Source: Plumapathes pennacea (Eukaryota; Cnidaria; Anthozoa; Antipatharia; Myriopathidae). From it: a DNA stretch of 64,000 bases. Where the stretch lies: the NCBI GenBank assembly GCA_964036295.1, contig OZ038464.1, forward strand, positions 6,620,001 through 6,684,000, in the 5' to 3' direction. Every line of letters starts with the position of its first letter. Position 1 is the first letter of the stretch. A program made the translations under genes and the position numbers. This document shows positions 1 to 64,000 of this stretch, in pieces. Below the pieces are notes generated by a model that saw nothing but the letters and a program-made list of their open reading frames with translations, searched no databases and was not told the DNA's origin.

Positions 1-352
1 CCTTCAAGAGTTTTCCGACAAGAACGGCGGCGGCGACGAAGCGAGCGGAAAGGACCTCTGGGCGCTCGATGTAGCAACCTCACTTCCATGAGTCTCACTT
101 CGTCGCTGATTGGTTAATCATCTCGTGAACATGGTAACTGAAAGCTGCTAAGTTTTGATTGGTTCTTTTAAACTGGTTTCATCAGTTTTTCTTGACAAAC
201 ACAATGGCAATCGCGAGCGAGAAGAATCGGCATGGAAGTGAGGTTGCTACCTCGCGCGCCCAGGGCTTCCCTCGCCACCGTTCGCCTTTGCCGCTCTCTG
301 CCGAGCCTTCGCCGCTCTTCAATGGCAAGCGAGGAACCTCTGGAACAAGGGT
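1..352. repeat. Interspersed repeat, copy 1 of 2 (other copy 4200-4480)
   Basis: Shares long stretches with 4200-4480, beginning with CCTTCAAGAGTTTTCCGACA. Each copy contains an internal inverted repeat around GCAACCTCACTTCCATG and its complement, so it looks like a foldback or miniature inverted-repeat element. Short open frames across it on both strands are by-products of the repeat. No transposase is visible. Confidence 0.7.
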
Positions 353-430
353 ACCGTTTAATATCTTCTGAGTACATAACTACTGCATGGAAATCTTAGG
401 TATATCTTAACTTATCTTGGCATTTGTCAC

Positions 431-542
431 CTTGTGGCACTGTCCAATGTTTAGCGTCTGGAGATGTTGGCACCTGTGACCCACCAAATGAACTCCTGCC
501 GGGGTTATGTTGAAACATCCAAAGACTTCAAAGATGCGCAAG
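431..542 (-). CDS. LRR exon 8 of the F-box/LRR gene
   Basis: Acceptor CTACCTCAG and donor AAG|GTGACA bound 112 nt. With the two bases carried over from exon 7 the frame reads SLRIFEVFGCFNITPAGV and later LQTLNIGQCHK, a typical Cys-type LRR. It ends in phase 0. The next exon must lie off the left edge, because 1-360 is repeat. Confidence 0.78.
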
Positions 543-3500
543 CTGAGGTAGAGAATGAGAGGTTTAACCAACATAATACGGCCACACTGCCACTACTTTA
601 GAAATAAACACGTTCCCGTGTAATAGAGCCTCATCTAAACACTTGGAAAGTTTGGAGAACACGAGAGTAGCATAGGAAAACCACGAGGATTTCTTTTATA
701 AAATAATTAATCAATAAAGTACATCACGCATCACGTCAGCGTGTAATATACTCTAATCTTACACGGTTGTTTAGCCAATCAGGACGCGTGTAGTGTCATA
801 CCTATTTTATACAGTACCTTTCTACCTAGAAAAACGTTGTCCCCGGGTTTTGATGCTTCCAGAGTAATTATATTGCAATAAAATTGTCTGCTGTTCAATT
901 CCTGACTTTTGACCCAGCGACTTCAACAGGTTCAAAAAGCCACTGCAAACAAGCTTGCATGCTTGAATTATGTAACGGAAACGGACAGATAGTTCGAGTG
1001 AAATTCTACGTCTATTAGTGTATCTGCTTATCTACTTGTAATTTATTCTTCAATGTAATTATAATATAGTCAATCCCGAAATACAAATATAAGCAAACAT
1101 ATCTATCACGTGACCACATATAACAATCATGTGACTACTGACAAATATAGCAACAATACATTGCATCAGGATGTTAAAGTAATCGTGTTATTGCTTTAGT
1201 TTTGCGTTTGCTACGCTTTCCGATTGGTCCTAACAAGTTTAGCAACATTCTTGGCCAATCAAGAGCAAAAGCAATACTCTCACACAAGCAAGTGGCAAAG
1301 GCGTGTTCTCGCACTACTGATTGGCTAGTAAAACCAATCGCAATTATTTGGTTTTGCTCATACTTCTAATTGGTCCGACGTGTTTTTGCTCGCTTCCTTG
1401 ATTGGCTCTATGATTGCTTTGGTTTTGGTTTTCGACAGTTATCGGAAAAGCGCTGTAATACATAATTTTACACTTGAATAGGAAAAACAGCATTTTTCTG
1501 TATTACGAAAACAATTACCAGCTATTCTGTCCACTCCGAATATTAAAAACGCTATTCCGTCTCTTCTACTATCGGGAGCAGAATGGACAAAATACTATCT
1601 CGTTCAATCCGGAATCAGAATAAGTCCCAAAAGAACACAACTACTTTAAACGGAATAGTTCCAAAAGAACGCGCCATGCGTAAAAGCTAAGATGTTTGTA
1701 CTATAACAACAGGCATGTTTGTGTTATATTAGAACTTCTATATAGCGTAATTCCGTTCTAGACCAGCTTACCTCTCTCCGTGTCTATTTGCGACGCTTTC
1801 TAAGGATCCATCGGTGACAGCCTGGCAGCCATTGAGGCACAAGCATTCTAACCTTCAGAACAAAATAACGCCAGGTTTACAAACACGGCTTTTACCTTCA
1901 GAAAAGGCAATGACCTTTCAGTGCACTGAATTGGACCGAGAATTGCCCGGAATTTGAGACTACAGTAGAACCCGCCCACTCGGTAATCTTGGACTCCCCG
2001 CTATCTCGAACAGACTCTGATTTCCCTCGCAAATGAACTTGGTAGAACCCCGCTATCTCAATCCCCCACTATCGCGAACTATTTCTCGCTTCCCTTGAGA
2101 GTTCGAAATAGCGGGGTTATACTGTATATGTTTCTGCCCGAACAGCGATCGCTGATGAAACTGGAGTCGCTACCAAAATATGACGCGTGCAGACCAAACT
2201 GCGGGAAACAATTAAAAAAAAAAAAAAAAAAAAAAAGTAAGGTGTCTTTATTTATACACGGTAAGTAATTCAGCAGAGATGGTGGGGCCGTGTTTCAAAC
2301 TCAACGTAAATCAGTTAAAAACCCCAACTGCTCGAAGGCTACCCAGTTGGCTATTTACATAACGTGGCCGAGGATTTGAACGCGGGGCTACCGTGTTACA
2401 AATTCAGTTAGTGCTCAGAGCGGGACTTGAACCTGGGACCTCCGGATTTCAAGTCCGGCGCCCTAACCACTCCGCCACGCCGCCTCCTTTTCTACGAAAA
2501 TGCCATTGTAAATTGACAAAGTAACCAGTTTCTTTTCTCCGCTACAAATTTTCTGCCGTGCTGCATTTGGTCGGGTATGTCACGGATGATACTACCCTTT
2601 CACTCCCAAGCTCAAACTACAGATTCTCTCAACCTTGTGACTGGAAAATGTATGAGTGATGTAGTGAGAATTGACAGCTTTCATCAGAGTACACCATGAA
2701 GTGGGCCTCTGTGTATAAACCCTCACATATAAGCTATATATAAGTATGTGTCGCCATAAAGAGTATTGTTTCCAATCATTTTCGTCTAAAATAGGGCATC
2801 GATTTTGTCTCTTGATCTGTAATAAGGTAGTAGATTTGCTTAATTTGGTATACGGTTTGAAATAGGGTGCAAATTTACGAGATATAGGTCTAAAATAGGG
2901 CAAAAATGTTGGCATTAGGTCTAAAAGGGGAAGCATTTTGGAACACAAGTCTGAAATAGGGTCGAAAAATCGTAACAGAGGATATAGCACGGCGAGGCGA
3001 AGATATGAATTCTATTTACGAGTGGTAAAAGCAACACCTTACGATTGAGCGCTGCGCGAGTGAGTAAAAATATTGTTTTTACTACGAGAAAATAAAATCC
3101 ATATCTTCAAGCCGCCGTGTAATTTTCTTTTTATTTGTATAAAGGCACGAGTGTTTTACGAGAAAATGCACAATCAACCGTGCAAAAGTGGAAAATGATG
3201 CCATCGATATCCTCACTAGTGAAGATTTGGAAAATACGCCACTCGGGTCCCGGATGTAGTTTCGAATGGATTTTACACACCGTATATTTTCCAGTAAAAC
3301 ACTCGTGTCTCTATATATATTTTGGTCTGGAATAGGGTAAAGGTTTTCAGAACCGGACGGCACACCCCCACCCAAAATTTTGAGGAGTACCCCCTCCCCC
3401 ACTATAAGTATAAATCTAATTTCTGCCTTGTTAAAAACATTACAACAAACCTTTTAACACTTTCAACTAAAGCTCGCACTCCATTGTCGCTGACATTGCT

Positions 3501-6500
3501 CCAGCTGGCGTCAATAACCTTGACCTTCGGGCACCTTGCTGCCACGTGTAACAAGATGGATTCACCAATCAACTCACCACCAGAGCAGCCACTGAAGTCT
3601 AGCTCCTGCAGCCCACCAAACAATATTACATTAGAAAATGGCTGAACCCAATGAAATTTGACTTCTGATAACACAAGAAAAGCAATTTTTTTTTTTTTTT
3701 TTTTTTTTTTTTGTCGCGACATGTCCCCGGCCTCTTATGGAAAGTAAAATGACGTTTCCTGATTAGTCCACTTTGATGCTGTCGCGGGGACATGTTGCCC
3801 GATCGAGTTTCCCCTTGATACGAAGAGCACACTACGACTTTTTTCGATTTTGGCCGCGCGAAAAAATGGGGCGAGCGCAAAAATTGGGGCGAGGAGGAGG
3901 GGGGGGGGGAAGAAGGAAACGTATATATTACCTCCAAAGTGTCTCCACACTGTCTGAAAAGCGACCTGAGCCCTTGGGAAGTGACTGTCTCCCCGTGACA
4001 GTAGGAGATTGTCAGGCTGGCAGGATGGCGCTTTCCGATGGACTCCAAGCTGCCATCAGTCAAGCATGTCTTCTTTCTGATTGTTATTGTTTGCCCTGAA
4101 ATGATGTTACACATCTTTTTTCATTTATTTATCTATTTATTTTTTAATACCTTTATTTGAACAACCCCTACCCTGGTTCCATAGGTCCTTATATTTCTCC
4201 TTCAAGAGTTTTCCGACAAGAACGGCGGCGACGAAGCGAGCGGTAAGGACCTCTGGGCGCGCGAAGTTAGCAACCTCACTTCCATGAGTTCAGATGAACT
4301 TCGTTGCTGATTGGTTAATATTTGACAAACACAATGCCGATTGCGAGCGAAAAGAACTGGCATGGAAGTGAGGTTGCTACCTCGCGCGCCCGGAGGTTTC
4401 CTCGCCACCTTCCTCTTTGCCACTAATTCCGAGCCTTCGCCGCTATTCATTGGCAAGCGTGGAAACACTGGAACCAGGGTAAACAATCCCACCTATTGTT
4501 TACACAATTCATTCCCCTATATTTCCCATAAAGGCTCAAACAACCCCATCTATTGTTTACACAATTCATTCCCCTATATTTCCAATAAAGGCCCAAACAA
4601 CCCCATTTACTGTTTACACAATTTATTCCTCTATATTTCCTATGTAGGGCCATTTCGCTGAACAGGGTATGGTTTTCAGGGTTCTCTGTTCAAAGAAATG
4701 CTTGTAAATTGAGAAAAAAAAAGGGGGTCCAGTTCTAAACAGGGTTGCAACCTAAAGCATTTTTGACTTTGACAGGGTAGTGAAATTTACAAATTTGTGT
4801 CTTAAACAGGTTTGAGGGCAACAGCAAAACTCCCCATCTAATTTTAACCCTTTCACTCCCAAGAGTGACCAACTTCAGTTTCTCACCAGAAATATATCAC
4901 TTGGCTTTTGATGTTCAGATAAAAACTGATTAAACTATTAATTCTCACTACATCGCTCATACAGTTCTCTCTTAAAGGTTAGGAGAATCTGTATTTTGAA
5001 CTTGGGAGTGAAAGGGTTAAACCAGATCATTTAGACAGGCACAGTGGGTAGGTATAATTAGATAGGTACTGTGCATAGAGCCATTTTTGCATGACAGTCA
5101 AAAGTAATTGTGTGATTGCTTTGGTTTTGCATTTGCTAGGCTTACCGTTGGTCCTAACAAGTCTAGAAATATTCTTGGCCAATCAAGAGCAAAACCAAAA
5201 CCTGGTTGCAATATTCTAACACAAGAAAGCAAGTGCCAATGGCACTTTCTCACACTGCTAATTGGTTAGTGAAACCAACCGCAATTACTTAGTTTTGGTT
5301 TTGGTTTTGCTCATACTATATCTCTAATTGGTTGGACATGTGTTTGCTCCCCTCATGGATTGGCTCTGTGATTGCCTTGTTTTGGTTTCGACAGCCATCC
5401 AAAAAGCATTCCATACATGTACCATATGATATGATGGTGGTGGTGCTACTTACACAGTGCATTGTCCATGGCAATTCTGTAAAACTGTCGACAAACCAAA
5501 GAGGAAGTAACAAGCATTCCTTGTGACAGGTAGGAGAAGATGTGGAGAAGAAGTTCATCAGGCAAACACAGGTAGGGCAGAGGATCACTCTCACGCTGAG
5601 AACGAATCTGTCAAGTTAAGCAGAGCAAAGCTTGTTTACTTGACCAACAGATCTTCTTTGGGAGGGTAAACAAGAAAAATAGATTATCTAATTCTGGTCT
5701 AGTCAAACAATTGTGGGCTTAGAATCTTCATGCCTGTATAAAAAACAGTCATGTTTATAAATTCTTCTCCAGTTGAATTACCCACCCATCATACCAAACA
5801 AATAAATAAAAATATTAGTGACCTAACCTTTTCAAGGCCCCAGTTGGTTAAATTTATAATGGTTATCAATGCTTAATTCAGATTTTGCATTATCTACAAC
5901 CTTCCAAGTGAAGAATTCTTCTAAAACTTTTAAGTTAAAACTCTTTCACTCCTAAGAGTGATCCACTTTGACTTTCTTCTTCAGTTTCTCACTAGACACA
6001 CACAGCTTTTGATACCTTGCTAACAAAAAAACTGATTATACTATCAATGAATTCTCACTACTTTCCTCATACATTCTACTCTTAAAAGAATAGGATCTGC
6101 ATTTTAAGCTCAGGAATGAATGGGTAAAACAAACCTGACTAAAAAAAATTTTAATTAAGAAAAAAAACAAAAAAAACAGACATCCATTCCTTAAATGATT
6201 GAGAAAGGCAAATTAGTTGACCCTGGATGAGCCTGATCAAACACTGAGTGGTTGCTTTTTTTTAATCTTAATTGAACAATTTTGTTGCAATAAAAAAGCA
6301 TAATTATATAGTACTAACCAAGGTCAGGATTCTTTCGTAGCTACCCACATCTGTTAAAAAAAAAATACAAAAAACAAATTAGCACACCAATGTTGCAGTT
6401 TAACTCCAGAGTGATCAACTTGCCCTCAGGGTGATTGTTGGATGTAGTTTGGATGTCTGGATTCAGTCATGTGACAACTGATAGCCAATTAAATGCGATC

Positions 6501-9500
6501 ATGTACTCAGCATGTGGGTGTTTGCTGAAGCCACTCGAACAAAAGTTTACTTTGGTTTTCTCAAATAACTAAACAATTTTTAATGTGGCTAAATGTAATT
6601 TAGGCAAAGTTAGCATCAAGACAATTGCTTGTCAGCAGTCGCTCCCCACAGCAGGGGTGTCCCGTGGCTTTCTTGGGCTTATCACATGCTTAACAGTCAA
6701 TTCTTGCAGAGCAGATGCTACAGAACAGAAGCTTGATTGTAGCAAAATCAATTTTGCCCCTCCCACCTCTCCCCCGTGGTAAGTTAGGTTTAGATCTCCA
6801 CTGATTATCAGTGTGGCAGGTGCCTGGTAGTGGGCTGTGGCAGGGTTGCCATGGGTACCTCCTTGGGCCCTCAAATACTGTACTGTGCTTAGCACTAACT
6901 CCCTCACCAGGGACCTACCCCCAAACCCCACATTTGCGAGGATGTTAAAAGATGAAAGCAACATTGTATGTCAAGGAATCAACACTCACCCTGTAAATTA
7001 AGTGGTGGGACTATAGACTTGGTTGGAAGTACGTCATGTAACTCTTTCCTCACAGCAAATGATGAATGCACCTGCACAAATCATAATCATGGTATATGTA
7101 CAATAATGTAAGAAGGTACTTACATTGTTGAGTAACACCACAAACATATTGGTGATCAGCTCAGCCCATAAGGAGTGTCACAGATGTGTTATTAGCATTT
7201 TACTGGACATACACTGTACACAGTAATTTGGGCAATGAAATGAACATGACTATGTGGTGAAAATACAAAGGTCCTCTAAAAAATAAATATATTACTATTG
7301 GGACCCCTGTAAAATACAAGGGTCATCAGATTCTTTTTCCTTTGCTATTTTATATCTTTCATTTTCCCTATTTGAAGTCTATTTTGAGCATCTTGGATAT
7401 ATTTTACAGTGTCAATACAAGCTTCTCTGTAGCCAAATGTACAGCTCAGTGAATCGGTGATTGCAGACTTTAACATCTCCCTGTTTTCAACCATGGCTTG
7501 TGGGATGTGTAACTTCTAAGATAGCTTTTTGATGACATGATGTGAAAATGCCCTATATAGCACACAAATGGGGAACTGTAACATACCTGTGAGCTGGTTC
7601 TTTGCTCCATGTTTTCCTTCTCATTAAAACCCCACTCCACATTGTTATTCTGTGTCATTTGTGCTGAATAACTCCCAGAGTTTCCTTTTGCAAGCTGGCT
7701 ACCAGTTGATTCTGACAAACTGGCTACACTGCAGTGTTTATTCACAGTGGATCGCAGTGCTTGATCAGGTGTTTGTTCAATTGGCAAGCTTGAAGGCTTG
7801 GACAGTTCTGAAGAATCATAGGAGCTCCACGCAATACTTGAGCGCAACCAGCGACGTTTGTAGTCCAAACCACTTTGAGAACATCTACCCTCAGCAAAAG
7901 CCAGTGAATTGTCCAAACGGTTTGATAAGTCTTCCACACTTTTCACACTGTGCTCTTCCTTACTGCTGGACACTCGACTCTTGACCATACCACTTGTATC
8001 TGCAACTGCAGTGTCCGATTTCAGTGTCTCCCATATAAGACTCTTTGTTTGTGTGCACTGTTTCTCATACTCCTTCTCTTGCTTAACTGTTAGAAGTGAA
8101 GATTTCACAGTAATAAGGGCACTTCCACATTCAATACACCAATTTGCAGCCTTGCTGTTTACTTCGTGACACTTTGGGCAAATCTTGGCCTTCAAATTTC
8201 CCTTTGTTGCTGACATTAGCTTGTCATCTGATGAATAGGATGTGGCAGTGTTATTATCCCCCTTGTCTCCTTTACTTCCTAACTGGAAACGCCTGACAGA
8301 AGGCTCCTTATAAAGGTCTGAAGTTTCATAACTACATGTAGCTAAAGTTGAGCCTTTATTCAGACAGTTTGCAGCTCCTTCATGTTGGCTCGATTTTGTC
8401 ACAGAAGAGAAAGCTAATGTATCCAGCTGGTTGGATGTTTTCATGAATTCAGTCAACTCATTTAAAATTGTCTCTTTTCCTCTCTTCTCTGTGTGTTTGT
8501 TACCTTTGTCATCAAATAAATCAGTTCTTTTGTGTCTCTTATAAACTTCACTTGATGTGACACTCTTGGACCCTGGCAAGCTGTCCTCTGAGCCAAACAT
8601 GTCTGAACAAGTGTACAAAGAGCCAGAAATCTGTGGTTCTGGAAAACTTCTTCTATTAGGATGTTCCACATCCATAACAGGTTGCTCCTGTGATTGAGAC
8701 GTTTCATTCACTCGAGTGTTTTCACACAATAAGTGTTTTGGCAAGGTAGCAGTGTTTGATATTTGATTAGGAAAACAAGCCAATGAAGTAGCTAAATCAG
8801 CTTTGTGTAACGTTCTACTTGAATCTTTCGGTCCATACACAAGTCTCTTGTTTGAACACGGGAGGTTAATGTAAGGCTTCAGGTCTATCTCTCCAGATTT
8901 CACAGCGTCTTTCAAACCCCATAGATCAAGTCTGATTTCGTCGTCTTCACCACAACTTCTTGGACTAATGTTCTCGTAAACTTCATGTGAATCAAGGCTT
9001 GAATCATATCGGAAATCGTGCCTGTTCGACACACCATGATCAGCGCTTGCTGCATCCAAACGAACGACATTACATTTCGAATTCTCCCGTCTTATACTCT
9101 TCCATTCCGTCGCATCGTCCTTGTGTAGTACATCCGAGACTTGCTCAAAATATTCCAATCTTTTTTGTCGTATTAGATCTAAATTCACCCGAGGTGAAGG
9201 CTTGTTCAGAGGGAACTGGGCTTTATCATGCCTTTCTTCTTCGTCGTTCGATGAACACGAGTGAGCAGTTCCAGCAAAAACGCCACGGGCGCATTCGGTT
9301 CCACTGTCCACATATTCTGCGTGTATGAACTTCTCAGGTCGTACTTCCCCTTTAGCTGCCACCAAACAAGCTCCTTCAGCACGTTCGTTCCGGCTATTAA
9401 CAGCCTGCAGATCATCAAGAAACGCTACACTACAATTCTCACTGCTGTCAATTTCCAACGAATTCTTATCTTCCGACAGTCGAGCGAGAAGAGAGCATTC

Positions 9501-9578
9501 GAGACGCTGGACCCACTCTGATGCCAAGTTCTGAGCCTCGTCATCGTCGAAAGATTCATTATTTTTTGTGAAGTTCAT
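431..9578 (-). CDS. F-box/LRR protein with N-terminal zinc ribbon (3' partial)
   Basis: Spliced minus-strand gene, open at the left edge. Exons in gene order: 7587-9578, 6990-7071, 6319-6350, 5454-5595, 3932-4095, 3451-3605, 1772-1852 and 431-542. All have AG/GT borders and matching phase, giving 920 codons. The start at 9578 opens the long first frame. The first 664 residues are largely low-complexity and Ser-rich, with a C4 zinc ribbon near residues 464-490 (CPKC...CIEC). An F-box follows at about 703-750, then at least four LRRs of the Cys-containing FBXL/AMN1 type. In this family the F-box binds Skp1 of an SCF ubiquitin ligase and the LRRs recruit substrate; applying that here is inference. 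The zinc ribbon plus long disordered N-terminus is unusual for FBXL proteins and I do not recognise a named orthologue. Introns are packed with miniature transposons. Confidence 0.82.
560..1770. other. Intron with repeat fragments
   Basis: No exon is visible here. At 1060-1160 there is a degenerate piece of the AATCCCGAAA / CACGTGACCAC element seen complete near 53.7-54.2 kb. At 1175-1445 lies a repeat shared with 5100-5400. At 1530-1660 there is an inverted repeat around ATTCCG/CGGAAT. The remainder is AT-rich and unremarkable. Confidence 0.5.
1175..1445. repeat. Interspersed repeat (GATTGCTTTGGTTTTG family)
   Basis: Matches 5100-5400 along most of its length, including TTGGCCAATCAAGAGC. 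Shorter related stretches occur at about 49466-49577 and 61719-61829. It has internal ATTGG/CCAAT symmetry. It is non-coding on both strands. Confidence 0.65.
1772..1852 (-). CDS. LRR exon 7 of the F-box/LRR gene
   Basis: An 81-nt exon, exactly one 27-residue LRR. It reads LECLCLNGCQAVTDGSLESV with an in-phase carry-over (AG+G = Arg) from exon 6. The donor is GAGAG|GTAAGC. The motif TDGSLES recurs in exon 5, showing tandem LRR ancestry. Confidence 0.8.
1963..2124. mobile_element. Pogo/Tigger-like miniature element
   Basis: Terminal inverted repeats CAGTAGAACCCG and GCGGGGTTATACTG, each flanked by TA. The inside is built from CCCCGCTATCTCGAA-type words. TA target duplication plus CAGT(A/G)GAACC ends is typical of Tigger/pogo non-autonomous copies. 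A second, less complete relative is at 26586-27010. Confidence 0.6.
2214..2236. repeat. Poly-A tract
   Basis: A run of more than 20 adenines. It lies about 170 bp from the tRNA-like segment at 2405-2487, but in the wrong orientation to be its tail. Confidence 0.7.
2405..2487 (-). repeat. tRNA-derived SINE head (tRNA-Ser-like)
   Basis: On the minus strand there is an A box (TGGCGGAGTGG), an anticodon-stem-like CCGGACTTGAAATCCGG with TGA in the loop, and a B box (GGTTCAAGTCC). The T-stem does not pair properly and the long variable arm of a true tRNA-Ser is missing. It is therefore better read as a tRNA-derived SINE or tRNA pseudogene than a working tRNA. Confidence 0.55.
2580..3000. repeat. 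Repeat fragments in intron
   Basis: The left part (about 2590-2670) resembles the CCCTTTCACTCCC element of 4848-5016 in reversed form. From 2790 the repeated AATAGGG words resemble the degenerate ends of the poly-G element seen whole at 11123-11528. The open frame on the minus strand shows no protein-like features. Confidence 0.4.
3451..3605 (-). CDS. LRR exon 6 of the F-box/LRR gene
   Basis: Donor AAAAG|GTTTGT. The preferred acceptor is GGGCTGCAG before GAGCTAGAC, giving 155 nt that continue exon 5 as TLE|ELDFSGCSGG, a classic LRR join. It also contains CPKVKVIDASWSNVSDNGV, a second LRR. An alternative acceptor 36 nt upstream (exon end 3641) is also in frame and would add 12 residues. Confidence 0.8.
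3687..3712. repeat. Poly-T tract
   Basis: A run of about 26 thymines close to the acceptor side of LRR exon 6, within the intron. It could be a retroposon tail or a simple repeat. Confidence 0.6.
3932..4095 (-). CDS. Exon 5: F-box end and first LRRs
   Basis: Acceptor TTTCAG|GGC and donor GAG|GTAATA give 164 nt. The single T left over from exon 4 plus GG makes Trp, so the join reads NALW, as expected at the end of an F-box. The exon continues with TDGSLESIGKRHPASLTI and VTSQGLRSLFRQCGDTLE, two LRRs. A G-rich run at 3896-3909 follows just past the donor. Confidence 0.82.
4200..4480. repeat. Interspersed repeat, copy 2 (see 1-352)
   Basis: Near-parallel copy of 1-352 with internal deletions. 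It keeps the inverted pair TTAGCAACCTCACTTCCATG / CATGGAAGTGAGGTTGC. Confidence 0.7.
4482..4652. repeat. Tandem repeat, three 57-bp units
   Basis: Three adjacent units built on ATTGTTTACACAATTCATTC and CCCTATATTTCC. The period of 57 is divisible by three, so repeating open frames appear on both strands (for example NNPIYCLHNSFPYIS). I read these as artefacts of the repeat, not genes. Confidence 0.8.
4848..5016. mobile_element. 169-bp MITE flanked by TTAA
   Basis: Inverted ends CCCTTTCACTCCCAAG / CTTGGGAGTGAAAGGG are flanked on both sides by TTAA (4844-4847 and 5017-5020). A diverged copy lies at about 5935-6126. TTAA targets are characteristic of piggyBac-type transposition; no transposase is present. 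Confidence 0.7.
5100..5400. repeat. Interspersed repeat, second copy of 1175-1445 family
   Basis: Same order of words as at 1175-1445 (TTGCTTTGGTTTTGC, CTTGGCCAATCAAGAGC, TTAGTTTTGG). It lies in the intron just 3' of the F-box exon. Confidence 0.65.
5454..5595 (-). CDS. F-box exon (exon 4)
   Basis: Acceptor CGTTCTCAG and donor CTGT|GTAAGT bound 142 nt. The translation contains LPDELLLHIFSYLSQGMLV followed by SLVCRQFYRIAMDNAL. This matches the F-box pattern (LPDEhLhxIFsYL...hxxVCrxFyxha), with the closing Trp supplied by the next exon. This motif identifies the gene. Confidence 0.88.
5935..6126. mobile_element. Diverged copy of the TTAA-flanked MITE
   Basis: Starts CTCTTTCACTCCTAAGAGTG and ends near AGCTCAGGAATGAATGGG. 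Internal words match 4848-5016 (CTTTTGAT, ACTGATTA, AATTCTCACTA). The right end is degenerate. Confidence 0.6.
6319..6350 (-). CDS. Micro-exon 3 of the F-box/LRR gene
   Basis: A 32-nt exon between a T-rich acceptor ending AACAG and donor TTG|GTTAGT. With G carried over from exon 2 it encodes DVGSYERILTL and ends in phase 0, matching the F-box exon. The exact phase fit on both sides is the main support. Confidence 0.72.
6990..7071 (-). CDS. Exon 2 of the F-box/LRR gene
   Basis: Acceptor TTGTGCAG and donor CAGG|GTGAGT give 82 nt. It encodes VHSSFAVRKELHDVLPTKS and further Pro-rich linker, ending with one carried base. It joins exon 1 in phase 0. Confidence 0.75.
7587..9578 (-). CDS. Long first coding exon with C4 zinc ribbon
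   Basis: A single 1992-nt open exon from ATG at 9578 to donor CACAG|GTATGT. It encodes 664 mostly charged and Ser-rich, probably disordered residues with conserved-looking islands. These include an N-terminal acidic helix (ASEWVQRLECSLLARL), LDLIRQKRLEYFEQV near 133-150, a zinc ribbon with two CxxC pairs near 464-490 (CPKC, then CIEC), and RRWLRSSIAWSSYD near 580. Zinc ribbons of this kind often bind protein or ubiquitin-like partners; that is only a family-level hint. Confidence 0.85.
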
Positions 9579-9754
9579 GGAACTTCGAGTAAATTACAGT
9601 ACATGTACCGTTGTTAGACCCAATCGTTGTTGTTATTTTTCGCTGTCTGGCAACTCGAAGCCAGGCTACCAAGCTGGTACTCGGGGAATCCGCGCGCTGT
9701 GTGACGAGTTTTCGGCGTCTCATTGATTATCCCTGTCTAACACAAAGTACTTTA

Positions 9755-10050
9755 GTTTTTGACCCTGTTCAAGACTGGACCAAAAGTACCCTATTCAAGA
9801 CAGAGTTAGCCTACGTTGAGCGCGTTTCCACTGGAGCATACGAAAAAATGACGCGACAATTGGGCAAGTGCAAAAATGTGGTCGAGGGGGGAGGGGAGGG
9901 GAGGAGGAGAAGATTTTCGGAAGATACCCCTCGTCAAGACAAGAAAATGTAAAACTATATACCCTGTTTAGGACAGAGGACCCTGAAAACAATACCCTAT
10001 CAAGCGGAACGTCCCTATATAGGAAATATATGGGAGCAGCACCCCTGGGG
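9755..10050. repeat. Copy of poly-G-ended element between divergent starts
   Basis: Shares ACCCTGTTCAAGAC, CGTTTCCACTGGAGCATACG and GGAACGTCCCTATATAGG with 11123-11528. It occupies part of the 765-bp interval between the minus-strand ATG at 9578 and the plus-strand ATG at 10344, so it sits inside the presumed bidirectional promoter. Confidence 0.65.
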
Positions 10051-10343
10051 CGACTGTTTATGTTACAAGAGTCAGGGGAATGTTTATGACACGAATAATG
10101 CAAATAAAATGAACGAAACTTTCCTGGTATGTTTATCTGCGTTTCAAGTGTCTGTAGAAATTTTAGCCTATTTCTGCAGTTTCTGTATCCGCAAAAGCTT
10201 GCACTTAGGCAATTTCTAAACATTTTTATGACATAGCAGATGAATCCGGAATTTGGGGAGTCCGGGGATCCGTTGAGACATCGGTGAAACTTTATGTTAC
10301 TCGTACTAGTTTCCATTCTCTTTTCAGCATCACAATATTCAAA

Positions 10344-10370
10344 ATGGCGGATTTTGTTAGTGAGGAAGAG
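10344..10370 (+). CDS. First coding exon of a divergent gene (tentative)
   Basis: A good start context (TTCAAAATGGCGG) opens MADFVSEEE, followed immediately by a consensus donor GAG|GTGAGT. It ends in phase 0. It lies head-to-head with the F-box/LRR gene. A strong acceptor (CTTTTTACATTTCAG) at 11641 could give a second exon (11642-11686, DRADFHKLPQVIRK then stop). That would make a product of only 23 residues, so further exons or another acceptor may exist. I do not recognise the protein. Confidence 0.42.
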
Positions 10371-11120
10371 GTGAGTAGATATTTTGATTCTTTTAGTTTA
10401 ATAATACATAGTTCTGAGCCTCGAAGCAAGATAACGCAGAGCGTGACATTTGCACTTAAAAGTCGGTGGTTTTGTCGATGGATTCCAACTGACTCCACGT
10501 GGGATCTAAGTGTGCGCAGTTCTTTTTGTTAATTTTGGTCGTACTCAAATGATGTACCGAGCTGCGAACTCTTGAACTGAAACGCCGCCTATCCTACTGT
10601 AGCTTGCCTGGATTTGCAAACTCCTAAACTGAAATATGCAGGCTACTTATTCATACTGTATGTCTTATTAGCGTGAGGTTTGTGTATGGGGAAAGTATTT
10701 GCTCGCCAGGTCTTGGCAGTACAAACCGAGCCGCTTCGGCTTGTGGAGACGTATAGGAATTTCATTTAAAACAGAGGTCATTCCAGATTAATGAGATGAT
10801 AAATGCAGTTTTCATGTAATCATTATACTTTTTAGGAAGAAAAAAAGAAAAAGAAAAAGAAAATAAGATGCTGTTTGAATTCCCTCATCATAACTTCTTG
10901 AGTGAATGAATACAATTTAAGAAACTTTTATCCTTAGAGTTGAAAATTGAATCAAACATTGCATCAAGACCCATCCACCTGACCAAATGCAATGTACTGG
11001 TTTGCTAAAGAATCTACACGTAGAATTCTTAATACGTTTGAGAAATTCTGAATCAAAAATTGTGTGGTGGTGCTTTTTGGAGAGGTGATAAATTCTGAGA
11101 TTACAACTGCTGTAATCTGG
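10371..11120. other. Non-coding stretch, nothing recognised
   Basis: AT-rich sequence, probably an intron of the plus-strand gene that starts at 10344. There is a purine-rich simple stretch (AAGAAAAAGAAAAAG) near 10838-10865. No exon or repeat boundary is visible. Confidence 0.4.
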
Positions 11121-11122
11121 TC

Positions 11123-11528
11123 CCGGGGGGGGGGGGGGGGGGTACACAATAGGAATTTGGGTAGGGGGGTTCCGCTGACTCTATAAAACCCTAACCCTAT
11201 TCAAGACACAAAAATGGAAATTTTGCTACCCTTGACAAAGTGCTCTAATTTGATACCCTGTTCAAGACTAAGTTTAGATAAGTTAGCTTGCATTGCACGC
11301 GTTTCTACTGGAGCATACGAAGAAATCGCGCGAAAATGGTGAGAGCAAAAATGTGGTTGAGAGGGGAGGGCAAGAGGAGAAAATCTTTGGAAAATAACCC
11401 TGTTTAAGACACGAAAATTTAAAATTTGATACCCTGTTTAATACAGAAGACCCTGAAAATGCTACCCTATCGGGCGGAACGTCCCTATATAGGAAATATA
11501 TGGGAGTACCCCCCCCCCCCCCCCCCGG
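11123..11528. mobile_element. Miniature element with poly-G/poly-C inverted ends
   Basis: The left end is CC followed by a long G run and TACACAATAGG. The right end is CCTATATAGG...GAGTACC followed by a long C run and GG, so the ends are inverted repeats built on a homopolymer. The inside repeats ACCCTGTT(C/T)AAGAC. Related pieces lie at 9755-10050 and 3300-3400, with fainter traces at 4655-4820. Confidence 0.6.
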
Positions 11529-11641
11529 AATCTGGTTGCCACCCTTTTTTATAACCATTTTCACTAGAAAGATGTAGCATATCTGTTGGTTGCTACTTTT
11601 CTAGCAACAAATCTACTTATCCAGATCTTTTTACATTTCAG

Positions 11642-11686
11642 GATAGAGCTGACTTCCACAAATTACCCCAAGTCATTAGAAAATAA
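11642..11686 (+). CDS. Possible second exon of the divergent gene
   Basis: Acceptor ATCTTTTTACATTTCAG, then DRADFHKLPQVIRK and TAA. It is in phase with 10344-10370. It is short and not recognised. Confidence 0.25.
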   Translation, partial: DRADFHKLPQVIRK

Positions 11687-11845
11687 TAGCTTGCCAGTTT
11701 TTTTGGTTACCAAATTAATAACATGCGTTCAATAATTTCTGCATTCTGATTGGCTGAGCGCACATCAATTTATCCCAAACAGTGCAAAAAGAGAGCAGAA
11801 ATGTGAAGTTAGTGTGCAAAAATTTGAAAATGAAAATTGCAGACA

Positions 11846-12985
11846 GCAAGCGAGCTTAAAAATACAAATTTTTATTTTTATTTTTTTTATTTTTATTTTT
11901 TTGTCGGTCGAGAATCAGCACACGATGACTGGTTCATATTATCACGTGCTAAGCGATGACGTAATTGACTTCGCTAAACAACTCGAGATGTGGCCAGTGA
12001 ATTGCTCGTTACATGTGTGTAAAAGTTAACTGCATCCCATCAAAACTCCACACCATATGGCTCTGTGGAATATGCACGGATAAACTGGATTTTCGGGAAC
12101 GATTTTGGCTCGCGTTCACCGCGGAAGCTTTGAGAATAGCCGTAAACAAATGTTTGATGGGTACGCTGGGGGATTGCTAATATCTCTGTCGCCGATAAAA
12201 TATTTAATATTTAGCCCCGACGAAACTTTCTGTGGCGACACGAAATACTTTTGGGAAGATAACAGGGCGAAAACAGAAACCAAAGCTACGGTGAGCTTTA
12301 GCCGTAAAACAATGACGCTTTATGCTTTACTCTGTACATGACATATCTGTTGCCTCATAAAATTCTTCTGGGTATCGTACATTGCCTGTTGAAGTGTTTC
12401 TTTCATTCAGTCATGTAACCTTTGTTTCGCAATGGTCATTGAATACCAGAAATGAAAAATACACCGAAATAATTGAGGATTAAGTTTGCAGTCACAAATG
12501 GACTGAACACACTATGAACAAAACCGCAATAATATTGTAACTGATCTCTCGTGTGACATTCCTCGCTTTCAATTTTATATTTGTTACAGAGCACGAATAC
12601 TCGAAAGCCTGATAGAAGAAACGTATTGAGTTAATAAAAGAAAACACATAAGTAGTGAAGCGAAGGCTGGATTAATCGTGGCCTCTGATTAGAAATAAGA
12701 GTCAATGTCAAACTGTCATAATCGATTGTGCATAAAAAGATGTCACGCATTCTCAAAATGCAGGGTCGCTCAACCTTAATGAACCAAAGTGAGTGTTGTA
12801 ATGATAATTTTTAGTTTAATCAAGGTGTCAAAAGAGCAAGGTGTCAAAAGCCAAGTTCTCTATACTGTGTGATATTTTTATGGTGAGAAACTGGAAGTCT
12901 CTCTTGGGAATTCCGCTCTTGTCCCCTACTTTCCATTTTATATTCTGGTCTCGACCCAACTCACGCCGCGAGCTCACTGGCAACG
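11846..12985. mobile_element. Helitron family A, copy 1 (truncated 3' end)
   Basis: Collinear with 17214-18339 over about 1.1 kb (for example CGACGAAACTTTCTGTGGCG and GCTGGATTAATCGTGG). The 5' start differs from the other copies. The 3' end stops at CACTGGCAACG, in the middle of the terminal hairpin, so CCAGTCTAG is missing. Confidence 0.7.
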
Positions 12986-12989
12986 TGAA

Positions 12990-15400
12990 TATACAAGAGC
13001 ACCCAGCGAGAGTAATTCTCAAAATACATTTCCTTGTGCAAATACAACGGATAACTTCCCAAAAAATAGTTCTTTTCCGGTTTTTTTCTGTTGCTGGCAA
13101 ACACAAAGGTGTTCCACATTCCCAGGAAGGCAATTTCCGAATGTCCATTTCCCAGCAGAGCAGTCCCAGAAAAATCTCCCAGCAACTGATCAAAACCACC
13201 TATTTTTTCCAGCCGGAAATAACAAAGTACTGCTTCCAGGCTTTAGAATACATATTTTTCGGCCGCACAAAGCCGTCGAAAGGCAGGCAATGCAAGACTT
13301 AACTTTGCCAGCGGCAATGAGTGCTATTTTACTCAGCCAGCATTGAAGGAAAAACAAAACGCCTGCCAGCACAGGATGCATATTTTGTGAAACAGCTCCG
13401 ATGGGTGCTCCTCCATATATTTGAACAAAACCGCAATGGCAAGTAGTAACATGTCAACAAAAATTTCACGTTACATTCTTGAAACTCAGCCAAAAAAAAG
13501 GCTTCCACACCCTTTACATATGAACATTACCCAATCAAATTATAGTATTTTTTTTTTCTTGCACGTCAATCAAACTCCAAAACCCTAGTGAGGGGGTTCC
13601 TTCTACCAATTGCCATGATACCTACACTTGGCTTTCGGGTGAAAACAATTATATGCTGGGCTCTTAGGCCAGCATAAAAAAGGGTATGTATATGACAAAG
13701 AATTTGGGATGCTAAAGGGTGGCTAAAGGGACGCACTCTTGGAGAATGATCCAACATTTTTGTTAACATCTCAAATAATGATGGTTTAATGCCCAAGACG
13801 GAAAATTCAATCGTTAATAGAGTGCTTTACTGAAACAACAATGGACAACTTATTAAGACACTACAATTCTTACAGCTACAAACACGATAAGAAGTTTTAC
13901 TCCCTCAATTCTGCCTATTGTAAAAAATGTATCAAAACGTAGTTAACTATAATTAACAAAATATCTGTGTTCTTTGGTTCAGGCATGCAAATTCTAAATT
14001 ATGTAAAAGTTACATTTTTCGCTTTGAACATCTAACTTCGCCTATTGCGAAATGAATGTTAAAGCATCTTCATGTTTCTAACACTTACTTTCACCACTGT
14101 TTCTTTCTTTATTTACTATTTTCTACCTAAAGTTCTTATGTACTTGTTTACTCCTAAAATCAGCAATCTTTGCTTTCGCCGTACACATTTTCTCATCGCA
14201 CAGCAATCTTAAACTCGTTTTCAAATTTCTGTCTCCCCGAAGCTACTCCTTAAGCGCGTCTTTCACAGCTGTCCTAAGCTGTAATTTAATGAGGCCGCCC
14301 ATTAGTCGGTGACGTCACAGGTTGTGTTTCACGGAAGAACTGACGACCTTCGGAGAAGACGAGTGTTCACAAGAAGGAAGCTACAATAATAATAAAATGG
14401 AAAAATAGTGATAAGATAAAGGTCACAGGTGCTTTAGACAAAAGCCCTGGAGGCTTTTAATTGTGTATTTGACAGAGTTGGATTTTCTCATCATATGCAA
14501 AATCGAGCTGAAAAGTTTCTAATTACTACACGTTTTTCTCAGTGATTGTCCATTGCCGTGTACTAAAAAAAGAAAGAACCCGTATGTGCATTTACCTTGT
14601 ATATATTTTGTGTAACTATCTCCTTCATAACCTTATTTTTTATATCCTCATGTAAGTAGAACAAGAGCCCCTATGATGTGCTCTAGGGCAATTGTACCCA
14701 AAAATATATTTAAATAAAAATAATAAATGATAAAAATATGTAAAGTTTAACTGAAAATTCCAATACTATCAAATGCTCCCACGCAAAAGTGTTCACTTGG
14801 CGAAATCAAAAGTTCGGCCAGTAAGGACTTTTTTGTTTATGCAATAAACCATTTCCGAGATCCCCGTTTCCTCTGTTTCAAAACGAGGCCCAGTGCTGTG
14901 TGTGATAATTAGTTTTTACTCACATCTATGTTTTATACAAATCAAATTCATTTTCATAAGAAATGTTTACGTGTATAGCCCCTTTTCTCACTCCCGCACA
15001 AAGTAGAAAGTTCCCTTCAGCAACCAAAGATGTCCAGAAGTTACCGCATATTTGCTGTTACGGTCTCATCAAGAAATTTTCCAGCCATGAGTGTAGATTT
15101 ACAACAGTTTCCTATGTCCATGTTACAACAAGTCCTCCTCCCTCACCGTATACCTTATCTACGTTTATACACCCTCTTTAACAATGGATCATCACAAGGG
15201 GCTATATTACGATATTTGCAAAGTAGCGTTTCTCCTAAATTGTACTCGGAACAATCAAATTTGTGGGCATTCCGTAACTTCTAGGTATGAACATATGACT
15301 CCACCTGACTGAGGTGTCAAGATATCTGATAATGTGCGGGCATCTCTAAGATATTTCTACAGTGTGACACGTTGTGTGCATTTTAGTTTTGCTGAATGAG
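12990..15400. other. Non-coding stretch between Helitron A copy 1 and the Roco gene
   Basis: Frames at 12990-13390 contain protein-like runs but no recognisable domain, and they start inside repeat. The remainder (13400-15400) is AT-rich and unremarkable. It may include the 3' flank of the Roco gene. Confidence 0.4.
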
Positions 15401-15405
15401 AGTAA

Positions 15406-15587
15406 GGCTCCGGTCGCACTCGTATCTTTAACGACGTTAATATCGATATTTGCATCATTTGAAGTGCAAACAGCGCTTATCACCAAAAAACACATATCAG
15501 CAAGTTGCTATCACACATTAAAGAAGCCGTTGTATTGGTCTCGATGCTGAGATATTATTGACTAAACTCTCTAGTGCGACCGGGCCC
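15406..15587. mobile_element. 182-bp MITE with TAA target duplication
   Basis: Ends GGCTCCGGTCGCACT / AGTGCGACCGGGCCC are flanked by TAA on both sides (15403-15405 and 15588-15590). A 3-bp TWA-type duplication and GGSCC(N)GG ends fit PIF/Harbinger-like miniature elements. It lies just downstream of the Roco stop codon. Confidence 0.7.
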
Positions 15588-15708
15588 TAAGACAGTGATG
15601 AATTGTAGCCGCCGAATGAGACTCAGATAAAGGGAAGAAATTGGTTAGCAAGTATTCAAGTGTTCATCAAATTATCACTACTTGACTTACTACCCTACGA
15701 CAAGCTCG

Positions 15709-16019
15709 CTAAACTAGATGACAAATAGAGACTGAAGTCACCTGTTGACCGCAGTACTGTTCGGCAAGGCGGCCCAGATCCTCATCTTCGAGAGCCCGTG
15801 CCAGTTGACTGTAAGTGGAGGTGCTGCCCATGTCACGCCATGCTCTCAGGACTTCAAACGCCTTTTGTCTGGGTGAAGGCCACTGAACATTATTAATCAT
15901 AATGTTCTGTAATGTTCCTTCCTCCACGCCCAGTTGCCTCCCCAAAAATTCCCAGCAGCCAGTAATCTCTCGTGACAAACGGTTGAGTTCCACTAGGCCT
16001 GGTACATCGTTGGCTGCCG
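15709..16019 (-). CDS. Death-domain exon, with stop codon
   Basis: Acceptor ATTTTGTAG; the carried G plus CG makes Ala. The translation has helices typical of a death domain: LVELNRLSREITGCWEFLGR, then LGVEEGTLQNIM, PSPRQKAFEVLRAWRDM and YSQLARALEDEDLGRLAEQY. It ends QVTSVSICHLV and stop at 15709. The Trp and the R-A-W-R core match the family. Confidence 0.88.
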
Positions 16020-17118
16020 CTACAAAATCATTACCGTAGGGTCGGCAGAGAAATGGTCAAATGTAAAATCACTATACAGCAAGTAGTTATCATTGCATAA
16101 TAGAGTTCGTTATCGCACTGAACGACGTACGCTAACAAAGTAGGAGCTTGAGAATGCTGACATGGTTCAACTGGTTTATCGCACTGTGACTGGTATCGAA
16201 CGACTCAAGGTATTAGAACTGGCAACAGTAGGCAATTTGCTTAAAATTGGCTGATTATAGAAAGAAAAGATGTTTATCAAGATAATGTAGGGTTTATAAA
16301 ACCGCACCCCTTTATTTCTCCTTTAGCAAACCATAGATTAATATGAACAATTTTCTTTCGCCGAAAATAACAAACGTGCGTGCGTTCTCAAGGGTACCGC
16401 AGGACAGGGGAACAATACCTGACTGTGGGCTCAGTCTGACATCCAGTCGCTCCTGCTCCACTTCTTCTCCAATCTGCGCAAGTGATAGTGGGATAGTTAC
16501 AGTCACTTTAAATAGTTAATGTCTAAAATAAATATACACACACTTTACAACGTGTACAAAGTACACAGACACAAGTTAGACACAGACACACTAATTTTTG
16601 TTAGCCGTTACGATGTAAACAAGTGTAACAAACCTTGCCGTCTAACTCTGCAAACCAAGGTGTGAACTTCTTTCTGGATATGGTTGCATCAGTGGCATCT
16701 TCTGACGCACAACAAACCAGGGTTTTCGGGCCATGGACAAGCTCATCTTCAGTGACGTAATGAAGACACTGATCCCGCGTACAACGTGCAGCACGATGTA
16801 GATCACAGACACCACTGCGGACCCCGCCCCTTGAACAAACGGGGCACTTAAAACAGAGGGTGTAACTCATGAGCTTCATCCAGAGATGTTCCTCTTGCAT
16901 TTCTTCCAACGCAGGCTTTACAAAAGCAAGCACAGCTTGGCAGAAAGTTGCCAAACTCCTGGCCATAAGCAGAACAGGGTTTAGTGATACAGGCTAGGAA
17001 AACATCAGATATCTTAATTCATTTTCAGTATTATAAGTTAAAATTATTGTTATGAACAACATTTCAACTGGCGAGTAGTTATAAATTGCTCTCGCCTAAG
17101 CCGAACGACTTAAATGAA

Positions 17119-17149
<31 letters not shown>

Positions 17150-20100
17150 CAAAAGGTATTAGCGACATATACAACCGTTTGTGAACAATTCATTGTTCAC
17201 AAACAATTCATTATTGCTCGCGGGGGCCTGGACCCCAAGCAAGCTTAAAAGCGCAAATTTTTCTTTTTCTCTTTTTTGTTGGTCGAGAATCAGCACACGG
17301 TGATTGGTTCATATTATCACGTTCAAAGTGATGACGTAATTGACTTCGCTAAATAACTCGAGATGTGGCCAGTGAATTGCTCGTTACTTGCATGTAAAAG
17401 TTAACTGCATCCCATCCAAACTAAACACCATTTGGCTCTGTGGAATATGCACGGATAAACTGGATTTTTCGGGAACGATTTTGGCTCGCGTTCACTGCGG
17501 AAGCTTTGAGAATAGCCGTAGGATTGCTAATATCTCTGTCGCCGATAAATATTTAGTCCCGACGAAACTTTCTGTGGCGACACGAAATACTTTTGGGAAG
17601 ATAACAGGGCGAAAACAGAAACCAAAGCTACGGTGAGCTTTAGCCGTAAAACAATGACGCTTTATGCTTTACTCTGTACATGACATCTTTTGCCTCATAA
17701 AATTCTTCTGCGTATCGTACATTGCCTGTTGAAGTGTTTCTTTCATTCGATCATGTAGCCTTTGTTTCGCAATGGTCATTGAATACCAGAAATGAAAAAT
17801 ACACCGAAATAATTCTGAGGATTGAGTTTGCAGTCGCAAATGGACTGAACAACACTGTGAACAAAACCACAATAATATTGTACACATCTCTCGCGTGAAA
17901 TTCCTCGCTTTCAATTTTATATTTGTTACAGAGCACGAATACTCGAAAGCCTGATAGAAGAAACGTATTGAGTTGATAAAAGAAAACACATAAGTAGTGA
18001 AGCGAAGGCTGGATTAATCGTGGCCTCTGATTAGAAATAAGAGTCAAAGTCAAACTGTCATAATCGATTGTGCATATAAAGATGTCACGTATTCTCAAAA
18101 TGCAGGGTCGCTCAACCTTTAAGAAGCAAGTGTATGAGTGTTGTAATAATAATTTTTAGTTTAATCAAGGTGTCAAAAAAGCAAGGTGTCAAAAGCCAAG
18201 TTCTCTATACTATGTGATATTTTTATGGTGAGAAACTGGAAGTCTCTCTTGGGAGTTCCGCTCTTGTCCCCTACTTTCCATTTTATATTCTGGTCTCGAC
18301 CCAACTCACGCCGCGAGCTCACTGGCAACGCCAGTCTAGTTATAACTTTAAATTACAATTTTTCAACCGGCAAGTAGTTATAAACGGCTCGCATAATCCG
18401 AAAGAAAAAAAAAAAAATTCAAATGACATAGAAACAAATTATATTTAGTTTAAAATGTTACATGCAAATAAGGGAGTGCACAAAAATGTTACAGTATCTA
18501 GCATACAACAAGTTCAATTTCCACATTCCTTCAGTATCTACTAAAACACATTACAGTGGACTGACGGTGAAAAACAAATGGTATTTAGTGAGATATACAA
18601 CCGATTGTGGTCACTAAGTATAATTCCATTACGATCAACTGCTGCCAAGGCCACTGATGGCCGATTACCTTTCGTGTGCCAAGCGATCAGCATCACTCGT
18701 TTCCACGATCTTCTCTCCTCTGATCACACTCACAGAGATCACGTTCAGTCCTCTGGCCAGGATCACTTGGTAAGCTCCATCTGTGCCCAAGAAGAAGCGC
18801 GCGTAGTTCTTACATAACTTGGGTTGCTTCCTGACAGACCATTCCTCTGAACACCAATTTACACAGCGCGTGACCAGACGTGGAAACAGTCCAACAGGGA
18901 GGTACTGATTTGCAAACCGCACAATAAGAGCAGGAACCTCGGCTGATGAAATTAAATCCAGGATCTTAGAGTCCGCTTCAGACATCAGCATAGAAGGCAC
19001 CAAATACACCTGAAAACATGAGAATTGTGACGCTTGTATAAACCGACTAAAAGCTCACCGCTATTCGAACACATGTTTCGCAAATTGACGGTTGTCAAGT
19101 GTATTTCTGTTAGCCAATTCTGAAGTATAAATTGTAAATATTTGTCTTTCTGTAAAACATAAAATTATGATTAATAATATTCATCACCCTTTCTGTTTTA
19201 ATGCTGACCACAATAGGTGTGAAGGAACGTCGATGTAAAGGAAAAAAACAATGTGCTCAAGAGAAGACATGCACTTGTCTGATTCTTTGTGCGTGCATGG
19301 GTGAGAAATTGTGTGCGCGTTACCCGGGTGTGCGTGTTTGTGTGTGATTAACAAGAGGAGAAGGGTGTTAGTACAGTACCTCTGATCCATCTGGTTGGAC
19401 CCACCGACAAGTCAGGCTAAACTTCTCCAGCATAAGCAGGAGGCTAGTGACTGTCTCCTTTGATGGGACGAGGTCTTTCCACACGTGCTTCGCCAACTCA
19501 AGACGCAAGACGCCTTCGTTTTCCAATTCCTCCCAATATTTCTTGAATGCTCTCTCTTGACATTCCAACGGCTGGACAGTGATCACCTTCTTGAAAACAT
19601 CAATCAACCACTGGTGATCCAGCACTACAAGTCGGTCTAGCTCTGGCGGTTTACTGAAATGCAGTACTGCGTGGCGGTCATTTAGGAAGTTTATCACTGT
19701 TCTGAAGTCGTTCTCTTCTTCTACCTCAAAAACGGCCTGTGCTTTCTTTCTGACAATGTCGAGAGTTGTGAAGCTTGTGCCATCAGCTTTCAGGCTCTTC
19801 AAAGATTTCTCAAGGCGCAACCACCTTTAAATAAAATCACGTTGAAATCATAAGTGGTTTCCTTTCGTATTATTTCAGACAAAATTCTGAGTGTCTGGCC
19901 ATTGACGACCTACTTAAAAATAATTATGTAGTAAATTATAGATTACTGTGCAAATAGGCCATTTGCGAGACGCCTGTATTATCTGTTTTAAAACGAGGCC
20001 TACTAAGGAACGTTTCTTCTGAAAATAATTTTGATTTGCGTAAAAACAAAAAAAAAATTTTTTATGAGAAATGATTTGCACTGGACGTATTGACGGCGGC

Positions 20101-21576
20101 CTTTCTAAGAGTCACTCGCTCGCTCTTAGGCCTGTTTCAAATGTCGAACTTCTCATAGCTGCAACGTTTCTCAAAGTTTTATAGGAATCGCATTAAAGCC
20201 AAAAAAGTTATGATCCAAAGTTTGTAATGAATGAGTGCGTCCGATAAAACACCGTTGTCACCTTAAATAGTGCGCCCCGAGTTAAAGTAATCGTCACAAA
20301 ACAAGTCCGACTACAACAGCAACAGCAACAGCAACAGCGACAGTGAAAGCAAACAAGGCAAGAAACACAGCAAGAACTTACCTGACAGGAAATAGTTCCT
20401 TCATATGAGGCAACTCCCGTGCTGTTTCAAGTACTTCAGGCCGCAGTTTCTTGATCCCCTCATCTTCACCCTCCTGGCTTCCAGATCGCGTGTTGTTCAC
20501 TGTGAAGACTTTACCCACAACGTGCTCCTCGTACGACTTGCCTTTCAAGTCAGACATGATTTCCATGGCAACTTTCCTTGGTCTGCTGCACTTGTCAGCG
20601 TGGGTGCCCACAAGAAAAACTGGTGGGCTTTTTGGCGGTAGATGCTCCGACTCATTACTTGGGGTTCTTGAATGAGAACTGAACGCATGAATTGATGAAA
20701 GCCAATAATGGATGTAATCCATATTTGTGGTTTCGCATTTGTCGTCTGTCAGCAACCGTTCATACATGTCATGCTTCACAAGAGGAACTGCCTTAGCATC
20801 AAGTTCTTTGCTGAGGTCATAAGTCAAGATATAGATAGCTATTCTTGACAGGAAGAGTACATGGGTGGTGTAAAACACTGATTGACCAGCAAAGTCCCAC
20901 AGAACAAGTTCAACGTCATCATCAGTTTCTGTGATTTCATCTTTCCGTAGTAATTCCAATATGTCCTCTGGGACAATAGATACTCCCTCTGAATCATCAG
21001 TTTCTGTAATTTCATCTTTCCGTAGTAATTCCAATATGTCCTCTGGGACATTAGATACTCCCTCTGGACGGCTTTTTGACACAGGAGCTTTTTCTGGGCG
21101 GCTTTTTTGAGGAACTCGGTCTGCACTTGCGTCTGTGCGTTTATCAGCAACAGATACAATCTGCTTAGTGTTCGAACTTGTTGTAGATCCTCTTTTATAC
21201 ACGCTGTCTTGGCCAGTGTCTTTGACTTCTTTTTCCCGAGGGATTTTCAGGAGCATATCTTTCATGAGCCTTGCAGTACTACGTTCAAACTTGTTTTCTG
21301 ATGCTGTCTTCACTCCAGCGAATTCCTCACTTTCTTCAGGTCTCCAAACTTCAGTTGTTATGTGACACAATACTGGATCAACTTCAATCCCCACGGTACT
21401 GTCTTCATCGGGATTAAACCTTTCCCCTTTTAGAGACTTCTTCAAGCTGGTTTTTCCAGATCTCTCCTGACCGACAATCATGACTGGTACGCGGCGGTCG
21501 TGCGTTTCGCCGTCTTGGAGTGCTTTCCGGTAAGCTCTGAGAGCTTCAGGACCACGAGTCAGAATCTCAATGGGAA
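15709..21576 (-). CDS. Roco protein: Roc GTPase-COR-death domain (5' partial)
   Basis: Six minus-strand exons join in phase: 20382-21576, 19380-19824, 18669-19009, 16634-16958, 16419-16473 and 15709-16019, totalling 2672 nt to a TAG at 15709. The Roc domain shows a P-loop (GQERSGKTS), a G3 motif (WDFAGQ) and a THAD motif in the NKxD position. COR follows (WLRLEKSLK; VVLDHQWLIDVFKKV). Then come a Cys-rich stretch (CPVC...CDLH) and a C-terminal death domain. Roco proteins are GTP-regulated signalling scaffolds, and a death domain suggests coupling to apoptosis or innate-immune adaptors, as in DAPK1-like and MFHAS1-like families; that role is inference. No kinase domain is visible. The N-terminus must include at least one more exon, because exon 20382-21576 starts mid-codon. 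Ankyrin exons upstream are the likely source. Confidence 0.88.
16419..16473 (-). CDS. Linker exon of the Roco gene
   Basis: A 55-nt exon (acceptor CTTGCGCAG, donor TCAG|GTATTG) encoding IGEEVEQERLDVRLSPQS. It starts in phase 0 and leaves one base, exactly fitting both neighbours. Confidence 0.75.
16634..16958 (-). CDS. Cys-rich exon of the Roco gene
   Basis: 325 nt. The best acceptor is TTCTGCTTATGGCCAG, giving AG+G = Arg in phase with the preceding exon. The donor is AAG|GTTTGT. The exon holds a helix (ATFCQAVLAFVKPALEEM), then a Cys/His cluster (FKCPVC, CDLHRAARCTRDQC) that may bind zinc, and KKFTPWFAELDGK. The acceptor is weaker than the others in the gene. Confidence 0.75.
17105..17156. 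repeat. AAAAC microsatellite
   Basis: About eight AAAAC units after a short A run, in a Roco intron. Confidence 0.85.
17214..18339. mobile_element. Helitron family A, copy 2
   Basis: Starts A|TTGCTCGCGGG and ends ACTGGCAACGCCAGTCTAG|T. The end is a perfect 6-bp hairpin (ACTGGC/GCCAGT) directly followed by CTAG, as in Helitron 3' termini. No Rep/helicase is encoded. It sits in a Roco intron, and related flanking sequence recurs on both sides (17055-17130 and 18355-18415). Confidence 0.78.
18669..19009 (-). CDS. COR C-terminal exon of the Roco gene
   Basis: 341 nt, acceptor CATGTTTTCAG, donor GAAAG|GTAATC. It reads VYLVPSMLMSEADS, then VPALIVRFANQYLPVGLFPR, RFFLGTDGAYQVILARGLNV and VIRGEKIVETSD. 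The YLVPSML and LPVGLFPRL words are typical of the second half of COR domains. Confidence 0.85.
19380..19824 (-). CDS. COR domain exon of the Roco gene
   Basis: 445 nt, starting with the base that completes Arg in PVR|WLRLEKSLK and ending at GGATCAGAG|GTACTG. It contains FLNDRHAVLHFSKPPELDRL and VVLDHQWLIDVFKKVITVQP, hallmark COR segments, and ends LLLMLEKFSLTCRWVQPDGS. The COR domain mediates dimerisation in this family. Confidence 0.88.
20311..20342. repeat. Short CAGCAA repeat
   Basis: About five ACAGCA units in the intron just downstream of the Roc exon donor. Non-coding. Confidence 0.7.
20382..21576 (-). CDS. Roc GTPase exon
   Basis: 1195 nt with carry-over bases at both ends. The P-loop GQERSGKTS is at residues 36-44 of this exon, WDFAGQ near 225-230 and VGTHADK near 325. 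A charged insertion between P-loop and G3 includes two tandem copies of a 25-residue unit (see 20919-21068). A final helix leads to LFPV and the COR exon. The Roc fold and motif order are intact, so GTP binding is expected. Confidence 0.9.
20919..21068 (-). repeat. In-frame tandem duplication of 75 bp inside the Roc domain
   Basis: Two adjacent 75-bp units encode EGVS(N/I)VPEDILELLRKDE and ITETDD. They differ by only a few bases, so the duplication is recent or being homogenised. It adds an acidic helix to the loop between the P-loop and G3. Confidence 0.85.
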
Positions 21577-22256
21577 CTGTAAAATGCAAGCAAATCAGTT
21601 ATTCACAACATTCTGTCCAATATTTTTTAATCACATGAACGCATCCTACCAACGTAAAAAGTTACCGCATAACCCAGATGACATTCTTTTACTATAAACC
21701 AAGATATTCCCTTCGTCTTTGTTACAGCTCCTTCACACGTGCACTCTCTACTTTATGTCGACAACTAGAAAACACTAAAAGCAAAGGAATTAAAGTATAC
21801 ACACCAGTGAATGCTAGTACTGACATTAATCCATTCGAGTGATGCTTGTGCGAGTGCATTATCTCTAAGTTTGTCATAATTATGAAACGTAAACTGTCGC
21901 AGCTAATTATCTGGTCTCGACGAAAGTTTCTGTGGCGACACGGAATACCTCTGGGAAGATAGTAGGCCGAAAAACATAAAGGAGCGTAAACATTTTGCCG
22001 TAGACACCAACGCTTTGATGAACTACCGTAAACTAGGAATTCTCCAAGAGAAGTGAAGTGCTGCCTCTCATAAGACTCTTAATTAGCTAAAGTCACAAAA
22101 TGTATGGAACAGGACAATAACAACTCGCAATTACTTGAGCTTTATTTGAACAAACACTTGTCATCAGATGCAGCCGGTATTTTACCTGAGTTGGCTTAGT
22201 ACAGAAAATGATATGTGCATGTATAAAGCACTGACGTAATGCACTTGACATTATCA
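21577..22256. other. Intron upstream of the Roc exon
   Basis: No exon seen. At 21900-21985 there is a diverged fragment of Helitron family A (CGACGAAAGTTTCTGTGGCG). Confidence 0.5.
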
Positions 22257-24379
22257 TTGCTCGCGGGCGTGGCCCGTCGAGCATAAAATCACACGGCGTG
22301 TCTTTATCGTCATGTTAGTTTTTTTCTGGGTTACGAATCTGCACACGATGATTGGTTCAGATTATCACGTGATATGCAATGACGTAATTGACTTCGTTAA
22401 ACAACTCGAGTGTGGCCAGTGAATTGCTCGGTACTTGTGTGTAAAAGTTAACTGCATATAATCCAAACTCCACCGTTTGGGTTTGTGGAACACGCACTGA
22501 TAAACTGGATGTTAGGGAACGATTTTGGCTTGCGTTCTTTAGTTCACCGCGGAAGCTTTGAGAATAGCCGTAAACAGATGTTTGGTCAGATACCGCTGGG
22601 GGATTGCAAATATCTCTGTCGCCGCTAAATATTTAGTTCCGACGAAACTTTCTGTGGCGACACGAAATACTTCTGGGGAGAAAACAGGCCGAAAACGGAA
22701 ACCAAAGCTACGATGAGCTTTAGCCGCAAAACAATGGCGATTTATGCTTTACTCTGTACATGACATCTGTTGCCTCATACAATTCTTCTGCTTATCGTAC
22801 ATGGCCTGTTGAAATGTTTCTTTCATTCGATCATGTAGCCTTTGTTTCGCAATGGTCATTGCATACCAGAAATGAAAAATACACCGAAATAGTCCTGAGT
22901 ATTAAGTTTGCAGTCGCAAATGGACTGAACACACTGTGAACAAAACCGCAATATTTTAAACATGTCTCGTGTTACATGCCTCGCTTTCAATTTTATAATT
23001 GTTACAAAGCACGAATATTCGAAAGCTTGATAGAAGAAACGTATTCAGTTAATAAAAGAAAACACATAAGTATTGAAGCGAAGGCTGGATTAACCGTGGC
23101 CTCTGATTAGAAATAAGAGTCAAAGTCGATTGTGCATAAGAAGAGATGTCACGCATTCTCAAAATGCAGGGAAGAAAACAGGCCGAAAACGAAAACCAAA
23201 GCTATAATGAGCTTTTGCCGTAAAACAAAAGCGATCTATGCTTTACTCTGTACATGACATAAATGCTTCTGCTTATCGTAGTCTGTTCATGGCATGCTGA
23301 TCATTCTAAATATCACGATAGGATTATGTTGCGAATACGATACGATACTAAACGGTTGTTGTAATTGAACTGCTAAATGTCAAACTGTAACAGCATCCCA
23401 TCCAAACTCAACACCGTTTAGCTCTGTGGAACATGTACGGATAAACTGGATTTTAGGGAATAATTTTGGTTGCGTTGCTAAGTTCACCGCGGAAATTGAT
23501 GGATTCGATTATTTGATGGATACCGCTACGGGATTGCAAATAACTCTGTCGCCGCTAATTATTTAGTCCCGACGAAACTTTCTGTGGTGACACGAATACT
23601 TCTGGGAAGATAACAGGCCGAAAACCAAAGCTGCAATGAGTTTTTGCCGTAAAACAAAAGCGATCTATGCTTTACACTGTACATGACATAAATGCTTCTG
23701 CTTATCGTACATTGCCTGTTGAAATGTTTCTTCCATTCGATCTGTAGTCTTTGTTTCGCAATGATCACTGTATACCAGAAATGAAAAATACACCGAAATA
23801 GTCCTGAGCATTGAGTTTGCAGTCACAAATGGACTGAACACGATGTGAACAAAACCGCAACAATATTGTAAACAAGTCTCGTGTTGGGCTCGTGTTACAT
23901 TCCTCGCTTTCAATTTTATATTTGTTACAAAGCACGAATACTCGAAAGCCTGATAGAAGTGAAACGCATTCAGTTAAAAAACAAGACAGACTAGTATTGA
24001 AGCGAAGGCTGGATTAATCGTGGCCTCTGATTAGAATTAAGTGTTCGAAGTCAAACTGTCAAAATCGATTCATAAAAAGACAAGTCACGCATTACTCAGA
24101 TTTACTCGGTGGGTAACCGTTTCGCTTCTAAGCTCAAAATGCAGAGTCGCTCAACCTTTAAGAACCAAGTGTATGAGTGTTATAATGATAAATTTATAGT
24201 TTAATCAGGTTTCATTTAAGCAAGGTGTCAAAAGCCAAGTTCTCTGTGTGATATATTTCTGGTGAGAAACTGGAAGTCTCCCGGAAGTTCCGCTCTTGTC
24301 CTTGCTTTCCATTTTTAATTTAGTTTATTCTGCTCTCGACCCAACTAACGCCGCGAGCTCACTGGCAGCGCCAGTCTAG
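22257..24379. mobile_element. Helitron family A, copy 3 (composite)
   Basis: Has the shared start TTGCTCGCGGGCGTGG and the shared end ACTGGCAGCGCCAGTCTAG|T. It is about twice the length of the others, because the internal segment is repeated: 22459 onward is similar to 23393 onward. It looks like a fusion or head-to-tail pair of two copies. Confidence 0.72.
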
Positions 24380-25400
24380 TTTTAAATATGAAGTGCTAAA
24401 CGTTTTTTCTTTAAATGCATATGTTATTCGATCTGGTTGGAAAATGTTATCTATTTAAAACTACCGCGACCCTCGTAAAGAGAGGTTTATTTTAGCAATT
24501 TGGTCACAGGATGCAGGGTAATCATTGCTTCTTCCTTTATTGACCATTACTGGAGTGATAAAGTTAAGCCAAGTCGGTCGGGGTCAATACTTGGATACAT
24601 CGCCGAACATACATATTTCATTGTTTTTGTTTTTTCGTTCTTCGTGCGACAAAACTTTTTTTCTTTTCCTTTTCCAAAGTGCATATCAATCGTGAAGAAC
24701 ATTTAGGACATAGTTTACATTGTGCAAACTTTGAGATAGAAGCTGCAATAACATGGCGATATCCCGTACTTACAGATCGATCGACTGCATGTGTCGGACT
24801 CTAACCGAAACCCGCCTGTGTTTGTTTGCACTTCAATGATTCCTTGAAAACTTAAATCACTTATCTTTAGTAATCTTTTGCCTTCTCTATCACCAAGACA
24901 TGCTCCTTCACACATTACTTGAGGTTTTGTCGTGCGATCAAACAATTTCTTGACTCGATAAAACTCGTAACTTCACCGTGTTTTCTTTTGTTTTGAGACC
25001 ATCCCCAGTAAGTTGGCTCCCGGCCACCGAGTACAATAACTCAATTTGGCTGTTTAGAGTTCGCACTTGGTCTTCGGATTATTTTGAAACGTAATCTTCC
25101 ATGACATACATTCATTTGCTTTTCAACTGCGGGTGACGGAGAACGCTTGAATATAAACACAGGCAAAGTTTCGCTCAAAATGTTTCCAGCCGGAGATCGC
25201 GAACTCAACGGAGCATCAAGTTATAAGTAAACAAACCTCGTATACCTTCATAAATCGTTCTTCACAATACCACATTCCTATAAAATTCATTTCGAAAAAG
25301 ATATGAATACTTTTCTTCGAGCGGGGAGATCATAAACGTTGCGCCTCGATGTGCACATGCCTGCGTCTGATTGGCTATCAGTGGTCACACGACCTGATCA
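24380..25400. other. Non-coding stretch with one tentative exon
   Basis: AT-rich sequence without recognisable repeats except the tentative minus-strand exon listed at 24774-24945. Confidence 0.35.
24774..24945 (-). CDS. Tentative exon, unknown protein
   Basis: Open frame ending at a consensus donor (CGATCT|GTAAGT). It reads CEGACLGDREGKRLLKISDL and TNTGGFRLESDTCSRS. The composition is protein-like with paired Cys. No acceptor or start is convincing and no domain is recognised. Confidence 0.22.
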
Positions 25401-25479
25401 TATTTACAGTTCTGCTGTGTTTTGCCACACGATTGGAATATGAACAATAACGATTTATGCCTAACACTGTACATGACAT

Positions 25480-25800
25480 CTGTTGACTCAAATATACTGT
25501 AGCTGTTTGGTAAAGTTTTTTCGCCGAAAATATATCGGTTTCTGTTCAGAAAGAAACAAAAATAAGCCATTCCAGCGACCCGCAAGTCTCCGTCTCAGTG
25601 AATATATTACCTTGATTGATAAAGCTACGAAACTGTATCACAAATACCTTTGACGCAGTTGATTTAGTGTCTACCAAAATTTCTGCAGCGACAGCAAATA
25701 CGGCATGGAAGATAATAGGCCGAAAAGATATTGTATCTCGGCTAAAAGAAGCAAAAAAATTATACATTTCCAGATTAAGCGTGGCGGCCAATTTTCAAAT
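25480..25800. repeat. Diverged fragment of Helitron family A
   Basis: Words such as TTTCTGCAGCGACAGCAAATAC and GATAATAGGCCGAAAAG align with the CGACGAAACTTTCTGTGGCG segment of family A copies, with many changes. The termini are not seen. Confidence 0.45.
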
Positions 25801-25849
25801 TGCGCGCAATTCTCTCCAGTAACCTTGGTTTTTGACCGACCAGGGTACA

Positions 25850-26580
25850 CTGGTCGTTTCTTGTCGCGCTATAAGGGCCTAAAAGGTTCTTTCTTAGTAT
25901 ACTCTGTTGAGGGCAGCAACTTATTGTATGTGAGTAATTTCAAACAAAATAAGTTGCAATTACAAAATGAAGATCATTTCACGGTTCAGTCAATTCGGGC
26001 TCAACCGAACAAATAAACTGGCAACGAGTTCAACTATAGACTTGATTGCTGATCATTGTCGTATGTTATTGCCCGGAAAACTCACAGACTGTGCGCATCA
26101 CTTCTTTATAACCGGCACTATTTTATTAATCGAAGTATCAAAATCTTCCTTAGGAAGATCTCCGCGTACAGGCCTCTTTATAGTGCGTTCTCGCGCCCAT
26201 TAAGTCCTGAAATTGATTCAATTGTTACCTTGTGCATCCTTGACAACAGGGTCATCTGTGTCACTTGATGAATCCCCAAACTAAAATATCAACAAAATAC
26301 ATAAATAATAAATAATCTAAATGAATAAACAAATGAATATAAATAAATAGATAAATAAACGATTGTGCATGCAGCCTTTAAGCACTAAAATATCTGCTTT
26401 ACCATTTATTAGAAGAAAATAATTTGTGGTAACCTACAATCAGCGACAAAAGTAAATGTTTGTGTGAAGAAGATGCCATGATTGATTAAGATTATTTTCC
26501 GTATTTGCATCTTGCTCCGGATTAACATGACCCTATTAAAAAAGGTGAAGCGCGATTGCTCGACATACGTCACGTTTCTT
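25850..26580. other. Non-coding stretch, nothing recognised
   Basis: AT-rich. It includes an A/T tetranucleotide-like simple stretch (AATAAATA words) at about 26290-26360. Confidence 0.4.
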
Positions 26581-26585
26581 TGGGA

Positions 26586-27010
26586 TACAGTGGAACCTCC
26601 CTGAGCGACCACCTCTCTCAAGCGACAACTTACCAAATGACCGATTGGTCCTTCAGTCAAATTACAAAAAGTGAAACCTCTCGTAAGCGACCGCGATCAC
26701 CTTTGATGGTCACCGTTTGTTGTTGTTGTTGTCGTTTTCTTTTACCTCCGGTAAGCAACCACTCTATGCTCCCAGAGAGCAATTTTCTTAGCAAGAACTA
26801 AGTTCCTTGCAGAAACCAGACCAAACAAAACACTAACATATGTAATGTAACGTACAACAGGACACAAGGTTGATTTCTTAAAACTCAAAGTGTTAATCAC
26901 TCACTAAACTGCTTTCTTTGACACGTTATAGCTCAAAGCTGGATCTCACTTAGACCTTCCATGGTAAGAAATTCCCGTAAGCGACCACCTCATGCAAGCG
27001 ACCACTTAAA
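26586..27010. mobile_element. Degenerate pogo/Tigger-like element
   Basis: The left end is TACAGTGGAACCTCCCTGAGCGACCACC. Inside, CAAGCGACCACTT-type words repeat (for example GTAAGCGACCACCTCATGC). The right terminal repeat is not recognisable. A short TTGTTG run lies inside. Confidence 0.5.
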
Positions 27011-27405
27011 GCCGAACGAAAGGGCTCATGTCAATGATTTGACCAATCAGCAGCTGACATCAGTTTCTGATACAATCTCTGATACCATCTAGATTTTTCT
27101 GGATTTCTATGCAGGTTTCGCTCCCTCTTTCCCAAATCCTTTACGGCTACTGTTCAAAGGGTCAGAAAGAAATGAGCGAACGCCGATGTTGAAAACAAGA
27201 ACGCGATCTTTTCTGGTCACAACCATGTGCATGTGCAAATGGCGGGAAGGAAATGATGGTAAATCGATGTTTGCTACTCGCGAAGTTTAGCCCTAAACAT
27301 CAACAACATTTCCTTGTTTAGACAGAGCTTCAAGTTACTACATACAAACAAACAAATAACCAAGCAAACAATCAACCAACCAACCGAATCAAACCGTGAA
27401 CTTAC

Positions 27406-27441
27406 CACAGCCTCCAAAGATGAAAAAGATAGGAGTACCCT
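27406..27441 (-). CDS. Tentative 36-nt exon upstream of the Roc exon
   Basis: Acceptor TTTTTATCTAACAG and donor GTG|GTAAGTTC are both good. In the frame that joins the Roc exon it reads GTPIFFIFGGC, similar to the start of an ankyrin repeat. That frame needs one base from the previous exon, while the ankyrin exon at 28863-28955 ends in phase 0. An intermediate exon must be missing, or this exon is not used. Confidence 0.4.
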
Positions 27442-27985
27442 CTGTTAGATAAAAACAAACCGACAAGTTATCAGGATACAAGGTTTATTAAAGTAGGCTA
27501 AACGCTGTGAATGTTTACAGAATCTAGGCAAGAGGTCCTAAAACGCTAGAACTATTATCAAAACGTGTATATAGGCATTACCGAACAATACCTAATTACC
27601 GGGCGAGACGTCCGTACAGAGAAAAACTGTAATCGAGATCTTGATACAAGGCCGTATCAAAGCCGAGGGCAGAGATTTCTCTATACGGACCAACCAAGCT
27701 CTGCACACAACGTTTATATTCCTTCAGGTTATCAACTTGCAAGATTGACAATAGTGGGAAATAAGAAAAGTCACAAGCAATACACTTACAAAAGGCAAGC
27801 TCAATAAGTTCGCGACTGCAACTACTAAGCCACGAAACCAAAGCGTCTCGCCCAGCAAAATAAACAAACGTAAACAAAGCCTGAGATTAAAGCAGCCGCG
27901 TTTATGACGTAAGATGCGGCAATTGTCCGTGGGCAGATGTAAGAAATCAACGCAGCAATGCCGTGTAAGCTCGGCTCTCTTTTTA

Positions 27986-28196
27986 GGGCGCGTTTGAGTC
28001 TATTCCAGAATAGGAATAACTAAAATGACCCAAAGTGTTGTTTGTTGCGGGGGACATTTTGTTTGAAATTGTTTTGAATAACGCTAGCGCTTCGAACAGA
28101 TCCCGATGCATCTTTACCCAGGTCAGCTCCAAACCAAAGCATTTTACCGATTAACATCGCTATTCCTATTCCGGAATAGACCCAATCGAAGCGCCC
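27986..28196. mobile_element. 211-bp MITE with TTA target duplication
   Basis: Inverted ends GGGCGC...CTATTCC.GAATAGG / CCTATTCCGGAATAG...GCGCCC, flanked by TTA on both sides. The related sequence at 31327-31350 (CTCTTTTTGATTGGCAG) is the same host repeat without the element, which confirms the borders. Confidence 0.75.
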
Positions 28197-28393
28197 TTAA
28201 TTGGCAGACTTTGTGTTACTTTTCAAAGACCTTCACACACAATAAAAGTCAGTTTTCAATTGATCACGCATCCCTTTCCGCAGGCCTCCTTTTCGAAGGC
28301 GCATTCGAAAGTCTCAGTTTTCAAAACCTTCTATTTCCAAGGCACTCTTGTTTTTCGTTTTTAGACCTGGCTGTTTCTCTTCTTCCCTCCCCC

Positions 28394-28681
28394 AGTTCGC
28401 CACTTTGGAAATGAAAAAAGGGGCTAGGAATGAATGGAGTACCGAAAGTGCTTCTGGGATCGTTTGGGGGGACGCGTGTATAAAACACTGGCAATATCAG
28501 GTTGGAAGGGTGTTAAGAACACTAAGTGCCCTTAGTAAAGATAATATCAGAGTTTATTGCCCGGCCCTGACTTGCTACCGCCACGCTTTTCATACACGCG
28601 TCCCCCTAAATAATCCCAGAAACACTTCCGGTACTCCATTCATTTACAGTCATATTTTCATTTCCAGAGTGGCGAATTGCA
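28394..28681. mobile_element. Palindromic MITE
   Basis: Left arm AGTTCGCCACTTTGGAAATG...GGAGTACCGAAAGTG; right arm CACTTCCGGTACTCC...CATTTCCAGAGTGGCGAATT. The arms are about 100 bp each and imperfectly complementary. It lies directly next to the ankyrin exon at 28863. Confidence 0.65.
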
Positions 28682-28862
28682 ATGTTGCTTGAGCTCTGAA
28701 ACCTAAATCTGTGTCGCAAGATCAACATTGATGAAAGGGGAAAGGGAATTTGATCAGATTGAACGCAATAATATTTAAAGCGAAGAAAAAAATGCAAAAG
28801 TTAGCTTTTTTTAACGAGTGTGTCAAACATATGAATGAGAAATAATTCAAGTGAAGACTTAC

Positions 28863-28955
28863 CGGATCGCGTGGAGCAGCTCCTGCTTCCAGCAATTCTT
28901 TCACGACCTCGTCATGGCCAAAACGATCAGCGAAGTTGATGGGAGTATCGCCAAA
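28863..28955 (-). CDS. Ankyrin-repeat exon (probably Roco gene)
   Basis: 93 nt, acceptor TTTTCTTATCCAG, donor CCG|GTAAGTC, phase 0 at both ends. It reads FGDTPINFADRFGHDEVVK, then ELLEAGAAPRDP, matching the ankyrin consensus (G.TPLH.A...GH..VVK.LL..GA.P). It is the nearest ankyrin unit upstream of the Roc exon on the same strand, so membership in the Roco gene is likely. The phase link through 27406-27441 is unresolved. Confidence 0.75.
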
Positions 28956-29621
28956 CTGGATAAGAAAACGGCGTTAAACACTCAAAAAAGTCATGTATTT
29001 ATGGTCATTTGTACTTGGTGCCCTGTAAGCGCAGCTAGTCGAGAATCAGCGCACGCTGATTAGTTGTTGGCATTCACGTGATTTGTGATAACGTTTAGTG
29101 ATTTTGTGCCTTCTACGAGAAAACTTCGTGATTTTGAAGACGCGAGATGCGGGTGGTTTAGTTGTGCGGCGTTACTTGCCTGAATTAGCTCTTTAGATTC
29201 TTTATGGGAACGCTTATATAACGTACAAAGGCATAACCTAAATTATTCCGATTGGGTGAAAAGTTACAAATGATAAAGCTTTTTCGCCCAAACGGCAGCG
29301 TCCCGGCCTTAAGCATTGAAGAGACAGTGTTCTCGGAAGCTCATTTCCTCATTTCCCTTTTCTCCCCCTCCCCTTCCCCCTCCGCCGCTTCTTGTGGATG
29401 TGACGAAAACAGCCGTTCAAGAAAGGAAAATCTCAATGTCCCAGGTCTCTTACACAAATCTTTAGTCACTAGATTTTTCGCTCCTTTTCCTGTCTCTTCG
29501 TGTGTCCGTCAAAATATGACATGACTGCAGTCCGAAAAATCCCTTGGTATAACTTACTTGTTTGCTCCGTCCCGTACTGTCAACCTTTCGATAACGTACT
29601 GCAGCTCTAAATCTATTTTTA

Positions 29622-30727
29622 TTGCTCGCGAGCGTGGCCCGTCGAGCTTAAAATCACACGGCGTGTCTTTATCGTCATGTTAGTTTTTTTCTGGGTTACG
29701 AATCTGCACACGATGATTGGTTCAGATTATCACGTGATATGCAATGACGTAATTGACTTCGAAACAACTCGATTGTGGCCAGTGAATTGCTCGGTACTTG
29801 TGTGTAAAAGTTAACTGCATTTAATCCAAACTCCACCGTTTGGGTTTGTGGAACACGCACTGATAAACTGGATGTTAGGGAACGATTTTGGCTTGCGTTC
29901 TTTAGTTCACCGCGGAAGCTTCGAGAATAGCCGTAAACAGATGTTTGATCAGATACCGCTGGGGGATTGCAAATATCTCTGTCGCCGCTAAATATTTAGT
30001 CCCGACGAAACTTTCTGTGGCGACACGAAATACTTCTGGGAAGAAAACAGGCCGAAAACGGAAACCAAAGCTACGATGAGCTTTAGCCGCAAAACAATGG
30101 CGATTTATGCTTTACTCTGTTCATGACATCTGTTGCCTCATACGATTCTTCTGCTTATCGTACATTGCCTGTTGAAATGTTTCTTTCATTCGATCATGTA
30201 GCCTTTGTTTTGCAATGGTCATTGTATACCAGAAATGAAAAATACACCGAAATAGTCCTGAGTATTAAGTTTGCAGTCGCAAATGGACCGAACACACTGT
30301 GAACAAAACCGCAATAATATTTTAAACATGTCTCGCGTTACATTCCTCGCTTTCAATTTTATATTTGTTACAAGCACGAATACTCGAAAGCTAATAGAAG
30401 TGAAACGCATTCAGTTAAAACACAAGACAGACTAGTATTGAAGCGAAGGCTGGATTAATCGTGGCCTCGAGGTCAAACTGTCAAAGACAAGTCACACATT
30501 ACTCAGATTTACTCGGTGGGTGACCGTTTCGCTTCTAAGCTCAAAATACAGAGTCGCTCAACCTTTAAGAACCAAGTGTATGAGTGTTGTAATGATAGCC
30601 AAGTTCTCTATACTGTGAGAAACTGGAAGTCTCCCGGTCTTCCGCTCTTGTCCTTGCTTTCCATTTTAGTTTATTCTGCTCTCGACCCAACTAACCGGCC
30701 GCGAGCTCACTGGCAACGCCAGTCTAG
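29622..30727. mobile_element. Helitron family A, copy 4
   Basis: 1106 bp from A|TTGCTCGCGAGCG to ACTGGCAACGCCAGTCTAG|T. The flanks, about 29400-29620 and 30728-30960, are contiguous in a related sequence at 46145-46620. There the join (TATTTCGA|TTTGTTAGAAAG at 46371/46372) is the empty site. No target-site duplication. Confidence 0.82.
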
Positions 30728-31680
30728 TTTGTTAGAAAGTCGGGTTACTTTAGCTCCCTCAGGAACCTCTCTAAGACGAAAAGAAGGAGCTTGTTCTGAG
30801 GGTGTTAAAGGGAACTGATAGCATAAACACTCAGGAGTAGAAACCAGTAGCGTCGTGTAACCATGATTCTGATAACCAACAAAGCGGCAACTGAATTACA
30901 AGTCGGTTAGATTGGAGATTTTAGTACCATCCAAAAACCACTAAATTTTTTTCCAGAAAAAGAACACTGATATTTTCTATTCAAAACGGAAATAAAATCC
31001 TGCTCTGATTGAGCTTCTACGACATTGAAAATGCTGCAGTCTAATATTGAATAACTAAGGACAACAGATCAAAGTAATTATCTTCTTGTGAGAAACTTCT
31101 TACAAGTGTATTCAAAACATGTTTTCGAGGTTAAACGTTATATGAACACCGCGGCAAAACACACTGTGCATGCACGGCCGAACAACTTCCTACCAAAACG
31201 CGCGGCTGGCATCCCACTTAAGGCCTCTATTATTTTCCAAAGTTGACCTTTCGGTTTTTTTTTAACTTAAGGCGCAGAAACCGAACTTAAGCACCAATCA
31301 AAGCAGCGATGCCGCTGTAAGGTCGGCTCTCTTTTTGATTGGCAGACTTTGGTTGTGGTATAATTCGTACAACAGGCTTAGGAGGGCATGTGAATGGGGA
31401 GGCGAGCCGAGAAGAACAAGCTCTCGTGTCAGACTTCGAGTGACGCGGACAAGAAGCAGTGCGGACGAATGCAAGGGCCTGTTGCGCAGGCTAGGAGTGG
31501 CCATTCTTGCGCGTTAGGAGCGCTTTCCTTTTCTCGACGTTTTAAAACTTGTTTGTCCGATACATGCTTGTTTGGACTTCAAAAACTCCCAGACACAATA
31601 AAGTCAGTTTCAATTAAATACGCATCCGTTTCGACAAAGGTACATGTGCCTACTGCTCTAAAGTAGGGATTGCCTTGGTG
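30728..31680. repeat. Host repeat shared with 46373-46740
   Basis: GTTAGAAAGTCGGGTTACTT and the following 230 bp recur at 46373 onward. Sequence at 31280-31350 (AAAGCAGCGATGCCGCTGTAAG) recurs near 27945-27980 and, degenerately, at 46685-46715. Confidence 0.6.
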
Positions 31681-31685
31681 AATAT

Positions 31686-32016
31686 AGTGGTAAAGTGATG
31701 TCACAAAAAATTTTAGACAATTCTTTGGAATGCTTTGTCTAAAAAAGGGTCACACTCTTGCGTGCGCTCTTCTGCGCATCGAACAGCTCATGTGGGCTAT
31801 TGAGGTTCAAACTGCTCAATACTAAACCCTCTTATTTGGTGTTGGTTCCTTTGATTTAGAACTGATGCTAAATAAGAGAGTTCAGTATGGAGCTATCTGA
31901 TTCCTGTCAGTAGGGCTACCGGTTTCAAACCTTGCACACGTTTGTGCAGTAGCTCTGTATGTTTAGAGATTCGAATGGAAAATTTTGCAAAATAACAACA
32001 TCACGCTTTACCACCA
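31686..32016. mobile_element. Short inverted-repeat element
   Basis: The left end TGGTAAAGTGATGT and right end ACATCACGCTTTACCACCA face each other. Inside are paired CTAAATAAGAG / CTCTTATTTGG words. It is non-coding. Confidence 0.5.
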
Positions 32017-32059
32017 CAGTACAGGGAACCCAACACGCTTGCACTCAATCATGAGTAAC

Positions 32060-33050
32060 CGGCGGCCCAAGCTGATTGACTGTGTGACGTCACGGTCGGG
32101 TTTTATAAGCAACTGTATGGGAGATTTTAGTCGATCGATAACTCGAAAAATATTGCGAGAATAAAGCTTAGACTTGCTAACCTTGTTGTTATGCTGGTTT
32201 TCTTGCTGATTTCAGCGTGTTTCGCTGAATTTTTCCTCTCTAACAGAAAGAATTTCAAGGCTGGCTACTCGGTCGATCTGGCATCCAGAATGGCTCCAGA
32301 AGTCTCTCAAATGCGGCCTTTCAACCTCCGTATGGCCACAAAACCCAGACATATATCGAGTTGAATCCTTTCCCCATAAGACTGTCGCAAAAACTCTTGA
32401 CCTAATCAATTTACCGCGACACCAGGGAGGGGCAAGGCTACATTTGTAGCCGGATTTTTAAACGAACTATGAATATTAGGCTTTGAAAACATCTCGGAAA
32501 CATCTCTGAAACATTTAAAAACGTCAACAAAAACATTTCTGGGCTGGGTGAAAAGCCAGTAAATTGATTAGCAAGCGAAAGAGGCAGCGAATCAGAGCTC
32601 GACATGAAATTCCATGGACCAAGAGTGGGTCACACGGCTTGTCAGAAACCATTTTGACGGCCGATTTCGGCAATTTCTTCGGACTCAACTGGCGTTTTCG
32701 AAATGTTTTTGCGACAGTCTTATGGGAAAAGGAGTCAACTCGATATATGTCTGGGTTTTGTGGCCATACGGAGGTTGAAAGGCCGCATTTGAGAGACTTT
32801 TCTGGAGCCATTCTGGATGCCAGATCGACCGAGTTGCCAGCCTTGAAATTCTTTCTGTTAGAGAGGAAAAATTCAGCGAAACACGCTGAAATCGCTACAG
32901 CAGCAAGAAAATCACCACAACAACAAGGTTAGCAGGTCTAAGCTTTATTCTCGCAATATTTTTCGAGTTATCGATCGACTAAAATCTCCCATACATTTGC
33001 TTATAAAACCCGACCGTGACGTCACACAGTCAATCAGCTTGGGCCGCCTG
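32060..33050. mobile_element. hAT-like element with long terminal inverted repeats
   Basis: Arms of about 340-350 bp (32060-32400 and 32705-33050) are near-perfect reverse complements around a 300-bp centre. The termini read (CA)GGCGGCCCAAGCTG / CAGCTTGGGCCGCCTG. Both flanks carry GAGTAAC, consistent with an approximately 8-bp duplication. CAGG..CCTG ends and 8-bp duplications are hAT features. No transposase is left. Each arm carries TGACGTCAC. Confidence 0.65.
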
Positions 33051-33488
33051 TGGAGTAACATGCATATTTAACTAGAAATACGATAATCGCAGATATCCCC
33101 TCGCTCTGTAGTGGGTTCTTAAAGCGGGGTTGTTTATTTTCCGCTTGGAGATTATTTCAAAATCATTTTTACAAACCACGATTTGTGTAGCGACGTTACC
33201 AGTCGGCCGCTAAAAAAATTCTTTGTCGCATGGCAGTCTGGTTTAGTTCAGACAAAGTGTACAGTCTACAATTTTCGTGAACACTAGCTGAACTCCAAAA
33301 TTCGCAGAGACAACTTTTAAACGCAACTACAGAATACTCCTGAGACTTGAAAGCCAAAAAAAGCGCAAATAGAATCGTGACTCGATCAGTTTTGCACAGT
33401 CAGCAAAGTCGATCTTCGACACCAAAATTTTAATGAATTTTAAGAAAAGCCGCGATTTCTCCAGCCAACGCTGTATCCTAACCACATA

Positions 33489-33681
33489 AGCCTGGTCCTC
33501 ACTAGCGCATAAGCATAAGCATAAGCACAAGCATAAGAATAAGAGAGCGACAGTGGCGACATAAGCATAAGCATAAGGATCAAACACGTCCGTCCCTTAT
33601 GCTTATGCTTATGTCGCCACTGTCGCTCTCTTATTCTTATGCTTATGCTTTGTATACTTCTGCGCTAGTGAGGACCAGGCT
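33489..33681. mobile_element. Perfect-arm foldback element
   Basis: 193 bp, nearly all inverted repeat. Arms run AGCCTGGTCCTCACTAGCGC, then ATAAGC hexamers, then AATAAGAGAGCGACAGTGGC, mirrored on the other side around a short centre (GGATCAAACACGTCCGTCCC). The arms are almost identical, so it is young or repaired by conversion. Confidence 0.8.
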
Positions 33682-34449
33682 ATACCCCCTTTTTTTTTTT
33701 TTTTTCAACGCGAGATTCGCTTGTTTACACGCTTTCGAAGTCTGGCAAAATGTGTGATTTTTGGCAAGGATTCAATTTTGAACACAACAACTTTTCAAAC
33801 CGCGTTTGACGAATTTAAAATCTGACAGAAAAGAGAAATCAAGTCACTAAATAATACAAGGTCCGATTGTATTGAGCGAGCAAATTCGGCCACCCATGGA
33901 CAATAATATACAAATAGACTGTAATTGTTTAATTTGAAAATCAGTGGCCCATGGCCGGGTATTTTCTACTTTAATAGCCTTCAGAAAGCAAGAGCACTTC
34001 AACCCGGTTACATTTCGTCCTTGAATACAGTGTGCCAACAAACACGGCGAGAAAACTTCACAGCATTTCCATATGTCAGACTGTCAGCAAAATTATGCAA
34101 ATATGTCAGGAATCGGATGACACAATCTTATTTGAGTACGAAGGCACTCTGAAATAGGTTTGAAAACTTGCGAAAACGGATCACAATATAATCCTACTTG
34201 GCCTTCATCACAGTTCCCGGGGCATCAAACGACAAAATGTACGGCGATTGTTGAAATACCATAATGATAACAACACAACTTTAAAATAACATACGCGTAC
34301 TGTACGTTAATTGATGTAATTTTTCAAAACGCACCGGTTCCTGAAAGCCATAGCTTTAGCTCTTTTCCAGCAAAGGAAACAAACCCAAAACACTATTGTT
34401 TACGTCTTCAATGAATTCAAAATACAATGTATAGAGCAGTCCTCGTACA

Positions 34450-35112
34450 CTACGAAAATTCCACTTTCCATTGTATTGTGCGTCGTCGTCTTGTCAAAAC
34501 TTGGATTCTGAAAACTACAATCCTGTTATTGTAAAAGGTGAAATTTGCGACGGTAATTGTTCGATTTCCACCAACTGTATTTTGTTCTTCCTTTCTGAAG
34601 AAGTGTCTGCGTTTTAACACAATACTGGCGTCTGGGATTGTGTTCAGGTCGGCTAGTCGATGCCTTAAAGAATTCGTTTCACGGCTAGTAAGCTTGCCTC
34701 CCATACACTGGCAAAATATCCGGGCAGTTTACAGCCATCCGTCGAACTGCTTGTCGGTGTATCTGCATCTTGTTGTACAAAATCACTTTCGTGTGAGTCG
34801 TTTCTTTGGCCCGCGTTTGCTGCTGAAGCTCCCGATTCGCTTTCAATCGCTGTTCTCTTTGAGGAGTGTGCTTTTCTTCGGCCCATTTGTGTTCACGCCG
34901 CGTTGTATCGGCATTCGTGCGCTGTTTCCTTTGCGGGGTCGTTTCTTCAGCACGCTTCTGTTCATGATGCTTTCGGTCATAACACGGATTGTCGTCTTTT
35001 GGCGCTGTTCGATTGTTTCACAATTCCGCATTGCCCGTGCTTGTTCCCTTCTCTTTTGAAGACGAGTTTCACGAGACTTTTGTGTTTCAAGTTTTCCAGT
35101 TTTCAAATTCAT
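34450..35112 (-). pseudogene. Broken N-terminal coding piece of Helitron family B
   Basis: Begins MNLKTGKLETQKSRETRLQK as in the other family B copies. Frameshifts then spread the reading over several frames (KANRELQQQTRAKET; later RETNSLRHRLADLNTIP). Rep and helicase domains are not found. Confidence 0.6.
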
Positions 35113-35368
35113 TTTTGTGAACGCAGTTACGATATTGTTGCTTCGTCCAATCGATCTTATTCAGAGTATCAGTAAAACTACAGCGGGACACGTGATCGAT
35201 CCTTTGTCGTTGCTTAACGCGGATGGCCCTGGGGACGAGGTCGTACGCCAGCCAAACAGACAGACACACGAACAAACTCATAGCGTCGTGATTATTACCC
35301 TCGCTTCGCTCGGGGATGAGGGAAACGGCTTCACAGTTCAGAGTCTGATTCAAATAATTGCTCTTTAA

Positions 35369-36918
35369 GGTGGCTCCATAGGGTATTTCCCTGCACTTGC
35401 TTGTATTTAGTTTATGACACCAAAACCGTTATATTTTCATTTCATTATATTCTTTCTTGCTCAAATTTGCAGGGTAGATGTTTCGAAAGGTCTGTTGCGT
35501 ATACGTCTTACTTTTGTCACTCTAGTTTGGTTTCTATGGAAACAATACGTTCTTGAAATAAAGGTCTTCTGCCCCAATTTCAAACTTTCTGCTCTATTTT
35601 CTGGAGTTTCCTTCGGTGAATTTTTCTGAAACTTTCAGTATGTTTAGAAATGTGTATAAGGTAAACATAACTGTGAAAAAAAGTTGGGGTTAGAGGAGCG
35701 GATTCCGAGCTAATTGGCAATTTATGTTTTTTGCAAATAAAAAAATATTCTGCTCCATAAATTTCCATCAAAATCAAATATTACAAAACCGGATATAATC
35801 TTCGTTTGCCTGCAAAATTTAAGACAGATTCACCGAAGGAAACTCGAGAAAAATGCAAACTCGATATTTTACGTGCGTATTGCGCCATCAAATGCAAAAT
35901 AATGACTCGACAAGATCGACAAGTGCGCATGCGTTAGCCGTAGTCCTTGCGCGTGAAAACAAGTTGTGCATGTAAATACGAGGAGAAAGCGGCGATCGCA
36001 CGCTAGTAAGTACAGCAAGTTTTCTTGGTGCGAAGCTAAAAGGAAGCACCATGCAATTCCTGAATTTGTGTCTTGAGAAGTTCGTACTGGATATGTCAGC
36101 CACGAATTATGCTGTGCGAACTACTGTTGGCGAAGTCTCAAACAATTTGAGGGTGATAGCTGTTCAACAACTCAATCCTTTTCAATACAAAGCCGTGAAG
36201 ACCGTTCGAAAGTCGTCAGTTCAAGCCGTCGTATGCTAGTCCACTAGCTCCCAACAAGTTTGTTGGCAGTTGTGTCCCATCAAGTTCATTCATACTTATT
36301 CAGTAAAGTTCGTGAATATTTAGTTTTGCGACTGCTCACCTGAGATAATATGCCACAGACTGACACGGGATCAAACTCTGCAGGTTAGTAGGACTTGCAA
36401 AGCTTCATAACAACGCCAATAATTTCTGTCTAAGTTTGCTTACTTCCAAGAATTGCTGTCAGTGTTGTGACTAGGCCGAATGCACTGGTTTGTCCATTGT
36501 AACCGAATGACTGCCGAAATGACCGTTCGAGCCGCGTTTGTCACGGCTGTTCATTTCAAAGTCAAACAGAATAAAATCTGAATTCTAGAACTTCTTCATC
36601 GTATGTTGCTTGTTTAGTTATTGGTCTGACAGGATGTGCAGAAACAATACTTTCAAACTAATTCAGTAGAGTTATATGCATTCGAAGGTAAAGTGATAAA
36701 GATCGGCGATCAAGTAAAGCTGGCGTGTACTTAGTTTGATTGAAAGGCTTGCAAGTTTGGTTTCTTCGTGACACGAAGAACCGTGCACGCATCGTAAACT
36801 GTTTTTATTCCGAGTTTTTAGAATTTCCTGTTAAATTCAGATTTCCTCCAAAGAATGTTTATTTCATTGTGATTTTGGTGCCCACGCGAAATGCGTCTCA
36901 AAACCCTATGGAGCCACC
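35369..36918. mobile_element. TTAA-flanked inverted-repeat element, long copy
   Basis: 1550 bp. The ends GGTGGCTCCATAGGGT / ACCCTATGGAGCCACC are flanked by TTAA on each side (35365-35368 and 36919-36922). A shorter copy is 45158-45839 and a truncated one starts at 39098. The open frame at 36051-36239 has no recognised domain. TTAA targets suggest piggyBac-type mobilisation. Confidence 0.72.
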
Positions 36919-36992
36919 TTAAACCTCAAAGTGGCCTAATCCTCTCAAATCAAAGCCAAAATTGGCATGACATATTCTAAAAGTGCACAAAC

Positions 36993-37112
36993 CTTGCCCG
37001 CTTGACCGGCGTTCAAATCACTTTGAGCGGCGTATCTTCCTTCCAAGCGGTACACATATTCACAGGTATTCATTAACTCGGATTTCAAATGACGACGAAT
37101 ACAAAATGTTTT
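36993..37112 (-). CDS. Tentative phase-0 exon, unknown protein
   Basis: Exactly 120 nt between CTTCACTCTTGAG and AAG|GTTTGT, reading KTFCIRRHLKSELMNTCEY and RLEGRYAAQSDLNAGQAGK. The composition and splice borders look coding, but no family is recognised and no partner exon is certain. Confidence 0.28.
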
Positions 37113-37980
37113 CTCAAGAGTGAAGTTTATTATAGTCACATAAATGACCTGTCATAGAAGATTCACATTTTACGGTCTCGGTAATCCGATGAAACAGATA
37201 AATATTAGCCGGATGACTGAATACGTACATACGTACAAGAATGGGTGGTTTTCTTGCATAGTTCGTTCGAGCAAACTCTTTATAATTGTAACTCGTTTCA
37301 ACGAAGAACACCAAAGTAACCTTTCGTTCAAGGGCTTCGGCATACACAATATACTTAAAATCTTGTGGTAAGTTATCCAGGCAAATTTAAAGATATATTG
37401 TCAACAACTCAATCGCGCGCGTCCACTGCATAATGAGCGTCGATAGAAATGAACGATTTCGCCCGAAAATGTTCTTTCTTTGATTTGACGATTTGATGGT
37501 TCAAGTTTACAAAGAAACTTGCATTTGTAACGCTTGGAATTAAAGTTATCTCTTATTTAATTTTGAATGAATAAACGGAAAGGGCCGATGTATCTGTTTT
37601 TATGTAGGTCTTTCTCACCTCAAAAAGGACGAAATTCGAGATTTGCCGTATTAGAAAAAATGCTTGATCAACCGCACGTGTCGATTTCATTTTATCGTTT
37701 TAGAAAGCACAGGAATTCCCGACTATCAGTTATTTTGGTTCTATTTTCTGTTGAAAAATTCGTAGCTTTACAACTGTGTATTAACTGTCAACCTTATGTA
37801 ATAGGATCACGTTCCGTGCAGTCACGTCCCATCTTAAGATTCGTGTTACGTCATCAATTTTATCTTTGTTTCCATTTATTACCGTATAAGGATTGTATTC
37901 TCTATTCATTTAGTTCGGAAACGCCTAGGAAATGCCTATGATATTTTGTAATGTTCGTAATCAATAGCCCTATTATTCTG
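37113..37980. other. Non-coding stretch, nothing recognised
   Basis: AT-rich with scattered open frames on both strands, none with domain-like content or clear splice structure. Confidence 0.35.
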
Positions 37981-37981
37981 T

Positions 37982-38566
37982 ATGTTATATCTATCCGTGC
38001 ATCATTCGATTAGTTCAGAGTTCGACTTGGGTATTCCCTCTGTAAAGCCATTTTGCAGAAGCTCGGGAATAAAGTATCTGCCATCTGCCCATTATTTGAC
38101 AACATCGACGGGCTTAAGTCAGTGGTGGTCTTTTCGAAGCACCATGGCTTCGTGTGGGTATTCTCAAATTGTTGGAGGACCTTGTGGCTCAAGTCCAGGC
38201 AATCCAGCAATTTCTCAATGCGTGATTGTTGGTGAGTACCGTAAAGATATCAAGGCGCAACTGAAAAACCATAAAGTTCTGGACTCTTCCCTGGATTCAG
38301 AGGCGAGGCTCTTGCTGGTACGGGCAGGTAAATTATATTTTTTTGATTCTACGACTTCCGTTACCCTGGGCCCACTTGTTCAAAGCTCAGTTAGGCTAAT
38401 CCTGAATTCGAAATGTTCCCATTTTGTGCGTGCAACGCATCTTATGATTACTGAAGCTGTGCAACCCATTCAAGTGCAGCATGGAAGGAAACCGCTTGAT
38501 TGCAACTTATTGACTTCTAAAGCAGCAAAAGACGTCTTTACATCACTGATTACCATGGTACCATAG
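37982..38566 (+). CDS. Long open frame, possible exon(s), unknown
   Basis: 194-codon open frame, the longest plus-strand frame in the window. It contains protein-like runs (KDIKAQLKNHKVLDSSLDSE; ARLLLVRAG) and possible donors at GTTG|GTGAGT (38231) and GCAG|GTAAAT (38327). The first part reads poorly, so the real coding part, if any, is probably about 38140-38326. It could be a gene or a transposon fragment. Confidence 0.3.
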   Translation: MLYLSVHHSISSEFDLGIPSVKPFCRSSGIKYLPSAHYLTTSTGLSQWWSFRSTMASCGYSQIVGGPCGSSPGNPAISQCVIVGEYRKDIKAQLKNHKVLDSSLDSEARLLLVRAGKLYFFDSTTSVTLGPLVQSSVRLILNSKCSHFVRATHLMITEAVQPIQVQHGRKPLDCNLLTSKAAKDVFTSLITMVP

Positions 38567-38756
38567 GTTTTCTTGCAGGCAACGAGCGAGTCGCGGTTCT
38601 AAGTTCCTTAACAGATATCAAAGAGAACTTGTTTTGTGTTTCTTCATTCTGAACCCCTGTGAACAGTCAGACGATTCTCGAGTATTTTGCCCAATTCCCC
38701 GAGGTTGAATAATTCCATCGCGAAAACAACGAGCATGCAAAATCGCATCACGTTTT

Positions 38757-39575
38757 GAGCGTTAACCCTTTGCCGAAGCAAATGATTTTCCGCAACGAAG
38801 GGCTAACGCTCGAAACTTCAACTCAAATTTTTTAACGGCGCCCAGCTTTCACACACCGCTGGCCTTTTAGTTGATTGATCATACATCTTTCTCAATGCAG
38901 ACGCAGTCAAAGGCTAGTTGTCCCAAGAAGTAGCCTTCAAATGTATCTCTTCAAGACGGACACCTTTTTAAAATGGCAGCGCACACTTTCTAAGCGGATT
39001 TAAGTGTAAAATACCTCTCAAAGGGCAACCTGCATATTCAATTAAGATGCCGATGATATTAAAATCGTGGAACACTGTCGGACGCAAGCATCTTTAAGGT
39101 GGCTACATAGGATTTTTCGCACTTGGTTTTATTGAGTTTATTTACACTAAAACTGTCATATTTTCATTTCATTATATTCCTTGTTGATCAAATTTACAGA
39201 GACTGAGGATGTTTTGAAAAGTCTGTTGCGTGTACGTTCAATTTTGTCACTCTAGTGTGGTTTCTATGGAAAGAATACCTCCTTGAAATAAGGATCTTTT
39301 ATCCCATTTTCAAACTTTCTGCTCTATTTTCTGCAGTTTTATTAGGTGAAATTTGTTAAAACTTTTAATATGTTTAGAGATCGATATAAGGTAAAGAGCT
39401 GTGAAAAAAAGTTGGGGTTAAAGGAGCGCATTCTGAGCTAATTGGCATTTTTTGACTTTCGCAAATAAAAAAAAACTCCTACATAAATTTCCATTAAAAT
39501 TTAATATGACAAGACCGGATATAAGCTTCGTTTGCCTGAAAAATTTAGGACATTCACCAAAGGAAACTCCAGAAA
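38757..39575. repeat. Host repeat block (empty-site copy for Helitron B)
   Basis: Near-identical to 43331-43441 joined to 44928-45625, but without the Helitron. The join GGCCTTT|TAGTTGATTG is at 38867/38868. From 39098 it contains the left part of the TTAA-flanked element and then breaks off. Confidence 0.82.
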
Positions 39576-40093
39576 ACAAGACAGGACCGTGGCCAGTGCG
39601 CTTGTGACGTCATTAGTACAATGAATAGAGACACGCGGGGTCCCGGGAGAGGAACTTTTGTCATGCGTTTATATGCAAAAGATATTATAGCCGAGTCAGT
39701 TTTTGCAAATGACGGATCCAAGAGCTCCCTTTATTTTTCTTGCCCTCTTTTCTTCTAATTTCGGTCAAACAGATATTCACGAAAAAGTGTATTATAATAA
39801 TTGAGAGAAAACAATTATCGAAGGCCCCGTAGGAATATTCTTCGTTTGCAACAACCCAGTTTTCATTGCTTTCCAATGCACGTGACAGTACTTGTGTGAC
39901 GCTTTCTATACAACCTGGCAACCTTGTTGAGTGAATTTTCAAGCTGACATGTTTTGTGGAGGAACTGTGTTGTCATTTTGTAATTGGATTGACTGGGGAA
40001 TACCCGACATCTTAAGTAGCTGTAAGACAGCGTAATAGCCTTATCTCATCTTCCCAGCGTGTGCATCATGTTCAAGTAGCTGTAGCACATTAA

Positions 40094-40426
40094 GGCCCCG
40101 TCCACACTACACCGGATAAATTTGAAAACGCAACTTTAACTCTGAAAACGCAAGAAATGTTTTCCGTCCACACTGGAAAACGGATAAAATGTTTCCGGGC
40201 CCAAATGTATTGTTATTGCTCTACAAACGTCCCTGACAATCTTTGAAACCACTTGACGTGACCACGTGAGTCAGGGTTTTCGAAAAGTTCCGTTTTCAAA
40301 ATGTTTTTTGTCCACACCAAAACGCAAAGCCGGCGTTTTCAAATTTATCCACTTTGAAGAGCGTTTTCCTAACCGTAAGAATAAAGTTACGTTTTCAAAT
40401 TTATCCGGCGTAGTGTGGACGGGGCC
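40094..40426. mobile_element. 333-bp MITE with TAA target duplication
   Basis: Inverted ends GGCCCCGTCCACACTAC / GTAGTGTGGACGGGGCC, extended by CCGGATAAATTTGAAAACG on both arms. It is flanked by TAA on each side. This GGCCC..GGGCC plus TAA pattern fits PIF/Harbinger-type miniature elements. Confidence 0.8.
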
Positions 40427-40651
40427 TAAAACATGACACTTCCCAGGATGAAATTACTTCGTATGAAAAAGCCATCTCAGACGTTACGCATCCTACATGT
40501 ACAAGTCTGATCACTAATATGTTCAAGACTGCTATGCATTAAGCTTTAACGCAAAATTCTGGGTCGATACGAAATTATCTCTATCGGAAGCTGCAGACGT
40601 TTGAATACCGTGACAACAAAGGCGTGCATCACGGGCTTGTGGAGCGAACAA

Positions 40652-41026
40652 TTACGGCTCGGATAGTCGGATATCAACCTTGAAGACTTCGAGGTATTCA
40701 GTGACAAATATTCTCGATGTAATCGCCTGCCGGTCTTGCCTGCTTTTGTTAAAGCGGCGTGAGTGAAAGCTAAGTAGCTGATGATTCGTGATTCCCCGTT
40801 CTATGATATTATGCTCGTGACATTTCATTGACAGATCTTGTATCTTAATCTCGCGTGATATTTGCCTCAATCCTATTAGTAATTCAATATCCTCAGACAA
40901 TAAACAAAGAACCTTTACTGCACGCAAAACGAAGTTAAACGCGGACTGTTCGTATACGCCGCGCGTTACACAAAGCCGCAGAGTTTCCGACAAAGGGAGA
41001 CGCTCTGCCCGCAGGGAAAAGTTCAA
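40652..41026 (-). CDS. Tentative coding frame, unknown
   Basis: 124-codon minus frame with protein-like runs (LRAVKVLCLLSEDIELLIGL; RQAITSRIFVTEYLEVFKV). There are no clear splice borders and no recognised domain. It may belong with the signal-peptide-like frame at 41905-42067. Confidence 0.22.
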   Translation of the reverse strand: MNFSLRAERLPLSETLRLCVTRGVYEQSAFNFVLRAVKVLCLLSEDIELLIGLRQISREIKIQDLSMKCHEHNIIERGITNHQLLSFHSRRFNKSRQDRQAITSRIFVTEYLEVFKVDIRLSEP

Positions 41027-41904
41027 GTTCTATCAAGTTTCGACACGTCTTCTACTACTTATTCGATGTTCTTTCACACAAATATTGCTCAGAACACAGA
41101 TACATTGGTTGAAGCGGTATCTATAATCGAGCATTTGCAAAACACAACCCTTCGTACTTTACGGGGGTCCCGCTGGTAACACATCAAGCATTTGTGTACG
41201 GCTATTTTCAAGTCTTCCGACGCTTAAAAACAATGCAAGCCAAAATCGCTCTTAAAGTATGGCTTCCGTGCATCCAGAAAGCCAACCGATGATCGTTTTG
41301 TTTGGATCAACAACTGAAGGACCGGAATTTTTTTCTATATCCCTTGACAGAGAAAACCCATTGTACTTGGTTCTGTGATTTTGATCTCTGAATACGTCTG
41401 ATCTTGCAATGCCTGTGTTTTAACACATTTTAAAATACAAACGTATCTTAGCACCTCGGTTACTTTTGGCAATCTTCTTTTTGAGCTTCTAGCTTTCTCG
41501 CAGCGATGGTTTAGTGATCCTAATTTTCTCTTTCCATTTCCATCTGTGGCTTTTTATTGTTTCCATGTTGTTTACATGCACGTTCACGGAACGCATTAGC
41601 ATTGTGAAGTACGTAAGCTCGGGTATAATCATGAACTTTTGACGACTTTGGGACATTCTTTGAAATATATTCTTGTATTAGTCGCCTGCTTTTCTACTCT
41701 TGTTCAAAATGCGTGAAAGGTAATTCAATGGTACGTGGCTTGGCTCACGACTTCGTCTTGGAGGACTTCGGTTTTCTTTCACATAAACATTTGTGGGAAT
41801 ACAATAAAACTGAGCGAAGCAAGATCTACCAACGGTCACTTTTTCCTCAGCCATTTCCCAATTTTCAAATAATAACGCCATCTGTTCCACTGATTGTTTG
41901 ACCT

Positions 41905-42067
41905 TCATGGCACCGAGCCAAAATGTCGCAACAACAACATAAATGCACGCAGAGTGAAATTTTGATTCCAAACAAAAGTCAGATTTTCTGACGCTTTACT
42001 TGTATCAGCAAGAATAATACAAAGTAAAAGAATACAAAGTACCTTCAAGTTCACCCTCATACTAAAC
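41905..42067 (-). CDS. Tentative secreted-protein start
   Basis: From an ATG the frame reads MRVNLKVLCILLLCIILADT and SKASENLTFVWNQNFTL, a plausible signal peptide with a cleavage site after KAS. It stops after about 51 residues, and no confident donor or next exon is seen. This may be chance. Confidence 0.2.
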
Positions 42068-42580
42068 AGTTCCATATAATCCGCTATCAAGCGCTTGTCA
42101 AGAATCGCCGTCTTTACACAGGTTCTCGTCTTTGTATGTCGAGCGGCTTCGTTCAGCTTGTTCCTTCAAGTTCTCCAGGTTCTGGATATCAGATTCTTCG
42201 TACATTTCTGTACAGTTGTGCATAGTTATGCAGTTCATTGATAAGTTCATTGCATTTGCTTTCATGGCTTTCAATATGGCTTTTGAGGCTGAACGGACCG
42301 ACCCAAGCCAAAACCGCTCAATGAAATTTAGTATGGGTCTACCGCAGCTGGCGTATGCGTTTGTAAGTAAGATGAGCGGTCCATAAAATAATCCACAGAG
42401 CCAACTAAGGCAAGCAACTTGCTGTCTTCAAAATGGCGAAACTGCTCGCCCGCCAAGTCACTTGATCACAACGTCATCACAAATCACATGATAATATGAA
42501 CCAATCACCGCATGCATCTGTCCAACCCAGAAAAATAAAAATAAAAAAAAAATCGTTCCAATTTAAAGCTTGTGTCGTCA

Positions 42581-42778
42581 CAAGCAAAAAGCAGAGAGAA
42601 ACTTGATATTTTACGTGCGTATTGCGCCATCGAATGCAAAATATCGACAAGTGCGCACGCGTTAGCCGTAGTGTCCTTGCGCGTGAAAACAAGTTGTGCA
42701 AAACCAGCCCTTGATGTCAAGAACACATACCTTGATGTACAAACAGCTAAACGAATATATCTCCATAATGTTTTAATG
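42581..42778. repeat. Fragment of the TTAA-flanked element
   Basis: Near-identical to 45625-45815 (AAAAGCAGAGAGAAACTTGA onward) and similar to 35853-35975. Confidence 0.7.
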
Positions 42779-43441
42779 CTAACGGAAAGCCACATGACAC
42801 AGTTACAATTCGCGCCGAAATTACTCAAACACTACTCATCACTTTGTCGCGTCACTAACTCGACAACAATTAGCCCCACTTTTCAAGTTTGAAACCTTAA
42901 TGACCGCGTCCCTCTCTTTGTGACATGCCTCTTAAGCTGGTCGTGCTCCAGCGTTCAACTTCTGCTACGAGCTATTCTGTCAAACATAGATTTTGAACGC
43001 GCAAAATCTCAAAACGTAGATAACCAGTCCTGAAGCTTGCGTTCTGTTGATCGCTACTCTTCGGTAGGCCGCAAAGTGTCCTTTTAATATAGAAATTGTG
43101 GGCTAATAAAGTAAACTATTACATATTTAAAACGATCTCTTGCCAGTTATTGGTAAAAAAAAAATCCGAGGTTAAAATTATTCTTTTAGATTGCAGATTC
43201 TAAAACAATCTGTGTTCAAGTCTATACTTCACTCAAATCCTTCTTAACGGACACCTGCCGTTTCTTCACACATGTTATCCTCTTAATAATTGTCTTCAAG
43301 ACGTTGTTACGAAGTTTGGCCTGACGTTTTGAGCGTTAACCCTTTCTCGAAGAAAATGATTTTCCGCAACGAAGGGCTAACGCTCGAAACTTCAACTCAA
43401 ATTTTTTAACGGCGCCCAGCTTTCACACACCGCCGGCCTTT

Positions 43442-44927
43442 TCCCCGAACGAAGTGAGGGAAATATTTACGACGCTAATGCAGCATAGTCGGCTCATCTG
43501 AAGACTCCAAGCGCGTCGCCATCTCGAAATCTAATGTTCGTGTGTTTGTTTGTGTGTGCGATGCGACCTTTTTAGGCCAGGTGCCTAAGGCAATGTCCAA
43601 ATAAGGCAATGACGTAATCATTATCGACTAGCCACCGCCATGTTTTTAAGAAAGATTTGAACGAAGCAACAATTGTACGTAACTGCGTTCACGAAAATGA
43701 ATTTGAAAGCTAGAAAACTTGAAACAGAACGGTCTCGCGAAGCTCGTCTTCAAAAGAGAAGCGAACAGGCACTTCAAGAGCAAAAGCGGACCGAAGAGAA
43801 GACTCCGCAAAGACAACAGCGCATGAATGCCGACCAAAAGCGACATGAACAGAAGCGGGCAACACAGACAACTCCGCAAAAAGAACAGCGCTTGAAAGCG
43901 AATCGGGACCTTCAGGAGAAAAAGAGGGCCGAAGAGAAGACTCCGCAAAGACAACAGCGCATGAATGCCGACCAAAAGCGACATGAACAGAAGCGGGTAA
44001 CACAGACAACTCCGCAAAGGGAACAGCGCTTGAAAGCAAATCGGGAGCTTCAGACGCCGTTTTGTGTTAAACTCAGATACTTATTTAGAAAGGACAAGCA
44101 ACAAAGGTTAGTCAGTGGAAACCGGACAATCACCGTGACAAATATATTGTATCCCGTATAGCTTGTAACTCGATCACTTCAAGAATGTATTAAAATCTGT
44201 ATGCTGATCATTTTCCCTCGAAGTATTGTTTTACTACGCTTCTGTCGCCAGTTTCGGCTACCGTATTTGCTCAGAGCAATCGGAACTTGGAGTCTTGAAT
44301 GATTTAGTCAGATGTCTTATTTTTCTGTAATCTGACACGCGGTGATTGCAGCGAGAATCGTTCACAAGCCCTTAGAAGTATTACTGGGTCTGAAGCCCGT
44401 GTATAATTTGAAGTAAACTGTTCAAGTTTTGCTTTGATTCTGGGAGAAATCTTGCTGTTTTGAGTGGGTTCACATACAAAACAATTCGAGACTATTAAAT
44501 ATGCATGTCTGAATCTGGTGCACGCAGTCCAGAGTAAAAACAAATCGCACAGGAAGCCTATTTAATTGTACTGCCTATGAATTCAAAATTGGAAAATCAG
44601 TGTTCCTTTTTTCCCGTACTACGACGGCCGACCAACTTCAAACTTTGAGTATTAAATTTTGAGAACGTGCTTGGCAGACTGCATGAATTAATTTGACGTG
44701 CCGACCGTGGGAAATACGTACTTCGTCACGCAATCGATTCTTTTTTCAACGCAAAAGTATAACACACACCATTCTTTTTCTCCTTCCTTTGCGTGTAGCA
44801 CTTGAGTTCGAAGAAAAGATTGAGTCAACGTTTCGGTAAAACAAAGGCTACTCTTGTTGGGAGTTACCAAAGTAAAAGTCCCATCAATGGCAGAGTGAGG
44901 GGGTATCTGCGATTATCGTATTTCTAG
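43442..44927 (+). mobile_element. Helitron family B with STPR-type coding piece
   Basis: 1486 bp, T|TCCCCGAACGAAGTGAGGG at the 5' end and GCGATTATCGTATTTCTAG|T at the 3' end. Removing exactly this interval rejoins GGCCTTT and TAGTTGATTG, identical to the empty site at 38867/38868, so there is no target-site duplication. TC...CTAG ends and insertion without duplication define Helitrons. It is non-autonomous: only an N-terminal coding piece remains, with no Rep or helicase. Confidence 0.88.
43697..44161 (+). CDS. STPR-type 23-residue repeat protein of Helitron B
   Basis: 154 codons from ATG. After MNLKARKLETERSREARLQK come four near-regular 23-residue units with the core KTPQRQQRMNADQKRHEQ or TTPQKEQRLKANR. 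At DNA level they form two almost identical 138-bp direct repeats (about 43794-43931 and 43932-44069). The highly charged Arg/Gln/Glu pattern of period 23 is that of the score-and-three-peptide repeat, a DNA-binding helical repeat also found in some Helitron-encoded proteins. The frame ends soon after the repeats. Confidence 0.72.
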   Translation: MNLKARKLETERSREARLQKRSEQALQEQKRTEEKTPQRQQRMNADQKRHEQKRATQTTPQKEQRLKANRDLQEKKRAEEKTPQRQQRMNADQKRHEQKRVTQTTPQREQRLKANRELQTPFCVKLRYLFRKDKQQRLVSGNRTITVTNILYPV

Positions 44928-45157
44928 TAGTTGATTGATCATACATCTTTCTCAATGCAGACGCAGTCAAAGGCTAGTTGTCCCAAGAAGTAGCCTTCAA
45001 ATGTATCTCTTCAAGACGGACACCTTTTTAAAATGGCAGCGCACACTTTCTAAGCGGATTTAAGTGTAAAATACCTCTCAAAGGGCAACCTGCATATTCA
45101 ATTAAGATGCCGATGATATTAAAATCGTGGAACACTGTCGGACGCAAGCATCTTTAA

Positions 45158-45839
45158 GGTGGCTACATAGGATTTTTCGCACTTGGTTTTATTGAGTTTA
45201 TTTACACTAAAACTGTCATATTTTCATTTCATTATATTCCTTGTTGATCAAATTTACAGAGACTGAGGATGTTTTGAAAAGTCTGTTGCGTGTACGTTCA
45301 ATTTTGTCACTCTAGTGTGGTTTCTATGGAAAGAATACCTCCTTGAAATAAGGATCTTTTATCCCATTTTCAAACTTTCTGCTCTATTTTCTGCAGTTTT
45401 CTTAGGTGAAATTTGTTAAATTAAGAGAATCGATATAAGGTAAAGAGCTGTGAAAAAAAGTTGGGGTTAAAGGAGCGCATTCTGAGCTAATTGGCATTTT
45501 TTGACTTTCGCAAATAAAAAAAAACTGCTCCATAAATTTCCATTAAAATCAAATACGACAAGACCGGATATAAGCTTCGTTTGCCTGAAAAATTTAGGAC
45601 ATTCACCAAAGGAAACTCCAGAAAAAAAGCAGAGAGAAACTTGATATTTTACGTGCGTATTGCGCCATCGAATGCAAAATATCGACAAGTGCGCACGCGT
45701 TAGCCGTAGTGTCCTTGCGCGTGAAAACAAGTTGTGCAAAACCAGCCCTTGATGTCAAGAACACATACCTTGATGTGCAAACAGCTAAACGAATATATCT
45801 CCAAAATGTTTTACATTTGCAAAACCTTGTGGAGCCACC
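45158..45839. mobile_element. TTAA-flanked inverted-repeat element, short copy
   Basis: 682 bp, ends GGTGGCTACATAGG / CTTGTGGAGCCACC, TTAA on both sides. It is an internally deleted relative of 35369-36918. Confidence 0.75.
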
Positions 45840-46144
45840 TTAAAAACCGGACGTAATATTTGACACTTCTGTCAGAAAGTGCCTTTGCACAATTATTGAT
45901 CCTTCGTGCAATTCCAATGCTATTCTACGAGTTCATTCTTTTGGGACTATTCCGTTTATTTCTATTCCGGAATAGGAAGAACAGAATAAACCAATATTTG
46001 ATACTCCTACCAGCAAGTGCGTTCATCACAATTATTGGTCTCTCGTGCATTTCTCATGCTATTCTATTTATGCCTTGAGAAACTTTACCTAAACTTACAA
46101 AGCGTGATTAAACTTAAAAAAATACTCAATTGATTTCGCAAAGT

Positions 46145-46620
46145 TGTTGATGAAAACAGCCGTTTAAGGAAGATAAAACTTAATGCCCTAGATCTCTTAC
46201 ACAAATCTTTAGTCAATATATTTTCTCTTTCCAGTTCCTGACTGTTTTTGTACTTCAACAACTTAACATTGCCACATTCCGAACAATTCCTTGGTAGCTT
46301 ACTTGTGTTCTCATATCCGGTCACGTACCGTCAACCACTGAATAACGTAGTCAGCTCTAATTCTATTTCGATTTGTTAGAAAGTCGGGTTACTTTATCAC
46401 CGTCGGAAACCTCTTTAAGACGGCAAAAAGCAGCTAATTCCGAAATTGTCCGTGTTAGTAGGGATTTGGCAGTATAAACACTCACTCAGGAGTAGAAACC
46501 ATTAGCGTTGTTTAACCACCTATTCTAATAACCAACAAAGAGACAAGTGAATTACAGGTCGGTTTAAGTGGACAATTACTACCAATCAAAAACAAATAAA
46601 TTTACTTCCAGAAAAGAGAC
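46145..46620. repeat. Host repeat, uninterrupted copy
   Basis: Aligns with 29400-29620 joined to 30728-30960. It serves as the empty site for Helitron A copy 4 (junction 46371/46372). Confidence 0.75.
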
Positions 46621-48843
46621 TTTCTATTCAGAAGAAAGGAAATCCGCATATACGACGGTTTCGCCTCTGATTGAGCATCCATATCATAAATCAAAGCAGC
46701 AAGGCAGCTGTAAGCTCGCGAATTTGTAAAAAGTACTTTTGCGGGAGTGGGTATTTAATAGAACTGGCTCAAGGCCACGTCGTAAAAATTGCTCAATTTT
46801 AGGTGTGGAAGTTCGCATCCGTTTCCGCGGCCTCCACTTTTGCTGAACCGCGTATTCGATTTAGTCTCAGTTTTGAAGTGACTGACTGACTGATTCAGTC
46901 TTAACTGCAATAAGGTGGGACGCTTAAAAATGCCACCGCAAAAACTACTTCGACGATCGCGTTCTCGATTTTGTTGCGTTGTCGGTAATATCGATACTGC
47001 CCAAATTGGGAACAGAACGACTTCCATATTTGGAATCCATTGTTGACAGCACCGGGACACATTCCAGTTGATTGGATCGCATGAAGCTTCGCTTTTCACC
47101 ACTTCGTGGTGAACGCGAGCTTAAAAACTTAGGGTTATAACAAATCAAAATGATTATCTTCTTGTAAGAAACTTATTGCAGCGTATTCAGTCAGAGAAAA
47201 CATGTTGTCGATGTTAAACGTTATGTGCGTATCAAATTGCAACCGCTCCCCAGTTCGTTCCCAGGCTCCTGGTTTCTCCGGGAGAGACGTTTGAATTCAG
47301 TGGCCGTTAAAACCGTTCAGTGACCACACTACTATCCCAAAACCGGGTTGTAATTTCGGATTCGTCAAAGTTATGTATGACGCAGATAATCCCCAAGCTC
47401 CGCGAGGGTAATAATCACGACGCTAATGCTGTAGTATCGCCTTATTTGGAGCGGCCAAAGCCGAAAGTCTTCGTATTCTCTTTGTATCGAGAGGAGAAAC
47501 GCTTACTATGAGCAAAGGAAGGAATTTCCACCATAATTCGATAAGTCGGTTAGGATTATATTGTTTGTCAGGTTCAAGCAAAATCGATTTTTACAACTTC
47601 TACGAAAAAAAAAAACGGGAACGGAGAATGGCATGGCCTTCTACTTCACGGCATTGAGTTTTGATGTGCTTTGTTTGTTTCACTTTATAAATCTGGTATG
47701 CAATCTGCAGTCTGCAGTCTGCATTTGTCGCACACCGGAATTTTCCTCGTTTCATCACGCGCGTGATAGTGTATGATAGTTTTTTGGTCAGCTGTTTTCC
47801 CCCTGAATGGACGGGCTAAAGCTTTCGCAGCATTCAACATGGCAAACAATGAAAAGCAATGAAAACAAGGCCGTGTCGAGCGATGAAGAAAGTAAAATTA
47901 AACAAAACAAAACAGATAGCGGCTCTTCTGTTCAAATAAAACAGACACATTTGTCATGTTTTCGTCGAGGCCTTGTTGACATTTTTACACGAGCTGGAGC
48001 TCGCGCGAGCGATTGCGTAATATTTCCGGTCGACTATCATGGGCGCTCTCTCTTGAACGTTTGATCGATTTCTATGATAGTTAATGATAGTAGGTGATAG
48101 TTTCGGGATCGCAAATATCATCAGCTGTCATTCACCGTTTGATCGGGGCTTAATGACCGCGCCCTGGTCTAGCGTTCAACTTCTGGTACGAGCAACTCCT
48201 GTCGACCATGTAATTTGAACGCGCAAATCTCGATACTCGTTAAATGCTTGGTGAGAACGACCACAAACAACTCCCACATGATTATGCTTCGCACATCCGT
48301 GAGCCAAAAATTACATACTTCACAACGTACCTGCACTGCTTAGTTTTATGAAGGTCGTCTTCGAATTCATAAAAAGTTTGAGTTTGATGCCAAAGAGAGC
48401 AACGCAATAGCCGAGTTTCATATTCCCGGACAGTCTGGGACGAGATATATTTTTGGCGCGAAATCGAGGCTAAAGCGGGGAGCATGCCAGTATTTACAGT
48501 GGCTTTATCAGTATTTACAGTGGTTTTTTCCAGTTTTTGACGTGCTGAAACATCATTTTTGTACATACAACCGTACCGATCAAACGGTGAAGATAGTCAA
48601 TGATAGTTGAAGCTCTCACGCCCAGTTGAACACGTACTTATCATGCACTATCCTGGACAATCATTAATTATCATTCGATTTGAGTTTGATGCCAAAGAGA
48701 GCAACGGAATAGCCGAGTTTCATATTCCCGGACAGCCTGGGACGAGATATCTTTTTGGCGCGAAATCGAGCCTAAAGCGGGGAGCATGACAGTATTTACA
48801 GTGGCTTTATCAGTATTTACAGTGGTTTTTTCAAGTTTTTGAC

Positions 48844-49044
48844 ATGCTGAAACGTTGTTGTACCTACAACCGTACTAACAGTGTAGAAAAACAGAAGCAG
48901 CCGGGAAAATACCCAGATTTGACGCATATAGCTTTCCATCCTTTTCCTTCTGACAATCCGGACGGACAGCACGACGACGACGGCAGATCCGCGAGAGGAT
49001 TGGGCAGAGAACGCGGTCGTGTCATGCATGTTCCAAGTACTTAA
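48844..49044 (+). pseudogene. THAP-like zinc-finger fragment in D1
   Basis: MLKRCCTYNRTNSVEKQKQP, then LTHIAFHPFPSDNPDG resembles the start of a THAP domain (paired Cys, then FHxFP). After that the D1 copy changes frame relative to D2 (61092). No full C2CH finger is present. It may be a relic of a THAP-bearing DNA transposase. Confidence 0.35.
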
Positions 49045-49262
49045 GCTGGTGTTACACCGGTCGATTTGCAACGACGATTTGCAACGCCGATTTGCTCCAA
49101 ATTCACTCAACGGTGTTGCAAGTTTTTGAATCACTTTTAAAAACTTGCAAGTCGTTGCAGAACTGCAAACATCGCAAAACATTGTTAGCCATGGGGTGTT
49201 ACACCTAAACGATTTTTAGCGAAACATCGTATCGTTGAAAATTGACCAGTGTAACACCACCC
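49045..49262. mobile_element. TTAA-flanked MITE in D1
   Basis: Ends GCTGGTGTTACACCGGTC / GACCAGTGTAACACCACCC, TTAA on both sides. The inside repeats CGATTTGCAACG. It is present at the same place in D2 (61294-61511), so insertion predates the duplication. Confidence 0.75.
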
Positions 49263-50378
49263 TTAAGCAGTAGCACGACGACTGAAGAGAACGCCCGATA
49301 AGCTGATCAGTTTTATTGTACCATTGTAAAATACTAGCGATTTATATGATCAAGGCCATTTAACCATGATACTGATATTAACCAACGAAAAGGCAGGTTA
49401 ATTACGATTCGGTTGAACCTGAGGTTATCCAGTAGTTTTCGTATGAATGACTATTAAATTAACCCTGTGATTGCTTTGGTTTTGCGTTTTCTACGCTTTC
49501 CGATTTATTTGCGATTGGTTGAAACAAGCTTAGCATGATTCTTGCCCAATCAAGAGTAAAAGCAAAACCTGGTTTCGACAGAAACACACCCCTTATACGA
49601 CCCGCCGAATTAGTCAGTTTGACCCGGTCGCAGGCGTCATACCGTCGAACTGTGCGTCAGCCGCACCTGCTTCTCAGCTAATCTCTAGAATGGTTACTCG
49701 GGTTGAGCCAGGCCGAAAAGATGTGGTTCGTGTGTAAATAACAGCAAATGAATATAACAATTTTCGGAACCAACGCCGAATTGCTTATCGCAACCTCAAT
49801 GGTTCATTACTGAGAGATTGTCAGTTTGTGTTTTCAACAGTCAGGCGGTTCTCAAGTATTGCCTAATCCGATTTACCGAGGTTGAAGAGTTCCGTCGCGA
49901 AAACAACAAACCTGAAAAATCGCAAAACACGCAAGAAGTCGACAAAATGGCAATAAAAAATCTAAACTGAAGAAAAACAAAATAAGCAATGGAAGAAAAC
50001 GCCTTTAGTGCAACTTAATTATATTTTTGAATGCCGTGGAAGGTGTCTTTACATGACTTATAGGCTGCGTAGCAAGAGTTTCTGTAGCTTTCCAGGCGCA
50101 CACGAACGCAAACGCTTGCTACACAGGCCACATCACTTGATACCTTAGTCTCAGCGGCTTTCTTGCAGGAACCCGCGAGCAAGCCACGGTTTTAAGTTGC
50201 TTAGCAGCACAGCAGAGCTAAGAATGCCATACCACCAATTATTTTACATTTAGTTCGAGGTCATCTGCACGCTCACTCTTCCCTCTGTCTGCTTACTCTT
50301 CAAATTTGTTGTGACGTTAAAGCTTCAACCTGTGCACAATGCTCATGGGTTTAGCTTCCTAGCACATACACTATTTAC

Positions 50379-50477
50379 CTCGTCCCTTGAGTGCAAATCA
50401 GCTCCAGCATTGATTAATTTAGTCACCACCTCCAGATATCCATTCCGTGAAGCAAAATGTAATGGGGTCCACTCAGC
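50379..50477 (-). CDS. Single ankyrin-repeat exon in D1
   Basis: Exactly 99 nt (33 residues), phase 0 at both ends, acceptor TTTCTCACAG, donor GAG|GTAAATAG. It reads AEWTPLHFASRNGYLEVVTK, then LINAGADLHSRDE, a full canonical ankyrin repeat. Its twin in D2 is 62633-62731. It could belong to the Roco gene's N-terminal ankyrin array, since strand and phase agree, or to a separate ankyrin gene. Confidence 0.82.
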
Positions 50478-50804
50478 CTGTGAGAAAAGAAACCAGCGTT
50501 ACAGACACATTGATAAATCAAACTTGTTAAGAACTTATTTATGAACGTTTCCCACACCTGTCATACCTCTGATTACTATGAATATCTGTACGTGTTAACA
50601 GTACAAATATATTGCAACTTTATTTCACTTTCTGACAATAAAAAAAAAATTGGAGACACAAAAGACTATAAACAAACCAAAGGCTAAAGTGCAATCACAT
50701 AACACAGTTGCAACTTGCGCCGAAACTACTCAAATATTACTCATTACTTCGTCGCGTCACTAACTCGACAACAACAGCTCCATCTTTTAAGTCTGAAAGC
50801 TTAA

Positions 50805-51344
50805 AGACCCGATCAAACGGTGAAGATAGTCAATGATAGTTAGTCAAGCTCTCACGCCCAGTTGAACACGTACTTATCATACACTATCCTGGACAATCAT
50901 TAACTATCATTCGATTTGAACGTGTTCAAATTTTCCATGATAGTCGATGAGAATTTTTCTTGTTTGATCACGCGTATGATAGTGCATGATAGTTTTTCGG
51001 TCAGCTGTTTTCCCCCTGAATGGACGGGCTCAGCATTCAAAATGGCAAGCAATGAAAACCACTGAAAACAAGACGGTGTCGAGTGATGAAGAAAGTAACA
51101 TTAAACAAAACAAAATGTCTCTTCTGTTCATATAAACAGCCTCGTTTGTCATGTTTTCGCCGAGGCGTTGTTGACAGTTTCACACGAACTAGAGCTTGCG
51201 CGAGCGATTGCGTAATACTTCCGGTCGACTATCATGGGCGCTCTTTCTTGAGCGTTTGATCGCTCTCTATGATAGTCGATAATAGTAGGTGAAACTTTCG
51301 GGATCGCAAGTATCATCAGCTGTCATTCACCGTTTGATCGGGGC
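50805..51344. mobile_element. TTAA-flanked element rich in GATAGT words (D1)
   Basis: 540 bp, ends (AGA)CCCGATCAAACGGTGAA / TTCACCGTTTGATCGGGG, flanked by TTAA. The inside has many ATGATAGT/ACTATCAT words in both orientations. Twin in D2: 63057-63593. Partial copies end near 48150 and 60703, and there is another fragment at 57500-57560. Confidence 0.72.
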
Positions 51345-51572
51345 TTAATGACTGCGCCCTGGTCTAGCGTTCAACTTCTGATCAACAATTGATCCCTCGG
51401 GCACTTTCGATAATACTCTAAGTAACTAATTGTCCTTTAAAAAATTAACCTAAACTTAAAATACTTCATTAAACTTAAAAGACTAGATATAATCAAGGAT
51501 TACAGTGCGTTCGTGCTACTGAATCGTGGAGTTGTTATAAAGGCATCGTTCGTATATGAAGAAGTACAGGTA

Positions 51573-51682
<110 letters not shown>

Positions 51683-51806
51683 CAGTTAATCCCGAAAAGG
51701 TTGTCCAGTTGAAATATATATTTAGGCAATTATATCTGTCACGTGACCACTGAGAACACCGTATAACTACATTAGGTGAGCATGTTTGCATAATTTTATG
51801 GTTGCT

Positions 51807-52083
51807 ACAATCAAATGCAAAATGGTTGAGACACTCGCAAAAAAAGACCCAATTTTCTCTTCTATTCCGTCACTCTTATCTGGATTGCGTTTCACAGCAT
51901 CTTCCCCCCCCCCCCCCCCCCCCCTCCCCCGTTTCAGTGTTGAGTATCCAATATCGTACAGTGAGATTTCAGGCCCGAACAACATTGAGACGGGGGGAGG
52001 GGGGGCAGAAATCAACAAAACTTAAAAGCCGATAAATTGCTCAAAATATGCACAGTGTCTCAACTACTTTTGCATTTGATTGT
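51807..52083. mobile_element. 277-bp inverted-repeat element, copy 1
   Basis: Ends ACAATCAAATGCAAAATGG / TTTTGCATTTGATTGT, with ACACT/AGTGT just inside. It contains a run of about 21 C and a GGGGGGAGGGGGGG stretch. Almost identical to 53431-53708. Confidence 0.8.
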
Positions 52084-52448
52084 CTGAAAGTCATGTGTCG
52101 AAAATGCTGGCTCAGAGCGTCTTTTTTCAATTTTGAAAGGCGATTTTTGGTATGATTCATCACTGTGTTATCTTCTATTAGGAAAACTAAGTCCCAAGGT
52201 TCTTTGGAGGTGGGGCGATTAGCTTTTAATGTTCCAAATTGTATCAAATTTGAAATTTCCGGAAATGACGGGATAAGACTAGTACAATATTACTTTCGGT
52301 GTGTTATTAATTGATGGTATGTTTGCCACAAATACGGCCTGAAATAAACACTATGAAGGCTATTTCGTGCATGTTACGTTTTGTTCAATGAACTCTCACT
52401 ATTTTAAAGCTAATTGGCGAAAACAAAAACCTGTTTTGACGGAAAACC

Positions 52449-52542
52449 AACGGTCTACCACGGTCTACCATCAGAACAAAAGGAATTATGTAAATAATCT
52501 TTTGTTTACATGGTAGACCGTGGTAGACCGTGGTAGACCGTT
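52449..52542. repeat. Hairpin of GGTAGACCGTGG units
   Basis: The left arm has two ACGGTCTACC units. The right arm has three GGTAGACCGT units in reverse complement, around an inner palindromic pair CAAAAG / CTTTTG. It would form a long stable stem. Confidence 0.75.
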
Positions 52543-52718
52543 GAAATCTTCATGGATATGAATCTGCGGGACACTGTGATGATCGTTCACTCAATTTCGG
52601 CCGAGAATAAGCTTAGAGAAGCATTTCGGGTACGGTGGAATGTCTTTCTGCTCCTCTGCGGGAATCCGATAGCTAAAATCGCACAGACAGTATCACAGTT
52701 TCTCGCTCGTCAATCACA

Positions 52719-52892
52719 TTATTTATGTGTCTCATTCACTTCAGATGCCTGTCCAATGGGCAATGTTGTGCTTGGTTCAGATGGGAAATTTTGATCGTCA
52801 TCCCAACCGTCTAGTTCTGATAAATACAGTTGAATATCTTCCATGTCTCGTTTCTGTGATATTCTGATGCACTCAGATAACGATTGAACTGC
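52719..52892 (-). CDS. Probable terminal coding exon, unknown acidic tail
   Basis: Acceptor CATCGTTTAG, phase-0 start, 57 residues then TAA. It reads AVQSLSECIRISQKRDMEDI and LYLSELDGWDDDQNFPSEP. The acidic, Ser-rich C-terminal tail looks real. Upstream partner unknown; the phase-0 ankyrin exon at 62633-62731 on the same strand would be compatible. Confidence 0.4.
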   Translation of the reverse strand, partial: AVQSLSECIRISQKRDMEDIQLYLSELDGWDDDQNFPSEPSTTLPIGQASEVNETHK

Positions 52893-53430
52893 CTAAACGA
52901 TGTATAAACTCAGCGAGAATGTTTGAAAGCAGGTGAAAACCCCAGGTTTATATAGCATACACAAATTATAGGTAAAAAAGGTGCATTAGTGCTGAGTGTG
53001 ACTTCTTTCCCTAAAATTGTTTAGGCGTTAACACGCTATCGCGCGTAAAAAGAGTCACGCCTGCTCTTACGCACGTATACCTCACAGCCTATTTTAGGCC
53101 TAAAGTGAGGGCCGAACACGTAAAGACTACATCAACTGTTCCAGAATTGTTACTGAAAACCAGAAAATGACATGACGTGCATCACTGAACTTTCACATCA
53201 ATAGACAGTGAGTAAAGTAAGGTTTAATAAGACGGATACCCAGCTGTGACAATTATGTGCGTTTAAAAACGTTCAATTTACAAAGGAAATTCTTTGCCAA
53301 ATCTCGAAAACTGCCGTTGTAACACATTTCTAACTGTTTTGCAAACGGTAGTCGGACCATGCGTACGTTCTGCAAATTCTATGCAGATACCTCAAATATT
53401 CACAGAGAAATAGCACATTAACCGCTTCAG

Positions 53431-53708
53431 ACAATCAAATGCAAAATGGTTGAGACACTCGCAAAAAAAGACCCAATTTTCTCTTCTATTCCGTCACTCT
53501 TATCTGGATTGCGTTTCACAGCATCTTCCCCCCCCCCCCCCCCCCCCCCTCCCCCGTTTCAGTGTTGAGTATCCAATATCGTACAGTGAGATTTCAGGCC
53601 CGAACAACATTGAGACGGGGGGAGGGGGGGCAGAAATCAACAAAACTTAAAAGCCGATAAATTGCTCAAAATATGCACAGTGTCTCAACTACTTTTGCAT
53701 TTGATTGT
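53431..53708. mobile_element. 278-bp inverted-repeat element, copy 2
   Basis: Differs from 51807-52083 essentially by one C in the poly-C run. It lies 1.35 kb downstream in the same orientation. Confidence 0.8.
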
Positions 53709-53849
53709 AGTCATTAGAATGGTAAAACCAAGAGCATTTAGAGTATTTCCAGTTAAAAACACGATAGTTTTAGGTGGTCACGTGACATATATACTTGTAT
53801 ATTTATATATTTAGACTGGACAACCTTTTCGGAACCTTTTCGGAATTGA

Positions 53850-53941
<92 letters not shown>

Positions 53942-54210
53942 TCAATCCCGAAAAGGTTGTCCAGTTGAATATATATTTAGGCAATTATATCTATCACGTG
54001 ACCACTGAAAAACACCTTATAACTACAAAGAAATACGTTAAGTCAGTATGTTTATATAATTTTATGGTTGCCAGTCATTAGAATGGTAAAACCAAGAGCC
54101 TTTGGAGTGTTTCCAGTTTAAAACACGATAGTTTTAGGTGGTCACGTGACAGATATATTTGTATATTTATATATCTAGACTGGACAACCTTTTCGGGATT
54201 CACTGTACAT
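53709..54210. mobile_element. Mariner-like inverted repeats around TA arrays
   Basis: GGTGGTCACGTGACA...TGGACAACCTTTTCGG, then about 85 bp of TA, then TACAGTCAATCCCGAAAAGG and TGTCCAGT...TCACGTGACCACTG, then a further reverse copy ending CTGGACAACCTTTTCGGGAT near 54200. TA-flanked ends of this kind fit Tc1/mariner-type miniature elements. The TA target seems to have expanded into the microsatellite. Confidence 0.6.
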
Positions 54211-54282
54211 ATATATATATATATATCTGCAAAAGCTATACTTCTAAAAAATATATATATATAGTGCACATACAAGATGGCG

Positions 54283-54349
54283 GAACAGCCAGTACCATGT
54301 ACCGCCGCAAGGCCAAATCATTGCCACATGCAAATACTCAAGAACTGAA
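54283..54349 (+). CDS. Tentative start exon
   Basis: TACAAGATGGCGG is a good start context. A second frame reads MYRRKAKSLPHANTQELNAT up to a possible donor ACAG|GTTTGT. Neither frame is recognised. Confidence 0.18.
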
Positions 54350-55235
54350 TGCAACAGGTTTGTTTAATAACGTGTACAATGTTAACTACAACGATTTTCG
54401 ATTGCAACGAAAACACGAAAGTCAGTCTGTAAACTAACAAAAGAGAACGTTGGAGAAGAGTACATCAAGTTGCTAACATGCTATCAATATAATAACAAAT
54501 GTTTATGTTGCATTCTACTTGGATTGCTCATTTGTTTTATAGCCATTGTTACACTCCACTGACATGGCCATGATTTTAATCATGGCAACGAAAAGACGAA
54601 AGTTGTTGCCAATGTCATGTGAATGTTGCACTGCAGTGTTACCAAATAATGTTGAACGATCTTTTGGATAACAATTCAAGGTCTGTAAACTAACAAAATA
54701 GAACGCTGGAAAAGAGTACATTAATATGACAATGAATATGACAATGTTTATGTGCCATTCTACTCTGATCACCTACTATAGACAAGGTCAGAAACTCGTA
54801 TTGATCCGCATTCGTGTCCAGTCGCCAAAGGGAATACGGTGGCAAACTCTGAATGCAGAGAGAAGTTGTATCTCCTGTGGAAAACAGCCGAGTTGACACA
54901 TCACAGGATGGCAACGTCTATTTCTTGGCAAACACGGCACTACACAACTTTCTGATATTCTGATAAACAGCTTCGCTCATAGTTCCTACTGATAGTGCGA
55001 AAAAATCCACACAGTTTCACTTGTCTTGGCAAAAACACGCAAGATCCGATCCGTGACACAGTGGCAAAACACGACAGTGACGACAGATCCGATCCGATCC
55101 GTGACGCAGTTGAAAATCGAATTCTTTTCACCCCTGAGCATGCGCTAGTTACCATACCACGAACGGTAGCATGCTCCATGCTTTCGAGGTTTATTTCTGT
55201 GTCACTTTGTCGAGGCAATCTGACATTCCTGAGAC
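54350..55235. other. Non-coding stretch with a short tandem duplication
   Basis: About 54425-54540 and 54680-54775 share GTAAACTAACAAAA.AGAACG and GTGCCATTCTACT-type words, a local duplication. GATCCGATCCGTGAC repeats near 55035-55110. No gene recognised. Confidence 0.4.
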
Positions 55236-56537
55236 CGTACCAAGATGGCGCCCAAAACCCTGAAATCGCATGGCATCCAACCGGAAATGACGCATACTAC
55301 GCGAGATCGAGGCAAATAGTCACATTCCTAATGGTTGTGACTAAACTGGATACTCCAAAATCAGGTTTCCGAGAGAAGACTGGGACCAAAATAACGAGTT
55401 ATCGGCGAGCCGTTTACGAACATTGTGGACCAAAAAACGACCTCGGTTTGTCTGAAGCATGGTTCTGACACCGGAAGAAAGTCAAATAAATTCGGCACTG
55501 GAAAGGTTTTAGAAGGAAAAAATTAGCTCGGGAAGAAAATACTAAAGAAGAGAGGCTTGTTCTGGCTGATTTGGCACAGATGAATCAGTATTGGCACCGA
55601 AGATAATATAATTCAAACAAAATCTAACTGTTCCGGAGGGCGATTAAAACGGCTTGTGTTACGATCCTGTGTTTCTTGATCAGTCTTAACTCCAGAAGAC
55701 GAACGCATTCACGATAAGACATGCAATCAAGATTTAAGCATTCCAAGCGAAGGTGCGAACTGTCAAAATTCGCCACAGGAATGATAAGTAAATAGAAATA
55801 ATAGTGAAGCCCATAGAAGCCAACAGTTATAGACGGATCAGATTCCCAACGTATCTTAAAAATATGTAGATATTTATCCGTATTTACTGTATTAGGATGG
55901 TTATATGTTATTTTCATCCACTTGACTTCGAAGAAAAGATTGAGTCAACATTTTGGTAAAACAAAGGCTGCTCTTGTTGACCAGTACCAAAGTAGAAGTC
56001 CAAATGGCAGAGCGAGGGGTATCTGCGATTATGGTATTTCTAGTATATATGTTATTTTCATCCAAATCCACTGTGTTCTCGAGCAAATGGCCGGCTGAGC
56101 CGAAATGTTACAAATAACAGTAATATTGTCCTTTTCACGTTCACAACAACAATGCTTCTTGTGTGTATCTGATGTTGACTGGTTACAGTTTCGACTTATG
56201 TCTTGAGCCGTTTCAGTTTTATTTGGAGTTGACCTCCACGTCCGTGTAAAAAGGAACACAGGCGGCGCGACGCGGCCAGCCGATTCGAACTAAAGGAAAT
56301 ACGTCCGGGTACGGACTTGCTAATGCGCGCCAAACACACTTTCAAAACATCAACGTCACTCTCGTACGGTTTTCGGAACACGGTCCGAGCTGACGAAAAT
56401 TTAATTTTTGATTCGGTCCCAGTTTCCTCTCGGAAACCTGATTTTGGAGTATCCAGTTTAGTCACAACCCATTCCTAATGCCGTACCAAGATGGCGCCCA
56501 AAACCCTGAAATCGCATGGCATCCAACCGGAAATGAC
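55236..56537. mobile_element. Composite element: direct repeats outside, inverted repeats inside
   Basis: GTACCAAGATGGCGCCCAAA and about 35 more bases occur at 55236-55293 and again, same orientation, at 56480-56537. Just inside, ATTCCTAATGGTTGTGACTA...GGGACC (55325-55390) is inverted at about 56400-56478. No transposase is visible. Confidence 0.55.
55921..56043 (+). mobile_element. Helitron B 3'-terminal fragment between direct repeats
   Basis: 123 bp matching the last part of 57741-59098, ending TTTCTAG. It is bounded on both sides by the same 19-bp sequence TATATGTTATTTTCATCCA (55902-55920 and 56046-56064). Confidence 0.75.
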
Positions 56538-56570
56538 GCGTTTAGACTGCGTTCTCCTTCGTCGAACGCA

Positions 56571-56795
56571 AAAATAATTTTACTTCGTAAAGTTCTTCAT
56601 AAAAACAGCTATTCAAGACTTCAACGGGACAACCATTGCATTTTAAGCCGCAAAAAGTACTCAGATTTTGAAACAGCTCATGGGACGCTAACTCAAATAT
56701 TTAGTACTAAGGATGTGAATCCAACCTCAGTTTGCCACCTTAAAAATAAGAACTTTGAATAATGCAACAGCAGCGGAAATGAACCAATGCACAAT
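56571..56795. repeat. Unit-start repeat X, copy 1
   Basis: AATTTTACTTCGTAAAGTTC onward recurs at 63733-63953. It precedes block D2 here and follows it there. Confidence 0.82.
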
Positions 56796-57740
56796 GTTGC
56801 GTTGTCGGTAATATCGATACTGCCCAAATTGGGAACACAACGACTTCCATATTTGGAATCCATTGTTGACAGCGCCGGGACACATTCCAGTTGACTGGAT
56901 CGCATGAAGCTTCGCTTTTCACCACTTCGTGGTGAACGCGAGCTTAAAAACTTAGGGTTATAACAAATCAAAATGATTATCTTCTTGTAAGAAACTTATT
57001 GCAGCGTATTCAGTCAGAGAAAACATGTTGTCGATGTTAAACGTTATGTGCGTATCAAATTGCAGCCGCTCCCCAGTTCGTTCCCAGGCTCCTGGTTTCT
57101 CCGGGAGAGACGTTTGAATTCAGTGGCTGTTAAAACCGTTCAGTGACCGAACTACTATCCCAAAACCGGCTTGTAGTTTCGGATTCGTCAAAGTTATGTA
57201 TGACGCAGATAATCCCCAAGCTCCGCGAGGGTAATAATCACGACGCTAATGCTGTAGTATCGCCTTATGTGGAGCGGCGAAAGCCGAAAGTCTTTGTATT
57301 CTCTTTGTATCGAGAGCAGAAACGCTTGCTATGAGCAAAGGAAGGAATTTCCACCATAATTCGATAAGTCGGTTAGGACTATATTGTTTGTCAGGTTCAA
57401 GCAAAATCGATTTTTACAACTTCTACGAAAAAAAACATAGGTCCGCAAAGCGTACGTGAAGCTATTTGCTAGTTGATGATAGTCTATGGTAGGTAGTTCG
57501 TGTTACAACGGGGCACGAACTATCATCGAATATTATCACCGTTTGATCGCGGTTTTACACTATGTTCTACTATGCCAGCTACGTACTATGCATGACCAAA
57601 CACAAATGCACAAACATGACAGTTTATTATATGATTATTTTGAGCTGATCGACATAAAAGGAGGAAAGTATAGCTTGCCAAAATATTTCAAGTCGTTCTG
57701 TAAATTTCTGCGAGGTAAGCCAGACTTTGACTCCTTATAG

Positions 57741-59098
57741 TCCCCGAGCGAAGCGAAGCGATGTGAGGGTAATAATCACAGCGCTAATGCAGCAAATTCG
57801 CTTTGTGTGGAGACTCCAAGCGAGTCGCCATCTCGAAATCTAATGTTCGTCAGTCAGTCTGTCAGTCTGTCAGTCTGTCATAGGGCGACCTCTAAGGCAA
57901 TGACGTAATAATAATTATCGATTAGCGTCAAAGCGAGGTCAAACAAAGGTTTGAACGAAGCAACAACTGTACGTAACTGCGTTCACGAAAATGAATTTGA
58001 AAACTGGAAAACTTGACACAGCACGGTCTCGCGAAGCTCGTCTGCAAAAGGGAATGGAACTAGCACGGGCAAGGCAAAATCGTGAAACAATCGAACAGCG
58101 CCAAATACGTCTAGAGAAAAGACGACAAACATTTGATAACCGACAGCATCATGAACGGAGCGTGCCGAAGAAACGGCTCCGCAAAGGGAACAGCGCTTGG
58201 AAGCAAATCGGGAGCTTCAGACACCGTTTGTGTTAAACTCAGATCCTTATTCAGAAAGGACAAGCAACAAAGGTTAGTCAGTGGAAAGCGAACAATCACC
58301 GTGACAAATATATTCTACCCGTATCTTGTAACTCGATCACTTCAAGAATGTATTAAAATCTGTATGCTGATCATTTTCCCTCGAAGTATTGTTTTAATAC
58401 GCTTCTGTCGCCAGTTTCGGCTACCGTATTGGCTCAGAGCAATCGGAACTTGGAGTCTTGAATGATTTAGTCAGATGACTTATTTTTCTGTCAAGACTAA
58501 AACTGTAACAAATACTGTAATTTGACATGCGGTGATTGCAGCGAGAATCGTTCACAAGCCTTTAGAAGTATGACTAGGTCTGAAGCCCGTGTATAATTTG
58601 AAGTAAACCGTTCAAGTTTTGCTTTGATTCTGGGAGAAATCATGTTGTTTTGAGCGCGTTCACGTACAAAACAATTCGGCTCATTAAGCATGCATGCCTG
58701 AGTCTTGTGCATGCAATCCAGAGTAAAAACAAATTGCACAGGAAGCCTATTTAATTGTACTGCCTATGAATTCAAAATTGGAAAATCAGTGTTCCTTTTT
58801 TTCCGTACTACGACGGCCGACCAACTTCAAAATTTGAATATTAAATTTGAGAACGTGCTTGGCAGACTGTATGAATTAATTTGACGTGCAGACCGTGGGA
58901 AATACGTACTTCGTCAAGCAATCGACTCTTATAACACACACCATTCTTTTTCTCCTTCCTTTGCGTGTAGCACTTGACTTCGAAGAGAAGATTGAGTCAA
59001 CATTTCGGCAAAACAAAGGCTACTCTTGCTGGGAGTACCAAAGTAAAAGTCCCATCAATGGCAGAGCGAGGGGGTATCTGCGATTATCGTATTTCTAG
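57741..59098 (+). mobile_element. Helitron family B, third copy
   Basis: 1358 bp, from TCCCCGAGCGAAGCGAAGCG to GCGATTATCGTATTTCTAG|T. The flanks are halves of a repeat unit seen intact at about 59320-59360 (GACTCGTTATA...TAGTTTCGTA), a second empty-site comparison. A coding piece at 57991-58236 begins MNLKTGKLDTARSREARLQK; the 23-residue repeats are mostly lost. Confidence 0.82.
57991..58236 (+). pseudogene. Shortened coding piece of Helitron B
   Basis: 81 codons, homologous to 43697-44161 at the N-terminus, then ENRETIEQRQ-like residues and a frame change before a stop. It shares NRETIEQRQ-type words with the minus copy at 34450-35112. Confidence 0.6.
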
Positions 59099-59560
59099 TA
59101 GTTTCGTATTAACGTAACACACTCCAGCCAAACAAACCTGTTTCTCGTGCTCTTCGAACGGTGGTGAAATAGATTCACAGTAAAATTTCCTGTCGACTTT
59201 TCAGTCGATTTTTCATTAGCGACAAAACCCGCTAGAGACAATTTTTGTAAACAAACAACTCAGACAAACCACAGTCGATCTGGTCATGAAATCATGTGTC
59301 AACAAACATATCATGCGAGGTAAACCAGATTTTGACTCGTTATAATAGTTTCGTAACGTAACACACTCCAGCCGAACAAAACTGTTTCTCGTGCTATTCG
59401 AACGGTGGTGAAAAGGATTCACAGTAAAATTTCCTGTCGATTTTTCATTAGTGACAGAATCCGCTCGAGACAATTTTATAAACAAACAACTCAGACATAC
59501 CACAGTCGATCTGCATTTGCAATTATGGCATGAAATCATGTGTCAACAAACATATCAGCG
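59099..59560. repeat. Tandem repeat of about 240 bp
   Basis: Two units (59099-59344 and 59345-59560) sharing AACGTAACACACTCCAGCC and ACAGTAAAATTTCCTGTCGA. The tail of a further unit lies left of the Helitron (57700-57740), so the Helitron inserted into a unit. Confidence 0.75.
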
Positions 59561-60133
59561 AACGCAAAAAAACTCGGAATAAGCTTTTACCTTTGCCAAA
59601 ACATATGTCATGGTCACACCATACAGCTGTGCTCCTTCTTTTGTGAGCGGAGCGTATATTCGCAAATGTGTCCAGAAATGTCGCTCTAAATGTGAATCTG
59701 TGTCGCCTGTTTGCCAGATACTACGGATATGTCAGCCGGGGGCTGAAGGGGGAGCAGATTTCCACATGCAACCAAAGAATCGGCAACGCTCACAGCCGCC
59801 ATTAAATAATGCCTTGAATTTCCACGTGCGAGAGAGCCAATTATATTTAGAAAACCCCTCCCTGGAGAGGTAATTTCGCTTCTGACATTCTGTCGCAAAG
59901 TTCTAACATTAGCACGGAAACCCTTTACTGGAAATCTCTCTGTGCATTCTTTGTGTTAAGTAGATAATAAAAGACAAACTTTCTCACAGGACCTGTACCA
60001 CGGCGGCTTTAATATGGATAACACTTCGTGCTCCTCCCCCCTCAGTAGTTTTTGCCACCTAGAGGGGGAGCATTTTAATGACCTAATGAGATGGGCCGAA
60101 CGGCTGTTCAACTATCGCCCAAACGCCGACATA

Positions 60134-60162
60134 GAAGCTATTTGCATATTGCAAATAGCTTC
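60134..60162. repeat. 29-bp near-perfect palindrome at the insertion edge
   Basis: GAAGCTATTTGCA, TAT, TGCAAATAGCTTC. The last base is two positions before D2 resumes, so the palindrome marks the right edge of the 2.7-kb insertion. GTGAAGCTATTTGC also occurs near its left edge (about 57460-57473). Confidence 0.75.
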
Positions 60163-61091
60163 AAAAATGGGAACGGAGAACGGCATGGCTTTCTACTTCA
60201 CGGCATTGAGTTTTGATGTGCTTTGTTTGTTTCACTTTATAAATCTGGTATGCAATCGGCACTCTGCAGTCTGCATTTGTCGCACACCGGAATTTTCCTC
60301 GTTTCATCACGCGCGTAATAGTGCATGATAGTTTTTTGGTCAGCTGTTTTCCCCTGAATGGACGGGCTAAAGCTTTCGCAGCATTCAACATGGCAAACAA
60401 TGAAAAGCAATGAAAACAAGACCGTGTCGAGCGATGAAGAAATTAAAATTAAACAAAACAAAACAGATAGCGGCTCTTCTGTTCATATAAACAGCCACAT
60501 TTGTCATGTTTTCGTCGAGGCCTTGTTGACATTTTTACACGAGCTAGAGCTCGCGCGAGCGATTGCGTAATATTTCCGGTCGACTATCATGGGCGCTCTC
60601 TCTTGAACGTTTGATCGATTTCTATGATAGTTAATGATAGTAGGTGATAGTTTCGGGATCGCAAATATCATCAGCTGTCATTCACCGTTTGATCGGGGCT
60701 TAATGACCGCGCCCTGGTCTAGCGTTCAACTTCCGGTACGAGCAACTCCTGTTGACCATGTAATTTGAACGCGCAAATCTCGATACTTGTTAAATGCTTG
60801 GTGAGAACGACCACAAACAACTCCCACATGATTATGCTTCGCACATCCGTGAGCCAAAAATTACATACTTCACAACGTACCTGCATTGCTTAGTTTTATG
60901 AACGTCGTCTTCGAATTCATAAAAAGTTTGAGTTTGATGCCAAAGAGGGCAACGCAATAGCCGAGTTTCATATTCCCGGACAGCCTGGGACGAGATATCT
61001 TTTTGGCGCGTAATCGAGGCTAAAGCGGGGAGCATGACACTATTTACAGTGGCTTTATCAGTATTTACAGTGGTTTTTTCCAGTTTTTGAC

Positions 61092-61320
61092 ATGCTGAAA
61101 CATTGTTGTACCTACAACCGTACTAACAGTGTAGAAAAACAGAAGCAGCCGGGAAAATACCCAGAGTTGACGCATATAGCTTTCCATCCTTTTCCTTCTG
61201 ACAATCCGGACGGGACAGCACGACGGCGACGGCAGATCCGCGAGAGGATTGGGCAGAGAACGCGGTCGTGTCATGCATGTTCCAAGTACTTAAGCTGGTG
61301 TTACACCGGTCGATTTGCAA
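61092..61320 (+). pseudogene. THAP-like zinc-finger fragment in D2
   Basis: MLKHCCTYNRTNSVEKQKQP, then LTHIAFHPFPSDNP, then a basic stretch and CSKY where a THAP finger would have CxxH. It is the longer-reading copy of the fragment at 48844. It lacks a complete metal-binding set. Confidence 0.38.
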
Positions 61321-61511
61321 CGACGATTTGCAACGCCGATTTGCTCCAAATTCACTCAACGGTGTTGCAAGTTTTTGAATCACTTTTAAAAACTTGCAAG
61401 TCGTTGCAGAACTGCAAACATCGCAAAACATTGTTCGCCATGGGGTGTTACACCTAAACGATTTTTAGCGCAACTTCGTATCGTTGCAAATTGACCAGTG
61501 TAACACCACCT
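61294..61511. mobile_element. TTAA-flanked MITE in D2
   Basis: Twin of 49045-49262 at the same relative place, TTAA on both sides. Confidence 0.75.
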
Positions 61512-62632
61512 TTAAGCAGTAGCACGACGACTGAAGAGAACGCCGGATAGGCTGATTAGTTTTATTCTACCATTGTAAAATACTAGCGATTTATATGATC
61601 AAGGCCATTTAACCATGATACTGATATTAACCAACGAAAAGGCAGGTTAATTACGATTCGGTTGAACCTGAGGTTATCCAGCAGTTTTCGTATGAATGAC
61701 TATTAAATTAACCCTGTGATTGCTTTGGTTTTGCGTTTTCTACGCTTTCCGATTTATTTGCGATTGGTTGAAACAAGCTTAGCATGATTCTTGCCCAATC
61801 AAGAGTAAAAGCAAAACCTGGTTTCGACAGAAACACACCCCTTATACGACCCGCCGAATTAGTCAGTTTGACCCGGTCGCAGGCGTCATACCGTCGAACT
61901 GCGCGTCAGCCGCACCTGCTTCTCAGCTAATCTCTAGAATGGTGACTCGGGTTGAGCCAGGCCGAAAAGATGTGGTTCGAGTGTAAATAACAGCAAATGA
62001 ATATAACAATTTTCGGAACCAACGACGAATTGCTTATCGCAACCTCAATGGTTCATTACTGAGAGATTGTCAGTTTGTGTTTTGAACAGTCAGGCGGTTC
62101 TCAAGTATTGCCTAATCCGATTTACCGAGGTTGAAGAGTTCCGTCGCGAAAACAACAAACCTGATAAATCGCAAAACTCGCAAGAAGTCGACAAAATGGC
62201 AATAAAAAATGTAAACTGAAGAAAAACAAAATAAGCAATGGAAGAAAACGCCTTCATTGCAACTTAATTATATTTTTGAATGCCGTGAAAGGTGTCTTTA
62301 CATGACTTATAGGCTGCGTAGCAAGAGTTTCTGTAGGTTTCAAGGCGCACACGAACGCAAACGCTTGCTACACAGGCCACATCACTTGATACCTTAGTCT
62401 CAGCGGCTTTCTTGCAGGAACCCGCGAGCAAGCCACGGTTTTAAGTAAAGTTGCTTAGCAGCACAGCAGAGCTAAGAATGCCATACCACCAATTATTTTA
62501 CATTTAGTTCGAGGTCATCTGCACGCTCACTCTTCCCTCTGTCTGCTTACTCTTCAAATTTGTTGTGACGTTAAAGCTTCAACCTGTGCACAATGCTCAT
62601 GGGTTTAGCTTCCTAGCACATACACTATTTAC

Positions 62633-62731
62633 CTTGTCCCTTGAGTGCAAATCAGCTCCAGCATTGATTAATTTAGTCACCACCTCCAGATATCCATTCC
62701 ATGAAGCAAAATGTAATGGGGTCCACTCATC
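62633..62731 (-). CDS. Single ankyrin-repeat exon in D2
   Basis: Exactly 99 nt, phase 0 at both ends, acceptor TTTCTCACAG, donor AAG|GTAAATAG. It reads DEWTPLHFASWNGYLEVVTK, then LINAGADLHSRDK. It differs from the D1 twin at three residues: Asp for Ala at 1, Trp for Arg at 11 and Lys for Glu at 33. The frame and splice sites are intact in both, so either could be used in a transcript. Confidence 0.82.
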
Positions 62732-63056
62732 CTGTGAGAAAAGAAACCAGCGTTACAGACACATTGATAAATCAAACTTGTTAAGAACTTATTTATGAAC
62801 GTTTCCCACACCTGTCATACCTCTGATTACTATGAATATCTGTACGTGTTAACAGTACAAATATATTGCAACTTTATTTCACTTTCTGACAATAAAAAAA
62901 AATGGAGATGCAAAAGACTATAAACAAACCAAAGGCTAAAGTGCAATCACATAACACAGTTGCAACTTGCGCCGAAACTACTCAAATATTACTCATTACT
63001 TCGTCGCGTCACTAACTCGACAACAGCAGCTCCATCTTTTAAGTCTGAAAGCTTAA

Positions 63057-63593
63057 AGACCCGATCAAACGGTAAAGATAGTCAATGATAGTTCAAGCTC
63101 TCACGCCCAGTTGAACACGTACTTATCATGCACTATCCTGGACAATCATTAACTATCATTCGATTTGAACGTGTTCAAATTTTCCATGATAGTCGATGAG
63201 AATTTTTCTTGTTTGATCACGCGTATGATAGTGCATGATAGTTTTTCGGTCAGCTGTTTTACCCCTGAATGGACGGGCTCAGCATTCAAAATGGCAAGCA
63301 ATGAAAACCAATGAAAACAAGACGGTGTCGAGTGATGAAGAAAGTAAAATTAAACAAAACAAAATGGCTCTTCTGTTCATATAAACAGCCTCGTTTGTCA
63401 TGTTTTCGCCGAGGCGTTGTTGACAGTTTCACACGAACTAGAGCTTGCGCGAGCGATTGCGTAATACTTCCGGTCGACTATCATGGGCGCTCTTTCTTGA
63501 GCGTTTGATCGCTCTCTATGATAGTCGATAATAGTAGGTGAAACTTTCGGGATTGCAAGTATCATCAGCTGTCATTCACCGTTTGATCGGGGC
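63057..63593. mobile_element. TTAA-flanked GATAGT-rich element (D2)
   Basis: Twin of 50805-51344, same ends and TTAA flanks, 537 bp. Confidence 0.72.
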
Positions 63594-63732
63594 TTAATGA
63601 CTGCGCCCTGGTCTAGCGTTCAACTTCTGATCAACAATTGATCCCTCGGGCACTTTCGATAATACTCTAAGTAACTATTTATCCTTTAAGAAACTTAGCC
63701 TAAACTTAAAATACTTGATTAAACTTAAAAGA

Positions 63733-63953
63733 AAATAATTTTACTTCGTAAAGTTCTTCATAAAAACAGCTATTCAAGACTTCAACGGGACAACCATTGC
63801 ATTTTAAGCCGCAAAAAGTACTCAGATTTTGAAACAGCTCATGGGACGTTGACTCAACTATTTAGTACTAAGGATGTGAATCCGACTCCAGTTTGCCACC
63901 TTAAAAATAAGAACTTTGAATATTGCAACAGCAGTAGAAATGAACCAATGCAC
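63733..63953. repeat. Unit-start repeat X, copy 2
   Basis: Matches 56571-56795 with few changes. It indicates that another copy of the duplicated unit starts here and runs past the right edge. Confidence 0.8.
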
Positions 63954-64000
63954 GCTAATCCAGGCTATAAATTGATTGTCAGAAGCATCTCACGGGGAGG

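Follow-up and report, generated by a model that had tools for sequence, protein, structure and literature searches.

Which kind of mobile element occupies positions 43442-44927 of the window, how does it choose the sites into which it inserts, and what is the meaning of the 23-residue repeats encoded in it? By the window we mean the whole stretch of 64,000 nucleotides of Plumapathes pennacea that was analysed, which corresponds to C3:6620001-6684000 of a 290-Mb genome in 24 contigs. The following features define the element and its insertion site:

43442..44927, plus strand: non-autonomous Helitron of 1,486 bp, flanked by TTT and TAG, with a base-exact paralogous empty site
43442..43475, plus strand: 5' terminal 34 nt, TC at the start; 1,482 places in the genome at up to 3 mismatches (reversed control: 0), identical in the longer element L078
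44890..44927, plus strand: 3' terminal 38 nt, CTAG at the end; in all 38 fetched copies whose 3' end could be located
38750..39580, plus strand: paralogous stretch with the empty site, the join lying between 38867 and 38868

The element starts with TCCCCGAACG and ends in CTAG. Cutting it out joins GGCCTTT to TAGTTGATTG, and exactly this sequence is found uninterrupted at 38861-38877. The initial annotation, made from the letters alone, had described this empty site, the lack of a target duplication and the TC and CTAG termini, and all three were borne out here. In BLAST self-matches, the left shared flank covers 119 bp (43324-43442 and 38750-38868, 96.6% identity) and the right one 713 bp (44928-45629 and 38868-39580, 97.3% identity). 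Since filled and empty copies share their flanks at these identities, the empty site is a paralogue and not an allele.

Canonical Helitrons are described as starting with TC, ending in CTRR, carrying a 3' hairpin and being inserted between A and T (PMC4067079, PMC4778049, PMC5876387). Note that statements on published systems refer, here and below, to passages of the cited papers. The 3' terminal 38 nt, which differ by a single base in copies L018, L033 and L036, contain by eye a possible 5-bp stem, GCAGA/TCTGC, 13 nt from CTAG. The hairpin signal is weak: the folding is not better than that of shuffled sequences (z of -1.13 and -0.71), and the stem is absent from the optimal fold of the window copy, appearing only in that of a related copy at 59051-59098. 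The motif GTGAGGG is located close to both ends of the element.

To describe the family, we used a 74-nt query from the 5' end. The best 40 of 1,262 candidates were all 100% identical over 73-74 nt, and from these we fetched the 39 matches besides the window's own; the TC at their 5' end is thus preset by the query. The 3' end could be located in 38 of the 39 (the exception is L040, which is excluded here), and CTAG is present in every one of them. Most of these 38 copies are similar in length: 33 measure 1,348-1,624 bp, four 2,487-3,938 bp and one 447 bp. An alignment of 30 copies (29 fetched ones and that of the window, with 10 fetched copies excluded because their matches were split) gave a divergence from the majority sequence of 0.35% in the ORF, 0.63% on its 3' side and 0.99% on its 5' side, the last figure being held down by the exact 5' query. 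As the copies were picked by an exact 5' end, older ones are under-represented, and the copy counts include any copies that lie within duplicated segments of the genome. The family is young, and the element at 43442-44927 is a young, high-copy, non-autonomous Helitron.

We also checked the 38 other insertions for paralogous empty sites within the sequence covered by the analysis. Four are base-exact (L011, L021, L023 and L026), the empty site of L021 being one of a series of tandem units, four of which are shown. Several others are less clean: L034 differs by two substituted bases, TG instead of the CC found at -2 and -1 in its empty relatives, the left join of L036 contains three bases more than its empty relative, and the best paralogue of L017 carries G at +1. 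The matches of L009, L020, L025 and L037 are ambiguous, and for the remaining insertions we found no match across the join.

The window itself contains further members of the same end family:

57741..59098, plus strand: related Helitron flanked by TAG and TAG, similar ORF start, frame broken
33072..35316, minus strand: related Helitron flanked by TCA and TTA, similar ORF start, frame broken
55919..56043, plus strand: 3' end fragment ending in CTAG, followed by TAT

The first of these sits between the pieces of the second copy of a direct duplication, in which 46972-51482 is matched by 56795-57435 and 60163-63732 (pieces of 641-2,811 bp, 96.8-97.8% identity). Elsewhere in the window, between 11884 and 30730, a unit of about 0.9-1.1 kb recurs at about 11.9, 17.3, 22.3, 23.4 and 29.7 kb with 77-95% identity, and near this unit an ORF on the minus strand (20378-21589) matches the Roc GTPase domain (PF08477, 5.4e-16).

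Which protein could move such an element? A search of the genome with the Helitron_like_N profile gave 209 candidates, of which the best 150 were scored; all matches listed are above the cut-off. One of the loci, L078, lies on the minus strand of contig C1 (C1:12217897-12230439) and spans 12,543 bp. An exact 5' end at C1:12230439 precedes its Rep match (C1:12227105-12227626, minus strand) by 2.8 kb, and at C1:12217897 there is an exact 3' end oriented like the Rep. The sequence analysed covers 9.9 kb and the 3.0 kb at 12217897-12220899 are outside it, so we infer that this 3' end belongs to L078. The first 34 nt are identical to those of the window element, and positions 1-613 of the element match L078 at 77.5%, while for positions 614-1486 no match was found in the 9.9 kb at E 1e-3. 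Two further Rep matches on C1, at 36367779 (plus strand) and 36404240 (minus strand), are followed 11-12 kb downstream by exact 3' ends of matching orientation.

The coding content of L078 is that of a Helitron transposase with a long N-terminal region. Its ORF starts with MNLK..KLETERSREARLQKR, similar to the start of the window ORF, and ORF1 contains two CxxC motifs, which are of the Zn type, along with ten copies of a 23-residue repeat of the EKTPQREQRLKAKRELQKEKRAE type. A DUF6570 domain is split over two open frames, whereas L063, L075 and L077 are continuous across the place of the split; a 521-nt GT-AG intron would fit between the L078 frames. The second frame runs for 1,603 aa without a stop and contains Helitron_like_N (1.3e-29), PIF1 (1.5e-26), Pif1_2B and OTU (3.7e-11) as well as the motifs IHAH (HUH), YMAKY (Y2) and Walker A. 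L078 is likely to be the autonomous partner of the short element. The initial annotation had predicted that a genome search with the terminal sequences would lead to a copy encoding the same repeats followed by Rep and a PIF1-like helicase; such a longer partner with exact ends was indeed found (the 3.0 kb inside its 3' end lying outside the analysed sequence), and a transposase with target duplications, which it had named as contrary evidence, was not seen.

CTAG ends, exact empty sites without duplication and a partner with an HUH-Y2 Rep and a PIF1 helicase are features of canonical Helitrons. We found no support for a cut-and-paste DNA transposon or for a non-mobile duplication with look-alike ends, and either reading has practically no chance of being correct: the empty sites of the window copy, L011, L021, L023 and L026 show no target duplication, the two ends are by inspection not inverted copies of each other, and both same ends are carried by a RepHel element.

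The insertion junctions were studied in 39 copies, that is, 38 fetched ones and the window copy. The base at -1 is A in 29, G in 6 and T in 4 of them, and the base at +1 is T in all 39, so that the junctions are A/T, G/T and T/T, respectively. The T/T junction of the window copy was the reason for considering a Helentron or DINE-1-type element, with a TT target and an endonuclease-bearing partner, and OTU genes have been found in Helentrons as well (PMC4067079). We dropped this assignment on the flanks of the 39 copies and the domains of the partner, and consider it very unlikely: T/T is found in only 4 of the 39 copies, the ends are TC and CTAG, variable T runs at the ends occur in none of the 39, and a Pfam search at E<=0.01 found no AP endonuclease in either open frame of L078 (with 12217897-12220899, 3.0 kb, outside the search).

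One position of the left flank shows no variation at all. T is present at -3 in 39 of 39 copies, with positions -2, -4, -5 and -6 being mixed. Genome-wide, the exact 30-nt 5' end is preceded by T at -3 in 251 of 251 cases and by another base in 0, and in the wider subfamily with the end TCCCCGAGCGAAGCGAGGG this holds for 498 of 511, the remaining 13 having another base. For comparison, the background frequency of T at -3 before A, G or T followed by T is 29.4% in the window (4,384/14,915). Among the first 100 of the 251 exact 5' ends, -2 is T in 63, A in 33, G in 3 and C in 1, and -1 is A in 69, G in 17, T in 13 and C in 1. On the right side, the 3' end is followed by T at at least 302 places (604 match rows, with up to two rows per place) and by another base at 1. 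In summary, A occupies -1 in about 70% of the copies, the fixed base is the T at -3, and the T at +1 is nearly invariant. A T at -3 that forms part of the element was considered and ruled out: the exact empty sites of the window copy, L011, L021, L023 and L026 already contain that T, which is therefore the target's own.

These counts put the initial annotation's view of the target in a different light. The T that it had given as the left neighbour is true for the window copy but is shared by a minority of copies (4 of the 39 junctions and 13 among the first 100 listed), and its "slightly relaxed" target choice understates the site, missing the invariant T at -3 (251/251). For maize Helitrons, both departures from AT and a head-to-tail arrangement have been reported (PMC2267711); in maize and rice, A is preferred on the left and the end is given as CTAGT (PMC2575219); Helraiser prefers AT, with AT-rich DNA within about 20 bp (PMC4778049). 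In the text on target sites in this literature a T at -3 is not mentioned; sequence logos, as figures, lie outside that text.

Potentially, the T at -3 is not read by Rep and merely reflects insertion into T/A-rich, easily melted DNA. The flanks are generally rich in T and A (T or A occupies -2 in 96 of the 100 copies listed first), and the AT-rich surroundings favoured by Helraiser (PMC4778049) would agree with this. However, T is found at -3 in 251 of 251 copies while -2, -4, -5 and -6 are mixed in the 39 copies; if melting in general were the cause, no single position should be fixed next to variable ones. This disfavours melting as the only cause, and we regard that explanation as improbable.

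We now turn to the coding part of the element, which comprises the following features:

43697..44161, plus strand: ORF of 154 aa, counting the stop, with four STPR-like repeats of 23 residues, a putative remnant of a transposase N-terminus (from the ORF list, the lag-23 period, motifs and the L078-like start)
43759..43915, plus strand: first copy of a 138-bp direct repeat, two 23-codon units (BLAST self-match, 91.8%)
43896..44053, plus strand: second copy of the 138-bp direct repeat (BLAST self-match)

The array of 23-residue repeats and its two 138-bp direct repeats, both proposed in the initial annotation, are confirmed: the two stretches share 91.8% identity at an offset of 137-138, the best lag in the window ORF is 23, as it is in L048, L049, L051 and L078, and TPQ-type motifs are spaced accordingly, at residues 35, 58, 81 and 104 (frame from 43700). 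The number of 138-bp units varies between copies, with one in L012, L024 and L025 and three in L022 and L034.

The name STPR, which the initial annotation had given to the repeats, fits their period of 23 residues, but the Pfam STPRs profile (PF21107) scores the window ORF at 10.6 bits only, with a cut-off of 27 (E=0.79). The same profile lists none of L078, L049 and L051 at E<=10, despite their having the clearest 23-residue arrays; among the proteins scanned, only L074, another Helitron locus, passes the cut-off (30.9 bits). In this lineage it is the period and the pattern that support the link to STPR. We scanned 30 Rep loci with 1.5 kb upstream, a range that misses arrays located farther away (as in L078), so that the following numbers are lower bounds. 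Strong 23-residue arrays are found in at least 3 of the 30 loci (L048, L049 and L051), in addition to L074 via Pfam, and a 19-residue array of the SKNVEKYKSMEPKQKKDLL type in at least 8 of the 30 (L054-L057, L059-L061 and L073). In L059 the highest score is that of the doubled lag, 38, and L054 matches DUF3106. Our literature search returned no paper tying 23-residue STPR repeats to Helitron transposases and none joining Helitron and DUF6570.

Is the short ORF selected or used? In 22 of the 30 aligned copies the frame is intact at 154 aa and in one more it has 156 aa, and among the best 150 of 4,123 candidates for related open frames those listed have 143-212 aa; they fall into two protein groups, with identities of 96-100% and 92-94%. 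Together with the divergence in the ORF being lower than on its 3' side (0.35% and 0.63%), this could mean that the ORF encodes a working product, for example a transposase competitor or a helper that binds the ends of the element. On the other hand, changes found in a single copy are neutral: 29 are non-synonymous (N) and 10 synonymous (S), and 29.3 and 11.9 are expected from the base- and CpG-specific rates outside the ORF. Moreover, given the young age of the copies, intact frames would be expected regardless. We think that a working product is unlikely. A count over all copies (29 N, 19 S, p = 0.03) had suggested constraint; with each distinct change counted once, the numbers are 29 N and 12 S (p = 0.59), and the signal of selection was dropped because of the once-only counting and the context-specific rates. 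The ORF looks like a remnant that decays neutrally after insertion. The initial annotation had written of a possible DNA-binding module separated from Rep and helicase; its anatomy holds, but the Pfam STPR score is below the cut-off and no selection on the ORF was detected in the copies. As a separate observation, the second codon positions of the ORF have 4 single-copy changes compared with 12.5 expected, although the N/S counts are neutral.

How might insertion proceed? The 3' end of the element with its following base, TAG^T, fits the word seen at the target, and from this we infer that Rep reads TNN^T at the donor ends and at the target; note that the word is derived from flanks and not from cleavage. 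Rep would nick the word at four places. On the donor these are the left end, which reads TNN^TC, and the right end, which reads CTAG^T; the other two are the junction of a circle or tandem, CTAG^TC, and the target itself, TNN^T. At integration, the TNN of the target would come to lie on the left of the element and its T on the right, whereby the word would be rebuilt at both ends. Given the common ends, a partner of the L078 kind would move the short element; judging from its composition, the basic 23-residue array may help the transposase to hold DNA, and the short element may retain the start of this array as a remnant.

Head-to-tail pairs of copies bear on the junction. We found 14 pairs within 30 nt, 7 of them without a spacer, and 0 in the control; the pairs without a spacer are compatible both with rolling-circle read-through and with insertion of an element at an older copy's TAG^T. 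In L018, one of these 7 pairs, positions 149-216 hold a 3' end and, directly after it, the first 16 nt of the 5' end four times in tandem; three of these are additional copies, each with TGA as its end before T, and the last of the four continues into a full element. Such an iteration might arise if termination occurred early, after TGA, several times over, each time with rejoining to the same 5' end. A cluster of head-to-tail copies, with one junction lacking a spacer, is also found on the minus strand at C1:18128088-18136447.

Taken as a whole, the reading in which a young non-autonomous canonical TC/CTAG Helitron is moved by a RepHel partner that would nick at TNN^T and hold DNA with its array, with the ORF as a remnant, is one in which we have high confidence. 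A more far-reaching version has about an even chance of being right: a single word, TNN^T, would be read by Rep at the two ends of the donor, where a tandem or circle is joined, and in the target, with an absolute T at -3 and a preference for A at -1; since the CTRR 3' end of canonical Helitrons likewise has T at -3, the rule may hold for Helitrons generally; and the N-terminal arrays of Helitron transposases in this genome, of which there are at least two (the 23-residue STPR-like and the 19-residue one), would be exchangeable DNA-gripping modules.

The element belongs to a known kind; its target rule is sharper and its N-terminal module unusual. Like Helraiser, Helibat1 and HelibatN of bats, it has TC at the 5' end, CTAG at the 3' end and no target duplication; CTAG-TC head-to-tail junctions, a Rep of the HUH type with two tyrosines, a PIF1-like helicase and many short non-autonomous relatives are likewise shared (PMC4778049, PMC5876387). 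Unlike here, where A at -1 accounts for about 70% and G and T are common, Helraiser is inserted at AT in all but 46 of 1,751 cases, and the partner described here differs in having the basic 23-residue array and a C-terminal OTU domain. The Xuan-Feng Helitrons of wheat likewise pair a non-autonomous element with an autonomous one elsewhere in that genome, and have a long N-terminal region before RepHel; theirs, however, has a zinc-finger-like motif and a disordered region in this N-terminus, no repeat array is described in the passages cited, and the AT preference is marked (PMC13286980). Helentrons and DINE-1 share the rolling-circle mode, short non-autonomous members, OTU genes and T-containing targets, but have an AP endonuclease, subterminal inverted repeats and a TT preference (PMC4067079), whereas here an endonuclease was not found in the frames covered and TT is in the minority. 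Finally, silkworm FMBP-1 also contains 23-residue repeats, which form its DNA-binding domain, but it is a transcription factor and not a transposase (PMC4821344).

The usual rule for Helitron targets is "between A and T". Hundreds of copies with an identical 5' end, together with a partner whose frame is open, lead to a target rule that is base-exact and can be tested. Furthermore, they connect the 23-residue repeat, which is DNA-binding in FMBP-1, to Helitron transposases.
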